Below, piece by piece: positions 1 to 64,000 of a DNA stretch of 64,000 nt. Numbering within the stretch: the first letter of the stretch is position 1; each line of letters begins with the position of its first letter. Origin of the DNA: Sycon ciliatum (taxonomy: Eukaryota > Porifera > Calcarea > Leucosolenida > Sycettidae); NCBI RefSeq assembly GCF_964019385.1, contig NC_088644.1, forward strand, positions 18,035,858 to 18,099,857, read 5' to 3'. Both the position numbers and the translations under genes were made by a program. The notes under the pieces were generated by a model. That model saw only the letters and a program-made list of their open reading frames with translations. It was not told the DNA's origin and did no database searches.

Positions 1-349
1 CATCATGTCAGTGCAGACTGTCATGTACATGTACATGACAACGCTAGTGCCAGTGCCCGGCAGTGGCAGTCCACTGACGCCAGTGCAGTGGCAGTCCACT
101 GACGACAGTGACCATGGTGACGAGTCCAGGCCCGCGCTGAAGTCGTGGGCAACGCGCACTACCATGACTACATACAGGCTAGGCTGAGGCCTGAACTGAA
201 GCAGTGAAGGCTGAAGACAGTGCAGTGTGTACCATGGTGTACAGTGAGTGGTGTAGGGTTGCACCAGTCCAGGACCAGGGTCTTGCGTGTACTTGTAGTT
301 GTACTTGTACGAGGTGATTCGTAATTTTTTAACATTGAGTCATTTCTAA
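1..349. other. intergenic, degenerate CAGTG-rich DNA
   Basis: No gene seen. The first 250 bases are full of short imperfect repeats of CAGTG and ATGTAC-type words. The stretch ends at the left terminus of the large palindrome. Confidence 0.5.
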
Positions 350-1210
350 AGGGGAAGTTAAGGCAAAAATTAAAATTTCACCAGTTGTAGTCTTCGGGGT
401 GCTGAGTCGAATGGTCTTGGTCCGAGAAAGCTGAGACGCTCCCTTCCTACTTGAATCCCAATCGAACTCGCGCACTTCCACCGAAACTGGGTGACTGCGC
501 CCTACTAGATGGGGATTTGTATGCAAAATGTCACTAAAAGCCCCGTTTCGTTCTTATAAAAGCACGGATGACCACGATTGGCCCATATGTTGTAGTCTTT
601 TGGACGCTGAGTCGACTGGTTTTGGTCCGAAAAGGCTGCGATGCAGCGTTCCTCCTTTATTCCCAATCGAACATGGTTGAACAAGCGGTCACGTGCTCCT
701 GCATACACCAGTCAGCTAGTCACCGTGCCTGCAGGGTACAACTTACTAGCCTGTTTGACCTTTTTTGGGTGCAGTCCTGTCACTCGAGTTGAACTCGAGT
801 TGAACCTTGGTGTGAAAGTTGTCGCCTGCTGGCGGTGTGACCAGGTGATTTGGGCACCCAGGAGCACGTGACCACTTGTTCAACCATGTTCGATTGGGAA
901 TAAAGGAGGAACGCTGCATCGCAGCCTTTTCGGACCAAAACCAGTCGATTCAGCGTCCAAAAGACTACAACATATGGGCCAATCGCGGTCATCCGTGCTT
1001 TTATAAGAACGAAACGGCGCTTTTAGTGACATTTTGCATACAAATCCCCATCTAGTAGGGCGCAGTCACCCAGTTTCGGTGGAAGTGCGCGAGTTCGATT
1101 GGGATTCAAGCAGGAAGGGAGCGTCTCAGCTTTCTCGGACCAAGACCATTCGACTCAGCACCCCGAAAACTACAACTGGTGAAATTTTAATTTTTGCCTT
1201 AACTTCCCCT
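350..1210. mobile_element. 861-bp nested palindrome (foldback-type MITE), copy 1
   Basis: The two arms (about 350-745 and 818-1210) are inverted copies of each other with few differences. Each arm is itself a diverged direct dimer: a block starting GTTGTAGTCTT and ending near CCCAATCGAAC occurs twice per arm (around 397-475 and 590-670). The element therefore holds four copies of one roughly 85-bp module, two in each orientation. The termini begin AGGGGAAGTTAAGG. The right flank is TTAA and the left flank is CTAA, consistent with a TTAA target site with one mutation. Apparent short ORFs on both strands are by-products of the symmetry. A second copy lies at the right end of the window. Confidence 0.85.
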
Positions 1211-1214
1211 TTAA

Positions 1215-3215
1215 CAAATCGGTAAAATATCTCATTGCCAGCGCCTGCAAAAAGTCATGTCAAATTTCTTTTTGCCATTGCCATTGCCAATGTTCTGTCA
1301 AGTTCGCCTCCAAAATTGAGACTGATATTCCTTCAGGAAGTAACATTGCAAGAGCTTTCAGTCTGCATGCGCGCGATGTTTACGGTAAAATAGAGTACAT
1401 GTATAAGAGAGTCATAGCCGCTGGTTTCAACCTCCAGTGACAACACATTTAGCTGAAGAGGAAACATATGATAGCTACACACTGGAAACGACGCCTGGGA
1501 AGGAGAAATGTCGGTGTGTTGGCCCTGGTATTGGCCAAACATTGGCAATTACTGAATTTACTCAAAGATGTTGATCACAATTGCATATGAAATCAGGGTG
1601 ATACATCTATTGCTATGCAAGCTTGAATGGCTTGAATTTGGATGAACATATTCTTGATCCAGTCTTTCTGGACCATCCTGGATACGTAGGGTCTCTTTCT
1701 ATTGAAAACTGACTTGAAATTGTGGTGCTAAGGCCTATTTTACCATGATGTTAAGAAATGACCACAACAAATAATATGCAGAAAAATTGCCATTTTTCAA
1801 CCGCCCCCTGCTTTCCAACACCAAGGAATATGTGAATAAACAACCCACCATTGCAATCTAAGGACATCAGTATTACATTTTTAGAGGAAGAAATGGAAAG
1901 ATTCGCACCTCGAACCCTACGGAAGGCTTTTTTACTTTCGTGTTAAATAATGACGAATCACCTCGTAGTCATGTACTTCTCTGTCGTGTGGAGCAGGGAG
2001 CAGTACTACTACTAGTACTAGTACTACTACTACTAGTACTCCCTGGTCTAGGGTCGGTCCATCGTGTCCTCTCAGCTTTTGTAGTGTACAAATAATTGTA
2101 GTATTATTAATGATCCAGTCAATGACCACCGCACAGCAAAAAAAGAAGAAGTCCATGCATGCATGGTTTACAGTCGAGTCAACTACAATTGTTTTTAGTC
2201 TCATGATCGAGTCAGTACGTGAAGTGTGAGATGACCAAACATGCTGCTAGCCGGAGGTCGGTGCGTGAAACTGACTTGAAGATAGTTACCATGGACTGGT
2301 GTCAGGAAACAACCTCATATCCCTTGTATTTGTGTAGCATACAGTCGACTCCTGATGTAACGAACACCATGATTGTGCAGGATAATTAGCTAAAGCTCTT
2401 TATAACCTAAATGCACTCACACAGCACCGCGTTAGGACTGGCATGTGGTCCATAATGGTGTGAGTGCACTTGGTTTACATGCGGGCCTATGAGATATAGT
2501 TCGTTATAAACGACAACTGCTCGCTATAAAGGGTCAATTTTGTATGGGTTCAAACAGGGGCATGGACACCGGCTTGCTATGATATCACCACGGAATATAT
2601 TAAAAGGGTCAATTTTGTAAGGGTTCATAGTAAACTTCATACAGGGACATGGACAATTGGTTCGCTATGAATAATATCATCACGAAATTTCCTATATGCG
2701 AGTTTGTTATAAGTGGAGTCAGCTGTACCGTGTACAGGTAGAGATCGGCTATAGCGTTGGTCTTTGAATCAGCGAAATTTGATTAGTATAAACGATTATC
2801 ACTACATGCGATTGTCCTGGTTCGGGTGAGAGGAATAACTTTACGACGTAAGTCATGACGTCATGTACACGAGACGCGCGCTCGTGAGACCGCGAGCATG
2901 ATGTACAGCACAGTACACGCACACGCGCTACTGAAAAACACTTATTATTTTGCACTGTACTTGGTGCGTAAAGAAACACGTACATACTGGTAAGTATGTG
3001 GGAAACTTGCACAGACTCGACTGTGACTGTGCACTGACCATTGTACATGTATGTAATACTATTATTAGTATTAACGATCCAAAATGTGTGCAGTCAGGTG
3101 GTTTTGTTATGAGAGTTTGATCACAATAGCCGATATATTACTGCACATCTGAACATGAAACACAGGGATAAGTATCCCTATTATCCCAATGTTTCATTGG
3201 TTCTGGTTGTTTGTA
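1215..3215. other. intergenic, no gene recognised
   Basis: No supported exon. A short repeat (AGGGTCAATTTTGTA) occurs twice at about 2528 and 2606, each followed by GGTTCA and a GGGGCATGGACA-like word, so the 2490-2720 stretch is probably an old repeat. The ACTACTAGT-rich patch near 2005-2040 is simple sequence. Confidence 0.4.
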
Positions 3216-3403
3216 CAGTCAGACCTCGCTTATCCGGTCCTCTTTTATCCGGATCCCTCACCATCCGGAAGAAGATCGTTGGTTACCGATTTACAGCATG
3301 TGCCATGCATACATACAGTATGTGTGTTCGATTACCCAGTTCCCTCGCCTATCCGGATATTTTTTTGAAAGCGGATGTGTGCGGTTATGCGAAGTCTGAC
3401 TGT
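3216..3403. mobile_element. 188-bp Tigger/mariner-like MITE
   Basis: Terminal inverted repeats CAGTCAGACCTCGC on the left and the complement of CAGTCAGACTTCGC on the right, flanked on both sides by TA. The TATCCGG words inside are typical of pogo/Tigger-type termini. Confidence 0.7.
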
Positions 3404-3825
3404 ATTTCATTTGAAGAGAATGCCCGAAAACTGGTTCATGAATTTCGGAGTCCTTATTGCTGATGATGGTGAAGAATAGCTGGAGATTTGTAGTTTTTCT
3501 TTCCCTGATAAGCTTCCTGTCTCCAAGAAAGTTGTATTACTACACCCAATTATTATTATTATTATTATTATTATTTGTGCTCCCGCGTCAATGGGCTCGC
3601 CCAAATTCGCTTGCACCGAACCATGCGAAAAAAGGCCGCCAGCAGGCAGGCAGGCTAAGAAAAATAGAAAATGGTGTCACATAAACTAATACAAACAAGA
3701 ATATCATTATTGATGACATTAATATACTGAATGAATGGCAAAGGCCATGTGAATACGGATAATACGGATAATCAGAGTACCAACAACAAAGAATGTAGCT
3801 CAAACCATTGCAGTGCCAACTTCCT

Positions 3826-4361
3826 TCACCAGTACTCTGCCTTGTACGCATCTGTAACTGCGTTGCACAGATATGTCCATTCACGGCGATCCAGTGCTCG
3901 CTGAGCCATCAGCTGCAAGTCCCTTGGAGTCCTCAGACGGCAGCCGACTCGCTCCGCGTCTTGATTCAGCAGGACTGGTAGCGTGATCCGCGGCCGCCCA
4001 CGGTATCCCGGCACGGAGCAGCCAAAGAATCCACTCATGGCCTCCCTAGCCGGTGTGTGCTCATCTGATCGCAGGATGTGGCCAAACAACCGCCATCTTG
4101 CATTCACCAGAATGTTGCCAAGTGGAGCAGCACTGCAGCGCTCGTAAACCAAATCGTTCGACAGTCGGTTGGGCCACCTGATACCCAAGATATGCCGAAG
4201 TTGCCGCCGATGATACGATTCCAGCGCTTCAATTGTCTGTCGAGTGATGCCCCATGTGGAGCAGTTGTAAAGCAAGACAGGTAACACGAAGCAGTTATAC
4301 AGCCGGACGCGCACCTCCAGACTCACTTGGTCTCTTCTCTTCCATAACTGGCAGAGGGACT
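3826..4361 (-). pseudogene. non-LTR reverse transcriptase, C-terminal part after frameshift
   Basis: Continuation of the reverse transcriptase in the next frame, holding the thumb and C-terminal region. RLYNCFVLPVLLYNCSTWGI is the usual non-LTR post-RT block, followed by RRQLRHILGIRW and a GHILRSDEHTPAREAM-like segment with basic repeats. It ends in a stop at 3826, followed by about 270 bp of 3' UTR and the (AAT)n tail. The frame break lies near 4360, next to a TTTT run. Confidence 0.8.
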
Positions 4362-5249
4362 TTAAAACGCTATCGCCGCAAGCTGCTTTCTGCGGGTGAC
4401 ATCCTCTGCATCACCAAGGAGAGAGCCGAGTTTCTTGACCATACGCCATGGCTCATCAGCACGATCGGCCTCTCGCTGGATGGCTGTGAATTCTGTCTTG
4501 GTCTGGTTGACGGTAAGGGACCATGTACCCAAGATGGTGGCAACTTGTGGCTCTAACATCCGAAGCCAATCACTAGAGATACTGATGAAGTCCACATCAT
4601 CGGCGTACTCCACATTGTACGGAAGATGCCGGGCCACAGGCGCAGCCATTCGCTGTCGCACATCCTGCAGGGCAGCTTCCAGGTAGATCACGAATAGAAT
4701 TGGCGACAAGGAGTCGCCTTGCGGGGTACCAATGTTAGTGGAGAAAGAGCTTGATGTTTCCGTGCCCAGTCTGACTGCCAAATTCGTATCTGAGATCAGG
4801 TAACGGATCAAGCGTACCTCGTCTTCTTCCAAGAATCGCTGAACCACGTCCATCAACTGTCCTCGCCTGATCGTGTCAAAGGCACGTGACATGTCGATGC
4901 CCAGTATGCTGAATGACCAGTGGTACCGCTGGGTCGTAGCTGCTAACCACCGATGGCACCAGACCACATCAGCTGTTGACCTTCCTGCACGAAAACCACT
5001 TTGGTTCAGTGATAGGAAATCGTTTACGGCTGGCGAGATGCGCTTGAGGACTACCAGCGACATGACTTTGCGTAGAGTTGTCAGGAGGATGATCGGTCGC
5101 AGACTGGTTAAAGCACCCACCGGCTTTCCGGGCTTCTGGAGAGGTATTAGTGTGCCATGACCGATGAATGGCTCTACCCGGTGTTGCTGAAATAGGCTGT
5201 TGATGCATCGGCTTATGACGGGAGCAGTGGCATCGGCTGAGTACTTCAA
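4362..5249 (-). pseudogene. non-LTR reverse transcriptase, N-terminal part of surviving ORF
   Basis: This is the reverse transcriptase of a non-LTR retrotransposon, which would copy element RNA at a nicked target. Visible motifs in order are the fingers region with PIILLTTLRKV, QSGFRAGRST, the first catalytic Asp block GIDMSRAFDTI, GTPQGDSLSPILF, and YADDVDFI with the catalytic Asp pair. The frame stops at 4362. The same protein continues one frame over from about 4360 to 3826, so a single-base frameshift splits it. The 5' end is lost, with homology starting near DNIPGELLKY at about 5270. The copy is dead. Clade not assigned. Confidence 0.85.
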
Positions 5250-5354
5250 CAGCTCACCCGGGATGTTGTCCCAATTATTATACCTGATTTAATTTGACTA
5301 TAAAAGATACTTTTGCGTTTGAATTGTGCCGTGACTATCAGTAAAACCAGTATA

Positions 5355-5585
5355 CTGTATAGCAGGAAATTTTCGGACGGAAATATTTTCGGACAAAGCC
5401 GAATTTCGACCTTTCATACAGATTATTACAGATTATATTATACACGTGTTCGCAAGCAGTATGCATGTATAGTGTACATAATTTCACATGAACAAATTTT
5501 AGTACGGAATTAATTTTAGTACAAAAGAGGCCGTGTACGAAATCGTATGAAAATAAATTCCGTCCTAAAATTTCCTGCTATACAG
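5355..5585. mobile_element. 231-bp TA-flanked MITE
   Basis: Perfect inverted termini CTGTATAGCAGGAAATTTT and its complement, flanked by TA on both sides. There is no coding capacity. Confidence 0.75.
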
Positions 5586-5587
5586 TA

Positions 5588-6985
5588 TTACTATAACCGC
5601 CAACGCTATAACCGATCTCTACCTGTATAGAGATTTTGCAAATGATACCATCATGGTGGTGAACTAGCGGAATCGCTTATGACCTATAAGTATACAGCGT
5701 GAGTCAGCAGAAGTGCTTATGGACGGTAGGTGTGCAGCGTGAGCCGCTAGTGAGTCGCCAGTGCTAGTGCTTCTCTGTGCCGCGACTTTGCCAAAGCATC
5801 TCAACTGATGATGACAATGCAATCGCAGAACCTCTATCCCGTTCTACACCCTGGTGTATTTCGAGACCGCCCTGATTGCGTAAGCAGCATTCATACCTTG
5901 GCGTACAACATTTTCATCTGCGCCAACGCTTGACATTTCGATTGGATATGCCGCACTACGGATTCCCTTACAATACGTCCCATGCCACAGCATGCCGGGG
6001 TGGTGTAAATTCACCCACGAGCACAAGCCTCACTAGCTTAGGTCTGGACTGCACATGAGCAGGAAGACGAGCATAACTGGAGAACAGACTAGAGCGCATA
6101 CCTGCACTACAGTAACCTCATGTTGATCTCCATTATCCGTTCCACAAAGTACTTGGTTCAAATAATCAGACTCCGGCCTTGCTCTTTTAGGTCGCAGGCC
6201 CGTCAGAATCACTTCAGGAATGGCCAGGCCTATAATGATGCGGACGCTAGCTTTGTACCCCCCCCCCCCCACATCTACACAGTAAAGCTTAGATATAACG
6301 ACACCAGCAATGATGGCAGATCATCAATTGATTTTTTGATGCTCTGCCAGCATTACCGTTGTGGTTACAAGCACATTAGAAGATATTCATGGGTGGAAGG
6401 GATTCGAAAAGGGAAAAATCTGGAGAAACAAATGACTGTCACCACCAGACAATGAAGAATGCCAATAACAACTGAAAAATGTTGTCAGCAGCACACTACT
6501 TGCAGTATATCATAGTTAAGTATGGGTGATGGCTTGGAATAAGGTTTTACATTTGTTAGCTTGCCTGCAATGCTATGATATCTAAGTTTCACTGTGCTAA
6601 GTATCTCAAGCAGCGGACCATCTTCTACTGCACATTGGCTCTTCAAGTATCAGCGCTGCACAACGATCATTCACATGTCTATCATGGTTGCACGCTCAAG
6701 CTCACAGAAGGTTCGTAGGCCGCAACTACTTCTTTTGAAGTATGAAGTCACACATTACTGCAGAACTATAACTTTCATTTAGACAATAAAAGCTAACAAA
6801 AGCTCGTTCCTAAAAAAAGTTTCAAAAGGGCTACCATTCTACTCAATCTTCGGATGGCTAGCATTTTCGACCTTGTTAGGTCTCCTCAGCGGAGCTCAAG
6901 AGTTACTCGCCGAGCATAGCCTTCAAAAAGCGGTGCATAGCCGTGCAGATTTCACCCTACGAAATACAGACCTAGTACAGTTGTG
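5588..6985. other. intergenic, no gene recognised
   Basis: No exon or element with defined ends was identified. A C homopolymer of about 14 bases sits near 6258-6271. Confidence 0.4.
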
Positions 6986-7160
6986 AAAAAAGGAGAAGGA
7001 CAAAATGTTACGAGTTTTGACTAACTGTCCACCAACGTAACCAGATCTTATACAGTCAGCGAGTGCGACAAAATGGCACAAAACTGACAAGGAATACTGA
7101 GACATTCGGCGATCTGACACCTAGCTCCAACTCGTAACATTTCGTCCTTCTCCTTTTTTA
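6986..7160. mobile_element. palindromic MITE
   Basis: Inverted ends AAAAAAGGAGAAGGAC...ATGTTACGAG and their complement, with arms of about 30 bp. The middle carries an ACAAAACTGACAAGGA module also seen in the elements near 32.6 kb and 59.6-60.1 kb, so these belong to one superfamily. Confidence 0.6.
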
Positions 7161-7510
7161 CTTCAAGTGCTAGTACATGTACTCATACAAATGCTGGCTG
7201 AGCTGCAGCACTATGTATGTTACAATTATTAACTACAGGCAACTTCACTAATGACGACTGCGAATATAACGACAATATGCGAATAACGGCAGAATTTCCA
7301 TGCCCAGAGCAAAATCCCATCTACATCTATAATGAGATTTCGGGTATAAGGACACTTCGCAAATATTAGGACACTTTTCTGATGCCCCGCCGAGTGTCGT
7401 TATACGCAACGTTAACTTCAGTACGAGTGCTGACCAGGCTGCCAAGAAGATTGGTTTCCAAACAACCTCACCCAACAACACCTTTGTTCCATAAGAAATA
7501 CCAAGAGTAT

Positions 7511-7953
7511 ACCGTATTATTATCTCTATTATATGTCCCGGGCTTATATTTTTTCGACCAGTCCGGACCCGGGCTTGTAATAGAGACTGGGCTTCTACTT
7601 GAGACTGGGCTTATAATGTTTCAACCATCTGGTACTGTACATTGGCTATTATTTTTTATTTTACCAGTAGCACAAACTTTCTCAGCCGGCACCGTGACTG
7701 CAGTTTTTGTACTTCCTGGTAGACTGAGTCTGTACTTTTTATCTCGGGGATCACGGACTGGCACCACAGCATGTGTAAAGTGGTACTGTGTGACGTCAAA
7801 CATGTATGGACATGATCCATGCAGTTCTCCATCATAAGCCCTGTGCATGTAATGGAGACTGCGCTTGTATACCTTCGAAGCCCTCTTAAAGTGCGCGTAT
7901 AATAGAGACTGGCCTTCTACAAGCGACTGCACTTGTACTAGAGATAATACGGT
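7511..7953. mobile_element. 443-bp MITE with ACCGTATTAT ends
   Basis: The ends are inverted (ACCGTATTATTATCTCTA on the left and TAGAGATAATACGGT on the right) and the flanks are TAT on both sides. The inside carries several copies of GGGCTT-TATAATAGAGACT-like words. A related sequence lies in ARSG intron 2 around 17.1-17.35 kb. Open frames here are not genes. Confidence 0.6.
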
Positions 7954-8116
7954 TATCCCAAGAGTGTGCTACTGCCTCTACAACCTCTATCCAGTGCTGC
8001 ACGGGCAGAACTTCACATCACGTGACCTGGTTCAATAGTTTCACTGGCAAGCAGTGCAAAGTGACCACCAGAGAGTTGAACAAGCAGGGTTGCGGGAAAA
8101 AAAAACCCTGTTGCTA

Positions 8117-8352
8117 TCATGCGCAGGGCGCAACTAGTGTGTGCAGGTTAGTCGCGTGATCAGTGCGAAGTTCTGCCATCGCAAACCCCATAGACTGGAG
8201 CTGCACACCCTTGGAAGTTAGATACTCTTGTACGTACTGCATGTCACAAGTAAATGCTGCCACCCAAGTGTCTATTCGAAACATCCGACGATGCAGCTTA
8301 GGTATTGTTGAGTCTTGCAGACTCACCAAGATAAAGAGTGACAGCTGGCAAG
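8117..8352 (-). CDS. possible last exon of ECSIT
   Basis: An open minus-strand stretch ends in TGA at 8117-8119 and could follow an AG at about 8353. The segment reading AAFTCDMQYVQEYL...FAMAELR resembles only loosely the C-terminal end of ECSIT (a hydrophobic strand, a charged helix, then a hydrophobic strand). The polypyrimidine tract before the proposed acceptor is poor, and about 100 residues of the family's middle region would be missing. It may equally be a chance ORF. Confidence 0.25.
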
Positions 8353-8508
8353 GTCTTTAACAGTTGTTGTACTCAACGGGGTTTCACTGGTCACTGAGAC
8401 ACTGAACTAACCACTGAATCAATAAATGATAAAATTAATGCTGATTTCCTTTTCCTGTGAAAAGTGAATTTATATATACTAGTATGTGATGAGATAGGCA
8501 CTGCTTAC

Positions 8509-9363
8509 CCGCACAACTTGAACTGACGACGTCTTGCCAGCCATTCTCTTCAGCACGAATCCGGCCATGAGAAATGGACGATAGCGCTCGGAACTTGGTA
8601 TGTAGTACTGATCGCTGTCTTGAAACATGGACTTCCACCATCCAATTTCCAGTGCAAGCACAGAGGCCAAGCTCCTCCAGCCCAGTATGCCACTCAAGCT
8701 TTCAACCAACTCATAACTTGGAACAACTCCATTGCGATCCATTTTTCTCAAAAGAGATATAGCTGCTTCTGTTTGTGGGTATGTCCCTGGCCAAACTTCA
8801 TCCAGTATTGTTTGGGGCACATACCGCCCCTTTGGGAAGCAGTTGATAAGTTCTTGGTAGCACTGGAGATCCTTGTGGACACCGAACTCATCCATTTTGA
8901 ACACAGCAGTGTTGATGAACTCCGGATGGCCTCGCCGCATCTTATCCATGGCCTTATACTCCTCAACAATCCTTAGAAATCCTGCACGAGTACGTTCATG
9001 CCTGGCAAATAGCTCTTTGATACGAGCCAACAGAGTTGCTCTTTCTCGTGTAACTGTTCTTGAACTAGGAAGGTTTACGGTCTCGAACTGGCGTACAATG
9101 TTGCTTTCTCTCGGTCTCTTTTTCGGAGTGACCTCCAAATCAGCTTCAATGTGAATGCCATCTGGCCTCAGTTTGCTTTCCACATGGTGTTTCTGAACTT
9201 CAGATGGTGCATGTGCTGGTGCACCTCGTGTGCCTTTCTCTGAATCGCCACTTGATTTTGAACACAATGACCGACTTGACTGCACGAGAGCACATTGAAT
9301 TGCTGGATTATACCTTCGCAGTCCCTTCGCATGACATAAATTGGTCAGCTTCAAACGCCACAT
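8509..9363 (-). CDS. ECSIT: ECSIT orthologue, first exon (partial gene)
   Basis: ECSIT is a mitochondrial and cytosolic adaptor, known in animals for assembly of respiratory complex I and for Toll/BMP signalling. The exon starts at ATG 9363 and runs 285 codons to a consensus donor (CGG then GTAAGC at 8508), phase 0. Residues 1-40 are rich in Arg/Lys with almost no acidic residues, fitting a mitochondrial presequence. Residues 40-100 look disordered. From about residue 140 the conserved PPR-like ECSIT fold is clear: MRRGHPEFINTAVFKMDEFG, CYQELINCFPKGRY, ISLLRKMDRNGVVPS and LSGILGW. The C-terminal half of the family (about 150 residues or more) was not found downstream, where the DNA is repeats. 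The gene is therefore incomplete in this window: hidden small exons, truncation and assembly error are all possible. Assignment to ECSIT is firm; intactness is not. Confidence 0.85.
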
Positions 9364-10485
9364 TCTGTTAAATATTTCAGCAACAACAGCGGCTGCTACG
9401 ATATTTATAGGCTTTAATAGCTGCTATGAACTCATTAGGCCCCACTGCTACCACAATCCATGGGGTGATGTTGCTCTTTTCTTGTTCCTCGGTTTGATAG
9501 TCTCGTAGAGGTAGGTACAAATACACGAGTTGAAATTCAATATCATCTAATAAGTCACGCGATGCAATTGCTTCAACAAGCACGTCTTTGAGTCATACTG
9601 TTACATAGTAACTTATTTGCATCGAAGATGTGTTTTCTTTGCTTGCCGCGGTTTATTTCGTGAGATGCAACATTTTTCATTTGTTCATCAGACATCACCA
9701 TAAAATCATGCCTTCTCCATGAAGGCATGATCATGACTCATGACACTGAGGCAACGCGGTGAATATGCGCATGTACGTATGCAACTATGCAGGATCAGCC
9801 AGGACTACAAAAAAATCTATTTTTACACAGTAGAATCTAAAGACTACATACAATCTAGCTACATGATCGTAATCATACAATCATAATGTCAATGCCAAAA
9901 CTAGCTGGCAATAGCTTCATTATCGACAATAAAGTCTCGCGCCGCATTGGGACTTGTTCGAGTTCATAGCCTATACTAGTATGGCGCTAGGCGTAGGTAC
10001 TTGGTATATCACTGTACCATTTGTACGTATGTCCCCTCCAAATAATTTCAAGACCCTATGCCTATGGTAGAGCGGACGACTCAGCGGCTGCTGCAGACTG
10101 AATTGTAGCTGTGTAGCGGTTAGTTCGTTTTCAGTACAAGTCATGATGCAAGTTAGCACCTAGTACCTACCAGCTCTAGCTTGCTAACGCCAAACGGCAT
10201 GCCGTGGTCTTCCCTGACAGGCTGACTCTGTATCAGAATGCGACACGCTAGCAGCCCTGAAAATACTACCGTAATAATTATTTTCTACCACTATTACTGC
10301 AGTGCATGTACATGCACGTGGATTGGAGGTTGTTAGCTGCAATACACTATACAGCGATTACTTCAATTCAAGTACCAGCAAGGAAATCGTCGACTAATAA
10401 GTGAGCCTGCTGTTACTGGTACAGTCTCACGGGCCACAATAGTCACTCAATAGTAATAAACAAGTCGACAGTTGAGCAGTGAATT
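9364..10485. promoter_or_regulatory. divergent intergenic region between ECSIT and ARSG
   Basis: About 1.1 kb separates two start codons pointing away from each other, so promoters for both genes should lie here. I see no convincing TATA box or other named motif. The 9377-9583 minus-strand frame is probably 5' UTR or chance. Confidence 0.35.
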
Positions 10486-10915
10486 ATGTCTGCTACCGTC
10501 AACTGCGTATTGTTTAGCGTGCTGCTGCATATGCTCAACATGTCAGTATGCACTATGTCTATGGGTCGTGTGGACAACACGGGAAAAGCCGTGCACCTGC
10601 AGAGCAGTCCACCAAACATGGTCGTTATGCTAGCTGATGACTTTGGCTGGGGAGATGTTGGAGCCTACTGGCCCAGCGCAACAGAGGATACACCCAATAT
10701 AGACAAGCTAGCAGAAAGTGGAATTAAGCTGCTGGATTTCCATTCGGCAGCATCCGTCTGTGCGCCATCCAGAGCATCGCTACTGACCGGCCGAATAGGA
10801 CTTCGCAATGGAGTGATTCGAAATTTCGAGCCAGCTTCTATTGGTGGCTTGCCCCTGGCAGAAGTTACGCTTGCTGAGCAATTGAAGGATGGAGATTACC
10901 AGACGGGCATGATAG
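10486..10915 (+). CDS. ARSG: ARSG exon 1
   Basis: Starts at ATG 10486 and ends before GTACG at 10916, leaving phase 1. It encodes the signal peptide, the ADDFGWGD metal site and the CAPSR formylglycine motif. Confidence 0.92.
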
Positions 10916-13900
10916 GTACGAATCTCCCTGTTTTTCCCCCGTATTAGTTAGGGAGCACCTCATAAGTTTGCATTTTGGTAAAAGCAATGCATTTCGAATA
11001 CGGACTGTGAATCGTTTGGCCCGGGCATCCGAACTTTATATGATCCACTTTGAATTGGTCTACAATTCTACAAGTATTAGGTGCCAATGCAACTGAGCTG
11101 CACGGTTGTGCAGAAAGAGACCTCAGACCTGCTTGAATCCTGCTGGTACGCACTCTTCTGAGTCACTAGAATGATGTAATCACAGAATTTCGCCGTGACA
11201 GCAACCCATCAGAGCTGCACACTCTGCCGGGGTTTCATGTGCTCTTTCAATGTGTTACTAGTGATTGAAAGTTGAGAAGCATGAGTGAAGTTCTAACAAA
11301 GATTTTCTAGTTTGTCCTCCACTAACAGCAATGTCGGAGCTGGCAACATGTAACACGTTAGAAGCTTTGTGCTAGTTCAAGGATGGGTTGCAGTACATCA
11401 CGGAAAAGTAGTCGAATGACACCACTATTTATAGGTTAGTGCATGGCAGGGAGGGCCTTATGGCTTGTTAGTGCCCGGCAGGTTAGCCTGAGGGCCCGTA
11501 GTAACCTGAAGGGCACAAACAAGCCATTACAAGTAGGCCCGGCCTGCCATGCACTAACTATTTTAAAGGGGAACTCCGGTCCAAAATCACCCCCATTTTT
11601 TATTGCGGAATCCATTAGAGTATGTCGTAAGTGGTAGAATGGCGAAAACCAGAAGCTTCTACGACAAGGATAACATACCTAAATTACCAATTGCGATTTT
11701 CCATATTTGGCACGAGGGGGCCCCCGCCCACCCTGTGACGTAAAACGTTCTCAGTGACCTCCAAATTTTTTTATTCAAATGGTAGACCTGCAGAAATTTT
11801 GAAAAAGGTATTCACTGTTTTTTCTTCAATCAATAACCCTTGTACTAGTATTCATTCGATCATCATGTTGGAGGAAGAGGAGACCACGGGAGGTGTGGAG
11901 GTGGACGCCACTTCGGATTCAACAACACCGAGGCCTTTTAGGTTCGAGCCGAAGCGCGCATCAGCGTCTGCGAAACTGTCTACAAGTAATATTTCTGAGA
12001 CTACAAAACAGATGAACGTGAAGAGAACGCTTTGGTTGCAAGTGCTCGCGTGAGAAGCACTGCTTGATGCCGTTGCGGACAATGCAGCATGATGTGGAGC
12101 GAGGTCGAGTCGACTTGTTGCTGGGAGGTTCCTGCAGCTTTCAGTAAACGCGGCGAGCAGGAAGGGCTGCAGTGCGTCATGCAGCACTCAGAGTTTGCTG
12201 TTGTTTGCCTGCAAAAATCAGTGCTCGAGGTGGCATTGCTTTCCTTCGAAGAATTTCGGGCAAGATGTGGACCGTGGTCAAACAGGTGAGGATTCACTGA
12301 ATCGGTTTCATTATTTCCTTTCTTTCCATGTTTCATGTACCGGTACAAAGTACTAGTAGATGGGAAGTGTTGTGCAATGATTTTGTGTACAGTATTCAAA
12401 TTCACCAACTTCCATCACACAATCATGAAGTTCTATTGCACCCATGCCAATATAATTATACTGGTACACGATGTCTTTCATTCATACTATTCCTAGCACT
12501 GTAAGTGTTTCAACTGTGTGTAAAAGTGATGTAAATTTGAAAAAAGGCCAAAGTGTCTTCAGTATAGTAGCCCATAGAAATATCAATTCGAATCCGAAAC
12601 TATTTACACTGAAACTATTTACTTTTACACAATCATGAAGACACTCGTGGTATGTGTATCTAAATCTCTCCAACTGTTTTGTGCAGGATTTGGAGACATG
12701 TGGCGTATAGACAATACACATGGTTCACCCATGGATACTTTGGACGCAAGCAGCGGCGTGTGATACCGTCTTGCGTGGTATCGAAGATAAAGCAGCTGTA
12801 CCAGAAGCCAATGCAGATGCACACTGGGGCTTTGAGGAAGCAGTTGGACATGATGATGATGATGATAATGCTTCTTGGCCTGGTTGACGTTCACATAATC
12901 ATTGGTACATGTGCATGCAGAATGTAGAAAACAGTTGACAGACACGATTTATATAACTATTCTTGACTCGGGCAATATTTGTGTTTTCGGGTGGGCGCAT
13001 GCTTTGCACCAATGCAGCTGCATGAACAATCTGGTAAAGTTGCCAGATACAATGGCACAAGACTGTACTGTGTTCGAGAGCATAGGGTTGTGCCGGTGCC
13101 GTTGCGAATGCCGAGAATGGTTGTATGCACATCGTTCAACAGGTCCTTCAAGAAGTTGCAGGACATTGTCGTGCAGCTTCTTGGCCACTTTGTGCTCTTG
13201 GTGTATTCCAGCCTGTACCTGAGCACACCCTCCTTGGTTTTGGCGTGCGCTCTCCCTATATTGGCATTGTGGGACAGACATGCCGACTGTACCCGTGCTC
13301 TCATGCCATTGTACGAAAAGTGGACACGTTTTTGTGCCCACTTCAGTATGACAGCATGGAAAATTTCCAGACTACAAATCATACTGTACCTTGTATTTGT
13401 GGCAGTGTAGCTGCAACCGGAAAGTAACGCAATGGAAACTTACAGATAAAGAGAACCGAAATAACACACATGATAACGTTCCATGTACATTACATCAATT
13501 CTCGACTTCACTGACTAGGATTTTGAGTAGAGGACTTTGAGTAGGACTGTACTCTGTAGTCGTTTAGAGCTACGTTCTGGACGGCACAAAATCATGCCGT
13601 TCACTTACCTCATCGTGCTCACGTTCCTGGAAGTAAATCGAGGATGGTCTGCTTTTGCTGGCAGCAGAGGTAGAGGAGCTACTAACTATTAGTATGACAT
13701 GCACCGCCAAGTTCAGGATGGCAGAGACCCTGGCTTCAAGCGTCGCTGCTGCTTCTGCTTATAGCCACCAATGCTTTGTGCAAACTCTTGTTGGAAATCT
13801 CTTTCATAGCACATCTCAGTGAAATGCTCAGTGCAGACACGATTATTTTTCGTCGGAGAAAAATCCTTCCAACATACTCTCCATAGCCAAGCTGTCGTCA

Positions 13901-16900
13901 GGTTCGCGTCAGCCAGAGGAAAGCCATGCTACGACAGCCCGCAGGCGCCTCTTTCTTCGTGACATTGTTGCATCCAGAGACGCAGCAGCGAGTCGTGACA
14001 ATAAATCGGGCATGGCACAGAACAACAAGCACTTCAACAATGGCCAAGGACTTTTCATTCTTGCTTCAAATAGTTCAATTATTTGAAAATTTCATCTGAG
14101 TGGACCGGGCTGAGAACGTTTTACGTCACAGGGTGGGAGGGGGCCCCCTCGTGCCAAATATGGAAAATTGCAATTGGTAATTTAGGTATGTTATCCTTGT
14201 CGTAGAAGCTTCCGGTTTTCGCCATTCTACCACTTACGACATACTCTAATGGATTCCGCAATAAAAAATGGGGGTGATTTTGGACCGGAGTTCCCCTTTA
14301 AAACGAGGGTACATGACATCGTATTATCTAGTTCCTTGCATTATGCCTGTGTGCCCTTACATGTATATTGGGTAGTTGGTGGTTTGTGTGCGGAGAGAAT
14401 TGGTGTAGTACGAGTATGATAGAACAATTTCTTCTAGTAACTCAACAGCACTGAGTATATAAAAGGTGAATATGAGCAAATGAAAAGCTGGGCTCTTATT
14501 GTGAGCTTCATTCTTATTCATAGCTTGTGGAGCTATTTAGGGGCTTTGAGAGCTCCTTTTCGATACCTATTGAGTTCGCCGCATGATCTTGGGTTTTTAT
14601 AGGGTTCTGCCAGCTGTGAACAAAGGAAAGTCGTACAGATGAATGAGTACGAGAGTAAAAAAACGTACACATTTCTGAAATGCACAACTGCAACCGCAGA
14701 ACATGCAGCTCTGGCTCCGAGCGCCGCACCATCCCATGCCCAATCTGCTCTCGCGCACCGTACTACAATGCATACATTTTAAGTTGTACGCACCTGTTTA
14801 GAGTACATTCAGCGGGCTTTAAACTAATCCAAGGCCCTCGACGCGTCATCAAAGAGTAGTAAAATTACGATTAAGCGGGCTTTAAACTTTGATAAGCCTC
14901 GGGGCCCTTGGCGGAAATGTCGCTGATTGGTCGTTTCCTGGACAACGAGACAGACTTCGTTCTAGTATGCAATATTATACGCACGGGGTAGTGCAGGTTG
15001 ATTCACATTCATTCACATTCAGAGGGCGATTTCTGAGTTTTTGTACTTCGAGTATGCGTTTCTAAGCACAGCTAACACTCTGGAAAATACGGAATATAAT
15101 GATACATGCATCCTTTCATTTGTTCAATAACAAAACGATCTTTCAAATATCAAATGCTTGCGTTGTGACACCAAAGCGAGTACTTCAAGTAGTTCACTCT
15201 GTATATGCAAGTAACTTTATGTGTTGCGGCGGCGAACAATCCGACTATTAGATTGGTTGTGCGACGACCTACTCTGCCACTCAGTAACCACCATGTACTA
15301 TGATTTGCTCATGATGTCGTTGTCCCTTTGCATGCAGGGAAATGGCACCTTGGCATGCATGGTCCATATCATCCACTGAAGAGAGGATTTGACTTCTACT
15401 ATGGCCTGCCGTATAGCAATGACATGGGTTGTACAGACTATCCAGGCTATAACCTTCCCATGTGCAAGCCGTGTCCGCAGCTGCACAGGGATAGTTTTAC
15501 AAGCCTAGCATATGCCGCACCGCTGAGTGATTCGATTGAGGGCAAAGAGAACATGGCCAGGATCAGTAATGCCACATCAGCACCTATCGATTGCGATCGT
15601 TGGAATGACTCGGTGCCACTCTTTGATGGGTACAACATTGTTGAACAGCCTGTAGACCTTCGTCAACTGGCGCAAAGGTAAATATACTCTCGTTGAAGTT
15701 TGTGTGTACCTAGCTTACTTAGGCTTATAATAAATTAACGCTCCTCAACATTTGTCTTGTTGAGCACTGTCGGTAGGCTGCTCTAGTGCTGCTGTTATAA
15801 CGCATTGCCCTCTAGTTTTCGTAGTTAGAGCACTCTGGCGCTAGAGCAAGTTAATGTCTGTGGTGCCTCCTTTGCAACATGGCTGGTAGCCTGGCTTACT
15901 TAAAAGCTCGTAGCTGTACTGATGAGGCCTTTGTGGCCGGAGCAGCTTGCTGTCTACAGCATTGGGTTAATTATTAATTATCATTATTATGAGCTTCTCT
16001 GTGTGGGCATTGATGCAATGTAAGTATACACGGCATGCACAACTTTCGCATAAGTCTAATGGAATGAAGAATGAGGGAATGAGCGGGTTATAAAAGCAAC
16101 GGTCACACATTCACTTGAGAATGTTGGAGCCTCTGAAGCGGCACCATAGGAGCAGAACTGAATAACACGGTACTACTTGAACTGCAGCAAGCAGAATTGC
16201 CGCTTTGGTGGAAACTCAAATCCACTGCCTCCAAAATTTGGAAAGTGGAACCATCATTTCTGAGGTTTCGGTTAGGCAGAAAGCACCTCAGTGCTGTGGC
16301 ATTCTGTTGTATGGCATGTGGAGTCTCTACGACCAAGCTGTATGCATATGGTGTGTACACTGAGTATGCTAGTATGCAATAGTGGAACTGAGACATACAT
16401 AGTGCACGTGGATTTACCGTACCGAAACACCACTATCCACTTTGCTCTCCTTTTTGTCAATAAAGGTGGAATCCTGATAATTCGAATATGGCTTAATTAG
16501 AACATACTGCTTAATTAGAAGTTTCTTCCGGGGCCTATTTCTGTCAATACGAATTTCACATAACAATTTCTGATAACTGGAACCGTGCCTCGAATTGGGT
16601 ATGTCCGGTTTATTATACAGGTCTACAACGGGTAGTGATTTGGTCGGGTAACGGGTTCGGGGTTTTTTATCCGGGTAGCACGGGTACCCTATCGGGTATT
16701 TTTTGACACCGCTTGTGGTGTGAGTGTGCACTTGCACTACATAGAAAATGTACAGTAAGCACGTAGCCGTGCTGGTTACATGCACCGTTGCAAAAACACC
16801 GTACTCCAACTACCCGATCGGGTTCTCAGGAGCAAATTGCTACTCTACTACCCGATCAAATTACGGGTAGCACGGGTACCCTACTACTCGTTGACACCCC

Positions 16901-19570
16901 TAATTAGAAGCCCCACGGAACCCACTTAAATAGATAATGTGGAATTTGTGCTGATAATTCGAAGTTAGCAAAGCATAAAATTAGAAGTTCATTTTATTTC
17001 CTGCAAATCAGTTTGGCTTGCATGCGCAAGCAGTTCAATGTCCACTAAATCTGTGTCTCTAAGGTGCATAGTGCAACTCTGCGTGTCAATGCGAGCATTT
17101 TTGACATACCGTAAAAAAAATGGTCCGTTATGTCGCATATAAAAGCCGTGCTTATTCAGTCTGTAGAAGCCGATGTCAGTGCTTAGTGCTAGGCTTCTAT
17201 TCAAGTCAGGCTTCTATTTGAAACACGCATCTCTATGTACATGTCATGTCAATACTAAAACCAGGCTTATGTGCTGACAGGGTGCCTTTTAAAAATCATG
17301 CTTGTATTCAAAATAGGCTTCTATACGAGACAGGCTTTTATACAAGACCCAACTGCACATAAAATCGGTTGTGGCGACAAACGCGATTAGGCCGGCTGCA
17401 GGGACACCGTAATGTCGCACCCGCCCCAGCACCATTCAAACATTTCCCTTTGGCAGTTCACGGTACGGACTTCAAGAATAAATAATGCCCTGCGTAATGC
17501 GTACCAGGGGAAGGCTAGACAGCATGTCTCCAGACATCAATAGGCATTGTATGAAAAGCCAGTCGATAGCACTAAAGAGCGAAAGCCTTTTCAAAGTTCG
17601 GTTTGACTCGCGCACCGGGCCCGAGCTGGCAGCACAAACAAACGCCGGGCACGAGTTGGCAGCACAAACAAACGCCGTACACACGAATACCGTTGGGCCA
17701 ACGGATGGCCACAACCATCAAAAATAGGAACAAACCCATCCACGGCTTCTTTCTCTTGCTAGCTGTGCTGCTGCGCGCATCCAACTGTTTTGCAATTTCT
17801 CCCTCCCACCCACGCCTCCTGAAATTTATATCGCTCTACACTCCTAGGCTCCTATGTCTCACAATGAGTGCCACTCAGCATGTTGGTACTCCAAGCTACA
17901 TGTACAATCATGTATTTGCATAATTTGATCTGTCCTCGCTCACTATTCTTGACAAATTCAATTGCAATGAAGCGCCGGTGGCCGGCGGCTTGGTCTGATT
18001 CCTAGCTTGTTGGTAACCGGCTTGAGATTTTCAAGGTTGCTATGACAACGTGCAGTCATGCGCAGGGCCACCCAACATGCATTTGGGGGCCCAGGAAAGA
18101 CAGAAACGCGTTGCTAGGCAACAGCAAAAGCGCTAGGCGAGTATCACGCTACTGAATAATTGTCTTGCAAGACGTTAATTATTCATGGCTGAGGATTCAT
18201 CTGCATCACGTGGATTTATCTTACTCTGTGCCAAAATGGCTTAAAAAAGAAAAGCGAAAAAAAGCATGTCTGGGGTTGCGAACACCTAGTACCTACCCTA
18301 CAGCCATACTAGGCATGCATAATAAAAATATAAAAATTAAAAGCCTCCCGTCCGCCCCGATTTCTCGGAAAAATCCGAAGGCTGACGCTATATAGTTTAC
18401 ATGGCCTAATTAGAATGTCCGGATAATTAGAAGTTTTTTTCCCTGGCATTTCAGTGGGGTTCGAATTGTGATGATTCCACCTGTATCTCCTTTTCTGTTC
18501 ATGTTCATTCTTGCAGGTATGAAGAAAGTACAGAACGTTTTCTGGACAAACTTGACACGAAACGGCCATTCCTCCTCTATGTTGCTTTTGCACATATGCA
18601 TGTTCCTCAGCAACACAGCGACGACTTCATCAATTCCTCCAAAAAAGGTACCGTGTTTGCAGACACTCTGCGAGAGATGGATCACCTTGTCGGTGAAATC
18701 ATGAGTCGTCTTGCTGAGAAAAACTTCACCAATAACACACTTGTTTGGTTCACTGGAGACAATGGACCTTGGGATAGGAAGTGTAATTTAACTGGAAGTT
18801 CTGGACCATTCGTTGGACAATGGCAACAGTCTGCTAATGGTGGCGGTGGTGGTGCAACAATGAAAACGACAACATGGGAAGGTGGACACCGTGAAGTTGG
18901 AATTGTGTCTTGGCCAGGACATATACAAGCTGGTAGTGTTAGCAATGCATTGACCAGTACACTGGACATCATGCCAACACTCATCGCTTTAGCAGGCCTA
19001 AAATTACCAGATGATCGGCAATATGATGGACTTGACATAAGCAATCTGCTACTGAGCGAGAGTACGCTAGTTGGTGCAAGCTCCGACACACTGAGTGCAT
19101 CATGGATTCACAACCTAACTTATCCCAAGTACAGGATCGACAATGGTGGCATGATTGTTCAACAACATTCATTCCAAGTTGACAGACATAGAAATGACTT
19201 TGGACACGATCACTTGTTTCACCCAAACTCAGGAGTGGGGAAGCACGGCCTGTTACAAACTGTTCGACTTGGCCAATACAAGGTGCGCTATATTCTAGGG
19301 AGTTCTCTAGATTGTCTTGGCAGATCTGTACCAACTTCTATGCTTGAAACACCTCAACTCTTTGACTTAGCAGTGGACCCAGCTGAAAGTTCTCCGCTGA
19401 ATGTCACTGAACATACGGCTATAATAATGAAAGCCAAGCTACTTCTTTCCACTATCATGTATAACATATCAGTTGATAAAACAAGTAGGGCAGATTTTAG
19501 TCTGGACCAGTCAATTCGACCTTGCTGTGATGCCAAGAACCCAGTTTGTCGCTGTACAACCTCAACATGA
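10486..19570 (+). CDS. ARSG: arylsulfatase G-like sulfatase (gene span, 3 exons)
   Basis: This is a lysosomal-type sulfatase that would hydrolyse sulfate esters; in vertebrates ARSG acts on 3-O-sulfated glucosamine of heparan sulfate. The joined exons (10486-10915, 15338-15677, 18517-19570) give 607 residues, somewhat longer than the usual 510-530. Residues 1-25 form a hydrophobic signal peptide. The metal-binding ADDFGWGD is at residues 50-57 and the formylglycine motif CAPSR at 92-96. GKWHLG follows at the exon 1-2 junction, then HMHVP, the second metal site TGDNGPWD, and a Lys before TTWEGGHR. All catalytic landmarks are present. Assignment to ARSG rather than ARSA rests on [44 protein letters not shown] and the CC...CRC ending. 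Intron phases (1 and 2) join without a gap. Intron 1 holds a TTAA transposon and intron 2 repeat debris. The gene looks functional. Confidence 0.93.
11436..11557. repeat. 122-bp nested cruciform
   Basis: Outer arms read TTAGTGCATGGCAGG and its complement. Inner arms (GGCTTGTTAGTGCCC against GGGCACAAACAAGCC) extend the pairing, so most of the 122 bp can fold into one hairpin. It sits six bases from the TTAA that starts the next transposon. Confidence 0.65.
11567..14297 (+). mobile_element. 2.7-kb TTAA-flanked DNA transposon with 188-bp inverted repeats
   Basis: The left TIR (11567-11754) and right TIR (14110-14297) are nearly identical inverted copies beginning AGGGGAACTCCGGTCC. TTAA flanks both ends (11563-11566 and 14298-14301), the target choice of the piggyBac and Kolobok superfamilies. 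No transposase was recognised inside. The interior instead carries the remains of a P2X7-tail-domain gene. The element sits in ARSG intron 1 in the same orientation as its cargo. It is either a non-autonomous element that captured a host domain or a decayed autonomous one. Confidence 0.85.
11865..12927 (+). pseudogene. P2X7 intracellular-tail-domain protein, decayed cargo gene
   Basis: The intracellular tail domain of P2X receptor 7 is a Cys-rich zinc-binding module that also occurs as stand-alone proteins in many invertebrates. Here ATG 11865 starts an acidic leader ending in PRPFRFEP, the usual run-in to this domain. The Cys/His signature follows in pieces: FGCKC...KHC (frame 1, around 12031), then CCWEVP...CVMQHSEF...CL...LEVAL (frame 2, around 12105-12285), so two frameshifts are needed. 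A consensus donor (AACAG then GTGAGG at 12286) and an acceptor (GTGCAG, exon from 12687) join in phase. The result continues with the diagnostic [17 protein letters not shown] and [16 protein letters not shown] block, then stops at 12927. Domain recognition is firm; the frameshifts make it a pseudogene unless there are sequence errors. Confidence 0.75.
14302..15337. other. ARSG intron 1, remainder
   Basis: No coding signal. A GCGGGCTTTAAAC word occurs twice (about 14813 and 14875). The acceptor preceding exon 2 is TGCATGCAG. Confidence 0.4.
15338..15677 (+). CDS. ARSG: ARSG exon 2
   Basis: Begins after CATGCAG, completing the Gly codon of GKWHLG, and ends before GTAAAT at 15678 in phase 2. 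It encodes the ARSG-specific Cys-rich segment [17 protein letters not shown] and the NIVEQPVDL block. Confidence 0.92.
15678..18516. other. ARSG intron 2 with repeat fragments
   Basis: A 2.8-kb intron. It holds pieces of a repeat with TAATTAGAAG words (about 16490-16530, 16900-16990 and 18405-18435) and a sequence related to the 7.5-kb MITE (about 17110-17350). Short open frames here lack exon features. Confidence 0.45.
18517..19570 (+). CDS. ARSG: ARSG exon 3 (last coding exon)
   Basis: Starts after TTCTTGCAG and ends in TGA at 19568-19570. It encodes HMHVP, the second metal site TGDNGPWD, the substrate-site [15 protein letters not shown] and the Cys-rich C-terminus ending CRCTTST. One uninterrupted frame of 351 codons. 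Confidence 0.93.
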
Positions 19571-19979
19571 ACTTGAACTGCATAAGCACAGCTTGGCTGA
19601 TCAAGTGAACATGGTACATTTACACGTTTTCAGTATTCTTAGACATCAGTTTCACGTGTGCTTTCTTTACCCTCTTATTTTAGACCACAACAGAAACGGG
19701 CCCAATCATCAACAGTGCTGCCTAACTGTCCGACTTGCCGGGCACTGAAAATTCAGCTTCCATCCATAAACCGGTCTGAGAGAGAACCTCTCCTCTTTCG
19801 ACAAGGGCCCAGTCACCGGTTGTGGTTCCGTTGTTGCTCCAAAAAAAGTTGCTCAGAATGCCTGCTATGGTACCGATGTCCTAACAGACACTGGGATAAT
19901 AGAGGGTCATAACATTGGGGACTCAACGTAAAGGTCTATTGCAAGCGCGTGCGTGTGTGTGTGCTCAGTGCTTGGAGCA

Positions 19980-20092
19980 TTGCTTGCCTATACTAGCTAT
20001 AAGGAAGGTCCCTAGTTTGAGTCCACGGGCAACAGTGACTGAGTCCGTTTTTTCTTCAGACTTTTTCCATTTTCAGTCCCTCCGTTGTGAAG
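19980..20092 (+). repeat. tRNA-derived SINE fragment, copy A
   Basis: Contains a pol III B-box-like GGTCCCTAGTTTGAGTCC and, 30 bp on, the tail TTTTTTCTTCAGACTTTT. Both are shared with the copy at 46.0 kb. The A-box half is degenerate. Confidence 0.5.
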
Positions 20093-20959
20093 TACATATA
20101 ATTATCATGATAACATTTAAAAGAAATAGTGGTTGCGACTTCGGCTATGATTTGCAAGAAAGAGTTCGCTCCCCACACCGGAGCTTTATTATTCCCTGCG
20201 CATTACAATTACTAACTTCCGGACTGAATTGAAGTCCGCCCATGCAGAATCTACGGATAGCACTGTGACTGGTACAAATCAAGCAAATATGGGCGTCCTG
20301 GCATGCGAGGTGTCCGGTAGACCAAAGTACATAGCTCCAGTGTCCGGATAATGGTACATGTATGAGCCAGGGGTGTCAGAAGGACTATATTGGTACGACC
20401 ATGAAAAGGTCCGGGGTCTGGGGGCCCTCCCCGGGAAAGTTTCAGGAAAATTGGGCCCATATTTCATTGCTTCAGAAATCACAGGATAAATTTATTGGTG
20501 CGGATTGGGCCGCACGTGTCGCGCCGGTTCTGCCGCCCCTGTGAGTGTACAGTAGTACCTTGACTACAAGATACAGTTTTACGGCCCTTGCGTGTACAGT
20601 ACATGTACAATGAAGAGTAAGTAAGTTACTCTTGGGCTTGGTACAATGTATGTCAGCAGCTATCTGAGCACTTTTGGGCAAGCTAGCTGTTTTGAAGGAG
20701 CATTCTGAAAATCCATATTCAGTGTACAGTTTTAAGTACACTGAATATGGATCAAGTTACTGTAGTATTTAAAAATACTACAGTGCTGCTGCCCAATTAA
20801 ATCCAGTCGAATCACTCAAGTAGTAGGCGCCGGGCGTTGGGCAGCCGCCTAGACCTGCGAACACTGGACTGCAAAATGGTGCAAGGCGCAAACTTGATTC
20901 ACGCGGCCGGATTTCATTGAGCAGCACTGTAAGCCAGAATAATGATTTAACCAACGTGG

Positions 20960-21306
20960 ACTAAGACCAAGAGTATATAACCCCACCCCAAGAGTGTGCA
21001 GCTCTGCATATATTATGGGGTCTCCGACGCGAAAACTCACATCACGTGTCTCAGGTACGTTCGTACTACGTACCAACGAAGGATAGCGTGCGCGCAATCC
21101 GAATATCTGCCATGATCATGCTGGGGATTTGCATACCCGCAGTGAGTTTCTGTCAGATAAGTAGTGTTTTTTTACTCCGCTGCTTGCTAAACTGAACGGG
21201 CTGGATCATGGAAACGTACAACTGCGACACTACACCGCGTGATGTGAGTTTTCGCCGTTGGCGACTCGGCGTACCCCATAGAAAGGGTGTCAAGAGTTGC
21301 ACTCTT
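20960..21306. repeat. imperfect palindromic repeat
   Basis: GACGCGAAAACTCACATCACG near 21026 is mirrored by CGTGATGTGAGTTTTCGCC near 21238. The outer part (AAGAGTATATAACCCC, AGAGTGTGCA) is related to the 56.7-kb palindrome. Confidence 0.5.
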
Positions 21307-21318
21307 GTGTGTGTGTGT

Positions 21319-21336
21319 GGGGGGGGGGGGGGGGGG
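21319..21336 (+). repeat. poly-G run after (GT)n
   Basis: Eighteen consecutive G following a short GT array. Confidence 0.8.
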
Positions 21337-21621
21337 TTACTCTTGCTAAGGCTGTCATCACACCATGGTACAAAGCGCTGCGTCTACACTGGTCTACGTC
21401 CACGTAAGGAGTTTTTGGTCGGTTGTCATGATGATCCGTATACGGGGTGGAAACGGGAGCAGGGGAAACGGGAGACGTGGACGTGGTATGGAGAGGGGGG
21501 CCGGGGGTATACGACTTTTTGTATGAACGTGCGTATCTCCCCCAGCCTTTTTCCGAGCGACCCTGTACTTCGATGTACGTGGGTTCAAATTTCTCCACAA
21601 AACCTGACTGCGTGTACCAGG

Positions 21622-21997
21622 CTGTCCCCGGGGAAAATTGCGATTCCGCGGCCGCGTTTTTTTCCGCGTTTTTTTGCGATATTTTAAAAGACCGCGTTTT
21701 CCGCGATTTTCCCGCGTTTTTTGAACTTTTTTGTTGCACTACACGTACACACAGTGCACTGTTCGGTCAGCAACGTCTCATCGTGGCGACTTTTTACTCA
21801 AATATGACGAGTGCTTACACCAGAGACTTGTAACTGATTGATTTCACTCCATACTCACTGAAAATTGCCGCACATCAATATTATTCACCGCATATTTACC
21901 GCACATTTACCGCAAATTCACCGCAAATTATGCCATATTATGCCGCGTTTTTCCCCGCGTTTTTTGCGATTTTTTCCGCAATTTTCCCCGGGGACAG
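21622..21997. mobile_element. 376-bp palindromic MITE rich in CCGCGTTTTT
   Basis: Inverted ends CTGTCCCCGGGGAAAATTGC and its complement, with a 6-bp direct repeat ACCAGG on each side. The interior is made of CCGCGTTTTT/TTTGCGAT and ACCGCAAATT words. Confidence 0.7.
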
Positions 21998-22117
21998 ACC
22001 AGGGGTGTACGCGTCAAGAACTGTGCCTGTCTGATGACACGACCATCCGTTTTGTTTTTTTCACCATAGACGTAGACGTAAACGGGAGTCGGAGAACGTG
22101 GTGTGATGACGGCCTAA

Positions 22118-22651
22118 GGCTGCGTTTACACGACAACGCACGGCCAGTTTTCCGTTTTCAGTCCCGCATTTCTTTTTTCGTTTTCGTACGTTTACACGAT
22201 CAAAGCCGATCCGAGGTGGTCTCCGTTTGTACCGTTTTCAAGCGTCTACACGAGAGCAAAGGATCCGCCAAAGTTCGTCATGTGCCAAGTGTTGCCGTGG
22301 AAGCACCAATCACACTCAAGTAATGGTTGAAAACAGGCACACGACAACACACGTCACATGACAAAAATTGTAAAAACAATTTTTTGGATTGTCGGATCCG
22401 TGTAAACGGCCGAAAACGAAACAAACGTGACGGAAAACGAGGCCAGCACACCGTTTCGACTGTTTACACACCCAAATTTATCCGGCAGAACATTTCCGTT
22501 TTCAAATTCTTCCACCTTGGCCAGCGTTTTGGTTTTCTTCCGTTTTGGTGTACAACTTTTACGTTTTGCTCCGCGTACCGTGTAAATGAACCATGGATCC
22601 GAAAGGATTTCGTTGCGTTTTCGCCCCCAGCGTTGTCGTGTAAACGCAGCC
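22118..22651. mobile_element. 534-bp PIF/Harbinger-like MITE
   Basis: Terminal inverted repeats GGCTGCGTTTACACGACAAC and complement, flanked by TAA on both sides. A 3-bp TWA-type target duplication points to PIF/Harbinger. Many CCGTTTTC and GTGTAAACG words lie inside. No transposase. Confidence 0.8.
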
Positions 22652-22654
22652 TAA

Positions 22655-23462
22655 GACTACATGTACAATGTAGTAAGAGTGGCATGTACCATGTGTACGA
22701 GTAGGGGTGAAAGTTGGCACTGGGATTCCGAGTTTGAGTACTCGAATTTTCTCAGAGTGAATATTCGAGTATTGTTGATATCCTAAAAATCGCACACCCT
22801 GATTGAACCAATTGGTAGTCTTTTTCTCGAGTGTATTGGTTGGTGGGTCATTTGGGCTCTCTCTACACGTGTACAGGCAAATGTTCACCGGTCACCACAC
22901 ACTCTGCACACCAATATCTGCTGACTGATGCTCTGAAACTGCAGACTTCTGTGGTAAATGCATGTACCATGTATGGGCGAGTACTCTGATTTATTCCGAG
23001 TACGATTATACTTGAAAAATCCAAACGAATATTCGACTATTTGGTATAATTGTTTCACCCCTAGTTAAATGCAATGCTTTGCACATGGCTAAACAAAACC
23101 AGAGTGTTTATAATTTCATATTCATACCATGCTGGCATGTGATGATGACCCCAATAGAGAATTGAAGAAAGTTTGTATGACTTAAGTACAGAACTACACG
23201 TATAACAGAACCAACATATGCGATTATGACAGTAAAAGTTGGCAGTGCCTTTCTTGAAGAAGCTACTATCGTGTAATTTCAAGGTCTATTTACATCATCA
23301 CATTGGTGGAAACTATGATGGTCGATCACTACTGCAAGAAAATCCTAAACCTAAACTAGAGTAAAATATCACAACATGTACACATAATTATCTCAAACAC
23401 ATAAGACAATCAATAACTACACGACCTGCAAGTTCCTGGGGAGTCTGTCGCAAGTTACCCTC
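22655..23462. other. intergenic, no gene recognised
   Basis: A 22.7-23.06 kb patch has GAGTACTCGAAT near its start and ATTCGACTATTTGG near its end, suggesting an old palindromic element. Nothing else is supported. Confidence 0.35.
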
Positions 23463-23591
23463 CACACAGACACACACACACACAGACACACACACACACA
23501 GAGACACACACACACACACACACACAGACACACCTCAGACATGCCCATCGCGGAAGCGATGATAGCGAACAGCTATGTTAGACATAGCAAC

Positions 23592-23660
<69 letters not shown>
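23463..23660. repeat. (CA)n arrays with a fragment of the CA-linked hairpin repeat
   Basis: Two (CA)n tracts (about 23463-23532 and 23593-23659) flank a 60-bp piece of the CCTCAGACATGCCCATCGC repeat. Confidence 0.8.
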
Positions 23661-23663
<3 letters not shown>

Positions 23664-23721
23664 TATATTGCAGTAGACAGACATGAAGGGCCAAAGTCAA
23701 TAGGAAGTGGGTTCATTTCTT

Positions 23722-25019
23722 CTAGACCTTGCCAGCCATATCGTCAAGAACTTCCAGCAATTTGTGCAGCTGTCTTTGAGTATAGACACTGCGGTCCAGT
23801 GACTTCTTAACACAGGACACAAGCCGCAACAGAAGTGAAGGCTCGAGGGCAAGGGGAAGTAGCTGCAGTAATTTGCTCCCGCTAGTTGCAAAGCGCGATG
23901 GGACAGCAGACAAAACACCACCCAGATACTTGCCAGCTGTTTCTGGAGACCCAAATGGCTTTACGCTATGAGTGAGTGTGACAACTACTTCCATCAACTC
24001 AGCACCACTGCAAGCCAGACCATACCACAGCATGGCATCTTCAATAGAACAGACCTCGCTTCCCCGTCTTCCATGTTTCAAATGGTCCTTATTCGCATTA
24101 ATACGTTGGCAGCACGTCTTCACAATACCGGTACTTTCTGGCCCGTTATTATATGCAATCCATGCCAAACACACCGTCCGCTGTGTAGCACCAGAAGAAG
24201 TGTGATCAGCTCTCATCATTTCAGTTTTCATTTCTTCTTCTGAAAGGACACCACCGGTAGCGGCGTAGGCGAATAAATGACTGTGTGTGTTGTGGCCTTT
24301 CTCATATAAGTACTGATCAGTTAGAAAAGCATTCAGGAGATCACAGCGGGCAGTCCGGGGTCCAAACGACAAACACTGGACAAATTGCTTTGCAACTCGA
24401 ACATCCAGCCTCTTGTTGTCCAGGAAGTCTAGTGACCAGACATCAGGTGGGCATAACTGACGGAAAAAAGCTAGATGAGATAACCATCTAGCAATGTCAC
24501 CGGGTTCACGTTCTCCAATCTCTGTGAAGATCAAAGAGAATAGGTCTACAGCAATATGGCGATCATGAAACGCTTCCTTCGGAGAGCGAACCACTTCCTT
24601 GATCAGCTGGGGCAGCAGATCAGGATAGTTGCAAACTATAGATGTTAGCAGATCATGATGCTCGGGATGAGACCAGGACTTTGGCCATACGTTCAGCTCT
24701 AGCTGTAACAATGTTTCGCTAAGAAGAGCACCCTTTCCAGAATCCCAGAGACGAATCAAAGGATCAAGACCCTGTTCCTTGCCATCACTCACGACAGACA
24801 CCCGTCCGATTGGGCGTTTCTTTACGGGCCGACTTCTTTTCGTTGACTTGAGAGCGGAATTCATTCCCTCCTTCTTGCATCGTGAATCTTCTAGATGGTC
24901 TAGATGGTCTTGTATGAGAAAACGAGAAGTATAGCGCCCTCCAATGAAAGTTCTAACTGCTCGACAACTAAACATATCCAGAAAATGGCCCGCCTTCTCA
25001 CAAAATACTGTACTAAGGT
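23722..25019 (-). CDS. unrecognised helical protein, last exon (partial)
   Basis: A minus-strand open frame of 431 codons with a stop at 23722-23724. Its 5' edge fits a splice acceptor: a pyrimidine-rich tract then CCTGCAG, exon from 25019, entering in phase 1. The frame continues upstream only to a non-ATG codon, so this is most likely a terminal exon. After a basic stretch (STKRSRPVKKRPIGR) the rest is Leu-rich amphipathic helix, suggestive of HEAT/ARM-like repeats (LPQLIKEVV, LLQLLPLALEPSLLLRLV). I do not recognise the family and found no signal peptide, membrane segment or catalytic motif. Upstream exons were not found in 25.0-29 kb. It is tail to tail with ARSG. Reality of the exon is supported by length, composition and acceptor. 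Confidence 0.65.
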
Positions 25020-27189
25020 CTGCAGGATTTGAATAAAAGAATTGTAAAAATAGCAAGCTGGTTTCAACCAGGTATTTTACGACTCCCTGGTTTCAACGTT
25101 TGCGACGCTTGCCTTTGCTTGGCAATTGGAAGCATTGATTGAAACAGTAAAGTTTAAAAGTTAATAATTATCACCTGTGAGTGCTAAATTATAAACACAC
25201 CGCACAGCTAAAAAGATGATTATTTTTTGAACCAGACATGTAGCTCGTTGTAACGTTGATCTACTTGCGCAAAATTAATTTTGGACCCGGGAGTACTAAA
25301 AACTGCTCGCAGGCTAGGCCAGGGTGCTCAGTTTCGCTCTATCCGATCGAGTAAGGCTTCCAGAAAGGCCCTCTGGTGCGCGGCCTGCGGTGCCATAATA
25401 TACCTCGCTAGCGCTGGACGTATAATAACCAGATAACAAGAGTACATAAAAAATGGTTTATGTATGTGTGATCTTGATAGCTGCAATTTTTTAATCAGGG
25501 AGTCGTCAAATATTTGACGACTCCCTGGTTGCCGCGATCCAAGTGCAGCTAACAGCCGCGTGGTATATAACATGTACAAATACAGTGATGGCTTGAAAGT
25601 GCTACGTCACAGCATAGCAACAATTATTTCAAAATTTCAAAAATTGGATCCACTTATAGGCGATTCACACGACAGGCAAATCCACGTTTGTCAAGTGCCC
25701 GCAGGAAGTGAAACGTGAGGCCGCAGTTCACACGGCCGCGGGTGGCGGCCAGAGCTCCCGCGAGTATCCGGTGAGTATACGGCGTTACTGTGGTGATTTG
25801 GAATGAGTACCCAAAAACAAAGGCCAAACAACCAGGGCTCAAGACTACCGTACCATAGTATGACCTCACAGCCTCATAACTGTAAAAGTGCCCGCAGATG
25901 AGTGCATCCGCGGGCAAAAAGGCCATGGACACTTTTGATTCCCGCGGGCAAATTTTGGTCACCCGCAGGAATATCTCCATGGTGACTTTCCTGGTCAGAC
26001 TGCGGCAAGTTTTGGTTGCCTGACGAAAAAAGAACAGCGTCCACATGTGGGGAGAGTGAAAATTCAAACTTCATTGCGAGCGTCAAGTGGTAATCTCCAC
26101 GAACGACGTCAAATTCCTTCACCCTGGGGATCGCCAACACCTTCAGTGCAATCCTTGCAACCATCTTTATGAGTTTTGTTGTTGTCCGTGGCCAATTAGC
26201 TCCTCGATATCGAGATGAAAAAATCAGTGATTATCAGCGTCAATGGCGCATCAGCGTCAAATCCTGTTTGGAGCGGAAAAGCGTGGTTCGTTCTTGCTTT
26301 TTTTTGGAGCGTCAACTCTCGCTTTTGCCGCTCTGGCGGCAAGTTACTATGGAGATTCGGATTATAATCCTAGATTTCGATTTTGCCGCAGTCTGACCAG
26401 GCCCTAAAATAATTCCTTAGCCATAGCCCCTTGCTGCTTGTGAGCACATGTTTCGCAGTGCACTAGTACAGTGAGTAGTGGCCACTGGCCACTCGTCAAG
26501 ATGGCGGCAAATCCGAGAGTACAAAAATTTCGACTCTGCCTATGTGCGCGGCGGATGCGAATCTCGCACGTGCATGCAAAATCTAGCCTTAGTTCTGAAG
26601 TAATTAGTTAGTTCTGCAGAGCTGGGTAGAGCAAGTGTGTAGCCATGCCAGTGCAGGAACGACGACCTTTTCCGAGAGAGAATGTGGCTCTTTTCATCCC
26701 AACATTTTACTCGCCACGCTCTCCCTCCCAGCTTATTGATACGAGTATGTGCTACCGAGTAGAAGTCTCCATCTTCAGAGTAGGCCTGGCAGAATCGCAA
26801 GGTTGAAATACTTGCTCACTTGGTTTTTTGGTCCTTTGAGGTGTTGATGTGATTGTTGTGTACAACTCGAAGTGACAAACTTGAGACCCCCGCGCCACAA
26901 AGTTTCGTTTGGCTGTTCAATGAAAGGACGTATGGAAGCAGGGATAAAAACTATCGTGGCTGCCGGCAAAACTCTTAGTAATGTAATAAACGGGGGTGTG
27001 ACTTTGGTAATTCCAAGGAGAATGTACGCACGGCCATTCCACAACGAAGACGAAACTACGAGCTCAAAAACACGCCGATTTTCAAACAAACGACGCAGGA
27101 AAGAAGACATGGCCGCAGTGTTCCCGTGTGGCCTTCAAAACACCTAATTTTACTTCGATAGCGGCTGGTTCAGGGCAAATTCAGGCCCA
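25020..27189. other. intergenic or intronic, repeats only
   Basis: Holds one half-copy and one full copy of a CAGGGAGTCGT hairpin repeat (25069-25090, 25496-25527). It also has an inverted pair CCTGGTCAGACTGCGGCAA / GCCGCAGTCTGACCAGG (about 25985 and 26385) bounding a 420-bp MITE-like block. The 26775-27147 frames on both strands are not convincing exons. Confidence 0.4.
25496..25527. repeat. perfect 32-bp palindrome, CAGGGAGTCGT family
   Basis: Each 16-base arm starts CAGGGAGTCGT and the two arms meet with no loop. A second member is at 28751-28783. Confidence 0.85.
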
Positions 27190-28505
27190 ATTTGTGCGCT
27201 AGAGCAACTTACGCAATACATGGATAGCGCCAGTCACATGGAATCCCTCCCTGCAGTTCAGTTTGCGTACCGCAAAAACCACTCCTGCGACGATCTTCTC
27301 GCTCTGGTGGCAAATGATTGGAGTCAAAGTCTAGACCAGAACGAGTATGTAGCTGCAGCTTTCCTCGACATGTCCAAAGCCTTCGACACTGTCAACCACA
27401 GTTTGCTCCTCCAAGAACTGTTCGAGATTGGTGTGGGAGGGGTCGCACTGCGTTGGTTCGCATCATACCTTACTGACCGGCAGCAGAGAGTTGTCACCAA
27501 GTCTAGCAGAGGTGCCTGTTATTCTGCCTCCAGAGGTGTACCTCAAGGATCTATCCTTGGACCTGTCTTGTTCAATCTTGCTGTCCGCAAACTGCCAGAG
27601 TGTGTTGCTAGTACCAAGGTCCGTCAGTTTGCTGACGACGTTTCTGTCTACAAATCCGGAAGGGATCCACAGAAGCTCACTGCAGACTTGGCCAGAGACG
27701 TTCTGTCAATCCGCAACTTCCTCCGGGACCACGGCCTTAAACTCAACGCGGAAAAGACACAGTTCATCATATTCCGCCCAAAGTCCAAGGCGGTCCCAGC
27801 TAATCTCCAATTGTCAATTGACAGCACTAGCATTCCGCCTTCAGCCACCATCAAATACCTTGGCCTCCTGTTCGATGAGCATCTTACGTACCGAGATCAC
27901 ATCACGCTCCTGGAACGCAAGATAGGCGCTAAACTCGCTGTGTTCAGGAAAATCAAACACAATCTAACACCTGCTGCTAAACGAGTCTTCTACTGTTCCT
28001 TCATTCAAGCCCAACTTGAATACGGCTCTAATGCATTTGCGCACAGCCTCCAAGTCTCGCAAATGGACCGCATTACTCGCATCTCCAACCGTGCTGTTCG
28101 GATTGTCTTCGGCTACCCGAAGTACTACGATGCTTCTCTTGTTCTAGCTAGGAACTATCTCGCTGCTATCTCCCTTAGATATCAATTTCGCCTGTTTGTA
28201 CTGGTGTTTCGAGCCCTCCATAAGTTGTGCAGTCCACTACTCTCGACCTGCTTCCTCCCTCGCACTGCCACTTCACAAACCTCAGCCCGTACACGCTCTC
28301 AATCCACTTTGTCACTTAGTCTTCCTTTAGTTTCTCGCCGCTATGGTTTATACTCGCTTAGCTTTCTTGGTTCTGATCGTTGGAATGCGCTTCCTGCTGA
28401 TATTCGCACAATCTCCTTGCTCAGAAACTTCCGTTCATCTATTCAACAATTCATAGGGTACCCTGTAAAAAGGCCCTAGGCCTGTGGGACTGCCCTATTC
28501 AAAAT

Positions 28506-28540
<35 letters not shown>
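27190..28540 (+). mobile_element. 5'-truncated non-LTR retrotransposon with (TAA)n tail
   Basis: Plus-strand element reduced to the reverse transcriptase and 3' end, closing with a TAA/AAT array at 28507-28540. A 5' truncation around 27190 is inferred from where homology starts. No target duplication was identified. Confidence 0.8.
27220..28479 (+). CDS. non-LTR reverse transcriptase (truncated ORF2)
   Basis: The open frame of 419 codons has no stop or frameshift. Visible motifs in order are QFAYRKNHSCDDLL, the catalytic block AAFLDMSKAFDTVNH, SRGVPQGSILGPVLF, FADDVSVY with the catalytic Asp pair, LNAEKTQFIIF and KYLGLLFDEHL. The post-RT region (CSFIQAQLEYGSNAF, then RISNRAVRIVFGY) ends the protein. 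The endonuclease and first RT blocks are missing, so this copy cannot move on its own despite its open frame. The fingers and FADD signature fit the CR1/Jockey/I side of the non-LTR tree; clade unproven. It belongs to a different family from the minus-strand copy at 3.5-5.3 kb. Confidence 0.88.
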   Translation: MDSASHMESLPAVQFAYRKNHSCDDLLALVANDWSQSLDQNEYVAAAFLDMSKAFDTVNHSLLLQELFEIGVGGVALRWFASYLTDRQQRVVTKSSRGACYSASRGVPQGSILGPVLFNLAVRKLPECVASTKVRQFADDVSVYKSGRDPQKLTADLARDVLSIRNFLRDHGLKLNAEKTQFIIFRPKSKAVPANLQLSIDSTSIPPSATIKYLGLLFDEHLTYRDHITLLERKIGAKLAVFRKIKHNLTPAAKRVFYCSFIQAQLEYGSNAFAHSLQVSQMDRITRISNRAVRIVFGYPKYYDASLVLARNYLAAISLRYQFRLFVLVFRALHKLCSPLLSTCFLPRTATSQTSARTRSQSTLSLSLPLVSRRYGLYSLSFLGSDRWNALPADIRTISLLRNFRSSIQQFIGYPVKRP

Positions 28541-29256
28541 TCGACAGCGTCGTACCGCTCAGATTCGCCCAAAACACGAGGAAATGTACGGTAAATACAA
28601 ATGCGTACGCATTTTGCGTACGGGGCCGACTGGCCAGAGTTCATGCACTGCAAACACCCGTGAATATGTGCGCGTCACCGTAGCGCGTGTACGTGTGTAC
28701 GTGTGCATTCTAGCACTGCAGTCAGATCAGATGATGATGATGATCAGCATCAGGGAGTCGTAAAAGTATTTTACGACTCCCTGATGATGATTGATGAGAG
28801 AATGAGCTCTAAGATCATGATGTCACTTGTCAGATGTATGCGCATGCATGAATGCCATGATGATGTACGTGTGGATTGTGGAATGTTCGAATCACTTCTA
28901 CTACACTTCTTCTACAGTCTACAAATGACAAGTGACGAGTTTGGTCCTGGACAAAGTAACAGTTCTGTTACAATATTTTTGATAGTAAGTTAGTTGTAGT
29001 TATCTACCACGTCTTTACACAGTCAGTTGCAGCTTGCTTTGGTCTGTAGCTGTTCCGCTGGAAAGCCATCCTGCCTTCAGCAGTTCAGCTAGCCTTCTTT
29101 TTTTTTTTATGTACTAGTAGTACATGTAGTACAGCTCTGAGTTTAGCCGAAGTGGCATAAGAGATTTTGAATTTGTTGACGTTAGAAATGAAAGAATAGA
29201 GCTGCTTGCAGCAGAAGCCCCTGTTCATCATACTTCCTTTCATCTTGTTTTGCTTG
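28541..29256. other. 5' flank of the USP35/38 gene
   Basis: No gene. It contains a 33-nt hairpin (28751-28783) and a poly-T run near 29098. A short upstream frame (ATG at 29188, three codons then TAG) precedes the main start. The promoter presumably lies here but no motif is clear. Confidence 0.35.
28751..28783. repeat. 33-nt hairpin, CAGGGAGTCGT family
   Basis: Arms of 15 bases (CAGGGAGTCGTAAAA and its complement) with a GTA loop. Confidence 0.85.
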
Positions 29257-30267
29257 ATGGCGATGGATGATCTTGTGGAGTCAATCCTAGCTTCAGAACA
29301 TTCTGAATCACTCAAGTATGAACTTTTGAAGAGAGCAATCGAAGCTGACACTGGAAGGCTTGACAAAGGTGCAAGTAGTTCGTTGATAAGTTCTGCTATT
29401 TCCTGGTCACTGGACGAGGACTCGAGGGTTCACCGGGCATTTGGTCGAAGCCTGATTTCTCATGCGGGAAAAAGGTACTTGCCAGCTCTACGGAGCGCTG
29501 TGAATGGCTGTTTGGTGGAATATCTGAGCGCACAGCCTACCGAAGCACTTTTCGACACTGTTCAGTGTGTAGTGGACGCTGTTCCAATGGACGATCGGCA
29601 TTTGGTGTGCGCCAAAGTGAAGAATGCTGTATGTACGTGGCTGTCAGCTGCAGACGTCATCATAACCTCTGTATCAGTATTGGCCAAGATGGCGAGGTTA
29701 CTTACTGACCACCCCCTTTGTTTACCAAGTTCAACTGTTGTTCCAACAAGTATAGTTAGCCGCAAGTTTTTAATATATCTTGCACACTGCACTTGGTCAC
29801 AACCCGATGCCAATGCTAGAGGCTCTAGACAGTCCAGTGCTGCCAGGCTCTCTCCGCCGTTTGCTGACATGAAATCTATTTCAAAATGTCTGGCAATGCT
29901 ATGGTCGCGGAATGCAGATGTAGTTGTTGTCAACCTGAAGACAATTCTCAGTGCGATATCTAACGATGGTTTGCCTTTGGTGCCATCATTCTGCGGCAGC
30001 CGTGACGGTGAGCTGCGTGGATGCTACCTTGCGCTAGCACTGTGCACGCTGCCTCGTTCGCAAGTGACGAATGCATGTCGATGTGCTATTTTCGACAGCA
30101 ACTTGACTGCTAAAAGCCTCACAACATGCCTTGGAACGTTGATGGATTGGCTGTTGATTCTTCCTGTGGATGGTCTACATTACTGGCTGACTGAGTTCAT
30201 GGAGGGATTGTTAGCGAAAAAAGAGTTTATGTCCTTGCTGTCCGTCCTTTTACCCCGTCTTGAAAAT
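29257..30267 (+). CDS. USP38: USP35/38 exon 1
   Basis: 337 codons from ATG 29257 (or 29263) to AAT, donor GTAAGT at 30268, phase 0. Encodes most of the N-terminal helical region. The protein starts MAMDDLVESIL, comparable to the family's N-terminus. Confidence 0.92.
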
Positions 30268-31485
30268 GTAAGTTATTGATGGTATATGTGTGTGTGTGTG
30301 TGTGTGTATGTGTGTTGTGCGTGTATATTGTGTGCGTGTTGTGTATTAAAATTTGGGTTTAGCGACCTCTAGTATTAACGACCACCTAATTTTAATTAAA
30401 CTCGGATGGAGGGCCAAGTATTAACATTAAAAAAAGAAGAGAGGACCATAAGTTTACAAGTTATCCGTTTTGTCCAACACTACCGATTATAAGCAGGATA
30501 CTGTTGAAGGTCGTTGAATGTCAGTGCTGTATAAGCACAAAGTTTCGTTTGGAATTAACTTTCGCTATATTCGTTAGGGGCACGAAATAGCTTAAGTTTG
30601 TACCAAACTAAAGTGACCCCTTCTGAACGTTCGGGGTGACAGCTCTCGACCAAAAACGAAATTTAGTACGTAACGAACCTGCTGGTGGAGTGATCCAACG
30701 AAAGATATCGTGAACGAAAATTTGTACTTATACAGTATCACATCAGTCAGTTTTGGGCTAATTGTTGCACATTTTGACTCGACAGTATCCTGCATATCAT
30801 CGTTAGTGTTAGACGAAACGGATAACTTGTAAACTTATGGTCCTCTTTTTTAACCTAATTTTAACTGCTTTTCTATGCACCGGCAGTTCTGCATAAAAAC
30901 TAGTACTAATAAAAACTGCACTGGAATAAGTGACCACCTGCGCTGTGCGACCTGCGGCCGACTTTTAGTGTGCCAAGTGCCATATCCGACCTGCAACAGG
31001 GCTGAATTGCGCTCAGAAGTGAGTGCATGCAGTCAACAGATGTGACAAGTGGCAATGCAGGGTGCACTGCATGCAGTTGAGAGAGGTGTGAAAACTCACG
31101 GGTACTTCGTATGCATGAACGTACTCTGTGGTGTGTGGTGGTGGTGGTGTGGGTGGTGGTGGCGTGGGTGGTGTGGGTGGTGGTGGACTGGGTGGGGTGG
31201 TGGTGGACTGGGTGGGGTGGGGGTGGTGGTGGACTGGTGGGGGTGGTGGCGGTGGTGGTGTGTGTGTGCTCGTGCACGCATCTGTGCGTTCAACTGTGTT
31301 GTGTGTGTGTGCGTGTAAAAAAATGAAAAATGAGGTTTTTTTTTCATTTTTCATTTTTTCGGCTAAAAATTAGTGGTGGTCGATTCATCAGCCTTGCAAG
31401 CTGTTGAATGGTGTAATCCCAGCACAAGTTGCTATGTCTAACATAGCTGTTCGCTATCATCGCTTCCGCGATGGGCATGTCTGAG

Positions 31486-31519
<34 letters not shown>

Positions 31520-34500
31520 CCTTCGTCTTTCGTCATCTTCTTGTCACAGCTACATGTAGCATTCTTGGTTCGCTGTGACGTTTAGCTTGTTTTCGTCTTG
31601 AGTGCGCTCACCTTCCCCTTTCTCAAGTTATTTCACAACTTAAAACCTTCCGAGTTGGAAGGCTGATGGCGTGCGCATTCAAGACATGATGAAGCTAAAC
31701 GTCAGGTCATTGAATGTCAGTACCACAGCAGTCATTATTGTGCTACCTGTTGCACGTTATGACTCATCAATATCAAGCTTATAACTGCCAGTGTTCGACA
31801 AATACGGGTAACTTGTAAACCTTTGGTCCTTTCTTCTTTTAAAAGTTTAATCCTTGGCTCTCCATCCGAGTTAAATATAAGATGTGAAAAAGCTTTTCTA
31901 CCGAGGGTATGTCTAATCAGGACTCTACTCTGCAGTGTACATTGGCTGTCGCTTGTATTACTGGGCTTCCCAAATAAAAATATCTCAAAAAAGTTCTTTT
32001 CTGCTTTCAGAAAAAAAATCATGTTGGATGTGCACTGCGAAATTTTCGTTCTAAATTCGGTACTTCTTAAAGGTAGTTTTCCGACTGTGTGCTGCCAAAT
32101 GCTGGTGCTAAGCCAGACTCTATCCCAGACACATGTTTTCTATGTGATTTCTCTTTGTTGCCCGTGAAGTAGAACCTATTTTGTATAGTAATAATAATAT
32201 TTAAAAAGCTTACGTGGAGATAAAAGTGTAATCAACGCAATAAATAGAGTAAGCTGCGCACTCAGTACAAACACCATTAGCAAAACTTGTTTTTCATTTT
32301 CTCGCGCTAGTTAGGGTCTAAATTATTACTTGCATTGTGCGTATATATATTGAGTTTAGAGCTAATGTTGATTTGCCAGTAATCCTCTGACGAGATGGCG
32401 ACGAAAACGTTTAGGAACAAGCTTCTTTATTTACATGAAAACAAGTTTTGCTAATGGTGTTTGTACTGAGTGCGCAGCTTACTCTATTTATTGCGTTGAA
32501 TAATAATATTACTTGTTAATAATTGTAACATGGAAAAATGTGGGCACAAGTTATGCGATCGAATCCACCAACTAAACCAGATTTTGAACAGTCAGACGTG
32601 CACAATCTAGCACAAAACTGACAAGGAGTTAAGCACTGCTCGATAGCGCTAACCAACGGCCTTCCAACTTGGAAGGTTCATGGATATTAGTGCTAATTCC
32701 AAAGAGACTTGATCGCATGGACTCGTTGGACTTGATCGCATACTAAGTAACTTGTGCCCACATTTTTCCATGTTACAATTTTTTTCCTTCGCTCGCCATC
32801 TGAGTTCGAATAATAATAATTTCGTAATCTATACCTTCGCATGCAAAGACGCAAATCCACAGAATCAAGAAGACACTTCCTTTCATCTATCAAATGTTTT
32901 CTTTCCCTTCTCTTCAGGATAGTAAAGGGAATGTTGAAAATTTGGAAAACACGTACTCTAGTTTCAGAAATTTTCGGTGCTCAATATTTTCGGTATGAGA
33001 GCAAAAGGCTAGGTTAGGTGAACAGAAATTTTCGGTACAGAGAAGCAGTTCTGTTCAGAAGGATGCTTTGAATAGTGTCATGTTTCAATCTTTATGCATT
33101 GAGTGCCATAGGCCGTGTCTCATTGTACCCTGTGTTGTGGTCAGAAGAGACCACAGGACTCTGGCTGTCATATCGGTGGTGATTCATCCTTTTACTTCAT
33201 GTAGTTCGTGTACCACTGCATTGTACTGTAGACTACCGTGCTAGTATTGCTTGCAGCTGCCTGCTAGTGCTGTTACGCATGCCTGATTACGAGCTTGCCC
33301 GGCGAGGGTATTATTCTTGTGTATGTTCAAGCATAATTCTGACTTCTGGGTGAACAGAAAGAGAACAGTCATTACTTTTAGTGTCCAAGCATTGGGCGGA
33401 AGAAGTGAGTCTCTCACAAACGGAGAGCATTGTGTACCAGAGCGGGTCTCTCACTATCGGAGAACTCGGGGTCTCAGTTCTTCATCGGAACATTTATTGG
33501 TAGCAGAGGATGGTTTCTATGTAGAGCCATGAGCAGCAACGAACCAGTTCAGATAGAGCCGGCGGTACCGGGCAACTCGGATGAAGGCGATTCGAGCACA
33601 CAAGGCGTTCCTACGCAAGCGGCGTCGGACGCTGAAGGAACCGGAACCGCAGTACCAGTGGAAGGAGACAGTGATGCGCCACTCGAGAGTGGGTCCCTGT
33701 CAACACGAACTTCCGACAACGCAGTTTCAGACGTGTCAACCTTGCGGGCCTGGAAGACGCAGGCAAAAGGGGATTTCACAAAAGTTCGCAGACGTGTGCT
33801 GGTGACCATGACGAACGGTGAGTGCAGTACCGAAGAAGTTGTAGCCGGTTTCACAGAATTAGAGGAGGCATACGAGAGGGCCACCGCAGTGATGGCGGAT
33901 TTGATGGGTTGTTATGCTGTGCAGGGCGACATCGCTGGGAAAACAAAGGTTTTGTCAGAAATAGAGACAATGGAAAGTCAGCTCAGCGCCGCTGGAGATG
34001 CACTAGCTTCATTTCTTTCGCAGTCAACCAACACGGGCTACAGTTTTGCATCACATGGCCAACAGCAACACTTTGATTCAGAGCCAGTTTCAGAGTTCTC
34101 ACGCACCACTGCCAGTACTGCGTCTCGGTTAGGTGCGCCTGCACGTACGCGCTCCAGAAGTGGTATCAGTTACAGCTCACCGCACGGCCAAGCACGCGAT
34201 TACCTGTCATCGATTGATACTGTGGTTGACCACGAGAGGCCAACAATCGATCAAGCATACAATCACAGAGACCGGTCTTCAGAAGGAGTGAGGATGAACC
34301 TCATGAGTCATGTGGACAGGGAAGCAGAAGATCAGTCCGCTGAGTCAGCGTCCGCTATAGTTCGTAGAACCAGCGCTAGCGTCACCGCTACGAGTGCGAG
34401 TAGCACGGTGAATTCCGTTTCCAGCGCTAGCCCTCCTTCGTCTTCGAACTTGACAGCGTCCCAGGACGGGACAACGACGAGCACCACGCGGCCTGTGCAG

Positions 34501-37500
34501 CAACTCGGGGCGAGCAGTCAGACTGGTACTCGGACGCCGGCACCAGGGACGTCACCCAACAGACCAGCGCCACCAGCTGCACCGCACGGTCCGCAGCCTG
34601 CTAGATCTACGAGTGGTAGTGTGAGTAGCAGTGCGACGGCATCACAAAGTGCGGCAGTGACAGCGTCAGCAAGCGGGACTGTGTCTGTTAGAACGGCGTC
34701 CAGGGGCAATGCGTACCCGAACCCTGCAGCGCCGGTGTTTCAGTCTCAGAACAGTCAGTCAGCAGCCGGCCTGAATGCTGGTAGACGACCGCCAGTGCCA
34801 TCACAAGCGAACCCAGTTTCCTACTCAGGACATGGGGGATACGGATATCAGCCAGTCGGCCTGCAGCCCCAAGACTGCCAAGTGCTTCAGGGTCAACCGC
34901 CAGCGGTTGGCACTAGTGCGAATGCAGCTGGACCGTGGATGCAACTGCAGAAGATCAGCATTCCGGTGTTTGACGGAGACAAACGCAGATTTGAAGGGTG
35001 GCATGCAGCATTCATGGCATGCATCGACGCTGCGCCCATGACACCAGAGACGAAGATGTTGCAGCTTCGACAGTACCTGGCAGGCGAACCTCTTCGGGCT
35101 GTCGAGAGCCTGGGATACTCGGCCGGGGGATATAATGCAGCGAAGCAGCTGCTTGAAAGGAAGTACGGCGGTGAGCGGCGGCGAATCGCAATCCATACAG
35201 AGGAGCTGGAGAACATCAAGCCTGTCCGGGTCAACAAGCCAAAAGACTTGGAGCGATTCGTAGACCTGCTAACAGTGGCAGTGTCCAACCTGAGGGATGC
35301 TGGACGGGCAATGGAGCTGCAGCCTGGTACCTTCTATGGCAAGCTGCTGAAAAAGCTTGACCGGCAGATGTTGGCACAGTACCATCGCTGGCGCCATGAC
35401 AAGAGGATGGCAGAATCGGTTGAAGTTTTCCTGGAATGGTGTAGTCTGGAGGCGGAGTTTCTAACGACTGCCATGGAAACCGTCGACGGGCTGATAGAGA
35501 GCCAACCCAGCAGTAGCAATACTGGCCGGCAATCGCAGTCTGTGCGACCGGTGACACTCGTGACTGCGAAGGAGGAAAAACCGGCGCCTGGGTGCGCTCA
35601 CTGCAAAGGGAGCCATCCGGTCTGGAAGTGCTTAACCTTCAAGGCCTCGGCACCAACGCAACGCTGGCAGGTGGCACAGAGTTCTGGCCTATGCTTCCGA
35701 TGTCTCGGGCGAGGGCACTCTGGCAGAGAATGTCAGATGTCAAGGACATGTGGAATCGACGGATGTCAGAAGTCCCATCACCGATTGCTGCATAATCCCC
35801 GCCGTGAATCAGCATCCGACAACGGGGCAGGCAGGCCTAAGCCTCAAGCAGCCAAATCGACGGCAGAGCCTAAGCCAGCCACCACCAAGTCTAGTGGCCC
35901 AGTGACTCACAATGTTCCGTGCAACTGCTCTGCGGCATCCCAGACAGCGCCTAGCACGGAAGGGGAGCACGTCGGTCTCACCACTGCAATGCTGCAGCGA
36001 GAGCCTGTGTCCTTACGCACGATACCCGTGGTCTTGATCGCCGGCAACCGACGAATGACTGTCAATGCCATCTTGGATGACGGAAGCACTCGCTCTTACG
36101 TTAACAGCGATGTAGCAGCCGAACTGGGAGTTCAGGGACAGCAACCGGAAAGGATGTCTGTTCACACCCTCAACGGCCACAAAGAGGTGTTCCTCACCAC
36201 CCCAGTGGCTCTGGAGCTGCAAAGTCTGGACGGGCGTCTGAGAACCGATGTCGAGCTCTACACCACCAAGAAAGTCGTGGGGGATTTCAGCGTTATCGAC
36301 TGGCAGCAGCAAGGGAGAAAGTGGGAGCACCTCCAAGGCGTCCAGTTCCCACCACTATCATTATGTCGTTCCAGCACCATAGACGTCCTGTTGGGGCTGG
36401 ACCACGCTGACCTCCACGTTTCCCTGCGAGACATTCCCGGAAAGCCGGGCGAGCCTGTAGCCAGACTAACGCCGCTAGGATGGACATGTGTAGCACCATC
36501 AGCAGTTGCTCGACACACTGGCGTTGGGATCACTCTTCACGGCGTGCAGATGCATGAACCACTCGATAGGCTTCTGCGGAAGTTCTGGGAGTTGGAGGAT
36601 GTGCCGGCAGAAACTGAGACGGTGATCAGCGCAGATGATCAGCAGGTGGTCAGCATGACGAAGGCGACCATGTCGAGGATCGACCAGCGCTATGAAGTCG
36701 GCGTTCCATGGCGAAAGAAGCCCCCGGACCTGGCAGAGAATTACGACATGGCTCTCCGGCGCCTGGAGTCAACAGAACGGCGGCTCGCAAAGCAGCCGGA
36801 AGTGTCCACAGCTTACAGAACCACCATCAAGCAGTATGAAGCCAAGGGCTACGTGCGCCGTGTGCCAGTGGGTGAGAACAGCGTCCCCAGGTGGTTATTG
36901 GCACATTTTCCAGTTGTGAGGATGGGCAAAAGCACAACCAAGGTACGCATCGTGTTCGATGCATCTGCCAAGCAGCAAGGAACGTCGCTCAATGACGTGA
37001 TTCACCAAGGGCCTAAGCTCCAACAAGATTTGAGCCAGGTGCTACTGAGGTTCCGGAAATACCCGGTGGCACTGGCTTGCGACATCAGCGAGATGTATTT
37101 ACAAATCCAGCTGAGAGAGGAGGACAGGCCATTCCATCGATTTCTGTGGCGAGAGGATCCCAGTGAGAAGCCGGAAGTGTACGAATTTCAGCGAGTCGTC
37201 TTCGGCGTCAACTGTTCGCCTTTCCTCGCGCAATTGGTCACGCAAGAGCATGCCCGAACGTCGACATCGAAGTACCCGAACGCCGCTGAAACCGTCCTCG
37301 AGTCGACATACATGGACGACAGCCTGGACTCCGCACCGTCGGTGAGCGCTGGCATCGACAACTACCACCAACTGACCAGCCTCTGGGGCGAAGCAGGCAT
37401 GCACGCCAGGAAATGGCTTTCGAACTCGCAGGAGATCATGGATAAGATCCCTGAAGTGGACCGGGCTGCCAACGTCGCCTTCGGAGAAGCGCTGCCCACC

Positions 37501-40500
37501 ATCAGGACGCTGGGTGTGCAGTATGATGCGAGCACAGACAACTTTGGCTTTACCTTCTCACCACCGCCAACAGAAGTTAAGCTCACGAAGCGAGCTGTAC
37601 TGAAGAAAGCAGCAACAATCTTCGATCCGCTCGGCTTCATGGCGCCAGTCACAGTCTGCGCGAAGATGCTACTGCAACGAATGTGGTCTGCCGGTCTGCA
37701 ATGGGACGATCCGCTAGAGCCTACCCTGGAAGAGGAAACGAGGCAGTGGTTCAATGAGCTGCCAGAGCTTGCCAAGATTCGGATACCGAGATGTCTACAC
37801 TTCGACCTGACGACCGGCATCGCAGCGACGGAGTCGAAGCTACAGTGCCATGTATTTGCTGATGCCTCTGAGCAAGCCTATGGAGCCGTCGCATACGCTC
37901 GTGTGAAGAGCAGTGGTGGCGTTCAAACTCGCCTTGTCGCAGCCAAGACAAGGGTGGCGCCTCTACATTCAGTGAGCATTCCAAGGTTGGAGCTCATGGC
38001 GGCCGTCATGGCAATTCGGTTGGCAAGCGTCGTGACTCGTGCGCTAGGCTTAGCTATGTCAGACGTGGTACTCTGGACAGATAGTCAGAATGTTCTTTAC
38101 TGGATCAGAGGCAGGAGCCGAAGTTACAAGGCATTTGTGGCGAACCGAGTCAGCGAGATCCACAACCAGAGCCAACCGTCACAGTGGCACCATGTTCCCA
38201 CAGACCAGAATCCAGCTGATGTGGTCTCTAGGGGTACAACGGTCCCCAATCTCGACACGACCGTCTGGTTGAATGGCCCTGCTTTCCTCCAACAAGAGCC
38301 GGAAAAATGGCCCATGGGAACAGTGCCAGCCTATCCGCAGTCCGAGGCACGGAAAGAGGAGAAGAAAGTGAGCGCCGTATCATCTGGAACCACGGTCAGC
38401 TTGCTGCAAGTGACCGCTAACGTTGACGATTCCAGCCCACTCCATGCCAACAGGTTCATCAACTGGGCACGGGGAGTACGACTGTGGGCGCGGGTGCTGC
38501 GGTTCGGTGAGAACTGCCGTCGACAAAAGGAGGATCGTCAGGGAGGGGAGCTGATGCCCGACGAATTGGCAGCCGCAGAGACGGAGATCATAAAGCTTGC
38601 GCAAGGAGAAGCGTTTCATGCGGAGATGCCAGCGCTCCGGAACAAGCAATCCATTCCAGAGCGTAGTTCCTTGAGGTCCTTGTGTCCGTACATCGATGAG
38701 GAGGGTGTCATACGCTGCCGTGGTCGACTTGAATTCGCAGACTTTCTGCCACGAGATGCCGTCAACCCGATCATCCTGCCAAGACACCATACCGTAACCA
38801 GGTTAATCGTCCAGCAATATCACGACCAAGCTCAGCATGTCGGAGGCGTCAACCAGGTGTACGCATCTCTTTGCAGCCGCTTTTGGATAGTAGCTGGGAG
38901 GGAAGCCGTCCGAGACGTCGAGAGGAAATGTCCGCGATGCAAGCTACTCAAGGCCAGACCCACACAGCAAGTGATGGCACCATTGCCGCGGAGCCGCATC
39001 ACACCATCCTTCAGGGCGTTCGCTCGAGCTGGAGTTGACTTTGCTGGGCCGTTTGAGACAGTACACGGCCGCGGGCGAAAGCGGACAAAGCGCTACTTGT
39101 GTCTATTCACTTGCTTGGCCACGAGGGCAGTACATCTGGAGATCGCATACAGCATGGACACGAACTCCTTCCTCAATGCCTTCTACCGCTTTGTTGGACG
39201 ACGGGGACTGCCAGAACGGGTCATCTCGGACAACGGCACCAACTTTGTCGGCGCACAAGGAGAATTGAAGGATCTTGTTGCGCAAATGGATGAAGAGCAG
39301 ATCATTCGGACAGTGGCGGATCAGAGGGTGACATGGCAGTTCAACCCGGCGGCCGCCCCTCACTTCGGTGGAGTATTCGAAGTAATGATACGTGCGGCTA
39401 AGCGAGCCGTGTCAGCGATTTTGAAGTCTGCCGACATCACAGACGAAGAGCTGACCACAGCTTTCGTCGCAGCTGAGAGTCTCATCAACTCAAGACCATT
39501 GACGTACACATCCAGCTCGCCGTCAGATGAACCGCCTCTTACGCCGAACCACTTCCTATTCGGGCAGTGTGGAGGAACATTTGCACCATCATCGGTCGAC
39601 ACAACCGACTTCAACCCGCGGAAGCGCTGGAGGAGAGTCCAACAACTAGTCCACCACTTCTGGCAGCGATGGATACGGGAGTGGCTTCCGTTACTTACCC
39701 AGCGCAAGAAATGGCGGAAGCCTCATGATGACGTCAAGATCGGAGATGTTATGCTGTTGCTGAGTCCCAACACCCCTCGCGGTAACTGGCCTCTGGCAAG
39801 AGTGTTGGAGACATTTCCTGGACGAGACGGACATGTGCGTGTCGTGAAAGTGCAAGTTGGAAAGTCTACGCTAATCCGTCCTATCAGCAAGCTGTGCCCA
39901 ATTGAGTCACCTGCTGAGTGAACATCTTAAGACGGGTCAGACCATCACATGGTTTTAGACTTTGTAATGTCAACTATTTCATGCTGTAGATTAGGCAAGC
40001 CGTTTGCTGCAGTGTTATTTTCTTTGCTTCTCCTTTCTAGCTGTCGATACTATACTAGACGTTGCTAAGCTAGGTGTTTAGTTTCGATAGTGCTCCACAC
40101 ATCGAGGAAGGGGAGAATGTTCAGAAGGATGCTTTGAATAGTGTCATGTTTCAATCTTTATGCATTGAGTGCCATAGGCCGTGTCTCATTGTACCCTGTG
40201 TTGTGGTCAGAAGAGACCACAGGACTCTGGCTGTCATATCGGTGGTGATTCATCCTTTTACTTCATGTAGTTCGTGTACCACTGCATTGTACTGTAGACT
40301 ACCGTGCTAGTATTGCTTGCAGCTGCCTGCTAGTGCTGTTACGCATGCCTGATTACGAGCTTGCCCGGCGAGGGTATTATTCTTGTGTATGTTCAAGCAT
40401 AATTCTGACTTCTGGGTGAACAGAAAGAGAACAGTCATTACTTTTAGTGTCCAAGCATTGGGCGGAAGAAGTGAGTCTCTCACAAACGGAGAGCATTGTG

Positions 40501-43500
40501 TACCAGAGCGGGTCTCTCACTATCGGAGAACTCGGGGTCTCAGTTCTTCATCGGAACAAGTTCCCTATTGCATGATGTGTGTTAGTGTTTGTTCGGTGTA
40601 TTGAAATTTGAGGTATGAAACAGACGCATCGAAAGTACCGAAAATAAAAGTACACCGAAAATTTGTGAAATTTCAGTAACTATAATTAGACAGAGGCAAT
40701 ATGCTTTGGTTCTGCAAGAGTGCTCAATGCCTGATTCAGGCAGAGCGGCGTACACAAAGGCACACAATGAAAACCTTGGCAAATTAATTCCGTTGTGACT
40801 CAGAGTTTCATGGCTGAACCAATCATCAGACAACGAGTGCGCTTTTTGTGTGCGCTTAGATTTGTCATACGAATGCAGATGCCTGTGTATGCGTGTGTGC
40901 GTGTGGACATGTGTGTATATGTGTGTGTGCATATATCTATAGGGGTGTGTCACGTGTATATGCGTGTGTGCGTGTGCTTGTGCGTGTGCGAGTTAGGGTG
41001 TTGTGGGTGGGTGGGTGTCTGTGTGTGCGTGCGCCCGTGTGCAAGTTAGGGTGTTGTGGGTGGGTGTATATGTGTGTGTGTTAGTGTGTGCGTGTATGTG
41101 TGTGGGTGTTACTATGTGTGTGCGTGTTAGTATGTGTGTGGTGTGTGAGCGAGATTAAGCGCGTGCTTGTTAGTGCTAGACCTGCGCCTACTGCATCTGC
41201 CTCTGAAATAGCATGTCCCTGTATACATTCACGCGATTACTCCTCTCGGTATCGTATTATCACACCTCTCTCCACTTAGATATACCAGCGCTGCCTCCTA
41301 TTCCATTATCGTTGTCTGATGATTGGTTCAGCCATGAAACTCTGAGTCACAACGGAATTAATTTGCCAATATGTCAATAGTATTTTTGCGGTGAATTTGA
41401 CAAGGGCACTGAACCTCCCCCACCTGTCCATTGCTATTGTTGTTACAGCTATTTGCATCACTTCGCCAGTCCATGTGTCGCGCTGAAGTATTCCCTGTTC
41501 TACGGCATATCCTACTTGGTGTGCAGCATGCTCCCATTTGCTTCGTTAAGGTAAGCGTAATGGTGACATGTGGGATGTTTTTCCGTATTTCGAGTAGGCT
41601 CTCTATACTCGAACTTGGGTGTGATGAAAGGAGGCTTCCATTGCTCTTGACAGTGTACTCTACCTTTAGCTCAATATAACTGACCTAGTTGGAGCTGGTG
41701 CGCAATGGATGCTAATCTTAACAGGTTTTTGTTTGCATGCTCTGGCCAGACTGCGAGCCTTGTGAAGCACTCAAGAGCATGGTCAAGCTGGCCACTGAAC
41801 TGTCAGCAGTTCTTGAGATATACAGAGTAGTGATGTAACGAATAATCGATTATTCGAATTTCCTCGATCTCTTGGACCTCAACGAATAATCGATAGGATA
41901 AAATCTAGGTTGAAGGTTCGAAAATTCGAATATTCGCAGGCGGGCGAAGTCCATGCGCTGCATTCCGCGCGCACGACTCTAGATCTCTTGACTTGAATGC
42001 ATAGACTTTGTGCTGTGTTGCAGACAACGACTAGACTACGCGCGGTAGACCATGGTAGACTCTACTCTGACTCGAGTCTGAGCGCTTGTGTTGTGTGTTT
42101 GCTACATGTACACTTTTTGTGGCATAGTAGAATAATCGTCTGTTCGCTTGAGTGGTATTCGCTAGATTATTCGTTCGTAAAATTCATGGTTCGTTACATC
42201 ACTAATAGAAAGGTTTGTCCAACTTTTTGCCTGTTCTCTTAATTTTCCGAGAATTTTTTAAAAAGAACACACCCTTAGACACCATCGCTGCATGTTCTTT
42301 ACACTTGAAAACACTTCAACCAATCACTCTAACGCAGGTTTTAAACATAGGATAAACTGCCGAAATCTCGCCCATTGGGCATCTTCGGGTCATCAATAAG
42401 GAAGTGGAGGCAAACACCAATTACAAATACATATACAGCCTGCGGTATATTCTATTCTAGACGTCGGCACATCACATGCATGCAATTACTGTAATAATAA
42501 ACCAGTACCGTCCTCTCAAAACACGTCTAGGATTCTCCAGAACTGGCACGTACCATTCACGTGTAAGGGGATCAAAGAGAAAACTATCACATGATATTCA
42601 AGGGCAGCATCATGTATCACACTGTCATAAATGCTTATGGTACCAGTGGAATAATAGACGAATCTACTACTTAAAAAAATTGTAACATGGAAATTGTGGG
42701 CACAAGTTATGTGACCACAATTTCCATGTTACAATTTTTTTTCCTTGGCTCACCATATCGGAGTTCTACTACTTTTAAATGATTTTTTGCGCACGCACAA
42801 AAATGTTAACACAGAAGGCGCATGTTCTGTTCCCAACAAACTCTCACACGCTCATTGGTCTCCGAAGTCCACTGTTCCTGATTTCAGTTCTTTCTGTGTC
42901 CGCATTGGCATTGGATTTCTTTCTCAACCCACCCACCCACTCCACTATTGTCATCATCCTGTTTCCTGTTCTAGTTCTCTCCTGTCGGTATCCATTATCA
43001 TACCGGCCTACAATAACTACACCGATGCCGTCTACTGGCGAAACTCTGTAAATACACGGAGGGGAGTCAACCTTGCTTACCAGGCTCCTCATACGGCTCA
43101 TTCAGCCTCTCACACTCAGACGGCTCCTCAGCTCACTCAGCCTCCACAGCCGGGCCCTGCCCGGCTGCCTCCATACGGCTCACTCAGCCTCCGCAGCAGG
43201 GCCCTGCCCAGCTGCCATACACACACATTCACACAGCTCTAAGCTGTCACTCACTCGGAGCCTGGGAAAGCAATTGACAAACCCTCCTGTTCCCCAAGCT
43301 GGTTGCTCGTTGTGTGAGTGCGGCATGCAGATGCTTGTGTTAAGTACTATTTTTATTCAAGCAGCACGTGCCCCTGGCCTACCCCTGTCGTGCCGTATCT
43401 TACTTTTGTGGAAAAGTGAATGTTAACTTTAGTATGGGCATTCATTGCATTGTAGTGTTTTATAATTTGGAAGACTACTTCATGTATTTGTTTTTGCTTG

Positions 43501-46500
43501 TTTGAGAAGATTACCTATACATTGTTATTGTTGTTATTGCAACAGGTGCTACCAAGTGTAGCTGGTGTCCTTGCACAGCTTGAAGAAGAAGGAACGCCTC
43601 AGTCCATGAAGCTTCTCACGGAGCTTTCCCACATCTTCAGAGTCTTAGTGCAGCATTTTGGCAATGTGCAAGTCTCCGATGAGGTTCTACGATGCATCAA
43701 TGTAAGGACTATTGTAGCTAGGTATTATTACTCCTATTGTTTTGAACTGAATCTTCATTCTCCTTTACAAATCCCTCTCTATGGAAGTCATGTAGAAGTC
43801 TTCTCCCATGTTTTTCGAAAGCGGCAACGCCATTTACTCTCGCAATGTAGCAAAAACGGCATAGCCACGGTTTCATTCTTGGAGCCCTGGCTGGGCATAG
43901 CCATCCAAGTGACCTTGGTGACTTTTAGAAAGCAGCAGGTGCCTGGCAAAGCTGATAGGTGACAACTTCAACTCTTGAGTTTCCAAAGTTCAGATAAATT
44001 GACGATCGTGGAATAGTGAAATGTATTCGATGATGTACTCAGCACATCGCCAAGTAAGTTCAGGCCGGCATGTCACTCATAAATTTCTTGGGGGTAGCTT
44101 AAGAGCATACACAGCTGACCCGACCCAAGCCAAGTGATAGTGCAGGCCAGCCGCTGGCATAGCTAAGTCAAGGCATGTTTTTTTGTGTCGAATATTCACC
44201 ACCGAATTCCTGGAAAACATCTAATATTAGGCCAAAACAAATAATGACCTTGTTTCCGGTCGCCCGACCGGGCCACTTTTTCCCAAATTCTGATACTTTT
44301 TTTTTGGTCCCAAATGTATACAAACGGTGGCAATGCCATGTGTGCGAGTGCACTCAACGAGTAATAACTCAGTCAAATCTCAACCGAATTCCACAATCGA
44401 AACACCTACAAGGTAGCAGAGATTCTCAGCTGTCTGCTCGAAACCCTCCGGGGTCGATACGAGCTAGAATAACGGAGCTGGAAGGACTCGAGCTGTTTGC
44501 TTGATTTCTCAGGATGTACGAAAACAGGAATACACCACATGCTGTACAAGAACAGTGAGTCAGTCAACTTTGACTTTGATCCTTGCCGTGATATAATTAT
44601 GCAAAATGTACATGTGTAGGTGCCCTTGTCCATCAATACCACACCGATTGAGGAACCAAAAAAATTATCCAAAAAAAGTTTCATTCCGGCCGACCGAGTC
44701 TCCTTTTTGAGGGGTTGCCGACCGGAAACAAGCTTATTTTTTGTTTTGGCCTTATTAAAAGAATCAGTTCCACCTCCACCGCATGCGCTCCTGGCCGACC
44801 TCATTCACACCATTAACAGGACTCCAAGTTGGAGGTATCGGCGAATATAATGTCCTCCATACAGCTCTGTTTCGACCACTAAGGTCTCCTCAATGAAGGT
44901 TGAGAATGGGAGGTATGCATCTAAGATGGCCGTCACCTTTTTGCGGGGCAAGTTACCCCATACTTGGCAGGTACAACCCGTTATACAGTAGTACATTTAG
45001 GAGTATGACCTCACAAAGTTCATGACCTTTTATGCAGAGCTGGTATCACAGTGTGTACGGTTGTAGTGGACTTGCCCCGCAAAACCTAATGGCGGGAAAT
45101 GGATGAATACGTCCCATTGAAAGTACAGTTTTATACATAGAATAAAATGAATAGGCGTGATCCCGCGCTTAGAGGTAACAGACGTGCTAAGTGCTAACAC
45201 ATGGAGAAAAGGTGCAAGATGACACTGCTATGCGCCATAAGTGTACTGCGGACATCATTGATACTTGCGCGCCAGATTCTAGCACTCTGAAAACAGATTC
45301 TAGCACTCTGAAAACAGATTCTAGCACTCTGAAAACAGATTCTAGCACTCTGAAATACAATCATGTAGCATACTGAAAATAAGGGTGACAGTTCACAGAC
45401 TTAGCCGTTAGCGCTCCAACACAGCACTGCGAGTAGTCACGCGAGAGGCCCCTAGGGCATTGGCTCCGTGTACTCACTCACCACCATACTGAGCGGTCGT
45501 CACATATTAGAGAGGTTCCGGGGAACGATTTTCCGTGCCAAAATCCGTATGGGCGGTACGGATTTTTCGAGGCGTGCTTCATACGATTTTTAGGCACGGA
45601 GAATCCGTGTGGACTGGCTTTCATACGAACCCTGTTTCGTGTGGAGATTTTGCGTCATCGAGTGCAGAAAGATTATTCGCGTACACGTTTGGTACAAGAA
45701 ACATTGATTTTCTGCGGGAAAAGCCAGTTATAAAGCCATGGGCTTCATAAATTCATTTGAAGTACTAGTATGTTTTGTAAAAATGAAGGAATAAGTATCA
45801 TAATAACAAACTTACAGTCCAGCAGGAAGAGTGAACAAGTGGGTTTCGATTGAAATGTCTGCGTGGACTTTGACTTTTACGGAATGGGGTGAGTCCTTTT
45901 GCATCTAAAATAGCTAGGAAAGCAGCGGTGTTTCGAATACAAGGCATGGCTTTAAAGGCGCTGACATAAAAATACGGATTTTGGCACGAAAAATCGTACT
46001 CCGGAACCTCTCTACTGACATCGCTTGTAGTGGTAGAGCCTCGCTGGCCATAAGCGAGGGTCCCTGGTCGAGTCCTGGTGGTGACAGTCAATTTTTCTTC
46101 AGACTTTACCTGTTTCCGACTTTCCCTCACTTATGAATATCTCAAGTACATGCATTGATAATTTGGACTTATTTTACTGATTTTTGTGCAGTTATGCCTT
46201 TTCTCTTTTTCTTTGTTGTTATTGACAGTGCACATACCTTCGGTACGATACTCAAGTAAACAGAATTCTGTTCTGTCTGTGTGTTTGTATTGTTTAGAGG
46301 TACGACACATCAAGTGCGGAAACATTGACGACGCGTTTCAAGGCCAACTCCTGGAGTATACTGGGAGCTCTCAAGCGATCCCACCAGCAAGAAAATGGTG
46401 GAAAACGAAAGGCGCCTTATCTTATTGCTGGCAAGCCTGTAGATCTGGACCTGGCTAGCTTGAGTTCGTCTTCAAATACGTCACTAGCCAGCATTAGGCA

Positions 46501-49500
46501 TCCATCCCGTGCAGTGTGTGGCAAAGCTGGCCTGCGTAATCTAGGCAACACATGCTATGTCAACTCCGTGCTACAAGCATTCTTTATGAACTCTGGGTAA
46601 GGCGGCGCTGCTTCCAACAATAAAGAGGTTTTGCAGAGCAAACGTTCGCAATGATTTTCGCGTTCCGGCTTGCGAAACTATTGGGAACATTGCGCGAAAT
46701 TTGTGTTTTTCATGATTTTTGCTCCAAGAAAGTATGTGTGCACTCGCGCTTGTTAGAGAAGTGGTCTTCATCCGATTATTTGTTTGTTGCGAGTGGCGGC
46801 ACCCCGAATCACTGCCTGAGACGAGAGCTCTTTGACTACGTTGTCCATGGCCGGAGACCCACAGACAAACGGGTTGGCTTGTGCCGTAATCTGGCACATC
46901 AACACCTGAAATTTTAAAAAGAAGAAGGCATCATTGATGAACTCAGATAGTGAGCCAAGGAAAAAAATTGTAACATGGAAATTGTGGGCACAAGTTATCA
47001 TTGATGACACATCATTGATGTAACCGACTCTGAGCAGTGAGAAGACGAGCAGGCAGGAGATCGGAGATGGTTCCGGAGATGAAGCAACGGGCTGCCACAT
47101 CTATGGGAAAGCTAGCATTCGCGGACCTTGCCAAGAGTAGAGATCAAGCACAAAAATGAGGATTGAGGGTGGCTCACCTTGCACCACCGGTCCGCGATGA
47201 GCGAAAATTACTGCGAAAGTTTGTTTCGTGTTTCCTGCAACTTTCGCGAGCAAAAAACTGCGAACCTTCGCACGAAGTTTCACTTCTCGTGATGTCAAAC
47301 AAAAATTTGCGCGAACGTTCGCACTGCAAAACCTCTCTAATGTCTCTGGTGTTTCTGTCTTTGTTTTTCATACTGGTGTTTCTCTCTTTGTTGTTTAAGC
47401 TGGTACTCCTGCTGCTGCTGACTTGTTGCTGCTGCTGCTATTGCTGCAGGCTTTGTTTTGATGCTGGTGCTGCTGTCTGTGTTGTTGATGTCAATGCTGC
47501 TGTCTTTGTCCTTGTTGCTGGTGTTGCTGTCTGTACCATGACTGGTGTTGCTGCTGTCTATGTCATGGCTGCTGGTGTTGCTGTCTGTGCCATGGGTGCT
47601 GGTGTTGCTGTCTGTGTCATGGCTGCTGGTATTGCTGTCTGTGTCATGGCTGCTAGTGCTGCTGTCTGTGTCATGGCTGCTAGTGCTGCTGTCTGTGCCA
47701 TGGCTGCTGGTGTTGCTGTCTTTGTCATGGCTGCTGGTGCTGCTGTCTGTGCCATGGCTGCTGGTGCTGCTGCCTGTGCCATGGCTGCTGGTGCTGCTGT
47801 CTGTGTCATGACTGCTGGTATTGCTGTCTGTGTCATGGCTGCTGGTATTGCTGTCTGTGTCATGGCTGCTGGTGTTGCTGTCTGTGCCATGGCTGCTGGT
47901 GTTGCTGTCTGTGCCATGGCTGCTGGTGCTGCTGTCTGTGTCATAGTTGCTGGTGCTGCTGTCTGTGTCATAGTTGCTGGTGCTACTGTCTGTGTCATAG
48001 TTGCTGGTGGTGATACTAGTGATTGTGGTGCTATTATAACACTATGCAGTTGCATTGTCTAACTGGCTACTTGTCACGTGTTTAGAGTTTAGACACACAT
48101 ACCAGTTTGTATGTGCTTTACCCATGCCTTCTTACGTGTTACATTCTCACATCTGTGAATGTTTTTGTCTTTTGTCATTCTGTTTCTCACTGTGTTCTTA
48201 TCAGTCAGAGTATTCAGTTGATTACCACACTGTTGTTGATGCTGCTGCTGCTGCTGGGTCCTTCTGCTCAGCTGGTGCCCTGTGGGGGTGCTGGTGGTTC
48301 AGTTGCCCCGCCACCTTTACTGCTGCTTGTAACTAGGGTGTTACAGTGTACTGTATGTGTGTGCATGCATGGTTGAGTGTGCGTGTGTGTGTGTGTGTGT
48401 GTGCTGTTATGTGTGTGCACTACAGCATCACATGCATTGAGGTGGTCATGGTAGTGGTGGTGACAGCAGCAGCAGTGCTGGTTCTCACTTAGTCTCATTG
48501 TCGAAGAATGCATTCTATCATCATCATCATCAGCATCATCATCATGCTTATTGTTTTCTTCTGTTGCGGTGTTGGTCCAAGATTCCGCGAGTCCGTGCTC
48601 TTGTGTACTCCTTGTCCGGAGGATGGCAGCAAGTCCTTGATTGGTGCTTTGCAGCGTGTAATGGCCTACCTTCTGCTCACTAAGGTAAGCAGTTCAGGTG
48701 TTGTGTGCGGCCACTGGCTAGTCTATGTGTACATCATGTAAGTAAGCAGGATGCTCCCTTTTGTCGAAGAATTATGTATGCGTGTGCATGTGGATTCACT
48801 GGCCGAAAGTAATGTACAGTAAGTATCGTTTATAAAGTGACCGGATATAATGATATACCGGTTATAGTGATAGAGCACGTCAAAATCAAAATCAAATCTG
48901 AAAAAATACAGCTAAAATATCACTATATACACTATTATCGGCTATACCGATATATCGCTTATTGTGATGGCCTTCAGGAAGCAAACCATATCAAATGTAC
49001 AGGAAAATATCGCATATAATGATCAAGAGTGATCTTTCTGCATGCTCTTGTCCGTTTCTGGCTGTGTTGCCTCTCACGATGATGTTGCCAACTCACGTAC
49101 ACAGCCACTCATGTCTATTTCTGGCTCTACGCAACTCGTTGGACACCGAGTAGATCTACGATCTACGTGAGCACGGATCCAGCTCAGGCTTTTTTTGGAG
49201 AACACGCTGAAGAAGCAGCCATGCCACATGATGTATCGAAGTTCTAGTACATGTACAGTCTGTACTCGTACTGCACTGCCATGCACTGCTCTGTGTCATG
49301 CACCGGTACACAGTCCGCGGAGCATGCATGCACTTTCAGCATGCTTTTTCCAGCGTGTACGCATCATTTCATGTGCAGTCATGTGCCATGTGTCGGTCAA
49401 ACATGCAAATCGGCTATAGTGATGCACCGGATATAGTGATACATTTTCGAAAATCAAAGGGGCACGTTATATCCGATATTTACTGTAACTTCAAAAAGCT

Positions 49501-52038
49501 GTGTGGTGTAGACCAGGCTGGATGGTGGCAGTCAATTCTTCAGCCTTGCAAGCTCTTGAATGGTGCAATCGCAGTACAAGTTGCTATGCTTTCTACTATA
49601 GCATCGCTATCATTGCCTCAGGCGATGGGCGTCCGAGGTCAAAGGTCTGTGTGTACGTGTGTGCTTGTGTGTGTGTGTGTTTATGTGTTTTAGCGGCAAG
49701 CCTACTCTCCGAAGGAGTTCTTGGAGATAGCGCGACCCAGTCACTTTCTCCCTGGAACACAACAGGATTGTGCTGAGTTCTGTCGACATGTGCTAGATCT
49801 AATCAACACACAGCTCTCCAAGCAGCAACAGCAGTTGCGACAGGCAGAGACGTCTTCAACTGGATCAAGTGAGCAGGGTTGCCAGAGAGAGAATCCCTGT
49901 GTAAGTGCTCGTAGAAGTGGTGATGGATGCAGTTCAATAGTTGACACAAAGCCAGGTCAGCAGTCGAGCCGTCCAGACAACTGTGTTCAGCGCCATTTCC
50001 AGCTCAAACTGCATACAAAGTATACGTGTTGTGTGTGCACTCACCAATCATCTCAAATTGAGTCAGCTTTTGACTTGATGCTGGCTTTTCCAAGCTCCAC
50101 CTCATCATCATGCGGAGCAGCCGTATCTAGCAGCACTGCAGTCAAACAGGCTGAAGAAGCAGCTACTGTTGCCCAGCAGCCAGCTAACACTGTGCTACCG
50201 GCGGCACCGAGGAGCAGCACTGTTGATGAAGTGTGCACATTGCCTACTCCACCCAACACTCCTCCTCTGATTTTAACTGATTCCAGCACTGCTTCCGAAG
50301 TCACCGTGTCTACATCTATAGACATTGGGACTGATGATGAATGCGAAGGACCAACTCATGCCCAGTGTCATCAGCATGATCAGGGCCGTAGTCATTGCCA
50401 CTCTTCCTCTTCAGACATGGATTGTGAGAGTCTTGACATAGCTGCACATACCCCTACCAGCAGTACGGATGTGGACACATCTGCTGCCGCTGATGCCACC
50501 ACTGTTTCTACTGCTACTAGTGCTACCACTGCTACTAGTGCAAAGGGAGAGTGCATTGTCGGTGGGAAGGTTGGGAAGGTTCAGGATGGTCATTCTACAT
50601 GCCGGGAACAGTCTGAGAAGTTTGCAAGAAGCACAGGAGGAGTAGCTGCGGCAGCGGTACAAGATGATGCATGTCCAACACATTCTCCCGAGCATGTAGT
50701 AGTGGCAACTGGTATACGTGGTGGAGAGCGACCTGCTTCAATTGAATCTTCTTCTATGCCATCGCGTCCAACTACTCTAGCATCTCCAGCAACAGCAGCA
50801 GTTGATGGTGGTGCTTGTGGGGACACTATTGCTAAGCCTAAGGGTTTGATTCCTAGCCTACCTGTATCCTCGGAAAAAGCTGAGAATCTCAACGATATGT
50901 TGCAAGACTTCTTGTCTGTGGAGGCTCTAGACGGTGAGAATGCTTATGAGTGTAGTAAATGTGGACAGCGACAGCGTGGTCAACGCCAGGTCAACATTGT
51001 TCAGGCACCTGATCAGCTGCTCATTACGCTAATGAGATTTCATTTTGATCGCTCTACACAGCAGAGAAGTAAGATTCTAACGAAAGTCGACTATCCCCAA
51101 ATCTTACATATCCCCTGTTCACCATCGAGTCATTCATCTTCTACACTTGCAACATGTGCAAATAGTTGTGCCGGTAGCAGTGGAGACCGTGGTGATAGTT
51201 CCGGTGACAGCATTGGCGAGGAGGAGATGAGTGATGAAGAGATTGCTTGTGCCTCACCTCCATCCCTTTCAAGATGTTGCCAGGACACACAGCAGCAACA
51301 GCAGGAGCGCAAGCAGCATGTACTTTGCTATGAGCTTAGTGCTGTTGTAGTACATGCTGGAGGTAGTACTGAGCATGGCCACTACTATACACTGGCGTGT
51401 GAAACACCTATGCCAGACTCCAATGCATTGCCAGCTGCTGATGTGTGTGCTCATGTACCATCGTCTAACCAACCTGCTGTGGATACTCCCATGGATACCA
51501 GCTGCCCATCGATGCCTAATGTGCCATCCGCACATGCACCTACTAAATCTGCTCCTGAATCGAGAGGCGCTAGCGTACAGCAGCAGCAGCAGCAGAAGCC
51601 ATCAGCTAATGCTACGAATGGCTTCGCAAAACCATGGTATCGCCTGAATGACTCCAACATTCAGTTTTCCTCACTGAAGGCTGCACTGGATGTAGGCCGC
51701 AGTACTTTTGATACTGCATACATGTTAGTGTATAACCAATGCGGCTGCCGTCACAGCAACAAGACCAACAACTATGCAGGGCCAGCTGGTGTTAGCACCA
51801 GTACACCTGGTGATTCTTGTGTAGATGTGTCAGTGCCTGCTTCTGTTGCACCTTCACCATTAATCTCAGCAGCAGCAGCAGCATCATCGGCAGTAGCACC
51901 AGGAAAGCCACTACCATCACCAGCAGTAACATCAAGAGGACCATCACGGCTAACGGCACTGGCAGCAGCAGCAGTACCACCTTCATCATCACCACCGCCA
52001 CCTTCATCAACACCACCAGCACCTCCACCACCAGCACC

Positions 52039-52074
<36 letters not shown>

Positions 52075-53681
52075 CACAGCGACTGTACCTGCTGTGCAGG
52101 ATCTAGCCAACTGGCTGAAAACACGGTCATCCGAAGAGCAGAAGCAACGCTCGCTAGTTCCAGCACGTCTAGCAAAGGAGGTGGAGAATGACAATCTTCT
52201 ATTTGAAAAGGTATGTGTTAACATTTACTCTCCAAGTCCGGGGGGGGGGGGGGGTCAATTACAATCCTACCTCCTTGTCTGAACCCCGGGCTACTAGTAT
52301 CCGAATGCCTGGAGTATCTGTGCGCATAGGTCACTACATTCTCTGCATCATACTGGGCACGTTCTTGACAACAGGACGTTTGATCTCTGTTTCTGATTTG
52401 CTGACCTACTGTAAAGCGTGAAATTTTCGCGGCGTTTTTAGTTCGCGTTTTCAGAATCCGGACAGGTTTGTGAGGTTTTAATTTTGCGATTGCAGAATGG
52501 CATTCTTGCTAAACCTGTGGCATTCTTGCTAAACCTTTCATGGATCTTCTTTTCGCGCTGTCTAAATTTCGCGATTTCCACGCGGTCGCGAATTTTGCAG
52601 AAATTAGACCATGGCAATAATTTCACGGTTTACAGTATTATAGTTTTCCCACTTGTCGATACCATGGATACACATTGAAGTAGAGACATTAGAGAGGTTC
52701 CGCACTACGTAAAGTTGAGCAACTTTACGTTAGTGGGCGGGAAAAACCCGTGAATTCGCGAGTTTGCACTCCACTTACGGAAAGTTGTCTACGGAGAGTA
52801 CGTAGATAGGGCTCTGATAACGTAGCTGGTCCGTAAGTGGATTGGGTACAAATTTATGACTCTCTCCCCAGGTCGATTTGGTCGGACACTGCTGCATTCG
52901 GAGTTGCCAAGGGCAGCTACGTGATTTGAAAACTCCGTATGGCGGAACCCAGATGCGCATGCAGTTTACGTAAGACTTTCCGTAGATCGACTACGTTTTT
53001 TACTAACGTAATTACGTTATGCGGAACCTCTCTAATATTTGGGCATTACTGCGTGGACAGTCCATTCAGAAAGAGATGGTAATATTGCTTTTGGCCATAC
53101 ATGGGTCAGGCTTTGAGTTTTTTTTAAGGATTTTGGTGGCGATTCCATGGAATGCTCTTCCTATTATGTTCCTGAAGTCCATTTCTCCAAAAGCGAGCCA
53201 TAACAAGAATAGGATTTCGGTCAGGGTTTGCCACAAAAGCACTGAATTGAGAAACCATGTAAATCCATTTGACTCAACTCGCAACAGCCCATTGTGTGGT
53301 TCGAACCCCAGTTGAGGTGCCTTTTTTTCGCGGCATGGCACCGTGTACGCTAAAATCACCAACCATGGGAGCTCACCATAGCCAGAGATCTTTTTTGTTT
53401 TGTTTAATGGACTGTAGGATGGTTTGAAAGTGGTGGTTCTGATGATCAGAGCCCTCCTAAATAGCTCGCCCAAACATGTTGGGATTAAGCGCTGTATGCG
53501 TGTCGTCTTTTTCTTGTATCTTCTGTTGTGTACTTGCTTGTGCAATCAGGAGAAATCATCCACAGTTGTGTATGGACCTGCTCCAGCACCACCTGGATAC
53601 AAACCACCGCCACCACCACCGCCTCTGGGAGGTGGATGTGGAGGTGGATTTTCTGGACCAACAAGTCGTTTGGTGATGTAG
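29257..53681 (+). CDS. USP38: USP35/USP38-type ubiquitin C-terminal hydrolase (gene span, 7 exons)
   Basis: A cysteine deubiquitinase; in vertebrates USP35 and USP38 remove ubiquitin from signalling and mitochondrial proteins. Exons 29257-30267, 41449-41550, 43546-43701, 46298-46596, 48582-48684, 49694-52210 and 53550-53681 join in phase to 1439 residues, against just over 1000 in human homologues. Residues 1-440 form the family-specific helical repeat region. The Cys box GLRNLGNTCYVN puts the nucleophile near residue 509, followed by QQDCAEF. Zinc-finger CxxC pairs are CCVC and CSKC. The His box EHGHYYTLA is near residue 1120 and the Asn/Asp LNDSN near 1210. The C-terminus (Gly-rich, then SRLVM) matches the family's Gly-rich end. 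Extra length comes from Ser/Thr-, Ala- and Pro-rich insertions between the boxes. ATG 29263 has a better context than 29257. One ancestral gene or USP35 versus USP38 cannot be decided by eye. Confidence 0.93.
30427..30853. mobile_element. palindromic MITE in USP38 intron 1
   Basis: Ends GGACCATAAGTTTACAAGTT and complement. Pairing continues inward to CAGGATACTGTTG / GACAGTATCCTG, giving arms of about 75 nt. A related right half lies near 31.73-31.85 kb. Confidence 0.65.
31128..31265 (+). repeat. GGT/GTGG-rich simple sequence
   Basis: A 138-bp G-rich strand of GGTGGTGTGG-type words with many G runs, capable in principle of G-quadruplex. It adjoins a (GT)n tract. Open frames in all phases are artefacts of composition. 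Confidence 0.75.
31360..31520 (-). repeat. CA-linked hairpin repeat, copy in USP38 intron 1
   Basis: Minus-strand copy of the repeat seen at 60.9-61.6 kb. It runs from the TTAGTGGTGG...CAGCCTTGCAAGC end to GGGCATGTCTGAGG and is followed directly by (GT)n, which is (CA)n on the minus strand. Confidence 0.75.
32232..32499. mobile_element. 268-bp palindromic MITE
   Basis: Arms of about 65 bp starting TCAACGCAATAAATAGAGTA, nearly perfect. A diverged single arm recurs near 54.48 kb. Confidence 0.8.
32521..32781. mobile_element. 261-bp MITE of the TTGTAACATGG family
   Basis: Inverted ends AATTGTAACATGGAAAAATG and complement. Relatives are at 42672-42743 and 46962-47000. The middle carries the GCCTTCCAACTTGGAAGG module of the 59.6-kb palindrome. 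Confidence 0.8.
33052..33492 (+). repeat. 5' LTR of the BEL/Pao element
   Basis: 441 bp, TGTTCAGAAG to TCGGAACA. It should contain the element's promoter. Confidence 0.93.
33498..33513 (+). other. primer-binding site of the BEL/Pao element
   Basis: TGGTAGCAGAGGATGG lies five bases after the 5' LTR. It starts with TGG, the complement of a tRNA CCA end. Which tRNA is not determined. Confidence 0.6.
33529..39921 (+). CDS. BEL/Pao gag-pol polyprotein
   Basis: A single 2130-residue frame from ATG 33529 (the first in-frame ATG after the LTR) to TGA 39921. It supplies every function for retrotransposition. Domains in order: a disordered Ser/Thr/Pro-rich N-terminus to about residue 465; a Gag-like helical region (DUF1759 type, 470-650); Cys/His zinc knuckles (CAHCKGSH, CFRCLGRGHSGREC, about 690-755); an aspartic protease with LDDGS at 849-853; reverse transcriptase with YMDD at 1261-1264; RNase H (FADASEQAYGAVAY, then LWTDSQNVLYWI, about 1440-1560). 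The integrase has an H2C2 zinc head (about 1752-1805) and D, D, E residues in VDFAGPF, SDNGTNF and FGGVFE (about 1836-1952), followed by a DUF5641-like tail. There is no frameshift between gag and pol and no stop, and all catalytic residues are visible. Probably competent. Confidence 0.95.
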   Translation: MSSNEPVQIEPAVPGNSDEGDSSTQGVPTQAASDAEGTGTAVPVEGDSDAPLESGSLSTRTSDNAVSDVSTLRAWKTQAKGDFTKVRRRVLVTMTNGECSTEEVVAGFTELEEAYERATAVMADLMGCYAVQGDIAGKTKVLSEIETMESQLSAAGDALASFLSQSTNTGYSFASHGQQQHFDSEPVSEFSRTTASTASRLGAPARTRSRSGISYSSPHGQARDYLSSIDTVVDHERPTIDQAYNHRDRSSEGVRMNLMSHVDREAEDQSAESASAIVRRTSASVTATSASSTVNSVSSASPPSSSNLTASQDGTTTSTTRPVQQLGASSQTGTRTPAPGTSPNRPAPPAAPHGPQPARSTSGSVSSSATASQSAAVTASASGTVSVRTASRGNAYPNPAAPVFQSQNSQSAAGLNAGRRPPVPSQANPVSYSGHGGYGYQPVGLQPQDCQVLQGQPPAVGTSANAAGPWMQLQKISIPVFDGDKRRFEGWHAAFMACIDAAPMTPETKMLQLRQYLAGEPLRAVESLGYSAGGYNAAKQLLERKYGGERRRIAIHTEELENIKPVRVNKPKDLERFVDLLTVAVSNLRDAGRAMELQPGTFYGKLLKKLDRQMLAQYHRWRHDKRMAESVEVFLEWCSLEAEFLTTAMETVDGLIESQPSSSNTGRQSQSVRPVTLVTAKEEKPAPGCAHCKGSHPVWKCLTFKASAPTQRWQVAQSSGLCFRCLGRGHSGRECQMSRTCGIDGCQKSHHRLLHNPRRESASDNGAGRPKPQAAKSTAEPKPATTKSSGPVTHNVPCNCSAASQTAPSTEGEHVGLTTAMLQREPVSLRTIPVVLIAGNRRMTVNAILDDGSTRSYVNSDVAAELGVQGQQPERMSVHTLNGHKEVFLTTPVALELQSLDGRLRTDVELYTTKKVVGDFSVIDWQQQGRKWEHLQGVQFPPLSLCRSSTIDVLLGLDHADLHVSLRDIPGKPGEPVARLTPLGWTCVAPSAVARHTGVGITLHGVQMHEPLDRLLRKFWELEDVPAETETVISADDQQVVSMTKATMSRIDQRYEVGVPWRKKPPDLAENYDMALRRLESTERRLAKQPEVSTAYRTTIKQYEAKGYVRRVPVGENSVPRWLLAHFPVVRMGKSTTKVRIVFDASAKQQGTSLNDVIHQGPKLQQDLSQVLLRFRKYPVALACDISEMYLQIQLREEDRPFHRFLWREDPSEKPEVYEFQRVVFGVNCSPFLAQLVTQEHARTSTSKYPNAAETVLESTYMDDSLDSAPSVSAGIDNYHQLTSLWGEAGMHARKWLSNSQEIMDKIPEVDRAANVAFGEALPTIRTLGVQYDASTDNFGFTFSPPPTEVKLTKRAVLKKAATIFDPLGFMAPVTVCAKMLLQRMWSAGLQWDDPLEPTLEEETRQWFNELPELAKIRIPRCLHFDLTTGIAATESKLQCHVFADASEQAYGAVAYARVKSSGGVQTRLVAAKTRVAPLHSVSIPRLELMAAVMAIRLASVVTRALGLAMSDVVLWTDSQNVLYWIRGRSRSYKAFVANRVSEIHNQSQPSQWHHVPTDQNPADVVSRGTTVPNLDTTVWLNGPAFLQQEPEKWPMGTVPAYPQSEARKEEKKVSAVSSGTTVSLLQVTANVDDSSPLHANRFINWARGVRLWARVLRFGENCRRQKEDRQGGELMPDELAAAETEIIKLAQGEAFHAEMPALRNKQSIPERSSLRSLCPYIDEEGVIRCRGRLEFADFLPRDAVNPIILPRHHTVTRLIVQQYHDQAQHVGGVNQVYASLCSRFWIVAGREAVRDVERKCPRCKLLKARPTQQVMAPLPRSRITPSFRAFARAGVDFAGPFETVHGRGRKRTKRYLCLFTCLATRAVHLEIAYSMDTNSFLNAFYRFVGRRGLPERVISDNGTNFVGAQGELKDLVAQMDEEQIIRTVADQRVTWQFNPAAAPHFGGVFEVMIRAAKRAVSAILKSADITDEELTTAFVAAESLINSRPLTYTSSSPSDEPPLTPNHFLFGQCGGTFAPSSVDTTDFNPRKRWRRVQQLVHHFWQRWIREWLPLLTQRKKWRKPHDDVKIGDVMLLLSPNTPRGNWPLARVLETFPGRDGHVRVVKVQVGKSTLIRPISKLCPIESPAE
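40104..40117 (+). other. polypurine tract of the BEL/Pao element
   Basis: GAGGAAGGGGAGAA directly before the 3' LTR, the usual primer site for plus-strand DNA. Confidence 0.85.
40118..40558 (+). repeat. 3' LTR of the BEL/Pao element
   Basis: 441 bp, apparently identical to the 5' LTR, followed by the target duplication AGTTC. Confidence 0.93.
40776..41369. mobile_element. 594-bp palindromic MITE with GT-rich core
   Basis: 59-bp inverted ends (TTGGCAAATTAATTCCGTTG and complement, 40776-40834 and 41311-41369). The interior is GTGTGCGTG-type simple sequence including two copies of a GAGTTAGGGTGTTGTGGGTG-like block. Confidence 0.8.
41449..41550 (+). CDS. USP38: USP35/38 exon 2
   Basis: 34 codons, acceptor TGTTACAG, donor GTAAGC, phase 0 on both sides. 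Encodes LFASLRQSM...VLRHILLGVQHAP, which continues the N-terminal helical region. Confidence 0.9.
41725..41826 (+). pseudogene. duplicated copy of USP35/38 exon 3, broken by a MITE
   Basis: After acceptor CTTAACAG an open stretch of 34 codons resembles exon 3 (KLATELS here, KLLTELS in exon 3, with flanking hydrophobic residues in register). Its first codon is Val in phase 0, as in exon 3. At 41828 a hAT-like MITE begins and stops the frame within four codons. Past the MITE (from about 42213) the original frame appears to continue for a few codons. The family alignment runs straight from exon 2 to exon 3, so this segment is not needed. It is probably a dead tandem exon duplicate; alternative splicing via the chance GTAGTG at 41827 is possible. 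Confidence 0.5.
41828..42204. mobile_element. 377-bp hAT-like MITE
   Basis: Inverted ends TAGTGATGTAACGA and complement. The 8-bp flanks ATACAGAG and ATAGAAAG match at six of eight positions, fitting a decayed hAT target duplication. The interior has further inverted ATTATTCG words. Confidence 0.8.
42672..42743. mobile_element. 72-bp hairpin, TTGTAACATGG family
   Basis: Arms AATTGTAACATGGAAATTGT and complement around a short loop with GCACAAGTTATGTGAC. A minimal member of the 32.5-kb MITE family. Confidence 0.8.
43546..43701 (+). CDS. USP38: USP35/38 exon 3
   Basis: 52 codons, acceptor GCAACAG, donor GTAAGG, phase 0 on both sides. Encodes VLPSVAGVLAQLEEEG and SMKLLTELSHIFRVLVQHFG, which align to the family without a gap after exon 2. 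Confidence 0.9.
44230..44751. mobile_element. 522-bp PIF/Harbinger-like MITE
   Basis: Ends GGCCAAAACAA and complement with TTA duplicated on both sides. The inner arms TTGTTTCCGGTC and GACCGGAAACAAG extend the pairing. Confidence 0.8.
45272..45356 (+). repeat. four copies of a 21-bp tandem repeat
   Basis: The unit AGATTCTAGCACTCTGAAAA plus one base is repeated four times with almost no change. It lies in intron 3 of USP38. Confidence 0.85.
45509..46013. mobile_element. 505-bp MITE with AGAGAGGTTCCG ends, copy 1
   Basis: Inverted termini AGAGAGGTTCCG and complement. AAAATCCGTA / TACGGATTTT pairs lie further in. A second family member is at 52691-53033. Confidence 0.75.
46014..46135 (+). repeat. 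tRNA-derived SINE, copy B
   Basis: A-box-like TAGTGGTAGAGCC and B-box-like GGTCGAGTCCTGG are spaced as in a tRNA, followed by the family tail TTTTTCTTCAGACTTT. An anticodon-arm-like pairing CTCGC/GCGAG lies between the boxes. It shares B box and tail with the 19.98-kb copy and sits directly against the right end of the preceding MITE. Confidence 0.6.
46298..46596 (+). CDS. USP38: USP35/38 exon 4 with catalytic cysteine
   Basis: Acceptor TTGTTTAG, entering in phase 0 with RYDTSSAETL; donor GTAAGG at 46597, leaving phase 2. Encodes the end of the helical region and the Cys box GLRNLGNTCYVN, with the nucleophile codon at 46553-46555. Confidence 0.93.
46962..47000 (+). repeat. single arm of the TTGTAACATGG MITE family
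   Basis: AATTGTAACATGGAAATTGT followed by GGGCACAAGTTAT, identical to the left arm at 42.68 kb but without a partner arm. Confidence 0.7.
47538..48013 (+). repeat. 27-bp minisatellite, about 17 copies
   Basis: The unit reads ATGGCTGCTGGTGTTGCTGT plus CTGTGTC, with small variations, and lies in intron 4 of USP38. Because 27 is a multiple of three and the unit lacks stops, long open frames appear on both strands (MAAGVAVCV repeats). They have no start or splice context and are not called as genes. Confidence 0.9.
48582..48684 (+). CDS. USP38: USP35/38 exon 5
   Basis: Acceptor GGTCCAAG completes the Gly codon left by exon 4; donor GTAAGC at 48685, phase 0. Encodes FRESVLLCTP and SLIGALQRVMAYLLLTK, the helix pair after the Cys box. 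Confidence 0.88.
48817..49485. mobile_element. 669-bp mariner-like MITE
   Basis: Ends CAGTAAGTATCG and CGATATTTACTG with TA on both sides. The inside is rich in ATATCCGGTTATAGTGAT-type words on both strands. Confidence 0.65.
49521..49680 (-). repeat. CA-linked hairpin repeat, diverged copy
   Basis: Minus-strand copy (AGCCTTGCAAGCTCTTGAATGG...GGCGATGGGCGTCCGAGG) followed by (GT)n, in intron 5 of USP38. It ends only a few bases before the exon 6 acceptor. Confidence 0.7.
49694..52210 (+). CDS. USP38: USP35/38 exon 6, main catalytic exon
   Basis: 839 codons, acceptor GTGTTTTAG, donor GTATGT, phase 0. Starts RQAYSPKEFLEIARP and QQDCAEF, continues through the zinc-finger CxxC pairs, the His box EHGHYYTLA and LNDSNIQFSSL, and ends LLFEK. 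Long Ser/Thr- and Ala/Pro-rich inserts separate the blocks and include CAG and GCA repeat tracts. Confidence 0.93.
52691..53033. mobile_element. 343-bp MITE with AGAGAGGTTCCG ends, copy 2
   Basis: Inverted termini AGAGAGGTTCCG and complement, in intron 6 of USP38. The inside has ACGTAAAGTTG/CAACTTTACG pairs and TACGGAAAGT words. Confidence 0.75.
53550..53681 (+). CDS. USP38: USP35/38 exon 7 (last coding exon)
   Basis: Acceptor GTGCAATCAG, phase 0, stop TAG at 53679-53681. Encodes a Pro-rich then Gly-rich tail ending GGGFSGPTSRLVM, matching the Gly-rich C-terminus ending in RLV plus one residue that is typical of USP35/38. Confidence 0.85.
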   Translation, partial: EKSSTVVYGPAPAPPGYKPPPPPPPLGGGCGGGFSGPTSRLVM

Positions 53682-54002
53682 CTCTCTCTGTAAGGCGGTT
53701 TGTTGCCTGCGTTTGTGTCAGTTGAAACCTTGATGCATGCACGATATCGTGTGTAAATACATTGTACATTTGCTGTACACACATTCTACATACCTTTACT
53801 TAGATAGGCTTGCATTGAATAGAGAAGGAATACTGTTGCTGTATCTAGAACTGAACTTGTTCATACCTTGCATGTTCACACAAAATGGGTTTCCTGTCAC
53901 ATTGCTCTTACAGAATTAGGCTGGTGCATGATCGGGCTGGACTGGCGCAAACAAACTAACCGTGTTAACTTAGCTCATGTGGTATCTTGTCACCACTTTG
54001 GC

Positions 54003-54127
54003 AGTTCTTCACTGTGTGTGTGTATAGGATGTGTGTCCGTTTATAGTTCTTCACTGTGTGTGTGTATAGGATGTGTGTCCGTTTGTAGTTCTTCACTGTG
54101 TGTGTATAGGATGTGTGTCCGTTTGTA
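54003..54127 (+). repeat. three copies of a 46-bp tandem repeat
   Basis: The unit starts AGTTCTTCACTGTGTGTGTG and ends GATGTGTGTCCGTTTRT; the third copy is two bases shorter in its GT tract. Just downstream of the USP38 stop, probably 3' UTR or flank. Confidence 0.85.
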
Positions 54128-55112
54128 TGTTCAGCTCCCAAGTAGCCTACTAGTATATCGTGTTCTTCCTGTGCTTTTTTTACAATATCATACCGTTTGC
54201 ACTGTTTTATCCGTGAGTAAATCAGTCAGTCAGAATTTATCACCACACTCATTTTATGATTTTATGCTTGTGTTGTACGTATAAATTCGTATCTTTCTAA
54301 CACCCTTTCCCTCTCGTACAAGTAGTTCTATTATTTCTATATACATGTAAAACTGATGTGTTTCTAAACAGGTGTTTCGGAGAAAGCAGTTTCAATAGTG
54401 CCATAAATAAGACAATTGATGATAATACCATGAAGCAACAATGAAATGTAATATTATGTATTAAAAAAAGATTGTTATTAACGCAATGAATAGAGCTAGC
54501 TGCGCACAAACACCGAAAAAGACTACATGTACTACTAAAACAAGATTAATATACGTTTTTTCCTCAATGGTCATCAGTGAATTTACATTGAATAGTGATT
54601 ATGGGAGAACAATCCAATATTATCTGTGCTCAATAACTATTCAATGGAAAATTGTAAATTCACTATTGACCATTGAGGAAAAACGTTTTATGAATCTTTT
54701 TTAAAAATACATGTTAACATTCCATTGTTGTTTCATGGTTTTCGTCGGCATTAATTGTCTTATTTATAGCGCTATTGAAGTGTTTCTCTCTTGCTTTTCT
54801 TGCTGCCGTAATATTCCTGCATTTCAATGTGCCGCCCACAGTTCCATCTCCATGCGTGATATTAAACTTTGTTGTGCTGTCTATATTTTTGCTGTCTACT
54901 TCGAAGCACTTCAAACGAAGTACTATTGTAGTGGAGCAGATAGTAATTGCACATGTAGTAATCCAGCCCAAACCCCTACCACCATGTACACTGTACACTG
55001 AAGCTAGACAGTGAAGCTAGACAGTGAAGCGAGTTGCCTGCCAAGCAAAGGAACTCTAAAAACACACACACACAGTGAAGCAACAGCATTCCAAGGAAAG
55101 GAAAAAAGCTTT
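54128..55112. other. 3' flank of USP38, repeat fragments
   Basis: No gene. It holds an inverted pair (GTTTTTTCCTCAATGGTCA near 54556 and TGACCATTGAGGAAAAACG near 54666, also TTTCATGGTTTT/ACCATGAAAC) belonging to one or two nested MITEs of about 400 bp. A diverged arm of the 32.2-kb MITE is near 54478. Confidence 0.4.
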
Positions 55113-55570
55113 ATTTGTCACTTCTTCAGAGCCAGTCCTGACAGTTCATTCTGAACCCTCTATTCAGTGAACCAAGGGAGAGAAAAGTGAAAAAATGGAA
55201 ACAAATCGTCCATTCCAAACCCCGACCACCAATGAAAATGGAAACATCCCAAACCCCGGCCACCACCCCTACACGAGTGATTGCTATTATAGCCTCTTCT
55301 GTGATTGGTCACTAATCCTTAACCAATCAGAGCCTTCCGTACTCTCCGTGATTTGTCACTTTTTCAGAGCCAGTCCTGACACTTCATTCTCTCGATTCAG
55401 TGAACCAAGGGAGGGAAAAGTGGAAAAAAAATAAATGGAAACAAATCGTCCATCCCAAACCCCGACCACCACCCCTACACGAGTGATTCCTTTTATAGCC
55501 TGTATTGACTCTTCTGTGATTGGTAACTCATTCTTAGCCAATCAGAGCCTTCTGCACTCTCCGTGATTCG
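55113..55570 (+). repeat. 238-bp direct tandem duplication with CCAAT words
   Basis: Copies at about 55113-55350 and 55351-55570 share CAGAGCCAGTCCTGACA, GTGAACCAAGGGAG, ACAAATCGTCCAT and CCTACACGAGTGATT. Each also has a GTGATTGGT / CCAATCAGAGCCTTC pair. Noticeable divergence between copies means the duplication is not recent. Confidence 0.8.
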
Positions 55571-56185
55571 TCGCTGGCTGTCCGTGATTCCAATCAGAGC
55601 AATCATGTGCAATCAAAGCAAGTCCAAGAAAATGGAACCAACCTCCCCCAAACAACAATTATTATAGCGCGAAAGGTGAGTGACCGTGATGGGCGTGCAA
55701 AAAGACAGCAACGCGGGGAATAGATTACAGCCTGGAGAATTCACAGCAGGTCAGCCGGTGTCATGAACCATTGTGCCAGCTGTGAGACAGTGTGAGGGTG
55801 CAATGATAGCAACGTGCTAACAATAAAACATCGTAGAAGATCGTACAATATAGAGCAAAACAAAATAGATCCACTTCAAGCATGTCATGAAGTGACCTCC
55901 AAAATGGCTAGTGAACGAACAAATTCACACATTAAAAAAATAATAAAAGCGGAATGCTGCATCTGACCTTGGACGCGCTGCCATATCCTGGCTATGCGGA
56001 TCCCATGGGGGGTTGAGCAGGTTCGGAACAGTAGGGGCGATGGCGGGATAGGTCCTGTGGTCTACTGAAACGCCGACCACAATTGCAAACGATGCAGAAG
56101 GAGCTACGGTCTGTATTGGTTGCTTTGGCCGAGCCACGGCTGCACTTGTGATGCTTCATGCCTTAGCGCGATAGCACACAGCGGG

Positions 56186-56189
<4 letters not shown>
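55571..56189. other. intergenic, no gene recognised
   Basis: Nothing supported beyond short AT-rich words. Confidence 0.35.

Positions 56190-56258
<69 letters not shown>
56190..56258 (+). repeat. (CA)n microsatellite
   Basis: About 34 uninterrupted CA units. Confidence 0.95.
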
Positions 56259-56261
<3 letters not shown>

Positions 56262-56696
56262 TCATATTCATGAACATGTCACCTTGCATCTTGATGCTGT
56301 TTTGTGTCGGTGAGTTGTAAAATTCACTCATTAGGGACCTTTCGCACCGCGCGTACAGATACGAAACCAATGCTGATTCGTCCCCTGGGTTCGAGGATTC
56401 GTCAGAGTCCCTTATGAGGGCTCGTTTTCACGAATGGAAGCCTCTTCATTCGTGGCGCGCTCCGCATCTGTCAGGTACACATGTTTTGCCAGGTACACAT
56501 TTTTCCTTGATCCCATGATCCATGCACGTGTATGTGAAACAAGCGTACGCCAAGCTACCAGCCGTATTCGTAGTTGCCATGGAAATTAGCATGACGACTT
56601 ACGAAACCTGAATCTGTTTTCAACGAAACTTTTGTTTCGCATTCAATTCGCAGATTAACCCCTATTAGGCCACGCCGTTTTTTTTCTATGTTTCGC

Positions 56697-56989
56697 GTCA
56701 CCAAGAGTACATAACCCCCCAGAGTGTGCAACGCCGATCCAGCTCTGTGTAGGGTCTTGGTCGAGCGGAATCGGATCTTCTGATGTCATGCGTACACTTC
56801 ACACCAGCGCAAGGCCGGTCTCGAGGCAGGGCACCATTGTTTTTGATCCAAGAGTACCCGCGACTCCCCGGGTTCCCCTCAGATGTGTACGGTATTATGA
56901 CGCAAAGATCCGATTCCGCTCGACCAAGACCCTATGCAGAGCTGGATCAGGCGTTGCACACTCTGGGGGGTTATGTACTCTTGGCGTCA
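56697..56989. mobile_element. 293-bp palindromic MITE
   Basis: Arms of about 83 bp at 56699-56781 and 56905-56988 (CCAAGAGTACATAACCCCCC inward to CGAGCGGAATCGGATCTT) pair almost perfectly. Related to the 21.0-kb repeat. Confidence 0.8.
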
Positions 56990-58134
56990 CCTTATTCGAT
57001 GAAATCAATGAGGGAGGGCGAAAAAAATTAAAAAAAGCCATCCAACAAAAAAAAGTGTACGTGCATTGCATTTGTGTACAGTGAAGCGACGCGGCACTGT
57101 TCATGTACAGACATGTACAATGTACGTGTACATGAATACATGAGTGTATCCCCTCTGCCATGCTTGTGGTCCAAACAGAGGCAGCATGATGATTGTGTGA
57201 CTTGCGGTCCAGCTTATTGCACACACATGTACAATGTACCAGGTACATGCGTGTGAGCTGAGTTACATTTTCCGGTTTTCTGGGTTTGCATTAAATTTGT
57301 ATTGCATTTTCAAAAAAAAAAAAAATTGTTCCTTTTTTTTTTTTTGAACTCCGGCTGTGAAATACATGCGCGCGGGGGACGCGAAACAGAGATAAAAAAC
57401 GGTGTGGCCTTACGGGCAAATGAGCACCCAGAAGGCCACGGGTTGTGAGACTTTCACCTTCTTCCGGGCCTCCACAAGAGCAAGAGGGGCTTTTCAGGGA
57501 ATTTTTCCGCACAAATCACGGACAGCCGTTTTCTGATTCACGATATCCATGTACCGTCTATACGGTATATGTGTGGATACTATGGAGGCTCACCCACGTT
57601 CCGCCAAAACGCGGGTGAAAATCAGAATGCAGCGGGTTGTGCAAGCTGTGAGGGTGCTCAACTGAAGAGACGAGCATAACTCACTTGGCCTTCGCTTCAA
57701 AGCTTCGTCTTCTCTTTTGCTTTTGTTTGTTGTTGCATGAAAACTTTGCTTTTTCGAAGTCTTTCTTCTTCTTGATTCTGTGCGAGGGCTCACAGGGAAA
57801 GGGAAAGGTCATCGTACTTGGATTCAGATAAAGTAGACGTGCTGAAAATCAAAAACCTTATGTTGTTTGATTGCTCGTCTTGAAAAAGCCCTCCGAGGCA
57901 CAACACATTTGGACCCACTATCGATACGAGCACAAACTTTGACGTGCTTTCCTTCTTCCCGAAACCGTATCAAAGGTTATGTTGGTGTCCCGAAATAACA
58001 CAAGTTTCACAAGTTTTGAATCCGTGTGACTAAACTCAACATTGCAAACGTAGGTCAATTGCATAAACTCTACGTCTTTCACCCATGTTCCCGTATCCCT
58101 GGTTACTTGTAGCTAAACATCCTTAAGGTAGCTA
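56990..58134. other. intergenic, no gene recognised
   Basis: Contains adjoining poly-A and poly-T runs near 57311-57343 and several TGTACATG words. No exon recognised. Confidence 0.35.
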
Positions 58135-58319
58135 CAGTGGTCCCTCTATAATCCGGCACCATTTGTGCCACGGAAATCTGCTGGATTAGGGAGGGTGCTG
58201 GATTAACAAATCTGATCTACTGCTGCAATGTGCATGAAGAGGACATTTGGCTACTGAAAATTGTGCTGGTTTATCGAGGGTGCTGGATTATAAAGTGCCG
58301 GATTAGAGAGGGACGACTG
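58135..58319. mobile_element. 185-bp Tigger/mariner-like MITE
   Basis: CAGTGGTCCCTCTATAATCC on the left is mirrored by GGATTAGAGAGGGACGACTG on the right, with TA on both flanks. Confidence 0.75.
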
Positions 58320-58980
58320 TACTAGCTAGGGCCTATATCGCGAAAAATATCGGAGGTCAAAAACCACTTTCTGTCCGATTTAAAAAAACGTTTTTGTTCA
58401 AATTTATGAGTTGAAGCATCATGAGGGCAAGCCGTTTGTCCCAAATTTTTGCTGGTGTGCAATGAATCCTTCTCTATATTTGGGGCCTGTGAAAACCACA
58501 CCCATACGTTTGCATTTATGTCACGAATAAGAGGAAAACCTACTTTTACAAACAGGAGTTCACTTTTCATTTGTTTCTATGAGGCAGGATTGTACTAAAC
58601 TATGTTATAAGTGCATTTCAATTCTCTTTCTGGAATTCAGGCCCACTATAATCACACACTGTTGAGGCAAATCCACTGGAATCAATTACGAGAGACGATC
58701 ATTTCTTCGCATATTTCTGTAAACAGTGGGTAAATGAGTCCAATGACCTAACATCATTTTGACTTAACTTTATGATACTGACGTAGTGCGATGCAACTAG
58801 CAAGAAAAACTAAATCATTATGGGGCCAATTTTGCAAAATTTAAATTTCAAAGCATATTGGCACCTTTTCGAATCGGGGTTCCGAATACCAGCTTCGTCT
58901 CCTCACGCAGAAGCCTGTATTTTCAACCAGTGTATTTTGCTGATTAATCTTCCTTGATGTGTTCTGATACTATGGGAATT
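58320..58980. other. intergenic, no gene recognised
   Basis: AT-rich DNA with no supported feature. Confidence 0.35.
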
Positions 58981-59166
58981 ACTGACATGATTACATGAAG
59001 CAACAGCTGAAGGTTGGAAGCACTTTATTGTCACGAATACAAACCTGTCTCTTTCTTAGAGAACGCCTTGTTTACTGACATGATTACATGAAGCAACAGC
59101 TGAAGGTTGGAAGCACTTTATTGTCACGAATACAAACCTGTCTCTTTCTTAGAGAACGCCTTGTTT
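58981..59166 (+). repeat. perfect 93-bp tandem duplication
   Basis: 58981-59073 and 59074-59166 appear identical, starting ACTGACATGATTACATGAAG. It ends 75 bp before the first hammerhead. Confidence 0.92.
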
Positions 59167-59240
59167 GGGCTACTTTGAGGGGCCATAACCCCTCCAAAGT
59201 GCCCAAATACATACCCTAATAATATATTCGGCCTCATTTC

Positions 59241-59297
59241 CTCTGTGCTGCGCTGATGAGTCCACAAAGGACGAAACAGTTCTGTCTGCAGATTGAG
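59241..59297 (+). ncRNA. type I hammerhead ribozyme, copy 1
   Basis: This is a self-cleaving RNA motif. The core CUGAUGA is at 59253-59259. Stem II is GUCC/GGAC around an ACAAA loop (59260-59272), then GAAA at 59273-59276. A tiny stem III (ACAG/CUGU) ends in UC, with cleavage expected after C59286. Stem I pairs CUGCG (59248-59252) with UGCAG (59287-59291), then after an internal loop CUC (59241-59243) with GAG (59295-59297). Every invariant core base is present. Such a short stem III usually works as a dimer or tandem, as in retrozymes and Penelope-like elements. Confidence 0.88.
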
Positions 59298-59523
59298 TAT
59301 TTCGCTCCTGCTCTTGCAGCAGTTGAGCACTCTTGTGGGGTAGTGCCTTTGCTGTTTGCGTCATTCAGAGCTCACTGACTTGTCAGTTTGAGTACTCTGG
59401 TAAGGTACGTTCGGGCCTGGTTTAAATCTGGCTTTGGAAAATTTATTTTTCATTGCTATCCGGTTCGGCCTCATTTCCTCTGTGCTGCGCTGATGAGTCC
59501 ACAAAGGACGAAACAGTTCTGTC
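59287..59523 (+). mobile_element. retrozyme-like unit between two hammerhead cleavage sites (237 nt)
   Basis: The predicted cut sites after 59286 and 59523 would release a 237-nt RNA with 2',3'-cyclic phosphate and 5'-OH ends, suitable for ligation to a circle. This is the known layout of animal retrozymes: tandem type I hammerheads a few hundred nt apart with no protein. Only one full monomer and the flanking ribozymes remain. Penelope-like pseudo-LTRs carry similar ribozymes, but no reverse transcriptase is nearby. Confidence 0.65.
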
Positions 59524-59535
59524 CGCAGATTGAGT
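59478..59535 (+). ncRNA. type I hammerhead ribozyme, copy 2
   Basis: Same core as copy 1: CUGAUGA 59490-59496, stem II 59497-59509, GAAA 59510-59513, cleavage expected after C59523. The only change within the core region is U to C at 59524, which converts the G-U pair at the base of stem I to G-C, so the fold is kept. Confidence 0.88.
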
Positions 59536-59551
59536 ACCCTAATCATAATAA

Positions 59552-60139
59552 ATGTAAAAGAGAAAAGGACATATGGATACGAGTTAAGAGTAACTCTCCA
59601 TCACTGTAACATGATACTATATACAGTCAGAAAGTGCAATAACTAGGCACAAAACTGACAGAGTACTGAGACATTCGACGTCCTGACACCTAACTTCAAC
59701 ACATCTCCGTAGCGCTAACCGACAGCCTTCCAACTTGGAAGGTTTTATCTTTGATATTTATGACCCACCCAAGTTGGGTGGTGTGCTGCTTTGCTGCTTC
59801 GAATTGTAGTTAGACCGCTTTGTCAAATATCGTACTGGTCTCGTCATCGTCCAGTAACAATCGACATTCTTTGCTCCGTTGGGACTGTAGCTTTTGCTCG
59901 TTTTCGTTGCGCTTGCCTTCCCCTCTTTGGTCTTTCCATAACCTTGAACCTTCCAAGTTGGAAGGCTGTCGGTTAGCGCTACGGAGATGTGTTGAAGTTA
60001 GGTGTCAGGACGTCGAATGTCTCAGTACTCTGTCAGTTTTGTGCCTAGTTATTGCACTTTCTGACTGTGATTATAGTATCATGTTACAGTGATGGAGAGT
60101 TACTCTTAACTCGTATCCATATGTCCTTTTCTCTTTTAC
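59552..60139. mobile_element. 588-bp long-arm palindrome with 12-bp direct repeats
   Basis: Arms of about 191 bp (59554-59744 and 59947-60139) are nearly identical, starting GTAAAAGAGAAAAGGACATA. A 12-bp direct repeat, TAATCATAATAA, flanks it at 59540-59551 and 60140-60151, resembling a target duplication. The arms include the GCCTTCCAACTTGGAAGG and ACAAAACTGACAGAG modules seen at 7.0 and 32.6 kb. It inserted a few bases after the second hammerhead. Confidence 0.85.
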
Positions 60140-60483
60140 TAATCATAATAATTATTATATTGATTTTCTCTTTTTGGACACTCATAGCATTGCAATATAG
60201 GTGTCAAACTGTATATTTATATTTCAAATTTACAGAAAAAGTATTTCGACATGAGCTACCTTAATGTCACAGTGTACTTGCGGACAGTTCTGGATGTCTT
60301 CGCTGTTTTAAAAGTTTTGACCAACTTCCAGTAACCACAGAAGAAAGCAAAGTTCACCATCATGTATACATCATGTATACATCATGTATATTTCAAATAG
60401 CAGGTGGCAAGTATTGCAGCAGATCCAACCACCATATGGAATAAGTGCACCAACCAACTAAACTAGCTGCGTCAACACATGTG

Positions 60484-61090
<607 letters not shown>

Positions 61091-61205
61091 TTCATTTTTT
61101 TAACACACATGCCACACCACATACTCCGGCATGCACTGGCTGTTGGTAACCACCCAGGAGAATGAAAGAAGAGCTAGGAGAAGGAGAAAGAGAAGAAAGA
61201 CGTGT

Positions 61206-61286
61206 GCGACCATAATCGTCGGGAATTGAACCCGCAACCTATCAATTGGAAATCGACTGCACATACCACTGCACCATATGGGACAC
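61206..61286 (-). repeat. tRNA-Gly(TCC)-like sequence, probable SINE head or tRNA pseudogene
   Basis: Read on the minus strand, an A-box-like TGGTGCAGTGGTATG, an anticodon arm with TCC in a seven-base loop, and a B box GGTTGCGGGTTCAATTCCC are spaced as in a tRNA. The acceptor stem pairs poorly and the anticodon stem has two G-T pairs. It lies between two members of the CA-linked repeat. Confidence 0.55.
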
Positions 61287-61300
61287 ACGAACATACACAT

Positions 61301-61302
<2 letters not shown>

Positions 61303-61340
<38 letters not shown>

Positions 61341-61550
61341 CAGACATGCCCATCGCGGAAGCGATGATAGCGAACAGCTATGTTAGACATAGCAACTTGT
61401 GCTGGGATTACACCATTCAACAGCTTGCAAGGCTGATGAATTGACCGCCACTAATTTTAGCCTGGTATCCACCACACAGCGGATTGAAGTGGCTTTTTCT
61501 GGCCAGTGAATCCCTATTTTTCATTTTTTCATTTTTTTACACACACACAC
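61303..61550 (+). repeat. (CA)n plus CA-linked hairpin repeat, copy 2 of cluster
   Basis: (CA)n at 61303-61338 leads into a clean copy (CCTCAGACATGCCCATCGCG, both hairpins, body and T-rich tail to about 61540), then another (CA)n. Confidence 0.85.
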
Positions 61551-61670
61551 ACACACACACCTCAGACCTGCCCATCGCGGAAGCGATGATAGCAAACAGC
61601 TACAGTGTACTTCAGTATGTTATACATAGCAACTTTTGCTGGGATTACATCATTCAACAGCTTACATACA
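61541..61670 (+). repeat. (CA)n plus CA-linked hairpin repeat, copy 3 of cluster
   Basis: A third, 3'-truncated copy with a short insertion in the second hairpin. It stops at CAACAGCTTACA and runs into more CA-rich sequence. Confidence 0.8.
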
Positions 61671-61990
61671 CGCACACATGTATACACACACACATGTAGA
61701 AACCCGTACACGAACATTCACACGTCCACACACAGTAAGCATAGCTAGCTAAACACAGACACTGAGACAGGTAATCAATTCAGCAACTACACAGGGTCCA
61801 GGAGCATGCGACGTGCAATCAAGCTATTCAGAGTTGGAAAAGAAATTTCATTTGGACGTGTAGCTACATGTACAGTACTTGGAAGTACAACTTAAGCAAC
61901 CACCCCACCACCCCACCACCCCACGTTGCAAGCAAAAACCACGGTCGTTAAGATCGTGTACAGTACGTACATGTACATGAACATGATTGT

Positions 61991-62690
61991 CCTTCCATGT
62001 ACTTCCAAGTACTTCCATGTACTTCCATGTACTTCCAAGTACTTCCATGTACTTCCATGTACTTCCAAGTACTTCCATGTACTTCCATGTACTTGCATGT
62101 ACTTGCATGTACTTCCATGTACTTCCATGTACTTCCAAGTACTTCCAAGTACTTCCATGTACTTCCATGTACTTGCATGTACTTGCATGTACTTCCAAGT
62201 ACTTCCAAGTACTTCCATGTACTTCCATGTACTTCCAAGTACTTCCAAGTACTTCCATGTACTTCCATGTACTTGCATGTACTTCCATGTACTTCCAAGT
62301 ACTTCCATGTACTTCCATGTACTTCCATGTACTTCCAAGTACTTCCAAGTACTTCCATGTACTTCCATGTACTTCCAAGTACTTCCATGTACTTCCATGT
62401 ACTTCCATGTACTTCCAAGTACTTCCATGTACTTCCAAGTACTTCCATGTACTTCCATGTACTTCCATGTACTTCCAAGTACTTCCATGTACTTCCAAGT
62501 ACTTCCATGTACTTCCATGTACTTCCAAGTACTTCCATGTACTTCCAAGTACTTCCATGTACTTCCAAGTACTTCCATGTACTTCCATGTACTTCCATGT
62601 ACTTCCAAGTACTTGCATGTACTTCCATGTACTTGCATGTACTTGCATGTACTTGCATGTACTTGCATGTACTTCCAAGTACTCATATTG
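61991..62690. repeat. 10-bp minisatellite, 70 units in perfect register
   Basis: Every ten bases reads ACTTCCATGT, ACTTCCAAGT or ACTTGCATGT (the first and last units each differ slightly). No insertion or deletion interrupts the 700 bp. All six frames stay open over most of the array because the unit contains no stop in any phase, so the 230-300 residue ORFs here are artefacts. Confidence 0.97.
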
Positions 62691-62945
62691 ACAGGTACTA
62701 GTTGTGCAGCATAGAACACGCTTGTGCAGGCAAAGCACCCATGTGTGTTGTCACACCTCACTGAAGTGCACGCAGCAGCAGAGTACCCTGCACTTTAAAT
62801 TGTCACTTCTAGTTCTGTTGACTGTATGCTCTTGATTCTGAGTGCACTTCAACCCTGTTGCAGTCAAGCCTGCCAGCCAGGATAGCACTATTGGCTAGTT
62901 TTGGCCACTGTATGCAGGTCAGATATGGCACTTCGCACACTAAAA

Positions 62946-63004
62946 GTCGGTCGCTGGTCACGCAAGGCAAGTGGTCGCTGGTCACGCAAGGCAAGTGGTC
63001 GCTG
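62946..63004 (+). repeat. two copies of a 24-bp repeat plus partial
   Basis: GGTCGCTGGTCACGCAAGGC plus AAGT is repeated and followed by GGTCGCTG. The GGTCGCT word recurs in the palindrome at 63071. Confidence 0.75.
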
Positions 63005-63070
63005 AACCCGGTACAGTTTCTGTCAAGTAGAACTGTCCATGCATGTAAAAACGGTCGTTAAAAGCAGGTG

Positions 63071-63125
63071 GTCGCTTTTACCAGTTGTTACTGTACACTG
63101 TACAGTAACAACTGGTAAAAGCGAC
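63071..63125. repeat. 55-bp perfect palindrome with one-base centre
   Basis: 27-base arms (GTCGCTTTTACCAGTTGTTA inward to CTGTACA) pair without a mismatch around C63098. Confidence 0.92.
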
Positions 63126-63250
63126 TACCCCACGGTGCGAGCAAAGCAGCCATCACAACCAGGTGCTCTTTAGAAGTAGAGGATATAAACCAAGTCCGAG
63201 GGTTTTACCCGCTGAATATAAATCCCGACTGCGATAGTAAATTAAATGTT

Positions 63251-64000
63251 CACTAGTTGTAGTCTTCGGGGTGCTGAGTTGAATGGTCTTGGTCCGAGGA
63301 AGCTGAGACGCTCCCTTCCTCCTTTGTTCCCATTCGATTTCACGCACTGAAGCTGGTGATTGCGCCCTACTAGATGGGGATTTGTATGCAAATGTCACTA
63401 AAAGCGCCGTTTCGTTCTTATAAAAGCACGGATGACCGCGATTGGTCCATATGTTGTAGTCTTTTGGACACTGAGGCGACTGGTTTTGGTCCGAAAAGGC
63501 TGCGATGCAGCGTTCGGCCCTTATTCCCAACCGAACATGGGTGAGTAAGCGGCCACGTGCTCATGCATACACCAGTCGTCTAGTAACCGGGCCTGCAGGC
63601 TACAACTTTCACACTAAGATTCGACTCAAGTGACAGGAACGCTGTAAAAGTTGTAGCCTGCACTGCGCTGAAGGCACGGTGACCAGGTGACTGGTTTACG
63701 CATGACGTGACCGCTTACTCACCCGTGTTCGATTGGGAATAAGGGCCGAACGCTGCATCGCAGCCTTTTCGGACCAAAACCAGTCGACGCAGCGTCCAAA
63801 AGACTACAATATAGTGGACCAATTGCGGTCATCCATGCTTTTATAAGAACGAAACGGCGCCTTTAGCGACTTTTTGCATACAAATCCCCATCTAGTAGGG
63901 CGCAGTCGCCCAGTTTCAGTGGAAGTGAGCGAGTGCGATTGGGAATAAAGGAGGAGGGGAGCGTCTCAGCTTCCTCGGACCAAGACCATTCAACTCAGCA
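63251..64000. mobile_element. nested palindrome (foldback-type MITE), copy 2, cut by window end
   Basis: Starts CACTAGTTGTAGTCTTCGGG and has the same dimer-in-each-arm structure as 350-1210. The centre is near 63625 and the right arm runs off the window. The left terminal AGGGG block of copy 1 is absent, so this copy is truncated or belongs to a subfamily. Confidence 0.82.

Follow-up and report, generated by a model that had tools for sequence, protein, structure and literature searches.

A dispersed hammerhead retrozyme family in the sponge Sycon ciliatum, with insertions that suggest copying round one small circular RNA from a fixed base

In a 64,000-nt stretch of DNA from the calcareous sponge Sycon ciliatum (referred to here as the window), two hammerhead ribozyme motifs lie close together on the same strand. 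The original prediction, made from the letters of the DNA, had read them as a retrozyme in an animal genome, and the host is indeed an animal. This locus raises the question of what the element is and how it came to be inserted where it is found. Both motifs, at 59233-59297 and 59470-59534 of the plus strand, are 65 nt long and carry the full type I core that had been described for them: CUGAUGA, GAA and C17 at the cleavage site. Stem I is divided into an outer helix (CUCA/UGAG) and an inner one (CUGCG/UGCAG, with CGCAG in copy 2), in agreement with the internal loop proposed earlier. Stem II (GUCC-ACAAA-GGAC) and stem III (ACA-GUUC-UGU) are the same in both hammerheads. The predicted cuts, after 59286 and 59523, are spaced by 237 nt as computed in the original prediction, and double cleavage would release the plus-strand RNA 59287-59523, a candidate circle. 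The two hammerheads belong to 73-bp repeats (59227-59299 and 59464-59536) with a single difference, which exchanges a G-U for a G-C pair in stem I and keeps the pair, as had been noted.

We scanned both strands of the 64-kb window with a strict descriptor that required the core, a stem II of 4 bp and minimum lengths of 3 bp for stem III and 4 bp for inner stem I. The scan returned two hits, exactly the two hammerheads, compared with one hit in total across 1500 Markov-1 random sequences of 64 kb. The core pattern with at most one mismatch was present at four places in the window and was exact at two of them, both the named hammerheads; 0.35 were expected by chance, and none of 100 shuffles reached four. 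An Rfam check had been suggested as well. Hammerhead_1 was the top match for both motifs (28.2 and 25.2 bits; E 0.00017 and 0.0017 in a 1.2-kb stretch), but a scan of the whole window at the gathering threshold, which is 34 for Hammerhead_1, gave no entries, and this check was therefore passed only below the curated cut-off. The exact 32-base core was not found in viral and bacterial/archaeal contigs, a set that possibly excludes records of the sponge genome itself; a looser core pattern matched seven viral-contig stretches, the loops of which differ. By calculated energy, the 65-mers reached -16.2 (copy 1) and -16.7 kcal/mol (copy 2) in an alternative fold versus -8.6 and -10.1 in the hammerhead fold. 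Of 200 shuffled versions of each 71-nt stretch, 77 and 58 folded equally well, and the 237-nt unit was mildly stabler than its shuffles, of which 15 of 200 folded as well. In the folded motif, loop 2 ACA could pair with loop 1 UGU.

The hammerheads stand at each end of a plus-strand insertion of 308 bp, or 1.3 units (59227-59534). It is bounded by a 9-bp target site duplication, TACCCTAAT, at 59212-59220 and 59535-59543, a sequence that occurs at these two positions only in the window; random placements with the same slack produced a 9-bp match in 7 of 20000 cases. The TA of the right copy corresponds to the next two template bases (UA). Six bases, AATATA (59221-59226), separate the left copy from the first base of the element, and they may have been added without a template or be the decayed remainder of a duplication that was once longer. 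Counted from its fixed end, the unit spans 59298-59534 (+) and terminates at 59534 with GATTGAG. This last base is also the 3' end of most sampled genome copies, and is probably where reverse transcription started. The unit has a GC content of 47% and is non-coding, with at least one stop in each of the six circular frames, which rules out an endless open reading frame round the circle (237 = 3 x 79). No poly(A) tail is present at this insertion, and box patterns of a Pol III promoter were matched in the unit only with one or two mismatches. Tandem type I hammerheads and a 237-nt unit fall within the range of about 150-450 nt for metazoan non-LTR retrozymes, and the 9-bp duplication exceeds the 4 bp beyond which their duplications lie. 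We discarded the class of Penelope-like elements, which carry an open reading frame for a reverse transcriptase and a GIY-YIG endonuclease, as 308 bp cannot accommodate such a frame and the unit is interrupted by stops in all frames.

The surrounding sequence holds genes and other repeats. An ECSIT-like protein exon lies at 8479-9423 on the minus strand (100% identity across 91% of the query), and an uninterrupted Pao/BEL retrotransposon frame of 2170 aa at 33409-39921. Two minisatellites occupy 47462-48009 (27-bp unit, 20.3 copies) and 61988-62683 (10-bp unit, 69.6 copies). A ubiquitin hydrolase frame ends at 52282, about 7 kb before the retrozyme insertion, and may form one gene with a Usp38-like_N match in another frame upstream of it. 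Just 5' of the insertion is an exact 93-bp tandem duplication (58979-59164). On the other side, a fold-back element with near-perfect inverted repeats (59554-60139; arms 59554-59621/60072-60139 and 59623-59744/59947-60068, 100% each) begins 10 bp beyond the right duplication. The sequence TAATCATAATAA is found on both sides of the fold-back element, within CTAATCATAATAA at 59539-59551 and 60139-60151; the same few bases were hit by two mobile elements.

Further genomic copies, the absence of which had been named as a refuting outcome, are clearly present in the Sycon ciliatum assembly (538 Mb, 313 contigs), in which the window occupies C2:18035858-18099857. A search with a query from the window gave at least 78 matches (sample 1; 40 of 3307 candidates scored), and one with a mid-unit stretch of locus L047 gave at least 138 (sample 2; 40 of 644 candidates scored). 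The first query ends at GAG and so favours copies ending there, the second was cut mid-unit, and both samples favour the copies most similar to their own query. We took 38 and 36 loci, respectively, that is, 74, or 75 including the window and 72 without three segmental copies. Dropped before the counts were L031 and L032 (segmental copies of L026), L102 (a copy of L081) and blocks shorter than 50 nt. This left 93 blocks, and in 89 of them the fetched stretch includes the 3' end. The retrozyme family is a dispersed multicopy element, with unit lengths that cluster near 226 and 237-239 nt in the sampled loci; core-to-core spacings outside the window are mostly 226-243 nt, with a few odd ones. 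The 80 bounded insertions comprise nine of less than one unit, 32 of one to two, 22 of two to three and 17 of three or more, and the longest runs to 23.6 tandem units. Most places listed by the sample 2 search are 96 to 100% identical to the query, and the family is recent.

The 3' ends of these copies are fixed. Single-unit references force a match to stop at GAG, and tandem references are therefore the decisive test of the end; with these, homology stopped 0-5 nt past GATTGAG in all 36 sample 2 loci (35 without the segmental copy). When the whole sample was compared with single-unit references, 76 of the 89 insertions ended exactly at GATTGAG, and seven more ended at most 4 nt away. The fixed base forms the foot of stem I in the hammerhead and lies 11 nt downstream of the cleavage site. 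Six of the 89 end elsewhere: L017 (minus), L018, the first block of L029, the inner block of L030, L034 and L051. In three loci, L019, L021 and L027, the end comes 4 nt earlier, at GCAGAT, and the last hammerhead is altered; this is perhaps a second start site. The 5' ends vary: counted apart on the two references, the 67 insertions of the 226 type begin at 43 phases and the 22 of the 237 type at 17. Most 3' ends are situated beyond the cleavage site, and their template was therefore not a linear cleaved monomer on which copying began at its own 3' terminus. The end expected of such a self-primed monomer is ...CTGTC, and only L051, a divergent unit, adjoins that base. Two very short pieces were also seen, a 17-nt insertion spanning the cleavage site (L069, 1475-1491) and a 10-nt insertion, GCAGATTGAG, that is one base short of it (L088, near 415). 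Both would fit copying that stopped close to the 5' end of a cut RNA.

Some insertions occur in pairs. Eight loci (L067, L068, L070, L072, L074, L081, L090 and L095) contain tail-to-tail pairs across 18-36 bp of mostly (TA)n, or nine if the 17-nt piece in L069 is counted; within that distance there are four head-to-head pairs (L099, the second gap of L081, L091 and L017) and one in the same direction (L073). These counts are not independent of one another, because the partners often belong to another subtype and flanks are shared among some loci. Twin priming from both strands was set aside as a source of the tail-to-tail pairs on similar grounds, namely, partners of another subtype and several pairs with common flanks.

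TA directly follows the fixed end in 70 of 76 insertions. Since the template past this end continues with UAUUUCGC, the TA is common to the duplicated target and the template, and it may reflect endonuclease preference, primer pairing, or both. The 12 nt beyond the end average 86% A+T, and at least 10 of the 12 are A or T in 55 of 80 insertions. For target duplications, we used the 80 of 93 blocks that have both ends inside and a 3' end within 4 nt. Duplications of at least 9 bp were detected in 23 of these 80, compared to 69 of 6294 swapped flanks, with the simplest repeats filtered and the near-simple duplications of L068, L069, L088 and L096 still among the 23. Sample 1 alone, unfiltered, gave 13 of 33 versus 9 of 1056; L018, L034, L048 and L051 were left out by hand from the first duplication table. 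The other 57 of the 80 had no duplication of at least 9 bp by this test, and many of them are in (TA)n, where a duplication is unreadable. Where readable, the duplications measure 9-18 bp. CCCTAA is present in the window duplication, oriented as for end-attached Penelope relatives. It is missing from all of the 22 other duplications of at least 9 bp; its presence is thus attributed to chance, and telomere-directed insertion was rejected.

Arrays of this kind might be ordinary satellite DNA, in which unequal crossing-over multiplied the units and the hammerhead was carried along. The 226-nt arrays of up to 23.6 units would suit such an origin, and gene conversion would likewise give alike units. 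However, dispersed copies, of which 63 of 80 are under three units, a fixed 3' base, a variable 5' base and duplications are the signature of insertion, and we consider a satellite origin very improbable.

We compared the units of the 39 insertions with at least two full 226-type units (162 units). All full units were identical in 16 of the 39, compared with a mean of 2.7 and a maximum of 8 in 2000 shuffles of the units among insertions. Thirteen variant columns, in nine insertions, were private, that is, present in every full unit of their own insertion and in no other sampled 226-type unit; 1000 shuffles gave a mean of 0.02 and a maximum of 2. As two of the columns are pairs of neighbours, the 13 represent about 11 events. 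L089, L092 and L093 have five identical full units apiece, with private changes. In its context, the 2-nt insertion of L089 occurs five times among the sampled loci, always in L089. A genome search with the L089 stretch (at least 180 matches; 40 of 381 candidates scored) listed only L089's own units at 100% over 341 nt, and the next matches listed, at 99% over 337 nt, were without the 2-nt insertion. The units of L098, which matches the stretch over 341 nt at 98%, also are without it.

The remaining 23 of the 39 insertions are mixed, with variants in only some units (26 in L048, 13 in L036, 10 in L094, nine each in L067 and L099.1, and eight in L097). Two unit lengths are found within one array in L036, L067, L094 and L097, a pattern consistent with templates that were mixed or concatemeric, or with insertions that abut. 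The uniform insertions are probably young copies of single circles, and the others may be older, mixed or abutting. Homogenisation of arrays in DNA may also be a source of alike units.

The private variants bear on the nature of the template, which might also have been a linear concatemer, left uncleaved after transcription of a tandem array in the genome and copied from the same fixed internal start, with cleavage and circles playing no part. An anole Penelope-like element initiates internally and inserts without the need for hammerhead cleavage (PMC11167929), long arrays are available for transcription (L048 and L072), and some arrays contain mixed units. Conversely, all five full units of L089, L092 and L093 carry variants that are absent from other sampled 226-type units, and a source array with the 2-nt insertion of L089 was not found among the matches listed in the search described above. 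A concatemeric template is therefore unlikely in our judgment. Together, the fixed ends, the duplications and the private unit variants fit target-primed reverse transcription round one circular RNA; an insertion would then be DNA made by running round one small circle, nearly always from the same base.

We also examined variation in the hammerhead. From 89 distinct sequences, we removed 2 for their length and 11 that run into flanks or have other lengths, leaving 76 for the pair count. A third subtype (stem II GUUC/GAAC, stem III CAGCAUGCUG; 26 copies, 8 distinct) has a longer stem III loop, which was collapsed so that these copies fit 65 columns; the count of changes excludes four masked loop sites. 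The core without N7 had 19 changes at 10 sites, the paired positions 97 at 32 and the counted loop positions 59 at 18. The core is calmer than paired and loop sites, and paired sites are hardly calmer than loops. The worst-kept pair, A15.1-U16.1, is broken in 11 of the 76 distinct copies. Double changes that keep a pair were detected in stem II at 30:38 (C-G to U-A; seven sequences, all of one subtype) and in stem I at 1:65 (two sequences) and 20:55 (one sequence). These data partly show that the hammerhead is under selection.

We also searched the genome for a possible source of the enzyme. At least 13 GIY-YIG matches were obtained (150 of 944 candidates scored). A minimal-type hammerhead motif accompanies nine of the 11 distinct GIY-YIG places fetched (L055, L056, L058, L059, L061/L065, L062, L063, L064 and L066), and L054 and L060 are without one. 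A Pfam check of L062 and L063 covered Penelope-like frames of 749 and 807 aa, both with GIY-YIG and both followed by minimal hammerheads. The 749-aa frame has a reverse transcriptase match under the cut-off and the 807-aa frame has none in Pfam; their translations look alike. In L062, two Penelope-like frames are arranged head-to-head (2824-5073 minus and 4896-6224 plus). Four 3' regions of one Penelope-like family end about 85-88 or 124 nt past GAAAC, and this distance of the 3' end from the hammerhead differs from that of the retrozyme. A single 13-nt match (E 0.42) is all the sequence that the retrozyme has in common with the Penelope-like loci, which makes the link between them circumstantial. 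Penelope-like elements with minimal hammerheads are nevertheless the likely enzyme source.

The presence of hammerhead-bearing Penelope-like elements in this genome could also mean that the insertion is itself a decayed element of that kind, reduced to its two pseudo-LTRs. This is hardly credible, considering that the fetched GIY-YIG loci share at most the 13-nt match with it, that the window hammerheads, with their stem III and stem I internal loop, are unlike the minimal Penelope type, and that the retrozyme unit is common to dozens of loci. It is possible, though doubtful, that a LINE-type non-LTR reverse transcriptase makes the copies in an otherwise identical life cycle; as only the enzyme differs, the odds of this alternative are not exclusive of those of our main reading. 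Two RVT_1 frames inside the window (4362-5288 and 27148-28479), both read as LINE type, are in its favour, and so is the retrozyme end 11 nt past the cut, compared to about 85-88 and 124 nt past GAAAC for the Penelope-like elements. In contrast, the junctions examined have no poly(A), and the AT-rich targets and fixed internal start resemble the Penelope-like enzyme of PMC11167929.

Our main reading is that the element is a non-autonomous non-LTR retrozyme copied by a Penelope-type enzyme from one circular RNA with a fixed start, to which we assign a probability of roughly 0.73. According to this model, read-through transcripts would be cut by the hammerheads into RNAs with a predicted size of about 226-239 nt, and these would be ligated into circles. 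A Penelope-type endonuclease and reverse transcriptase would nick AT-rich DNA, preferably at TA. Judging from the fixed genomic end, copying would start at the foot of stem I, which lies 11 nt beyond the sealed cleavage site. The enzyme would then cross the sealed site, round the circle for less than one to 23.6 laps and halt at varying points, and repair would leave the target duplication of 9-18 bp. The window copy would represent one such event of 1.3 laps. More tentatively, and at somewhat less than even odds, the sealed hammerhead may act as a landing pad: the Penelope-type reverse transcriptase would recognise the closed circle at stem I, and the nicked ...TA-3' end would anneal to the UA immediately past stem I and be extended for up to about 24 laps.

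Metazoan non-LTR retrozymes have tandem type I hammerheads, non-coding units of about 170-400 nt, tandem arrays and target duplications of more than 4 bp, and share their genomes with Penelope-like elements (PMC7229834). The Sycon element is like them in all those features, which, with its dispersed copies, bears out the retrozyme reading of the original prediction; the host here is a calcareous sponge. Its GC content of 47% compares with values below 50% in the text of that study and below 45% in a legend. With an energy model that leaves tertiary contacts out, the circles are predicted to hide the hammerhead (237 nt, -66.5 versus -54.1; 226 nt, -75.9 versus -65.5), which PMC7229834 says of plant, but not of most metazoan, retrozymes. 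Plant LTR retrozymes, as presented in the relevant passages of PMC4918200, have type III hammerheads, 4-bp duplications, repeats of 300-400 bp and circles of about 700 nt, and have in common with the Sycon element dimeric hammerheads and a proposed circular RNA intermediate. We excluded this class, as the window motif is type I and the duplication is 9 bp; 15-bp duplications are given for Nematostella in the same passages.

The Penelope-like element of PMC11167929 resembles the retrozyme in its internal start, AT-rich target, tandem or partial-tandem copies and nearby hammerhead. Unlike it, the retrozyme has no open reading frame, possesses stem III and a stem I loop, and starts 11 nt past the cut; in Sycon, the UA of the template has its counterpart in the TA of the target, whereas the start site reported in PMC11167929 is non-homologous to the cut DNA. 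Four Penelope-like copies of Sycon terminate at one or the other of two 3' ends separated by about 39 nt, which recalls the start sites and the 30-40-bp optional tail described for the anole (PMC11167929). The hammerhead satellites of newts and salamanders, according to PMC7229834, have a short stem III, as in Sycon, where the palindrome CAGCAUGCUG in stem III of one subtype could pair between two copies. The Sycon element is unlike them in unit size, host and dispersed few-unit insertions with target duplications.

Copying of a primed circle by the enzyme of an autonomous element has been proposed before (PMC7229834 and PMC7761336). The main text of PMC7229834 does not mention a fixed 3' base or private variants identical from lap to lap, and the sections consulted of PMC7229834, PMC7761336 and PMC4918200 do not name sponges as retrozyme hosts, the word "sponge" appearing only in a microRNA reference. 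In the open-licence full-text literature, we found no paper on hammerheads in sponges, Porifera or Sycon, and none on rolling circle reverse transcription in connection with a hammerhead and circular RNA; for Amphimedon, the one paper that came up is about the RECK gene, judging by its title. For retrozymes and target-primed reverse transcription, the retrozyme passages of PMC10886601 concern LTR elements. The literature covered was open-licence, and fixed ends may have been described earlier elsewhere.

The Sycon family is a new member of the metazoan non-LTR retrozymes and places hammerhead retrozymes in sponges. From the genomic footprints, we argue that its members went through a circular RNA. 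The return of retrozyme RNA into DNA has so far been a proposal, and in the Sycon genome one can read off where copying probably began, which targets are preferred and how many laps were made. Because a readable family and a Penelope-like candidate are found in one genome, the mechanism could be tested in vitro with a single RNA and a single protein. If the sealed hammerhead does serve as a landing pad, animal retrozyme arrays would be fossil records of single RNA circles, each with its own variants.
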